Assembly: GCA_018398765.1 (NCBI GenBank)
Contig: JAHBMJ010000613.1
Location: 12,501 to 44,047, forward strand
Length of the DNA stretch: 31,547 nt
Direction of reading: 5' to 3'
Source of the DNA: Chromera velia
Lineage: Eukaryota > Sar > Chromeraceae
In this document: positions 1-31,547 of the stretch, in pieces
Layout of the letters: each line of letters opens with the position of its first letter
Numbering within the stretch: the first letter of the stretch is position 1
The notes under the pieces: model-generated
The model's input: only the letters and a program-made list of their open reading frames with translations
Databases searched by the model: none
What the model was told of the DNA's origin: nothing
Position numbers and translations under genes: made by a program

Positions 1-7
1 ACTCGGT

Positions 8-102
8 GATGAGTGAAACAATGAGATGCGAATCTCCTTTCTTGATTGCTTCTGATGAGTGAAACAATGAGATGCGAATCTCCTTTCTTGATTGCTTCTG
101 AT
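8..102. repeat. 46-bp direct repeat, two copies, at the left edge
   Basis: A 46-bp unit beginning GATGAGTGAAACAATG and ending GATTGCTTCT occurs at 8-53 and 54-99 without visible mismatch, followed by the first three bases of a third unit. It lies in the intron before the first EGF exon seen here. Confidence 0.95.
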
Positions 103-224
103 CGTATCTATGCGTTTGCACAAACCCCTCGTTCTCTTCTCTCCTCCTTAATTGAGTGCGTGTATCATCATCTATGTCTGTGAATGCATTTATCGATCAG
201 CTCTGTATCCATTCATCCATGCAG

Positions 225-1650
225 ACGAGCTGGAGTGCGGAGTGAGTGACGACTGTGACTCGAACGCCTTCTGTCTGGACAGCGAAGGCTCCTTCTCGTG
301 CACCTGCAACAGCGGGTACTCTGGACCCGGAACAACATGCTTGGGTCCGTCTGTTTCTTCGCAAGTGATGCGTTGATCTGTGTGTGTGGAGCTTTTTGGA
401 AGGCCAGCGGCTCTTCTCCTTCTATTCGGCTGTCAGGACTTGCAAAGAAAGAAACAGGCCCACCTATCTCTTTCCCCTTCTGTGTGTATGTGTACTTGTC
501 CCCGCATTTTCATGTCTTTCCCCGTATGTACGTGAGATGCAGACGTGAACGAGTGCGGCCAGACGGACAACTGCGACGCGAACGCCCTCTGCTCGAATTC
601 TGCCGGCAGCTTCTCGTGTGCGTGCAACGTAGGGTTCCAGGGGAATGGTCTGCTCTGCAGCGGTACGTACGTGTCGAGCTAGGCGTAAGTTGACACTGCA
701 GTCATTTCGTTTCCTCAATCGATTGGCTTGTGACAGAGGACTCTTCTCTTCTCTTCTCTTCTCTCAGTGATGCAGGGAAAGCAATGGAAAACGCTGGAGA
801 AGTCTGTGCAGTCCAGCTCTAGAGGTTCAGCTGATCGGTAGTTGTTTTTTGTCAATGTCTGTCCAGATGGATCGAAAAGAAGCCTAGCTCTTTCTTCACT
901 CAGATTGCACCTTCCTCCCGGTTTCTATCTGTGAGATTGCACCTTCCTCCCAGTTTCTATCTGTGAGATTGCACCTTCCTCCCAGTTTCTATCTGTGAGA
1001 TTGCACCTTCCTCCCAGTTTCTATCTGTGGATTCCCCATTGACCCCCACATGGTGGGCCTGACTTCCTCTCTCTCTCTCTCTCTCCATTAATTGTGCAGA
1101 CGTAGATGAGTGTGCGGCGTCGACCCACACTTGCGGCTCGAATGTCTGCAAGAACACCCAAGGGTCTTTCCAGTGCGAGTGCAGAACCGGGTTTCAGGGA
1201 GACGGACAGACGTGCTCGGGTAGGTGCATGTGGCTTCTTCTTGCATGCTTCGAACAGTCTTTCTGCATGTGAGGCAAGGAAGCCGCCAGCATGTCCTACT
1301 GGACAATTTTGTGTGAAAATATTGGCCAACTCTAGCTCATGCATGCGAGGCTGCGTCCAGCAATGAGAGGAGCGGAAAGGTCCACAAATGAAAGAGAGAA
1401 AGTGATGATTGTTGTTCGACTGGTACATAGACGTACCATGCGGCTCCCTTGAGATTCACGAAATATCAATTAAAGCTCCTGCCACTGGATGCATCAATCG
1501 ATGGCTCGATCGATCGATCGATCATGAATGCAGATGTTGACGAGTGCGCACAATCGCCTTGCGGGGCCAACGCCGCGTGCACGAACACCAACGGCGGGTA
1601 CTCGTGTGCGTGTAACCCCGGATTTACAGGCGACGGTTTCGTTTGCCTCG
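225..1650 (+). CDS. Four consecutive EGF-like exons (part of the polycystin-1-like gene)
   Basis: Exons 225-344, 543-662, 1100-1219 and 1534-1650 each encode one EGF module of 39-40 residues. Three start D-V-[ND]-E-C and the first D-E-L-E-C. Each has six cysteines, the central G-[SG]-[FY]-[SQ]-C-x-C and a final C-[LS]-G. The D-x-[DN]-E-C start is the calcium-binding EGF signature. All four exons are phase 1-1, so each can be duplicated or skipped without breaking frame. The module just inside the left edge begins after an acceptor, so more ectodomain exons probably lie upstream. Confidence 0.93.
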
Positions 1651-4600
1651 GTGAGCCTTCTTCCTTCGTTTGCCTCTTTCTTTCTTTTCCTCTCAAGCTA
1701 TCAAGCTAGGGAAGGCATGTGTCTCAGCTTTTTGTTTCTCTCTGTCTCCTCCCTTGTTAGGGCATGTATCAGCTGTCTGCCTACCGCGTTAAGAGTGTCA
1801 GAGACCATCGAAATGTACTCAGTCAGAGTTGCCGCAGCCTTTGACAATTGATTGCTCTTCTTTTGACAAAGAAAAGTGGTGGAATGAGCGCTGGACGCGC
1901 TACTCTTCTTTGTTGACTCGACGATCTTGTTTTGGTTGGTCCATGCTGCCTGGTATTGGCCGTCTCCCAATGGCATCAGCTCACTTCTATTTCCCCCTTC
2001 ACGTCACGTCACGTCAATCATTTCTCCCTTGCTCTATTCCCTACTCATTCCTGCATGCAGCCGCTGCCGTCACGTGTCAGCCTACGGACCCCGTCCTCGT
2101 CGCCATCGAGTCAGTCTGTGCGGCGGCGGGCACCGACTCCCAAAGTTTGGGCACTGTCAGCAGCCTGCAGGCTGGACTCGGCGCTGCGGTAATGACCACA
2201 GGGGGAAACTGCGAAGAAAAGGAATTGATCTCATGCACTCCCAACGGGGCAAACTTCGACTGCAACTGCGTGAATGCGGACACCTGCACCTCCTCTCCTT
2301 CCGCTGGAGCACGGACGTTCACCTCTTCCTCCACTCTCTCCGCCACAGCCCCGCGAGGCACACTCGTGAGCGGGGTCCTGACGAACTCGCCCTCTTCTGC
2401 CTCCTTTTCCTTCAAGTGCCAGACAGGGTACGAATTTGTGGGCACGGAGGTCTCATCTGCTACCGTCACGCGCTCAGCCACGTGCATGACCCTGGGCTCC
2501 GATAATCTCTTCCAACTGAGAGGACCTACGTGTGTGCCGAGTCAGCCGTTTTCTTTTTTCTGTCTCTCTGTCTGTCTGTCGGTCTATCTGTCTGTCTCTA
2601 TGCCTTTTGATCGGCCGGAAGGGAGAAAGTAGATTACTCCACCAAAACCCATTCCAGTTTGGATCAAATGGTCCTCTTGCGTTGGTTCAAAAAACGACAA
2701 AGCTGGCCTAAGTGAAGAGGCGGGGTATTTGCAGCAAGCCCGAGAGATTTTGACTTGAACTTTGAACCACACTTTAAGTACACAGTTTGATGTTTCGGAA
2801 TAAAAAGTCCTACACCTCCTGTGTGTATGCCAGTTCGAATTAATTCTCTCCTTAACTCTCTCTCGACCCCACCCGTTCTTCATTCTTTCTGTTGCAGAGG
2901 ACACCTGCATGCTCTCGGAGACCACTGCGTACATGCCAAACGTGGGCATCTACAGCGACGCCAATTGGACACAGCCGTCCCTGCCGCTCTCAACCGTCAG
3001 CGTCGCCTACGCGTGCAACAACGGGTACCGACTGGCAGACAGCGCCTCCTCGAACGTCACTGCGACATGGACCTGTGGGAAGAGAGCGGGCTCTCTCTCA
3101 GACACAGACTACATCTTCCAACCCGCATCACACATCTACCCTGTCTGCAATGGTACGTCCGCTTGTTACTTGATTTCTCGATTGCTTGCTGCATGTCTCC
3201 ATTGCACTCCTTCCGTGGATTGATTAGATTGCTGCATGTGTTTTTGAAATTTGGTGTCTCCCCTGATCGAACCTGCATGCTTTTCTGATATTGGCCGGTG
3301 CAGTGAGGAACTGCACTCTCCAGACATCTTTCTCGTCCACGCCGACGAATTTGGAGGTCCTCGGATTCTTCCCCGGCAGGCGGACGTTGGAATTCGGGCA
3401 GTCTGCTAACCTGAAGGTGGTGCCTGCTGCGGGGTTCTTCTTTGACGCTGAGCCCCTCGCAGCCTCCATCCTCGTCTCTGCGCAGTGCCAGGCGTCGGGA
3501 TCTGACCTCCAACTCGCCGTCTCCTTCCCATCAGTCTCACGTCAGTACGTCCAGTTGAATAAATATGATTTGATGAATTGGGACACTCGAGAATGCCCAG
3601 GGCGGCGCAGGGGGGACTGATGTGAGTTGTGCGTAACATTCGAATTCCCTGCAGTGCCTCTCAAAAGGAACCACAAACAAGTACAATGGCAATCAATCAA
3701 ATGATGCATGGAATTACGCGAGACCTCTTTGCTTCTCCTTGTTTGTGTATGAGAATGCAGAGGCCACCTGTAGCAGAGACGGGCCCGTTCTGATGAGTGC
3801 AAAGGCGAAGTGCGCAAAGGCCACCATGCGGACACCGGCATCGAAGGGCACCAACGCTGTGACAGCCGCCACGTGCGCATCTTTGGTGGCAGCAGACTCT
3901 AGCTGTGCAGATGTTTTCGTCCACCGATTCGCCAACCTTCCCGACAACGACAATTGCAAGTGCGTCGCTGCGACAGCCTCCGACCTTCTCTGCACTCAGA
4001 CTTCTACGAGTGATTTCTCCAACGTCTTCGCAGTCACTCCAGACGCAATTCTAGGACAAGGCATCTCCAGGGAGAACCCGGGGACGGAGCCTGCCGACGC
4101 AGCGGCACTCAGTGCGACGTCGTCTGTGAGTTACAACTGCTCTTCACACGCTGTCACGCTGACGTGCACGGGTGCAGAGGATCTGAACTCAGCCGACAAC
4201 TCGATTCCGTTGAGGTCCAAGGCTTTCTACGCAGTCCCGTCGACTCGGCCCGTGTGCCCAGGAGGTGAGTGGAGTGGTTGAATCTTTTCTGCCTTTCTGT
4301 CTTTCTGTCTTCCTGTCTTTCTTTCTTTCTTTCTTTCTTGATTTGACTCCAATGTGTGTGTCCCTGTCTAAGGGTCGAAAGGTAGCTCTTGGGCTGCCGA
4401 TCCCTTTTCGAGCTTGTTTGCGTATTCTTTCTGGTTTTCCTCCAAGTTGCTAACTGTCCGAATTCATTCTGCACGTATAGTAATTACTTTTTTGCCGCAC
4501 GTGCATCCATCCATTTGGGTTTGATATTCCGTACAGGAACCGACGAATGCACAGCCAACAGTCACGACTGTGACGCGAATGCGATCTGCATCGACACCGC

Positions 4601-7600
4601 CAGTGCTTTCTCGTGTGCCTGCAAGGAGGACTATGGGTTCTTTGATACCAACTACGAGACGATACAAAGCTCGGGCCCCGGAAAGTCTTGCAGAGTACCC
4701 GCGTGCGGAGACGGCATCTGGGGCTCGACAGAGATCTGCGAGGACGGCAACAACGCGAACGGAGACGGTTGCTCTGCCCTCTGTCAGGTTGAGAAGGGAT
4801 GGTCTTGTTCCACCTGGGGATCGGGATCTCTTTCAAACTGCACTCGTCTCTGTGCCGTCTCTCGCGGCGATTCGTTGCCGACTGGCGCGTCGATCTGCGA
4901 CAGCACTGGCCCAAACCCCGCCATATCTTCCCTCGTGCAGTGCACAGAGCAGTGCTCTTCCTCCTCCGACACCGTCACTGCGCGCATCGGGTGTCCTTAC
5001 ACGATGCAGACATACTTGACGAGTACCGGAAAGACGGATGCAAACCTGAACCCGAGCACTTTCGCTTCAGCATACACCTGCAAGACCGTCACAGCCCCGC
5101 AGCTGCGGTCGATCAGCTTCCTGACCTCTTCTTTGAAAGAGATCGTCCTCGTCTTCGACACGGACATCGCGGTTCACCAGGTGCCCTTCACAACCATCGA
5201 CACTTCACTCTCCACTGCCGAGCAGATCGCAGCAGTGACTGCAGTGACCGCAGAAGGGCCCTGTAGTTTCGTTGGAAGTCTTTTCGACGACGCGTCGCTC
5301 ACAAGTCTTGGAGAAGACGCTCAGTGCAGATGGGCGTCCACCCGACGTCTCATCGTCACGCTGGGCACAGAGCCCGAACTTCCAGACCGTCTCCTCCTGC
5401 CTGGGGACGCCCTTCGCATGGGAGGTGGTTTGTTGCAGAGGAAGGATGCATTCGAGGATGTCCCTCCCTCTATCTACGGAGTCAGGTACACAGGGGGAAG
5501 CTCAGTCGGAATGGAGGTTCTCTTTCCGTCCGGCGTTGATGTCACCTCCTTTGCTCCCGCTGTCACTCTCAAGGGTCCTTCCGAGATCTCCAGGTGCCAG
5601 CCTCTGACGCTTTCCGGGGCCGTCACAGGCCTCGGACTTGCCGGAAGAGAACCGAAGAGTGTTGCCTGGACACTTGCGTGCACCAACAACGCCGGCGGGG
5701 CCACGATTGCTTGCGGTGACGTTCTCACAGAGGAAATTGCTGACATGAACTCTGACGGTCTCCTCACCTTCTCCCTGACCGCGGAGGATCTCCTCGTTGT
5801 CGAGTCCCACCTTTCCGGCCTGGGAGTCACGGTGGCAGACCTCGCCTTCACCCTCACAGTCACCAATACTTTTGGCACGACGAGCAATTCCGCGGCCCTC
5901 ACCGTCACGTTTGACACCTCGGGGGTCACTCCCGGAATTCGCCCGTCGTTACCCGTCACAGGCACCTCGGTGTCTGCTGTTGTCACAGAAGCCCTCACTC
6001 TGCAGGTGGCAGTGAGCATTCCAGAGGCAGTCGCAGGATGCACCCTCACCTCTGCAGAGCAGGCGATCAGCGTGGAGTGGTCAGCGCAGATGACCAGCCC
6101 CTCCTCTACTGACATTTCCTCGACTTTGAACTCAGCAGACCTGGCTCCTGCTTTCAACACTCTTCGACTCCCTCCAGGAATTCTGCCCGAGAATTCCGTC
6201 ACGACAGTCACTGCAAAGGCGTTCTTCACAGACAACCCGGGGACCTTCAAGACTGTCGACTTCACAGTCACTGTCGCAGCCTTTGCCCCCCTCACACCTG
6301 AACTCCGGACCATTGCCCCTCCTTCCCCCTCTGCTGCTTGCCCGATCGTCATCAGTGCAGGTGCCACCACGAATCCAAATAAAGACAAGTTGGCCGACCT
6401 CTACTCATCTTATTTCACACCCGGAGTTACCGCATTCACCTGGACGTGCGCCCACCGCACCTTCAACACAACAGCCATTCCCCCCGCAATCACCGACACT
6501 GCCTGCACAGGCACGGCGGCGACGGCAGTTGCTGCAGCGGCGGAAACGCTGACACTTCCAAGCGGCGCCCTGACAGCTGGAGAGGAGTACATATTTGGAG
6601 TCAGCGCCACGGCCTCGGTGACTCACTCCACGATGTCGGTCACCTCTGCCACCACAACCAGCTCTGCCGTCTCCAAGAGCCTCTTCGTCTATCCCGTCAC
6701 CGCAACGGCCTCGGCGGCAGCTTTCACGGTGAGCGTCGTCTCTGCGACCAAGTCGATCAGCTCCACCATCACGGAGACAGGACAGACCTACTCGGCCGCC
6801 CTCGTATCCAGCCAGGCAGCCATCACCCTCGTTCTCGCACTGGCCTCTCCGGCGTCTTCCTCGGGCTCGTGCAAGGTTGGCATGCAGGCACCAATTCGAA
6901 TACAGACATCCACTTTCTCCGTTGAATCTGTATGTGACGCACTCTCACTCCTTTTCACTTTTCGACGCTTTTTACTGTCTGCTATTCCTCCTCTCTCAGC
7001 AAGCAACAAGCAGCCAAACGTTTGTTCCGAACATACCTTGCGCTTCTCACGCATGCTCTTTTGCCCACTCCTCTTTAACTTCATTTCCTCCGTTCTTGGC
7101 TCTTCTTTCTTGATAGATACTCATTCACGCATTTCGCTCGCTCTGTTCGCACTATTCATACGTCTCTCCTCAGCCAAGTGTGAGTCCGGTCCTCGAGGTC
7201 TACAAGCTCCAGTCCGAGCTCCTCTCCCTGGCCAATCTCGAAGCCGCAGTAGAGGAGTCCTTCCCGACGTTCATCTCCGAAGGTGCCATCGAGCTGCAGT
7301 CTTCAGGAATCGCAATGAGCACTACCGACACGCCCTACGGGGCCCCGGAAAGCGACGCGGAGATGGAGGTTCTCTACTACCGGGCGGTCATCCCCTCCTC
7401 CGTTGTTTCCACACTCGTCGACGAGGTCATGATCCTCGCTGTCGATCTGCAGAGCGCCATCACAACAGCCCGTCAGCAGGATTGAAGCAAGCTGGGAATG
7501 CAAAGAAACATGGAGCCTCTGGACTTGTTGTTTCTGTCTTGATCAATCCACATGTCCTTCCCCAAACCCAAACTGAAGGAAGGAAAACAAGAGCTATTCA

Positions 7601-7666
7601 TTTCATCGACAACCCTCTCTGCGTGTTTGCGCTGTGCCGTTCAATCTCTCTCTCTCTCTCTCTCTG

Positions 7667-7735
<69 letters not shown>

Positions 7736-8197
7736 GTGCACCATGCCTGTGTTTCGTTGTCTACACCATGTCCTTTTCTCAGTGTTTGCGTGCTTTCACT
7801 ATACGACTTTCTGTGTTTGCACTGTTTGCACTATGCCACTGTTTGTCCGTTCACAGTACATCACCAGCTCCGCTTGTTGACACCATGCCATGGCTTTTTG
7901 CGTGTCACAGCGTCAACTTTCCATTTCCCGGCCTCACCGCGAGTGCATGACCGATGTGCATCACTCCATCTGTTTTGCACATTCACGCATTCGTCGATTG
8001 CAGACGACTACAGCTGGCACACGTTCAATCCCGTGGCGCCGTTTGACGTCCTGAAGGTGACAGGGCCTCCTTCTCGGGGTTCTGTGTCCGTGTCCCCCTC
8101 TTCTGGGGAGGCCTTCGTGACTGAGTTCACACTCGAACAGTCGGGGTGGGCGTCAGACATCTCCACAGACACTCTGGAGTACTCATTCATCCTGCAG

Positions 8198-8232
<35 letters not shown>

Positions 8233-8282
8233 AGTGTGTCAGTCTGTCTGTCTGTCAGTCAGTCTGTCTGTCTCTCTGTCTC

Positions 8283-8315
<33 letters not shown>

Positions 8316-11300
8316 GTGCCTGTCTGTTGAAAAGAATGGAGTGCCTCTCTCAGCAGCCCTCCATTTCTGTTGATTGCATTTTTTCTGGAAGGAAGGATCA
8401 CTTGTGTGTTTGTCTCAATTTTTTCTGCCTGCAGGAGGTGACGCTGGATGCTGCCACGAGCACTTACAGCGACGTGACAAACGGAGACCAGGTGTTGCAG
8501 GGATTCACTTCAGGGACTGCAGCGCAGAGGCTGACGACAGTTCTGAAGGCAGGCTCCCAAGGGTCCTCTTTCCAGATTATTGCGAAGGCACGCGACACCA
8601 CAGGAAGCGAAGGGGTGACAAGATCGTCCGTCTTCACCGTCTCCAACGCAAATCCTCCCAGTTTAGACACCATCAAACAGACAATCGACCTCAAGGCCAC
8701 CTCAGTGCAGGGCTCCGGCTCCGCGCAGCTTCTCTCCTTTGTCACCTCTGCCACCTCGCTGGTAGACGTCAGTGCGGACTCGGATCAGACCACCTTCACG
8801 GATGCGGAGGCGGCGGAGATGCAGGCGTTCAGTGAGTCGGCACTCTCCGTCCTCGAGAGTGCCGTCACTCAGATGGAGCCTGCCGCCTCTGCCACGGTCC
8901 TTCTTCAAAGCGTGTCCGCGGTTGCCGACCTCTCGACGATCGCCTCTGCCTCTGCGGACCGTTCGATCAAGGCAGGAGGCACCGCGCTCACCCCCGAGGC
9001 CGCAGAGGCAGAGATGGCGGCACAGGCAGACATTCAGAAGAGGGTCGGTCTGTCATTCAGTCTATGTATGGACCGATAGACACGGCTTTAATTTCCCCTG
9101 AAGGATCGGATTCTCACTCCTTCTGAATTCCTTCCCGAGATTTCTCCGTCGTGCATCGCTGCCTGCCAGCCACACCGTCGAGTCTCCCGCATTGCAAACC
9201 CTTTGTGTGCGCGGTACGCGTTTTCGATCCGAATGACAATGTTGTGCGATCACGCTTCTTCCTTTCGTCTTGTGACCCTGCAGGCTGCCACTGTTCTCGA
9301 GTCAGCCATGACGGCAGCGGTGACCTCCGAGGATGAAATTCCCGTCTCGACGGTCCAAGCGATGCTCTCGGCAGCGTCGTCCATCTCAACATCGATCGTC
9401 TCTATTGGAAAGTCAGTCGGTCGGTCGGTTGAGTTGTCTGTCTGTCTGCGTGCGTGCTGCAGGCATCTGCTAGAAGAGTTTGCGTGTCTCAGTAAAAGGA
9501 TAAACAGAGAATCACTTTTTTTTCAGACTGTAGGGGATCTCTTCAGTCATGTGATGATCAAAACTCCTTTGCCTTCTCACGATTTCTGATGCGACTCGTC
9601 CCCTCAGTTACGGGAACCAGCAAGGAACGACCGACGCCCTCTCAGGAGATCCCTCCACGAACACCACGACTTCACCAGGGAAAATGAACGACGGTGCGGG
9701 GCGTATCATGAACATCGCGCGCCTGGCTGCAGTGGCGATGGCAAAGAGCCAGCCTCCGGGAGGAGAGATGCAGGAGACATCCTTCGGTGGCATCTCCATC
9801 TCCTCCTCTCCTCTTGGCCTCTCCACAATGCAGGGAGGGCAGGCGGGTGTGACGGCCTCCTCTGGCATGTCAGCCTCCTTCCCGGCACTTCCTATTCCTG
9901 CAGGTCGGTCTGTCTGTCTGTCTGTCTGTCTGTCGACGAGTTGCTTTCCCTCTCTGTCTCCCTGCTCTGCTATTGTGTCCCTCCATCTCACTCATGTTTT
10001 GGGAGCCTGTCCTGCTGTCCATTTTGTGCTTTTTTTCGTCGACGGCAACAACTTTGATCTCATTACATACGCATGCTTTTGGATTACTTGAATGCAGTGA
10101 CCACGCCCACTGTCGCGTGCCCGGCCTCGTCGGCTGTTGTTGCGACGTCGGTGGCCTTCTCGGAGAGTCCGCGGTCGGTGCTGCCCTCCTCAACCTCCTC
10201 GGGTGCTGCTTCGGAGTCCTCTGACCTCTCTCTGTACAGGTGCAACCAGCAGGTCCCCGTCTCTGGACTCACCACCCTCATCGACATCATGGTGCCCATG
10301 ACTCGAACCACTGGGTCTGTGGGGGGGACCTACATGGAGACGGGGTGCGCTTACTGGAACGATACGAGTGGTGCCTGGACAACTGAGGGATGCGAGACCG
10401 GCACTGGCAGCACAGCCACGATGCTCCACTGTCGGTGCAGTCATTTGACTGAGTTCGGAGGCACCACTCAGGAAAGCACAGCCCCCTCTTCAGAGCAAAC
10501 TCAGCAGGCTGAAGAGACGCCTTCTGCAGGGGAGGAGGTGAAAGACATCTTCAACGACATCAACGAGGAACCGCTAAGCAACTTCGACGCTGCTGCCAAT
10601 GCAGACCCCTCCAACCCCGTCATCTGGGTGATCTCCTTCTTCATCGGCTTCTATCTGGTCCTCCTTGTGCTGTCAGTCTGCATTGCAGTGCATTGCATGT
10701 GTGGTCCTTCCTGTGTTTTTTATCATACTGTTTTGCATGTGCATGCATGGTGTTTGTTTTTCTTCTGCCCCTGCATGGCCCTTTTCGTCGGCTCACGTGC
10801 TGCAGTTTCAGTCTGGACCGCTCATGTCCTAGCTCGTTCGTTCTTTCAACGCATGCTCAAACGTTGTGCGCCTGCAATGCACCGACAGAGGTCAACTGGG
10901 GCCCTGCATGAAGGGAAGGACTGTACCCCTCTTTCTCTCTTTCTTTCTTCCGTTGATCGATCGTGAGAGAGAGAGCGTCTGACCGGTCAGTCAATGATCT
11001 GATGGCATGCATAGATGCATGCGTGAATGGATAGACTGATGGATGGATGTACGGATCATGTGTACATGGATGTACGTGTGGATGCAGAGCTGCTCGGCAC
11101 GACTGGAAGAACCAGCACGACTTCCATTTTCTCTCCTTTTTGTACTTGAGGAACGAGAAGATCATCAGAAGAATCAGACAGGGCAGACCCCCAACCTTCT
11201 GGCAGGCGCTCTTCATGTGGTTGACGTCAGTCACTCGGCTGGAGGATCGAGAGGAGAAAAGAAGCGATTCAAAAAAGGAGTCCAACATACGAGCATGCAA

Positions 11301-14300
11301 AAAAAACGACTTGGCGGACTATACATACGGATGTTGACCTTCTCATTCCTTGACGCACAGGAATCGGACAGACTCGTTGGCTCAAACATTCTCCCGCTTT
11401 TCTCTTGTCCTGTTTGACTGTGTCAATCCCCCCCAACCACCCTCGCTGAATGACCGTCCGACCGACTGACTGGGAAACTTAATCAGTGACTGGATGAATA
11501 AGTGATTCGGAGTGAGTGAACCTTCAATAATTGAATGTGTGCAGGTGCAAGCCCTGCAGAGAGTCGTGCTCGATCTGTGCAAAGAGGTTCTGTGGTTGGA
11601 CGAAGAAGGGGAAGAAGTCAACGATGCACGAGACGGAGACGGTGCAGGACCTGAAGGTTATCCGGTCCATGGCAACCAAACTCCAGGAGGAAGAGGGCAT
11701 GGACAAGGGTACCGCCCTCAAGCACGTGATCGAAAAGGGCGAACTCAAGCAGTATGTCTCCACCCACGCGCGTCTGAGAAGAAAGCAGCTGCACGTGGCG
11801 GCTTCGCGCATTGCCCGCAAGTGGAGAGCGAAAGTGGCGGCACGGAAAGGCGGTCAGACGTCCTCGAACACCATCCAGCTGCACAGCATCGTGATGCCCT
11901 TCTCTACAGCGGGAATGGACGACTCGGACCTCGAGGAATGGGCCCCACTCCCCTGCCTGGCCGGGGTGTCGGCCCGTACTGTTTCTCCCGAGATGATGGC
12001 AGACGGCCGCACGCTCTCGTCTCTCCTCGTAGACACCCTTGGAGGGATGCAACCGCGAGAGGGCGACGCGTCGATTGACGCTTCTGAGGCCACATGTTAC
12101 CTGACAGACAGGGCAATTCTCCTGCAGACGGTTGACGGCCGGCCTTTGCCTCGACGGTCTGATGGGAGCACGGAGGAGAAGTGGAAGGGCCTCATGCTTC
12201 CTCTTGCGAACTTGATGAGTCCCCAGCGAGACGATGGAGAGGCCTTCGATGCCCGTGGAACGATGTGGACGACTCTTCTCCCTCCCAAGCTCGTCAGCTT
12301 TGAGGTCAACATCGCAGAGGCCACTTCTCAGGGGGGGCCTCTGAAGTGGATCGTCAACCAGACGGCTGAGAAAGAGCCGAAGGGATACGACTGGGCAGAC
12401 CCGGCCACATGGGAGTATCTGAGACAGGACCGGACGACAAAACCGGGATGGGCGCGTATCCACAGATTGGTTGTCGGGGCCGTGGGACGAGTGGCGCCTC
12501 CGGGGAAACGAGACAGTGTGGTCGGGACGAATCCCTCCTTCCTCGATGCAGGGGCGGGTTCTCTTGCTTCTTCGTCCTCTGAGTCCCCCTTGGTCGTTGT
12601 CCGCCTGGCCCTCCACTTCGGGGGAGAGAAGGTTTTCCCTTTCCACAATGCCGTCGTGGATTCTCTCAACGTCCTCAGAAGAAAAATGCCCAAACTGGCA
12701 CAAGCAGCAGCAGCCTCGTTGGCAACAGGAGCCATGCGGAAGACGGCAGAAGAGGAGGAGGTACTCAAACACACGGTCTCCCCAACTGCCGCTCAGAGGG
12801 CATGGGATCGATGGCAAGAGTATGCGATGGTGATGGAGCGACTCGCTCAAACTGATGACAGTTCATCCTTTGTCTCAGGCTCTGAGCTCGCAAGCACTCA
12901 CCAGGAGCAGCCTGTCTTCACCGAGACCCCCCTCAGAGACAGGCCTTTAGATGCACCCCCTCCGAAAATACCCCCCATCGCCCCCCCGAATGCCCGGTCT
13001 TCAGTCGAAAGTCTCGAGGAGGCCGCAGCGGCAGACGAAACAGAATCCCTCACGATCTCTGTCAACCCCCAACAACGCCGAGAAGCCCAAAATGCACTGA
13101 AGACTCTCGAGGACCTCATAGAAGAGGCTGCTGTCTATGCCGGCGAAGGGGATGACGAGGGCCCCAACCGGTTCGGAGGCTCCGCCCTTCCAGCCAGACC
13201 GACAGACGATCGCCTCTTTGACACCGAAAGTGCCGACGAAGCAAACGAGATGGAGGAACTCGGAATCGACGTCGGTGGGTCGCTGTCTCTGTTGGAGAAG
13301 GAGGGAGAGGACTTCTCTCCTGGCAGAAGCAACGAAGATATGGAGAACCCTGCACAGACAGATTCCTTCACCCCAGTCGGGGAAGAGATGAGCGAGATTG
13401 CGGAGACGCCATCGCTCCAAGGGTCTCCGGCAGGGGTGCAGAGGAGAGAGCTCTCGAGAGAGAAGAACAGAGAGAGAGAAGACGCGAACGAGGCAGAGGA
13501 CGACGAGGGAGACGATGAATCCTATGACGATGTGGAGGTTGCCAGCGTTCAGGATCCAGATTTACTCGATGAGCAGCTCCATAAAGGAATGGGCGACGCT
13601 GCGATGAAAAAAACTCTGGGGCTTGTTCAGGGCACCTTGGTGTTCCGAGGGATGACCTCTCTGAAGGGCTCTGTGCAGACGCAGGGCAGAAAGAGTCAGT
13701 CGGGGACTTCTTTCAGAAACTTCGTCGCTCCCTCCACGTCTCAATCGATGGAACCGAGAAAGTCCCTGTCGTTGTTCAAAAAGGGGAAGAGTACAGTGGG
13801 TACCCGATCAAAGAGATTCATCGACATCGGCACTGAGAGAGACAGGGACATCGTCTACGTGATCCGGCTGACCGACAGAGGGCTCTTGGTTAGTCAGTCG
13901 CTTCATTATTTCTTGATCTCCCTTTTCTCTCTGCCGCTTTTTCTCTGCTTCATCTCTCCTGCATTTTCTCGCTGCGAATGCTTCAATTGAGACGCATAGA
14001 ATGATGTTGAGCAAAATCCACATTCCCTACAATACTGTGTGTGCGTCTCTTTGTGTTTGATTTGCAGTTCGAGCCACTCTGCTACAAGGTCCGCATCGAC
14101 CAGGACGACGCAGAAGACGATGACGGCGGGTGGATGAAGTGGCCCCCCGAGAGGGAGACCTCCGTGTTCGTGGCTGCCAAGGACCGCGCGACTCTCCTTG
14201 CAGACGCCCACGAGACCCTCCCCGAGTTTGCACGCAAGCTCTTCGCCCAGGGAGTCGGGATGACTGAAAGCGACTTCCAGAAGAACGTCTTCGGGGCTCC

Positions 14301-16831
14301 TCAGCCAGCCCTTGTGATGCCCTTCAAGTTCATCGAACAGGTGTGTGTGGACAGATCAGGCGACAAGAAGAGAAGCTCCACCGTGGAACAGGGAGAAGGA
14401 GGGGACAAGTCTCTGGGCACAAGTGCGAGAAGCATCACGGGACTTGTGCAGGAGGGGGGAGGCGACGACTCGTCCCCCAGAAAGAGCGAGACGAATTTTC
14501 TGAGCTCCAACAGGCCGAACGCCACCAAGGCTTCAGAGACCAGTAGCACGATGCAGGCATCGACTGAGGGGGAGAGGTTCTTCCATATCGTCTGCGTGCT
14601 CTCTGACGGCATGCGTTTCCGTCTTGCCTGTGAGCTTGTTGACGGCATTGGCGTCTCGGAGGTTCTCGCGAAGGAGCCGCGTGGGCTCTCCGCTGCGGCA
14701 GCAGCCCCACGGGAGTCGGTGACACTGGCCGAGAGGAAGGCAGGGATGCCAGAAGGATGGTCGAGTCTCCGTCTGATGACAAAGGAAGACTTCGCAGACC
14801 TCGTCCAGAAGGAGGCGAAGAAGGCCATTGAGGACGAATCGGCAGACAACCTCGCCTTCAGCAAACAGGAAAACCTCAGGTTCACAACGTGGTCAACTTG
14901 GAAGTTCGCCTATCAGGTCGTCATCAGGTCTGTCAATCTTCCTGCCATCATCATCTTCATCTTTCTGCTGCCAGCCTTTTTTCAATGCCATGGTTTTTCC
15001 TGGCCCCTTCACTTTGTTCTCACTTTTCCATCGGCCTGTGCGCTATATTTCGCTGCTCCGCCTTCCAGTTCACTTAGTGACTTCGCTCTCAAAGTGTCAC
15101 CCTGGCCTCCCCCCTCTCTCTCTGCCTGCCTGTGTGTCTCCCTTTGTGTGTGTGAGGGAGAGCAGGGACCACCCGATCACGAAGACGAACGACAACAATC
15201 CGTCGAGGACCAGAATCCAGAGGTGGCTCCTCAGTGCAATCTCCTGGTTCACTGCTCTCACTGTCAGTCAGTCAGTCAGTCGGTTGCTCTGTCGGTCCGT
15301 TTTTTTTTTTTTGGCTGTCAGTCGGTCGGTCACAAGTGCTTGCAGGAATGAATCGGCTTCTCTTCTGCCTCCTTCTGGGCTTGAACTATGCTTCCACCCT
15401 CTATTTCTCCCTCTCCTTGCCTTCTCTCTATTTGCACAGTGTGATGCTCTGCATGTGCACTATGCTACTCTGTCTGCGCTTGGGTTGTTTCATTATCCAT
15501 TTCTGCTGTGTTTCCTTCCTTCCTTCCGTCTCTGTCTGTTTACGCGTGTGCGTTGGTGCGTCGTGCAGGTGACGGCACTCTTCTTCGGAGGGACGGACAC
15601 GAGCGGTGTGATCGGCACTCCGTTCATCTCGATCCAATTCACGGAGGATCCATTTGCGAAGATCGAGGTGTCCATCAGGACTTTGATTGGCATGTTCCTC
15701 TCTGTGCTCTTCAGTTTGCCGATCCCGATTTTCTGTGACCAGATGTTCAAGAAGAGAACGCCGTACATGGACAGACACGAGAGAATGGTGAAGGGAAGCA
15801 GGGTCTCCGAATTAGAGCTCCTTGTGCAACCAGAGTCACCATGGATGATGAATGCGGGCGAGAGGAGGACATGGGTGAAGAAAGTGAGGACAAAGGAAAT
15901 CATGGGGTCAGTTGACGTTTGTATGCGTCCCTCTCTCTCGCCCCAGCTCTCTGATTTCATTCCTTCTGCGTTGTATGCAACTCTGCTATGAGATCAAGGT
16001 GCTTTCCTGACAGTTTTGACACTTCCCCATGCAACTCTTTGAATGAGTCGATCATGTTCGGCGTCCTCTGATCTCTGTATGTATGCCTGTGTGTTTTCAT
16101 TTTTTTTTGACGCCCGCCCGATCTGCCTGCCTGCCTGCAGGTACTCAGTGGGAGGCGCCTGGTTGACTTTCTGCTTCTACTACCTGATGATGTTTGCTCT
16201 GAGTTCCAATTTCCGGATCGAGGACATGGTCGACTTCATCGTTGCCAACACGTCGACGTTCATCATCGACTATCTCCTCCTTCCTCTCTTGTGGGTGATG
16301 TTCCTCATGTTCCTCCTCTGGGCGATTCTCCGGTCTTCCGTGCTCGATCCATTCGTCTCCATGGTCCCATCCGCCTTCCGGTTCTCCGACGAACAGAAAG
16401 ATGATGACGGGGTCGGTCGGGTGTCTGCATGGGGGGTGCGTGCAGGGGTGATGCTCGTGAGATGCTCGGTTGACTCTCTGGCAGTGCCTCTCTGTTCAAG
16501 TCAAGAGGCAAAACATACCATATGACATTATGATGCTGCTCATCTATCACTTTCTTCTTCACCCCCCTCAGCTTCGGGTTGTGCTTGCAGTGTGCCGCCA
16601 CGCCGATCGATGAAGAAATGAATCAATGAATGAATGGAAGAAGGAAAGGACGAAAAGGGAAATTTCTCCAATTAAACCATCAAGTGAATGAATTCATTGA
16701 CACTGCATGGCTTACTCGTCCGCAGACTGACTGACTGCCTGGATATGCGTGCATGCATGCAGCTGGACCCCCCCGACGAAGAGGAGCGTCTGCTGGCACA
16801 GGGACTGTCGCCGCCGGACGAGATGGAATGA
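225..16831 (+). CDS. Polycystin-1-like EGF/sushi/REJ/GPS membrane protein, 22 exons, 5' partial
   Basis: Spliced model, exons: 225-344, 543-662, 1100-1219, 1534-1650, 2061-2540, 2898-3152, 3304-3540, 3761-4264, 4537-6929, 7174-7471, 8004-8197, 8435-9043, 9284-9411, 9608-9903, 10098-10698, 11088-11225, 11545-13888, 14068-14927, 15166-15262, 15569-15906, 16141-16411, 16763-16831 (TGA 16829-16831). The spliced length is 10,589 nt, entering at phase 1 and giving 3,528 complete codons; every junction keeps frame. The order (Cys-rich ectodomain, REJ, GPS, TM1, cytosolic loop, TM2-TM5) is that of the N-terminal part of polycystin-1 and its protist relatives. These are large surface receptors that cleave themselves at the GPS. 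No PLAT domain and no polycystin channel domain were recognised. A role in surface recognition or adhesion with calcium-linked signalling is inferred. The weakest joins are the exon 15 donor (GTGTGG) and the exon 10 donor. The start codon and signal peptide lie upstream of the window. Confidence 0.85.
741..1085. repeat. Intronic repeats: CTTCT run, 32-bp x4 array, CT run
   Basis: Inside the intron 663-1099 are a pentanucleotide CTTCT-type run (741-764) and four tandem copies of a 32-bp unit starting GATTGCACCTTCCTCCC (903-1030; the first copy has CGG where the others have CAG, and the last diverges at its final bases). A CT run at about 1067-1085 ends shortly before the acceptor and may serve as its polypyrimidine tract. 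Confidence 0.93.
1507..1523. repeat. GATC tetranucleotide run
   Basis: A short CGAT/GATC run sits 10 bases before the acceptor of EGF exon 4. It is self-complementary and could form a small hairpin near the 3' splice site. Confidence 0.85.
2061..4264 (+). CDS. CCP/sushi-like Cys-rich ectodomain exons 5-8 (same gene)
   Basis: Exons 2061-2540, 2898-3152, 3304-3540 and 3761-4264 are also all phase 1-1. They encode Cys-rich segments with the sushi-like pattern of an aromatic-x-C-x(3)-G-Y core (FKCQTGYEF in exon 5, [10 protein letters not shown] in exon 6), a Cys-Gly or Cys-Met-containing strand and a terminal P-x-C (PTCVP, YPVCN, PVCPG). Exons 7 and 8 are more divergent and their fold is uncertain. 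Extracellular location follows from position between the EGF modules and the GPS. The exon 5 donor (GTCAGC at 2541) was chosen because it alone gives the phase required by exon 6 while keeping the final Cys. Confidence 0.75.
4537..6929 (+). CDS. Large ectodomain exon 9: EGF, DUF4215-like Cys repeat and REJ-type region
   Basis: This 2,393-nt exon opens with a fifth EGF (G-T-D-E-C, then CDANAIC and SCAC). A DUF4215-type repeat follows at about 4702-4806: [27 protein letters not shown] and EKGWSC, matching the family pattern CGDG..E.CDDGN...GDGCS..C..E.GW.C. The remainder is long, Ser/Thr/Ala/Val-rich beta-type sequence. It includes FDTDI and the Cys-Arg-Trp strand seen ahead of REJ domains, then [15 protein letters not shown] near 5572-5620 followed by a Trp-containing strand (SVAWTLAC), typical of REJ (receptor for egg jelly) domains in sperm and protist polycystin-1 relatives. 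The exon is phase 1 at its 5' end and phase 0 at its 3' end, so the modular 1-1 exon series ends here. Confidence 0.82.
7174..9903 (+). CDS. Exons 10-14: membrane-proximal ectodomain leading to the GPS
   Basis: Exons 7174-7471, 8004-8197, 8435-9043, 9284-9411 and 9608-9903 join in frame (phases 0-1, 1-0, 0-0, 0-2, 2-1). The product is Ala/Ser/Thr-rich with few cysteines. It contains YSFILQ / EVTLDA beta strands that look like the end of the REJ array. An alpha-helical stretch follows in exons 12-14 (for example [40 protein letters not shown]), as expected of the helical subdomain of a GAIN fold before a GPS. The GAIN assignment is by position and texture, not by a diagnostic motif. Three of the four introns inside this block begin with GTCN donors, two of them as long GTCN arrays. 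Confidence 0.75.
7647..7733. repeat. CT / CTGT / GT compound microsatellite
   Basis: A pyrimidine-rich CT run passes into TCTG repeats, CT again and then a GT run, within the intron 7472-8003. It keeps several long reading frames open by chance; none is a gene. Confidence 0.95.
8198..8330 (+). repeat. GTCT tetranucleotide array starting at the 5' splice site of exon 11
   Basis: The exon ends ...CTGCAG at 8197 and the donor itself is the first unit of the array: eight GTCT units then GTCA without interruption (8198-8233). Interrupted TCTG/TCAG/TCTC repeats continue to about 8330. Each unit is a potential GTCTGT donor spaced four bases from the next. Confidence 0.93.
9904..9935 (+). repeat. 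Eight GTCN units starting at the 5' splice site of exon 14
   Basis: GTCG, six GTCT and GTCG follow directly from the exon end at 9903. A shorter run of the same kind starts at the exon 13 donor: GTCA then three GTCG at 9412-9427. Confidence 0.93.
10098..10698 (+). CDS. Exon 15: GPS autoproteolysis site and first membrane segment
   Basis: The exon carries a GPS motif with its Cys and Trp residues: [10 protein letters not shown], a Trp ten residues later, GCETG, then [12 protein letters not shown]. In GPS/GAIN proteins the chain is cut between Leu and Thr of His-Leu-Thr, here encoded at 10442-10450, leaving a non-covalently held ectodomain. About 45 residues of acidic linker follow, then a hydrophobic helix ([20 protein letters not shown], about 10627-10684), which is TM1. 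The 3' end at 10698 uses donor GTGTGG. It gives the only phase-2 junction compatible with the next exon, but is the least typical donor in the gene. Confidence 0.85.
11088..11225 (+). CDS. Exon 16: juxtamembrane cytosolic segment after TM1
   Basis: A 138-nt exon with acceptor ATGCAG and donor GTCAGT, phase 2 on both sides. It encodes a basic, aromatic-rich segment ([40 protein letters not shown]). Charged residues immediately after TM1 fit the cytosolic face. The WQALFMWL stretch is hydrophobic but too short for a sure extra membrane helix; it may lie along the membrane. Supported by phase closure on both sides and by splice-site form. Confidence 0.65.
11545..14927 (+). CDS. Exons 17-18: giant cytosolic loop of unknown fold between TM1 and TM2
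   Basis: Exon 17 (11545-13888, about 781 codons) and exon 18 (14068-14927, about 287 codons) make a loop of over 1,000 residues where polycystin-1 carries a PLAT domain. No PLAT signature was recognised. It starts with a Cys cluster ([16 protein letters not shown]). A helical basic segment containing [18 protein letters not shown] follows and resembles an IQ-type calmodulin site with Ala at the usual Gln. About 300 residues of probably folded sequence come next, then a long acidic, Glu/Asp/Ser-rich, likely disordered tail (about 12890-13560). A last basic segment leads into exon 18. Exon 18 contains [10 protein letters not shown] and a Ser/Thr-rich insert, and ends [14 protein letters not shown] just before TM2. 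The acceptor at 11545 could instead be at 11560, which has the same phase and drops five residues. Confidence 0.75.
15166..16411 (+). CDS. Exons 19-21: TM2-TM5, polycystin-1 family membrane core
   Basis: Exons 15166-15262, 15569-15906 and 16141-16411. A basic R-T-R-I-Q-R-W precedes TM2 ([12 protein letters not shown] / VTALFFGG, split by an intron). TM3 ([20 protein letters not shown]) follows, ending [11 protein letters not shown]. This pairing of [RK]-x-Q-R plus helix, then a helix ending in Pro and Phe-Lys/Arg, is the conserved TM2-TM3 region of polycystin-1. After a charged loop come TM4 ([19 protein letters not shown]) and TM5 ([23 protein letters not shown]). The order matches TM2-TM5 of polycystin-1; the six-helix channel module that should follow is missing. 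Confidence 0.82.
15263..15282 (+). repeat. Five GTCN units starting at the 5' splice site of exon 19
   Basis: Four GTCA units and one GTCG begin exactly at the donor after exon 19. GTCA+GT matches the commonest donor in this gene (GTCAGT), so each unit copies the splice site. Confidence 0.92.
16763..16831 (+). CDS. Terminal exon: short acidic C-terminal tail
   Basis: After acceptor ATGCAG the exon encodes an acidic tail of 22 residues ([14 protein letters not shown]... ending DEME) and stop TGA at 16829-16831. The phase-0 junction with 16411 is clean and the donor there is GTCGGT. The [10 protein letters not shown] stretch contains a D/E-x(3)-L-L-like acidic dileucine pattern, which in other eukaryotes can serve as an endocytic or lysosomal sorting signal. 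That role is inference. Confidence 0.7.
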   Translation: MDPPDEEERLLAQGLSPPDEME

Positions 16832-16898
16832 GAGAGAGGCGCAGAGGTGGGGAGTGCATGGGTGGGTAAAGGGAAGAAACCAATCCACGGGGAAGAAT

Positions 16899-16928
16899 GG
16901 GGGGGGACGGGGGGCGGGGCAGGTAGGG
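16899..16928 (+). promoter_or_regulatory. Predicted G-quadruplex-forming G-run cluster in the 3' UTR
   Basis: Four G runs (8, 6, 4 and 3 Gs) separated by loops of 2, 1 and 6 bases lie on the sense strand 68 bases after the TGA at 16831. This matches the usual G-quadruplex rule of four runs of at least three Gs with short loops. If transcribed, it would sit in the 3' UTR or near the cleavage site. Function is inference. Confidence 0.5.
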
Positions 16929-17829
16929 ACATAGGGAACGTACTCCGACTTGCAAAAGAAATGAAAAAAGAAAGGAGGGGGGGACCTAAATGCATGTGGG
17001 AGGGGCCGGGGAAGAGAGATCCCCCCCGTTAGGATGCAGGCAGGCAGGATGAATTGACGAATTTTGGCCAGGGAACAGGGGGCCACTGCAGAATTAACAG
17101 AATGCATGTTCATATCAGTCAAGTCAGCCTGCAGCTACCTCGACATGATCAAATCAAAAGGTCGTGCAAGCAAGCATTGTTGTTGCATGCGCGACATGCA
17201 TAAGGGAAGAATCTCCAGGGGGAATTTCAAGGACCTGCATGCAGAAGGAAGAATGGTCTAGTAAGTCAGTCATCAGAAAACGAATCAAAAAAAAGAAAAG
17301 GCAGAAAGAGAGGTAAAGGGGCGGTGAGAACCCTGCAGAAGGCGTCCTCTTGCTGTGAAATATTTGTTATGAGTCCTGCTCTCTCTACCAGGTTTCGTCA
17401 CAAAGAATGACGAATTCATTCTACGTTGCTGCTCACATGTACATACCCAGCGTCCGATACACAAACGGACGGACACTGCTTGCATGGAATCGACAGAATT
17501 AAGTGCAGGACGGACATGTAGAGAGAGGGGGGGGGGGCGCAAATCGAAATGAAACAAAGAAGGCCAAGCGAAGAAAAGATGGGACCGAGGAAAGCAAGAC
17601 AAACAGCGACTAAGGGGAGGAAAGGAAAGAATGTATTGTGAGAGAATGCATGGATGGGAGAGAGAGAATTAGAGAAGAGCGCTCGTTTGATCGCCAGTCT
17701 GAAACGTGACAGCATGGTCGTCCAAAGGCCGGCCGACCGAACGGACTGGATGCCTGTCCATGGATCTTTGGATCGAGGAGCTTAGCTTCCTCCCTTCTTT
17801 CCTTCCTTCCTTTCTTCCTTCGCACTGAA

Positions 17830-17937
17830 CCATCCATCCATCGATCCTTCCATCGATCCATCCATCGATCCACCGACCCATCCATCCCTCCGTCCATCCA
17901 CACATCCACCCCTCCATCCATCCATCCATCTATCCAC
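17830..17937. repeat. ATCC/ATCG tetranucleotide tract
   Basis: Imperfect CATC/GATC/ATCC repeats in the intergenic region. Translated on the - strand they give Trp-Met-Asp-Gly repeats, which explains a long spurious open frame there. Confidence 0.93.
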
Positions 17938-18756
17938 GGGAGGGAGGGAAACAGGCGAACAACCAAGAGAATGAAACAATAATTCGAAGGCCGAAGTACG
18001 GACCTGTATATGATGGGTGTGTGCATGCTTGCAATTTTCCGTGCCCTCTTCCTATCTCCTCCCTCTCTCTTTCTCTTTTTTTTCTCTTCTTTCTCTATCT
18101 CCGCCCCCCATTCCCTCCCCTCCTCCTTTTGTATGACATGTGTGTGTTTGTCCTCGTTTCTCTCCCTCCTGCCTACTTCCATCGGCAACGGAAACAACAG
18201 GCAGGCAGCTGGTCTTTCTTTGTAGGAACGCTGGCAGGGTGAGAATGAGTACAGCAAAAGAAAGCTTCGGAAAACAATCACCATGGATCTGAAGAGAAAC
18301 AAACGCTCTCTCTGCCCAGCCGAATGGATCCCTGCCTGATTCCAAGCCAGCGGGTAGAAACGCTGCACGCTTTGTATGGATTCCACACCACCGACTGAGA
18401 TCAGGCGCAAAAGAGTCAACGAATGTGTGTGTGTATGCGTGTGTGTGTATGTGTGTCGCTCGTACATTTGCGTACACTGCGGAGACTCAAATTGCAAATA
18501 CATGAATCGATAAAAACCGAATCCTTCAGAGCGAAAAGACATTCAAAAGTTGTGTATTGTTATACTGTGTGTGTGAGAAATCACTCAGCAGCAACTGCAC
18601 TGGCAGGTCCGGCAATGTCCGGCCGCCCGGCACTAGCATCAGTTCTGTGGTATCAAATGCAAGACAAGCACGTAAATTTTGGAACCTCTTGCTCAGCACA
18701 CACAGCAAATGAGCCAGCAAGTAAGACGAACAACCTTCAATCCAAACAACCTCGCA

Positions 18757-20105
18757 TAGATCGTTTTGAAAATAGACGTAAAATATTGCAAACTAAAACC
18801 AAAAAAACCTACAGCATCAAACTTTATTATCTTTAGATTCAACATATATATTCTCTTTATTGTCTTATACATTAAATTATTATTTCAAGTCATCGATGTA
18901 TCAGCACTTAATACACGTATAATGGTATACTATATTAATGTCATGATTTGATTTCTAATTTGAGTTGGTTAAAGCCATATTAAAGCTGGCGAACCGCCTC
19001 TAGGGCTCTGGCTTACTCTGGCTAACTACCAGGCTAACTATACACTGGTATGGACTATGTATGACTATCGTTAGGACTATCGTAAATATTATCTTTAAAA
19101 TATATATAATAATTCAAAAGTTCTATTCTAGGTTCTATCTAGTAATTTGTCTTAGACGTATAAAACTAGGTATAAATCTCCTTATATACAACTTACTATT
19201 TGAACTTTAAATTAATTATGACTATGACTATGACGCGCCATCGTCATCCATTTTTAGAGCTAGCTGGATACTTCTAACGTTAGGCAGGGAAAAGTTATTA
19301 TTTTCTAGGATGCCACGCTACACTGCCTGAATCAATACTTCAACTCTAAAATAAGTTAAATCATTATTATTAACTTTTATATATACTACTGTGAGGGCTC
19401 TAGTGCCAAGCCAGCCAGCCTGAACCAAGATAAACCTAGTCTTAGACTTAGTCAAAAAGATTAGATTTTATATAATTAAGTATATTTGATCGATTTCATT
19501 AGATCGATTTTTGGAACAGTCCCTTCTGAGCAGTCTATTGACCACAGCATACAAAGCGCAGACAGATTGTTGTTTGTTAGCGGCCTGGGAAACCAGGCGG
19601 GCCACGGAGTATGGTCTGAGCCTTAGCGATGAGATATACCCCCCTGTCGTTTACGGGGGCAATCTGTATAAGACAAAACGGCGACAGTACTGTAGGGCAC
19701 CACTAAATCACTCATCACTTATCAGTTATAAATTAAATTTATTTAAGAGAGAACTGCTGTTATAAAAAACCGAACTGCCTCGTACGTTGCCACGGAACGT
19801 TAAACGCCTAATTATAGGCCGATTGCGATGATATACATGATGATGATCTTATTATTATACAGAAGTGACCGTCACTGACTCACTGACTCATTTGAGAGTA
19901 AACGTGTATGGTACTAGATATGGTATGAACAAGCAGTATGCTAACAAATATGATCAGTATAGGAAAGAATATATCAAAAGCTACTTTGCAAAACCGTGTG
20001 CCAAAACGTTTTTAAAAGTGATACGTTGCACACCATGTTGCTCAAAACTAGGCTCAAAACCTAGCTCGAAACACAAACAACGCTCATCATCAGAACGCTC
20101 CGAGT
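18757..20105. mobile_element. A+T-rich island, possible degenerate non-LTR retroelement or foreign insert
   Basis: Composition changes abruptly to A+T-rich sequence with many stop codons in all frames, unlike the flanks. Near 19808-19860 there is a short perfect inverted repeat (GCCTA-ATTA-TAGGC), then a GATGAT/ATGATG and ATTATT tail. Such a stem-loop followed by simple trinucleotide repeats is how some LINE-type elements end. A short basic open frame (19865-20107, GTG start, 80 residues, Ser/Lys-rich end) has no recognised family. No reverse transcriptase motif, terminal repeat or target-site duplication was seen, so mobile-element identity is tentative. A decayed organellar insert or other foreign DNA is also possible. 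Confidence 0.3.
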
Positions 20106-22541
20106 AATCTCGATCCATACGACACGCACGGACGTACGGCCATGCACAATCACAAGCGATCGATAAATTCCTTCCTAGCTCACTTGCGTGGTCGAAAGAA
20201 TTTGTGCATCCTCGTGTTTCTTTGTCCCTGATGTGACAGGCCCCAGTGAACTCGAACTTTCACTCACTGCGGCGGGTACGCATGCACTCAAACAAAATGG
20301 CCGCATGGGCGTTGTCTCATGTACGCCGGTGGTCACCTCAATCCATCCATGTGCGGGCGGCCAAATGCGTGCATCAGTTGGATTGAGCGAGAGACCCACA
20401 ATCCATGGAGTCACCCATGCACTCGTGCTTGGAAACATACACTTCGATTTAATTTAATTCACTACAAGCAAACAAAATCACATCACAATGACGCGCTGTC
20501 TTGTGCGCTATACATAGGAAAAATTGCTGCTCGCAACCATTTCCTCCTTAATTCATTCAAAACCTTCCACCAGTTCCGCACCTTTCCGGTGCGCACATTC
20601 AATAAATAATTTCTGGCCTGGAAAAAACCTCGCCTGCAACCAACCAGAAAAAAGAGTCCAGCATTTCCCCAAAAAACCTTTCTACAGAGGACCGATGGAA
20701 GTCGTCCCTCCTCAATTTACACACACGTCAAAATTCAAGCGCTAGGCTTCGTCGAGATTCCCCCGACTACATGATGTCTCTCTCTCCATGCAAACAAGAC
20801 CAAAAAGGCGTGTAAACGCTTTTGCTTTTTGTGCTTCGGATGGATAAAACACGAGCAGGCAACAGGAGGGTCAACAAAGCAAAAACAGGTCGCTCTGTCC
20901 AGGTGATACAATCTGATTTTGTCGTGACGGTAGGACGCAGAATTCATTCCGTTTGATTTCCTTCCTCCTTTTCCACCTACAGACAAGATGAATTTGATTG
21001 ACTGAGCCACCCCTCGCGTCTTCCCTTTGTCCTGATAGACCTCGCCTCTTTGCCTTTTGTCATCGTTATCGTGAGCAACAGTCAGACAGACGTAGAGACC
21101 CTGACTCAAAGACGTCACAGGCCAACATTGCTTTCGCATGAACTCACGCAAAACGACGCAAACAAGAATGCCGATTGCCGGATCACAAAACACCAAAACG
21201 ACAAATAGTCATTCATGCAGTCATGCACACTCTCATTCCTTCATTCACTCACTCTGCTCGATTTCCCATCGAGACATGCACCCGTGGATACATACATGCA
21301 CGAGACTGCGATCGCCCCCCTCCAGTCTTTGCTTTGCAGCACAAAAACGAAGACCGATGGATGCAAGCCTGCCTGCCTCGCTACCCCGTCCGTCCGCATT
21401 CATTCCTTCATGAACTTCGCGCGTTTGCTTTCCCATTTAATTCACGCACAGATGTATCGAGTTAAATCTCTGAAGCATGCGTTGAACGAAATCTCTCTCT
21501 TCTGTCAAGAGAGACCATCAGTCGAGAGGACTCTTTTTATGCACTTTCATTCCTGACACCCACAGCCAGAGACGGAGAGAGAGAGAGAGAAAGAAAGAGA
21601 GAGAGAGAGGGAGAGAGAGAGAGAGGGAGAGAGACCAGAAGAGCAAGAAAGGGAGTGAGGAAAAGAGAAAGAAGGCGAAGTACATCAAGAGAAGAAACGA
21701 GGGAGAAGACGAATGAACGAGCAGGAGGAACAAGGACGCACTGGAGAAACAAAGGACAATCTGAAACCAGAGTTGCGCGCAAGCACAGACAGGGGTCGAA
21801 GGAAGGAAGGAAGGAAGGAATGAGGGAAAGAAAGATCGAGAGAGAGAGATGCACACGGAGACGAAGGAAGAGAGAGAGGGGACCGGCAGCAGCCATCATT
21901 TACTTTCTGCGCAGGTCACCCCCATGCGCAGACTACGAATCTGCCCCCCCCCCCCAATCCTCTCTCCTTTTCATCAACAAACAACGGAAACGAAAAATAA
22001 TGAGAGAGAGCATTCGGTATTCACATTTATAAATTGAGATCGATCTCATGGACACACACTCAAGCAGGGGTCGATCGAAAATCGAAAAAGACCGGTAGAA
22101 AGGGACAGAAATAGAGAGAAGGAAAGACGGACGATACAAGGACAGGGGACATGAATAAGAATGAGATCTTTCTTTTTTCAAGCAACAAAAGAAAGCAAGC
22201 AAGCCAAAAGATAAAAGAAACAAAACCCAAAGTCCGGATCACCGGATCGAAACTGTGCGTTTTCTGCTCCTCTGCTGCCTTTTCTCTCTATTCCCCCTTG
22301 GAATCAAACATCTCATTTCCCTCACTCAAATGTTCACGGATGGATGCACACATTCATGTACAGACATCAGGATCTTTTCGTCCTCCAGGTGAAGGCTGAA
22401 ATGAAAGTCTGTCGGGCCCCCGTCTCTTTGCTGTTGTTTTTCTTTCTTTCTGTTTGCCATCCAGAGCACTCACTTAGCACTCCCTCGTGCAATCAGTCGC
22501 GCATCTCTTTCCTTCCTTCCGCCCCTCTGACAACAATCTGA
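20106..22541. other. Intergenic region 3' of the PKS gene; no gene seen
   Basis: Composition returns to that of the flanks. It contains a long GA/GGA purine tract (about 21569-21900; CT-rich on the other strand) that opens spurious Ser/Leu/Phe frames on the - strand. The part nearest 22541 should hold the 3' UTR of the PKS gene on the - strand. No RNA gene or exon was recognised. Confidence 0.75.
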
Positions 22542-23186
22542 TCACCCTCTTCTCTTCCCCCTTCCTCCCAAAGCAGAACCAGAAACTCTGCACGCCGCCG
22601 CAGCAGCAGAGAACTTGAGCACTTCCTCCGCAAGCACGTCGCCGAATCCCCTGATTTTCTTTCGACTGAAGTTGAAAGTGTCGAAATTGATCTGAAAGTT
22701 CACCTGGCCATTCTCCCCTAGACGGAGCGGGCTGCAGGGCATCCACATCTCCAAGGACCTCTCCAACTGGTGGATGGCAGACCGGTGGGGGAGGGGGCGT
22801 TGTTGAAGAAGGGCCCCCCCCCCTTCCGCCTTCAAGTCAGGCATCTCGAAGAAATTGAAGATCCAACCAGAGGAACGCTGAAGACGTCCGTTCGCGTACC
22901 TGCAATCACTCACACATTCACACATTCGCATTAATTCGACTAATTCAAGTCACACCAATACATTCAGCCCCGAACGATCAACGAACGAATCAAAGCGACG
23001 AGAGGTTTACTAGAGACAGCTAGGGACAGAGGCACAGTTCCGTACGTATAGAGCGGCGGCAACCTTCATGCTAAGAGAAGAGAAGTGGAGAGGGAATCCA
23101 AGGGCTCCCTCCCCTCCCGCCTCTCGCTCGAAGCTCTTCAGAACAAGACCATACCAAGAAAGAGTTCTATGAAATGAATATCACAC

Positions 23187-23226
<40 letters not shown>

Positions 23227-25935
23227 TATGTTCTCAAATCAACTCAACTCGACTTGACTCACCCGAACGCCTTCACCCAAGTAGGCGTCTCTGCCATCTG
23301 GGCCCTCAAAGATCTGTCCATCTGTTTGGCGTTCTCCTCCACCGACAGAGAAGAGTCAAACGAAAGTTCCCACTGCAAGTTAATTGTTGACAGACAGGAA
23401 GCCAAGAAGAAAGCAGGCTTGTTCAATTCCTGATGAAAGAGAAGATCAGCGCAAATGCATACACGCAGGTGCTTCCACAGCGAGGTTAATGGGAAAACAC
23501 GTCCGGAAAACAAGAACAGTGCATTGTCTGAGGCCCGGCCTCCGAAGAGGGGACAACAGTGAGTGAGATCTGGGTGTCTCCTTCTTTGGACCCCCGAATG
23601 TATCGAGCCGAAAGAAAAACACACCGCTGCAAACAAACAAACGAACAAAGTGCACGCAGAAGAGTTGCTAGTGGACACAAAAACTGCCCCACTACAACCC
23701 CCCCCCCGACCTACCTGGACGATAGTTGCCAGAGATCCCCACGTGTGTGCAAACTGCGGAGGCAACCAGTCAGAGAGACGGGGGTCCACTACTTCGTCCA
23801 CAATCATTTTCTCGTGTCCTGTCAGCCTCCTCATCGCCTTCAGCCACAGGGTGAGCAGAAGGATGCGAGGAGAGATACCGCGAGGGAGTGCGGAGACTGG
23901 AAGAGAGACCGGACCGAAGGACTCGAAACTTCTGCACGCACAAACAAAATTCAATCAATCACATCGATCTGACCACACACAGCGAGGGACACACGAGAAT
24001 GACTTCACATTCCATGCGAATCAAAATTGAAAAAAACACCTTCTTGTCCAGACCACAAAGAAAGCCAAACAAGAGACAAAAAGGGGAGCGGAGTACCGAT
24101 TCAATAAAATCTGCCCACCGACTCCCTACGAGCCCACCCCTAGAGGGAACCAACTTTGCTTGCCCTCCCCCTATTTTCATGCTAGTACACGGTCGGTACT
24201 CTTTTGCTTGCCCGCCCCCACTTTGCATAAATGCAAGCACACGACCACCGACCGGCCTACCTGGATGAGAAAGTAGGTGAGAGAAACCGAAGGGGCACAT
24301 CCGGCTTCAGGCCAAAGTGTACCTTTCCCTTTGCAAGCTCCTTGTGCGATGGGAGTTTCCCCTTCCCCCTTCTCCCCTCAGCCACCTGGGGCCCGATCTC
24401 CGTCTCCCATTTCGAATAATCACCCACAAAGGCGGCCTCCAGGTCGGTCTCACAGGAAGTCGAAAGGGAGGCAGAGGCCCCCCCGCTCTTTCGGCAGAGA
24501 GAGGAGGCGGAAGGGCCTGCTGGAGGCTCTGCAGGGGGCAGCTGCAGCCCCTCTGCTGCTGCCGCAGTGCACCCAGCACCAACAGGATGGAAGCTGCCCC
24601 CCTCCTTCCTTGCGGCGTACCCATTCACAATGGCTCGGGCCAGAAACGCCACAGTGGAGACGTCTGCATGGACCCCATCACGTGCATTGGCACGCAGTTT
24701 TGCATATACCTACCTATATGTGCACGTAATTGTGTATATTTCATTTTATGCATGATGAACATGTTTGTCTGGTATGAGCGCAAAGAGGAATGAAGAAAAC
24801 GAAGATCCGTGCGGGGGGTCCCCTGCATGCCCCCGCACAACCAGACTGGAAATCAAGAAAATTAAGTCAACAAAGGAAGGAAGGAACCAGGAAAGAAGAG
24901 AAGAAGCAGGCTTTCCGAGGCCATTGTTCTGCGCGCAAGTCGCGAAAGCTTGAGTGGCTTTTGTCTCAGACCGGCCTACTGACCTGCAATGACGTGATGA
25001 ACGAAGAGAGTGAGCACGGACGTTTCCTCTACAAGAATGAACCCGCAGAGAAGTCCATTGAGTTTGCTCAATTGCCTTCTCATCTTCTTCCTTACTCCCT
25101 CCAGGTCCCTTTCTTTTTTGACGATCACCAACGGGATTTTCTTCTCAGTCTCCATCTCCTCCTCTACCTCTGCAACCAAAGGAATGTGCGCACAGCAAGT
25201 CAGCACACTGTTCCCCTTTCCCCTTCCGGGCTTTTTGATCTTCGACCGCAGCACTGGGTGTTCTCGAAAGATCTGTCGGAGGACGGAACGAAGGCAGAGG
25301 GGGTCCACTGTAGAAGAGAACGCGAGAAGAAATTCCAGAATGGAGGCGAAGTAAGACCTGCAGTAAGACATGCATTGCGGGCAACCACGTCTCTTCATAC
25401 GCGAAGGATATGCAACACAAATCCAAATTAGCGAACGGCAGAAAGCAGACCAGAGCAAGCACTGCGAAAAGGACTTCGATTGATCTGACACGTGCTGTCA
25501 GGTGCCTGATTGATTGATTGATTGATTGACTACAGGGGTGATCTGACACGTGCTGTCAGGTGCCTGATTGATTGATTGATTGACTACAGGGGTGATCTGA
25601 CACGTGCTGTCAGGTGCCTGATTGATTGATTGATTGACTACAGGGGAGAAGGACACAACGTTGGCGTTTGTGTCCCTTGCGTGAACTCGCTGTTCCGTTC
25701 CCTCACATCGGTAGAAGAAAACTCAGGAGTCACAGCTTCAAACATAAAGCTCACACATCCCACCCACCATGCGTCCCCCCCCCTGCCTGCCCTAGCTCCT
25801 GCTCCTTCCTTCCTTCAAATCCTTCCTACCCTACCTGTGCATGTGGGGGGTCATCATGTTCACCACAAAGGGAGGCATCACCTTCCGCCACCCCACTCCG
25901 ATTTCCATCTGGGCACACACAGGGAGACGATACTC
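22542..25935 (-). CDS. Terminal condensation (C) domain, spread over exons D-I
   Basis: Begins at REYRLPVCAQ in exon D (C1-like AQ), then FREHPVLRSKI (C2-like HxxLR) in exon E. The catalytic motif is HHVIAD-V-S: His-His-Val-Ile-Ala is at the end of exon E, and the Asp codon is split by the intron 24664-24983 (G at 24984, AC at 24663-24662). This matches HHxxxDxxS. Downstream are DYSKWE, ILLLTLWLKAMRRLTGHEKMIV, WGSLATIVQ and the C-terminal GQVNFQINFDTFNF stretch, all in C-domain order. The protein ends about 30 residues later with a basic tail (GGRGKRRG). As the last domain, with no TE or reductase, it is the likely release step (ester or amide formation with a free alcohol or amine), as in PCP-C endings of some fungal synthases. 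Substrate unknown. Confidence 0.87.
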
Positions 25936-26362
25936 CCTCAAGGCACTCACCCCCTCCCCCTCCTCATGGCTCCCCCTTGCTCCTGACATGGCCCCGCCTC
26001 CCCTGGCGACTTCCGTGCTCCCACTCCGGGCCTCCGGGTCCTCCCCCGTCTCCTCAGTCGCTCCCTCTCCCTCTCGATCCTCCCGTCTCCTCAAGTCGAT
26101 GTACTGAGCGAGTTTCTCGGGAGTGCGGAGACGGGAGACGTCCGAGGCACTAACCTTCAGGCCCCTCCTTCCGATCGCAGCAACTAGTTCTGACACTAGG
26201 AGAGAGTGCCCCCCCTCTTCGAAAAAGTCGCCCTCGGGGAGAAACTCTTCCACATCCAGAACCTGCAACCACATGTGATACAAGAGAGAAAGAAAAAGAG
26301 GTTGAGCGACCTAGGGCTTGCAGATTTGGAAGGGGAACCGCGAAGAACAGAAAAGAAACGAG

Positions 26363-26410
<48 letters not shown>

Positions 26411-29400
26411 CGAAAGAACGAGACGCCTCTCCAGCATCCACCGCAGAACAGAGAGGAGAAAAGGGCAGATGCGATTTTCAGCAAGGACTAAGGTGAAAGA
26501 AAGAACTAAAAAATTGGAATGGGAAATCACTCTATGGTTGTATCCACTCCACCAGAACAGAAGGCAGTATCATTCCACGAGAAGTAAACCGACCTCTGCG
26601 AAGGTGTGACAGAAGCACAAGGACAAGGTCTCGAATGTATCCATTTCCATTTCAGTACGGGTGCTGGCGAGAGCTGAGGAGAACGCGAGTTGCCGCTCCT
26701 CCAATGAGCCCTCCTCAACATCAACCTCCCCCCCCACGTTGTCTCTTCCAGACCCTCCCGGAATCCATGGAAAGGGACTGTGCTTCCACACGACCCCCCC
26801 TCTTGACGCTCTTTCAACTGCTGCCACACTCTTCTTGAACTCTTCTGCTGTGTCGGTGTTGGGTTTGGCCGACGGGACCCACACGGCCTCCCCTGCCTCC
26901 TCAGCCGACAGACAGAGTTTGCTCAGGGAAGTGAGGACAGGCCGGGGTCCGATCTCAATGAGGACCGACGCCTCGAGATCGAGCACAGCTGTACGCAGGG
27001 CGTCCATGAAACGCACGGGCTGAATAAGGTGTCTCCCCCAGTGAGAGGGATCTGAGAGGACAGAGAAGTCAGCAGGCTCTCCCGTCACAGAGGAGACCAG
27101 GGTAACTCCTTGTCTTGGAGGACTGAACTTCACACTTCTCACTGCATCCTTCAGTTTGGGCTCGGCAGGGCTCATCACGGGGGAATGAAAAGCGTTCGAC
27201 ACGGGAAGGAACGTTGCCTTCCCCCCTAACTGATCCAATACTTTCTGCACACACATGCGCGGTCCGGAGATCACGCAGCTCTTCCGACCGTTGATCGCTG
27301 CGACGGATGTCTGCTCCAGAACGGCATCCCCATCTTTCTCTCTGACCGAGCTAAACGCACTCTCGACATCCTCAAATGCCTGAGGGACAGCCACCATCAC
27401 TCCATCCCCCCCCTTCACCTGCTCCATCACCCACCCCCTTTCCGAAATCAGCTGTAGACCGTCCTCGATGCTCATCAGACCGCACACGGTCGCTGCCACA
27501 TACTCTCCCAGGCTGTGTCCGAGACAGACGTCGGGACTGACGCCCTTCGACTTCCAGAGCTCGCAGAGAGCCCACTCGAGAGCGAACAAACAGACCTGCA
27601 GAAGGGGAACAAACCGATGCAGACGGCTCCAAGAAAAGGTCTTGCATGTCTGAATGCCCACATTCACACACGCAGAAACAGAGAGGGCACAGACAAAATG
27701 CACGATGGAAGAGGACTCTGTCTTGGCACGAATGTTTCCGAGAAGGGTGGCTGAGGAGACTAAAAAAGATGGATGGCCCTAGGAGACAAAAAGGCAAGAC
27801 AATGCTGCCGGCACGCATCGCACATATTTGTCAGCGAACTTCTGTGTGTGAATGCACGCGTGTACAATAGTAAGGAGATGTCGAACGGGCGTTGGTTTTG
27901 GAATATTGCAGAAGGGAGGTTAGAAAGAAAAGAGAGTAGATGAAACAGCAGACAGACCTGAGACGTCTGTGTCTGGTTGATCTCCTTTTTCGCCTCCTCT
28001 GTCTCTTCCTCTGGAAACATTGTCTCGAGGAGCGAGCACCCTTGCCCGCTCCTCAGCAGCCCTCTTTCCTTCACGATACCTTCACAACGGTCAAGAGCCT
28101 CTCTAAACACACCCTCCTCCCGATACAGGTCCCTGCACATACCCAAATACTGCGACCCCTGCCCTGTGAACAGAAAGGCAGTCACTGGGCGGCGGCGCCC
28201 TTTCAGGAGGAGGGCCGCATCTGCGTCCCCTTCCTCCACAACCACGTGCGCATTTACACCCCCAAAGCCAAAAGAGGAGACGGCACCGATCAGCTTACCC
28301 CCCGCCGCCGCGGGTGGCTCCAGCGGCACGGTTTCTGTAGGGAACAGTACGGGGAATCCCTGGATGTCGATGTGGGGGTTCAGAGAACGGAAGTGCAGGT
28401 TCGCAGGGGCACGCCGCTGCTGCAGAACGAGCACAAGTTTCAGAAACCCCGCCAGACCCGCCGCCCCCTCCAGGTGACCGATGTTCGTCTTCAGGGCACC
28501 CACCACAAGGGGCGACCTCTTGTCCCTCCCCTCCCCATACACCTCACGCAAAGCCCCCACCTCTATCGGGTCCCCCAATTTCGTTCCCGTCCCGTGGGCC
28601 TCGATGTAGGCCACCTCTTTCGGATCCACCCCCGCCGTAAGGAGGGCTTGGGATATGACCTCCTGCTGGGCTGGGCCTCTTGGGGCCGTCAGGGATGCCG
28701 CTCGGCCTACATGGTTGACTGCAGAGCCCCGCACAATAGCCAACACAGGGCGCTCGGACGACCTGGCGCTGCGAAGCTTTTCCAGATGCACTGCAACCAC
28801 CCCCTCTCCCCTTGCATAACCGTTTGCAGAGGCATCGAATGTTTTGCACCTGCAGTCGGGAGAGAGCATTCTCGTTTTTGAGAATGAGATGAACGGCTGC
28901 GGAGACAGCATCAGGTTCACACCCCCAACCAGCGCGGCATCGCACTTCGATAACATCAGATTCGAAATCGCGATGTCCATCGCAACAAGGGACGCGCTGC
29001 AGGCGGTGTCGATGGTCATGCAGGGCCCTGTGAATCCGAAGAAATAAGAGAGCCTGCCCGAGATAATTGAGGGGCATTCTCCTGTGGCAGTCAGAGGGTT
29101 GATGCCCTCAATGCCGGAAATTACCGGCTCGGCCTTCCGGACTGTCCAGTCGTTATTGAAGGCCCCAATAAAAACGCCCATGTCCTTTCCCCGAAGGTCG
29201 GCTTTCTCATAACCTGCCGCATGCATAGCCTCGTATGAGACCTCGAGCATGTGGCGCTGTTGAGGGTCCATCTGTCGGGCCTCTGCGGCAGAGACGGCGA
29301 AGAAGGAGTTGTCGAACATCTCCACCCGGTCGATGAACGCGGCTTCCCTCGCGTACGTCTTCCCAGGGGCGTCGGCGTCGACAGAGAAGACAGACGCGTG

Positions 29401-31547
29401 GTCCCACCTCTCCGGAGGCACTGCGGAGAAGCAGTCGGTCTTTGCCTCCAGCGTCCTCCAAAACTCTCCGGCAGAATTGGAGGACCCCGGCAGACGGCAC
29501 GCGACCCCGCACACAGCGACATCGAAATGGGTTGGCCCCGACACACTCAGTGAGGAAATGCTCGAGACGAAAGAGGAAAAATGGGGCCGTTTTGTGATGG
29601 TCCGATGCAAAGAGCGTTGTCTGGTCATCCTTCGCGTCTGCTTTCTCTGTGCTCTCACACCCTGCACACTTCTCTCAATGAGCAAGTGGATACGGTCAAC
29701 GAGCGCAGAGAGAGTAGGGAAGTCGAAGAGGGCTGTGGAAGGGATGGAGACCCCAGAGAGCGTGGAGAGGTTCTGGCAGCATTCTGTTGTTGCCAGGGAG
29801 TCAAGGAGCTCGTGGAGAGGGGCGTCGCGTGGAATGTCTGACGGGCCCCCTCCCTTCCACACTGCCGCAACAGCATCACGCACCATGCTCTCAATCTGCA
29901 CAAACAAGCACAATTAATGGAGATGGAAGAGAGAGAGGCAGCCGGAAGCGCGCAAAGAAGAGAAAAGAATGCATGTTTGAAGCGAGTAACCATGCTCTCA
30001 ATCTGCACAAACAAGCACAATTAATGGAGATGGAAGAGAGAGAGGCAGCCGGAAGCGCGCAAAGAAGAGAAAAGAATGCATGTTTGAAGCGAGTAATCAA
30101 AAAACCAGTTCCACAAGCACAAGATGAAATACGCCTGAACCTGCCTCGATCATTCGGTTAATGCCGGGTGGCCCTTTTGCTGAACCCCCCGAAACAAAAA
30201 CCAGACAGAAAGAAAGACTCTTTTCCTCAGTGGCTAAAACAAAAACGATGCAAGCAGAAAAAGGGCCTCCCTCGCAAAGTACTCCCGAGAGAAGGAGACT
30301 AGGAACAGGCGAGAAGCGAGAGGGAAAGAACGGCACACAGAAGCCGATCTTTTCCCTTCCCTTGCTGCTTCAATTTAATCCGACGAGCCATCTGTCCATC
30401 CTACCGCAGAGAAAGACAAGAGAGAAGCCGATCGGCCTTCTTTCTTTCTGTGGCAGAAAAGCCAAAGACAACACCCCCTGCCAACCAGTTCTCTCCTTTC
30501 TGAGTAAGAAAACCTACCGCCGGTTTCTCCATCGCTTCCACGGTGTTGGTGCCGTCCTCCACCATGTCGCTGTTGCTTCTCAGCGGCGGCAACGGAAATG
30601 TCACGCTCTCGGGAAACAGACTTGGGGCAGGGGGGGCAACTAACGACCGGAACGCGTCACGGTCGCCTTCCTCAACGATCGCATGAGCATTTTGACCCCC
30701 AAAGCCAAAAGAGGAGACGGCACCGATCAGCTTACCCCCCGCCGCCGCGGGTGGCTCCAGCGGCACGGTTTCTGTAGGGAACAGTACGGGGAATCCCTGG
30801 ATGTCGATGTGGGGGTTCAGAGAACGGAAGTGCAGGTTCGCAGGGGCACGCCGCTGCTGCAGAACGAGCACAAGTTTCAGAAACCCCGCCAGACCCGCCG
30901 CCCCCTCCAGGTGACCGATGTTCGTCTTCAGGGCACCCACCACAAGGGGCGACCTCTTGTCCCTCCCCTCCCCATACACCTCACGCAAAGCCCCCACCTC
31001 TATCGGGTCCCCCAATTTCGTTCCCGTCCCGTGGGCTTCGATGTAGGCCACTGACCTCCCGAGAACCCCCCCGGCATCTATCAGAGCCTCTCGCATGAGG
31101 CGCACTTGGCTGTCGCGTCTGGGTGCTGTCAGGGAGGGGGCTGTGCCGTCGTGACACGCTGCCGTACCCCTCACAAGAGCGAGCACGGGACGGTTTCGCC
31201 GTCTCGCCGTCTCCAACGATTCCAACACAATCGCAATGACACCCTCACCCCGCGCATATCCATTGGCGGAGGCGTCGAAAGTCTTACATCGGCAGTCGGG
31301 GGCCAGCATTCTCGTTTTGCAAAGAGCGATAAACAGTTGAGGAGACAGCATCAAATTCACCCCTCCCACCAGTGCAGTCTCGCTCCTCCCCCCCCTAACC
31401 TCTCGAGCTGCCACGTCCAGGGCCACCAGAGACGAAGACGTTGCCGTGTCAATCGTCATCGAGGCTCCCCTCAAGTCCATCACTCGGCTGACACGGTTGG
31501 CAATCAGACAGCTGGACTGCCCCGTGAAGGCCAAACTCCCAATCTTC
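22542..31547 (-). CDS. Type I polyketide synthase with NRPS-type C-terminal domains, nine exons, 5' partial
   Basis: Exons in transcript order: 31547(edge)-30518, 29895-27958, 27595-26594, 26262-25835, 25357-24984, 24663-24261, 23931-23715, 23372-23263, 22899-22542 (stop TGA at 22544-22542). The total is 5,860 nt and 1,952 complete residues, and all eight junctions keep phase. Domain order is KS (Thr at the active site), ACP, KS, AT, PCP-like carrier, terminal condensation domain. The enzyme would build a polyketide chain on carrier-bound phosphopantetheine arms, and the last domain probably releases or transfers the product by amide or ester formation. No KR, DH, ER, A, TE or reductase domain is visible in this part. 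More modules are expected upstream, beyond the right edge. Donors are GTAGGT, GTCTGT, GTCGGT, GTAGGG, GTCAGT, GTAGGC, GTAGGT and GTGAGT; all eight acceptors end TGCAG. Confidence 0.9.
23190..23222. repeat. GA dinucleotide run in the last PKS intron
   Basis: A GA run on the + strand (CT on the transcript strand) within the intron 22900-23262, between exons H and I. Confidence 0.95.
25481..25646. repeat. Three tandem 54-58-bp units with hairpin and GATT run
   Basis: Units at 25481-25538, 25539-25592 and 25593-25646. The first has one extra ATTG. Each contains CTGACA-CGTGC-TGTCAG (6-bp perfect arms, 5-base loop) and a GATT microsatellite, ending GACTACAGGGG. It lies in the PKS intron between exons D and E. 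Confidence 0.95.
26085..26645 (-). CDS. PCP-like carrier domain after the AT (exons C-D)
   Basis: Helix 1 (TFETLSLCFCHTFAE) ends exon C, and exon D continues VLDVEEFLPEGDFFEEGGHSLL. The intron 26263-26593 (donor GTCGGT, phase 0) falls inside the domain. The FFEEGGHSLL core is the NRPS peptidyl-carrier form (FFDLGGHSL), not the PKS ACP form; the pantetheine Ser codon is 26205-26203. Helix 4 ends RTPEKLAQYIDLRR. An acidic Glu/Gly/Ser linker of about 50 residues follows before the condensation domain. A PCP-type carrier is what a downstream condensation domain would be expected to recognise. Confidence 0.9.
26365..26410. repeat. AC/AG dinucleotide microsatellite in a PKS intron
   Basis: A CA run followed by a GA run on the + strand, within the intron 26263-26593 that splits the PCP-like carrier. 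On the transcript strand it reads as a CT run then a GT run. Confidence 0.95.
26740..28205 (-). CDS. Acyltransferase domain, predicted malonyl-specific (exons B-C)
   Basis: Starts at FLFTGQGSQYLGM in exon B and is split by the intron 27596-27957 (phase 0, donor GTCTGT), then resumes at VCLFALEWALCELW. The nucleophile elbow is GHSLGEY (Ser codon 27514-27512). The specificity motif is NAFHSPVM; AFHS is the malonyl-CoA type (methylmalonyl enzymes have YASH). The C-terminal EIGPRPVLTSL is also typical. The usual LPTYPFQR-like post-AT linker is altered (WKHSPFPWIPGG). It loads extender units on the following carrier and could possibly serve the AT-less KS-ACP unit too. Confidence 0.93.
28235..29530 (-). 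CDS. Ketosynthase domain, complete and catalytically intact (exon B)
   Basis: Runs from FDVAVCGVACRLPG to SSFGFGGVNAHVVVEE. All landmarks are present: the RLPG start, MDPQQRHMLE, the nucleophile motif DTACSAS (Cys codon 29001-28999), EAHGTGT and KTNIGHLEGAAG. It catalyses decarboxylative Claisen condensation between the upstream acyl chain and the malonyl unit on its own carrier. Its C-terminal third shares an exactly identical 342-bp tract with the neighbouring Thr-type KS (28258-28599 versus 30695-31036), although the N-terminal parts of the two domains differ clearly. Confidence 0.95.
28258..28614. repeat. KS-to-KS identical tract, copy 1
   Basis: Bases 28258-28599 match 30695-31036 exactly as read by eye (342 bp, offset 2,437). 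One mismatch follows (C at 28600, T at 31037), then 14 more identical bases. Outside the tract the two KS coding regions differ at many positions. Confidence 0.95.
29650..29895 (-). CDS. Acyl carrier protein domain between the two KS domains (start of exon B)
   Basis: Begins IESMVRDAV and continues to LFDFPTLSALVDRIH. The phosphopantetheine site is ELLDSLATTE, with Ser at codon 29799-29797. The usual Gly before Asp (GxDSL) is Leu here (LLDSL), but Asp, Ser and Leu are kept and the downstream F-D-x-P-T helix is present, so it should be modifiable. It follows the Thr-substituted KS directly. A basic linker rich in Arg, Thr and Ser separates it from the next KS. Confidence 0.88.
29882..30096. 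repeat. 107-bp tandem duplication across an intron-exon boundary
   Basis: Units 29882-29988 and 29989-30095 are identical by eye. Each contains, on the - strand, the 3' splice site TTTGTGCAG and the first 14 bases of the ACP exon (ATTGAGAGCATGGT). The functional acceptor is the left copy (exon start 29895); the duplicate would be at 30002. Because 107 is not a multiple of three, using the duplicate would shift the frame. Confidence 0.95.
30518..31547 (-). CDS. Ketosynthase domain with active-site Cys replaced by Thr (exon A, partial)
   Basis: The C-terminal two thirds of a KS domain. The nucleophile motif normally DTACSSS reads DTATSSSL; the codon at 31441-31439 is ACG (Thr). Both catalytic histidines remain, in EAHGTGTKLGDP and KTNIGHLEGAAG, and the domain closes with SSFGFGGQNAH. 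Without Cys the domain should not accept an acyl chain for Claisen condensation. KSQ-type domains with Gln instead decarboxylate, and other non-elongating KS domains keep a structural role; Thr is not a standard variant of either. The exon ends EAMEKPA with donor GTAGGT at 30517, phase 0, after a Pro-rich linker, and the ACP follows directly with no AT between. The N-terminal part of the KS is off the window. Confidence 0.93.
30695..31051. repeat. KS-to-KS identical tract, copy 2
   Basis: Partner of 28258-28614, in the Thr-substituted KS. It covers the region from the EAHGTGT motif through the GHLEGAAG motif to FGFGG. Confidence 0.95.

Follow-up and report, generated by a model that had tools for sequence, protein, structure and literature searches.

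A threonine in place of the ketosynthase nucleophile at two polyketide synthase loci of Chromera velia, best read as marking a chain-initiating domain

The stretch of Chromera velia DNA analyzed here (31,547 nt; hereafter, the window) carries on its minus strand a multidomain gene with the order KS(Thr)-ACP-KS-AT-ACP-C. In the ketosynthase (KS) at the contig edge, which we term KS-T, the motif around the nucleophile reads DTATSSSL, and the codon expected to encode the active-site cysteine is ACG, for threonine, so that reading the window bears out the original prediction at this point. The features of the gene are as follows.

31439 to 31441, minus strand: nucleophile codon ACG (Thr) in DTATSSSL, read in the window
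30665 to 31546, minus strand: KS-T, C-terminal two thirds (phmmer row 140-432 of the KS on contig C1782; PF00109 positions 144-252, PF02801 positions 1-118)
31019 to 31033, minus strand: HGTGT motif of KS-T (first His and two Thr)
30911 to 30928, minus strand: KTNIGH motif of KS-T (Lys and second His)
30695 to 31036, minus strand: 342-nt tract in KS-T, 100% identical to 28258-28599
29896 to 30517, minus strand: 622-nt intron separating KS-T from its ACP (chosen from 9 in-frame joins)
29659 to 29895, minus strand: ACP of the KS-T unit (PF00550, E 1.5e-5, 25.6 bits against a cut-off of 20.8, trimmed exon)
28228 to 29520, minus strand: KS2, with the normal Cys (TGC, 28999-29001)
28258 to 28599, minus strand: counterpart in KS2 of the 342-nt tract
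26816 to 28176, minus strand: AT of the following module, two exons, GHSLGEY and NAFHSP (PF00698 in two frames)
26098 to 26280, minus strand: second ACP, GGHSLL (PF00550, E 2.8e-10)
22590 to 25930, minus strand: C-terminal condensation-like region, several exons, joined by hand, limits approximate (PF00668)

Both PF00109 and PF02801 score above their curated cut-offs in the partial window copy and in a complete copy on another contig, C1782, which identifies the domain as a type I PKS/FAS ketosynthase; in the window, the KS-T frame (31546-30401) matches PF02801 positions 1 to 118 of 119. Because the contig of the window (C612, 44047 nt, with the window at 12501-44047) ends at window position 31547, inside the KS, the first ~140 residues of this copy are missing, and they were not recognized at any contig end of the genome. 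The end of contig C2194 holds the first 30 residues of a KS, but since these are nearly the same as those of that contig's own first KS, they are probably not the missing part, judging by this likeness. C2194 carries another PKS gene, in which an acyl-ligase-like region and an ACP can be seen by eye before the first KS.

The intron between KS-T and its ACP (Ser of DSL at 29797-29799) was chosen among the nine in-frame joins for its most usual-looking splice sites. The splice 30517..29896 keeps the reading frame between the KS and ACP exons, and an AT would not fit into the 622 nt of the intron; the unit is thus KS-ACP only, as had been claimed. At the other end of the gene, the condensation-like region matches PF00668 with an E value of 3.7e-8 and 32.9 bits (cut-off, 30.6), covering only profile positions 27 to 166 of 456. 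No match to a reducing domain was obtained in the window ORFs scanned.

A family search of the same genome (177.8 Mb, 4040 contigs) gave 53 KS matches, whose motifs were read in the loci retrieved; several matches on C2171, C1216, C1305, C3434, C675, C822, and C69 were left unread. Among the 32 KS rows with a readable nucleophile, 30 feature cysteine, encoded in the domains listed by TGC or TGT, and two feature threonine. The second of these two, at C1782:23582-24343, is a complete KS with the motif DTATSAS, the codon ACC, HGTGT, and KTNIGH. Conservation of the threonine in related domains, which had been proposed as a check, is therefore found within the same genome. Neither copy holds glutamine or serine, the residues of KSQ and KSS loaders, at the nucleophile position, and both lack the nucleophilic cysteine of a condensing ketosynthase.

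The surroundings of the second copy resemble those of the first. It is followed by an ACP-like exon (PF00550, 18.9 bits, just under the cut-off of 20.8), by no AT, and then by another KS that is cut by the contig end. The DSL motif after KS-T is kept in both loci, and an AT in the same module is absent from both Thr units, unlike KSQ and KSS loaders. The C1782 frame opens at 23216, right after a stop, and contains a sole Met before the KS, at 23219; upstream, an ankyrin-like ORF lies on the other strand, and the ~570 nt in between hold no ACP-like frame (both by eye). Given this lone Met, the opposite-strand ORF, and the absence of an ACP-like frame between them, gene layout suggests that KS-T probably opens its protein on C1782, with a distant 5' exon being possible.

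The original prediction laid stress on the missing AT. This emphasis was misplaced, as other KS-ACP units without an AT in the same genome (on C608 and C3391) keep the normal cysteine, and we dropped the missing AT as an explanation of the threonine.

We considered whether the window codon could really be TGC and the threonine an artifact of sequencing or assembly. The site is close to the contig edge (~100 nt), and the window gene contains a 342-nt identical tract that a short-read assembly could collapse; according to excerpts of PMC4501334, a chromerid genome, if it is the same one, was assembled with Velvet from short reads at k=71. However, the Thr codons differ between the two copies (ACG and ACC), turning a cysteine codon (TGC or TGT) into a threonine codon takes two base changes or more, and three for TGC to ACG, the C1782 codon occupies the same place in a sequence with 62% base identity, at a distance of over 2 kb from the end of its contig, and the threonine lies outside the identical tracts in both genes. 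An error is therefore very unlikely and has hardly any probability left; base error was rejected on account of the second locus with its other Thr codon.

The same tracts affect how the remaining catalytic residues are to be read. Both His motifs were described as intact, and both are indeed present in the window copy, but they lie within the 342-nt tract in the C-terminal half of the KS, which covers HGTGT and KTNIGH and is identical to KS2, whereas outside it KS-T and KS2 share ~33-73% identity in 60-column blocks. This identity may reflect gene conversion or assembly collapse. Therefore, the window motifs may be borrowed from KS2 and provide no independent evidence. On C1782, KS-T and the next KS share a near-identical stretch of ~280 nt with few differences, in the N-terminal half; the nucleophile lies outside the near-identical stretch in both genes. 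Since the C1782 His motifs also lie outside, the claim of an intact catalytic set rests on this copy. The two histidines kept in KSQ and KSS loaders are thus found in both KS-T copies, with the window pair inside the tract shared with KS2.

Constraint on the rest of the domain was assessed at 67 sites, each conserved in 96% or more of the other KS rows of the genome. The C1782 copy departs at one of them, the nucleophile, and keeps 66/67. In the window copy, two of 53 sites have changed, namely the nucleophile and a conserved Asn (N269C). When each row was left out in turn and sites invariant in all other Cys rows were used, the departures were 1/42 (C1782) and 2/35 (window); treated in this way, 18 of 28 Cys rows had no departure, 9 had one to five, and the KS on C3755 had 25. 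This last domain, which keeps its cysteine, has a broken HGTGT motif (HGAGE) and departs at 25 of the 67 conserved sites. The Thr pair shares C151, R159, D162, R192, and S248, found in no other own row compared, the sites of R192 and S248 being ones that vary freely. Over the middle 164 codons, 65% of the residues and 62% of the bases are alike, with dN 0.33 and dS 2.0 (NG86), a ratio that is only a guide because dS is saturated. Pairs of Cys KS domains measured alongside gave dN 0.17-0.38 and dS 0.9-1.7, with ratios similar to that of the Thr pair (eight pairs in all; YN00 values for two of the eight, NG86 without dS for one). We rejected pseudogene decay, given the 66/67 sites kept on C1782 and a dN far below dS. 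The KS0 domains of trans-AT PKSs keep the cysteine and lose the His of HGTGT; this His is kept in KS-T, and assignment to that type was rejected.

The middle region of the domain lies clear of the identical tracts of both genes; a tree built from it places the two Thr KS domains as sisters (98/94), with KS2 of the window joining them (98/95). With 24 bacterial rows added and the nucleophile column removed, the Thr pair (98/91) and the trio with KS2 (99/95) were recovered again; this tree left out C3755 and rows of fewer than 280 residues. In an AU test, a grouping of window KS-T with its own KS2 was not rejected (p 0.157), so a single origin of the threonine in the algal pair is the best supported history but is not proven. 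The simplest scenario, as far as these trees suggest, would start from an ancestral gene whose KS was duplicated in tandem; the first copy would have changed its cysteine to threonine before the whole gene was duplicated.

These observations argue that KS-T is real and present in two loci. Its sequence is best explained by an initiating KS whose nucleophile position carries a new residue. More specifically, we propose, with about an even chance of being right (a probability of roughly 0.5), that KS-T, together with the ACP behind it, starts the chains of a small algal type I PKS and would act like a KSQ or KSS loader without condensing. A KS that lacks little besides its cysteine and probably stands first, ahead of an ACP, fits this scheme. 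The reading is supported by C1782, which repeats the KS-ACP-KS layout with another Thr codon, and by the three bacterial Thr domains described below, all placed at the start of their open frames. It was among the options listed in the original prediction, as a decarboxylating loader with a new residue; a plain dead domain is disfavored by the 66/67 sites and by dN being well below dS.

In a ketosynthase, the cysteine carries the growing chain, and its loss would remove chain transfer and condensation from KS-T, while the retained His-His-Lys set and HGTGT would hold malonyl on the ACP and decarboxylate it. Lacking an AT of its own, the unit could have its ACP malonylated either by a separate AT or by that of the following module. 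The latter carries GHSLGEY and NAFHSP and could serve both ACPs, and the usual motif rules would give it a preference for malonyl. KS2 would take up the resulting acetyl starter. With no match to a reducing domain, the simplest expectation for KS2-AT-ACP-C would be a short beta-keto acyl product that the C domain hands on. We infer malonyl decarboxylation by KS-T, the malonyl source, and the opening position of the window copy in its gene alike. Precedent exists in excerpts of PMC4540446 and PMC12843615, which describe natural loaders with cysteine replaced by serine (KSS) or glutamine (KSQ), both held to decarboxylate without condensing. For the KS mechanism, excerpts of PMC12267109 describe malonyl binding and decarboxylation via His and Thr residues, with two histidines holding the carboxyl group and two threonines, which we matched to HGTGT by numbering, holding the thioester oxygen. 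In the nystatin synthase NysA, mutagenesis implicated another serine, S413, and not the serine at the Cys position (PMC4540446, in excerpt).

Several points count against the loader reading. The loaders described in excerpts of PMC12843615 are KSQ-AT-ACP and KSS-AT-ACP, whereas the KS-T unit has no AT. In rat FAS, Cys-to-Thr reportedly abolished condensation without the rise in decarboxylation that Gln gave (Witkowski et al., 1999). The loss of the conserved Asn in the window copy (N269C) also weighs on this side, as do the probable rather than certain first place of KS-T on C1782 and the AU result on the single origin.

Alternatively, KS-T could be a pseudo-enzyme kept for its shape, which would dimerize the N terminus and present the ACP while another enzyme loads the starter, with no chemistry of its own. 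Threonine is expected to be a poor nucleophile, the unit has no AT, and chromerid PKS-like enzymes include incomplete, AT-less modules, according to excerpts of PMC7464705. On the other hand, the two His, the Lys, and the HGTGT threonines are all in place, the complete copy retains 66 of 67 conserved sites, dN is well below dS, and relaxed constraint in this genome looks like C3755 (Cys, HGAGE, 25/67 departures), so we regard the pseudo-enzyme as unlikely, if deserving of attention.

It is improbable, in our view, that the threonine serves as an oxygen nucleophile, accepting a starter acyl group as an ester from CoA or another carrier and then transferring it to the ACP, in place of the missing AT and without condensation. 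Threonine does have a hydroxyl, the unit does lack an AT, and KS-like acyltransferases with serine in place of cysteine are known; yet a beta-branched threonine would presumably be hindered, and the AT-less KS-ACP units with cysteine in this genome (by eye) mean that a missing AT needs no such role. No better placed is a KS that is skipped or merely passes the chain along within an assembly line of greater length, with the window copy perhaps following an upstream module: the 5' part of that copy is missing and the KS-ACP units on C608 and C3391 come after an ACP (by eye), but passage of a chain through a KS requires a Cys thioester, those two units keep their cysteine, and KS-T on C1782 seems to be first in its gene, which makes this reading quite improbable.

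The pattern DTATS.S[L/F]VA, with TCN serine codons only, was scanned over one genome per species in 84,980 bacterial and archaeal species. Six stretches fitted, three of them KS domains and three unrelated frames. The KS domains belong to Kutzneria viridogrisea (KS-DH-ACP-C-A), a Nocardiopsis MAG (KS-AT...), and a Parachlamydiaceae MAG. All three begin ~17-93 residues from the start of their open frame; two have both His, and the sequence of the third stops at the locus end, past HGTGT, so that it includes the first His but not the site of the second. The statement that threonine is not a usual variant thus holds as far as we have seen, but the variant is not unique. In the literature searched, as represented by excerpts, we found no mention of a natural KS with threonine at the nucleophile position. 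Among 21 other bacterial KS rows (a small, non-random sample from five stretches out of the 15 listed of 1274 records, plus one neighboring stretch, with several near-identical pairs), 20 carry cysteine; the remaining one, the first KS of a type I PKS gene, carries glutamine. Of 11 stretches of viral contigs that fitted a pattern, none was confirmed as a relative; the Thr pattern was without a match there.

The three bacterial Thr domains fall in different bacterial branches, and a common origin with the algal pair was rejected (p-AU 1.7e-5). These cases suggest that loss of the cysteine at the first KS is a recurrent evolutionary step. It is tempting to speculate, though only tentatively, that KS(Thr)-ACP might represent a separate, AT-free class of PKS initiation, which would have arisen in an alveolate alga by duplication of a neighboring extender KS and a change from cysteine to threonine, and which bacteria would have reached independently; the threonine would then either tune the pocket for malonyl decarboxylation or carry a starter ester.

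To our knowledge, the start of chains in algal and alveolate PKSs is poorly known. A Thr KS that is conserved and belongs to a first unit without an AT points to a specific mode of chain initiation that can be tested, and the loader reading, if true, would add threonine to glutamine and serine as natural replacements of the KS nucleophile. The KS-T unit is short enough to be expressed and assayed. In excerpts of PMC7464705, chromerids are described as having multi-modular enzymes of unknown putative function.

Among known systems, the KSQ loaders (KSQ-AT-ACP) share with KS-T a non-Cys nucleophile site, conserved His and Lys, an ACP behind, and a chain-initiating place, which for KS-T is probable, and differ in having Gln instead of Thr and an AT that the KS-T unit lacks. 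The one KSQ row in our sample (L069, DTAQSSAL) opens a type I PKS gene that lies next to genes for macrolide sugars, and the algal pair groups with KS domains of its own genome, apart from this row. KSS loaders of the polyene PKSs for nystatin, rimocidin, and natamycin (PMC4540446 and PMC12843615, in excerpt) likewise put a hydroxyl residue in place of the cysteine; unlike KS-T, they use serine, have an AT alongside, and are bacterial, a comparison made by description rather than by sequence. The bacterial Thr domains resemble the algal ones in DTATSSSLVA, HGTGT, and their place at the start of an open frame, and the KS-DH-ACP part of the Kutzneria protein, like the algal unit, has no AT matched, but they occupy separate branches from the algal pair. 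Finally, the AT-less KS-ACP units on C608 and C3391 are, like the KS-T unit, placed before a KS-AT module (by eye), whereas they have an ACP in front (also by eye), keep cysteine (VDSACSSSL), and belong to another KS clade.

An intron separates the ACP from KS-T, the ketosynthase (KS) with Thr in place of the nucleophilic Cys; a perfect tandem duplication of 107 nt (window 29882-29988 and 29989-30095) spans the 3' end of this intron together with the initial bases of the ACP exon and thereby doubles the 3' splice site. Another intron of the PKS gene holds a tandem repeat (window 25481-25672) with a unit of approximately 54 nt, made of TGAT runs and TGATCTGACACGTGCTGTCAGGTGCC, inside which a short inverted repeat can be discerned by eye. 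On the plus strand, visual inspection of window 4386-16525 revealed long ORFs in which stretches rich in Cys and in Ser/Thr are followed by hydrophobic segments, an arrangement that resembles a large surface or polycystin-type protein.

Elsewhere in the genome, the KS downstream of the second KS-T (G000:C1782:25848-26234) is nearly identical to that KS-T over its first ~280 nt, and this shared tract at the KS start is the mirror case of the C-terminal identical tract in the window. A further KS (G000:C3755:6242-7534) retains the Cys, features HGAGE replacing HGTGT, and departs at 25 of the 67 conserved sites; it is likely a decaying or repurposed domain.

The Thr KS of Kutzneria viridogrisea (L058, 3015-4247) comes first in a KS-DH-ACP-C-A frame, within which no AT was matched. 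Condensation domains usually carry the motif HHxxxDG; in contrast, the hand-joined condensation-like region of the window (24650-25050) reads HHVIADV, a motif split by an intron.
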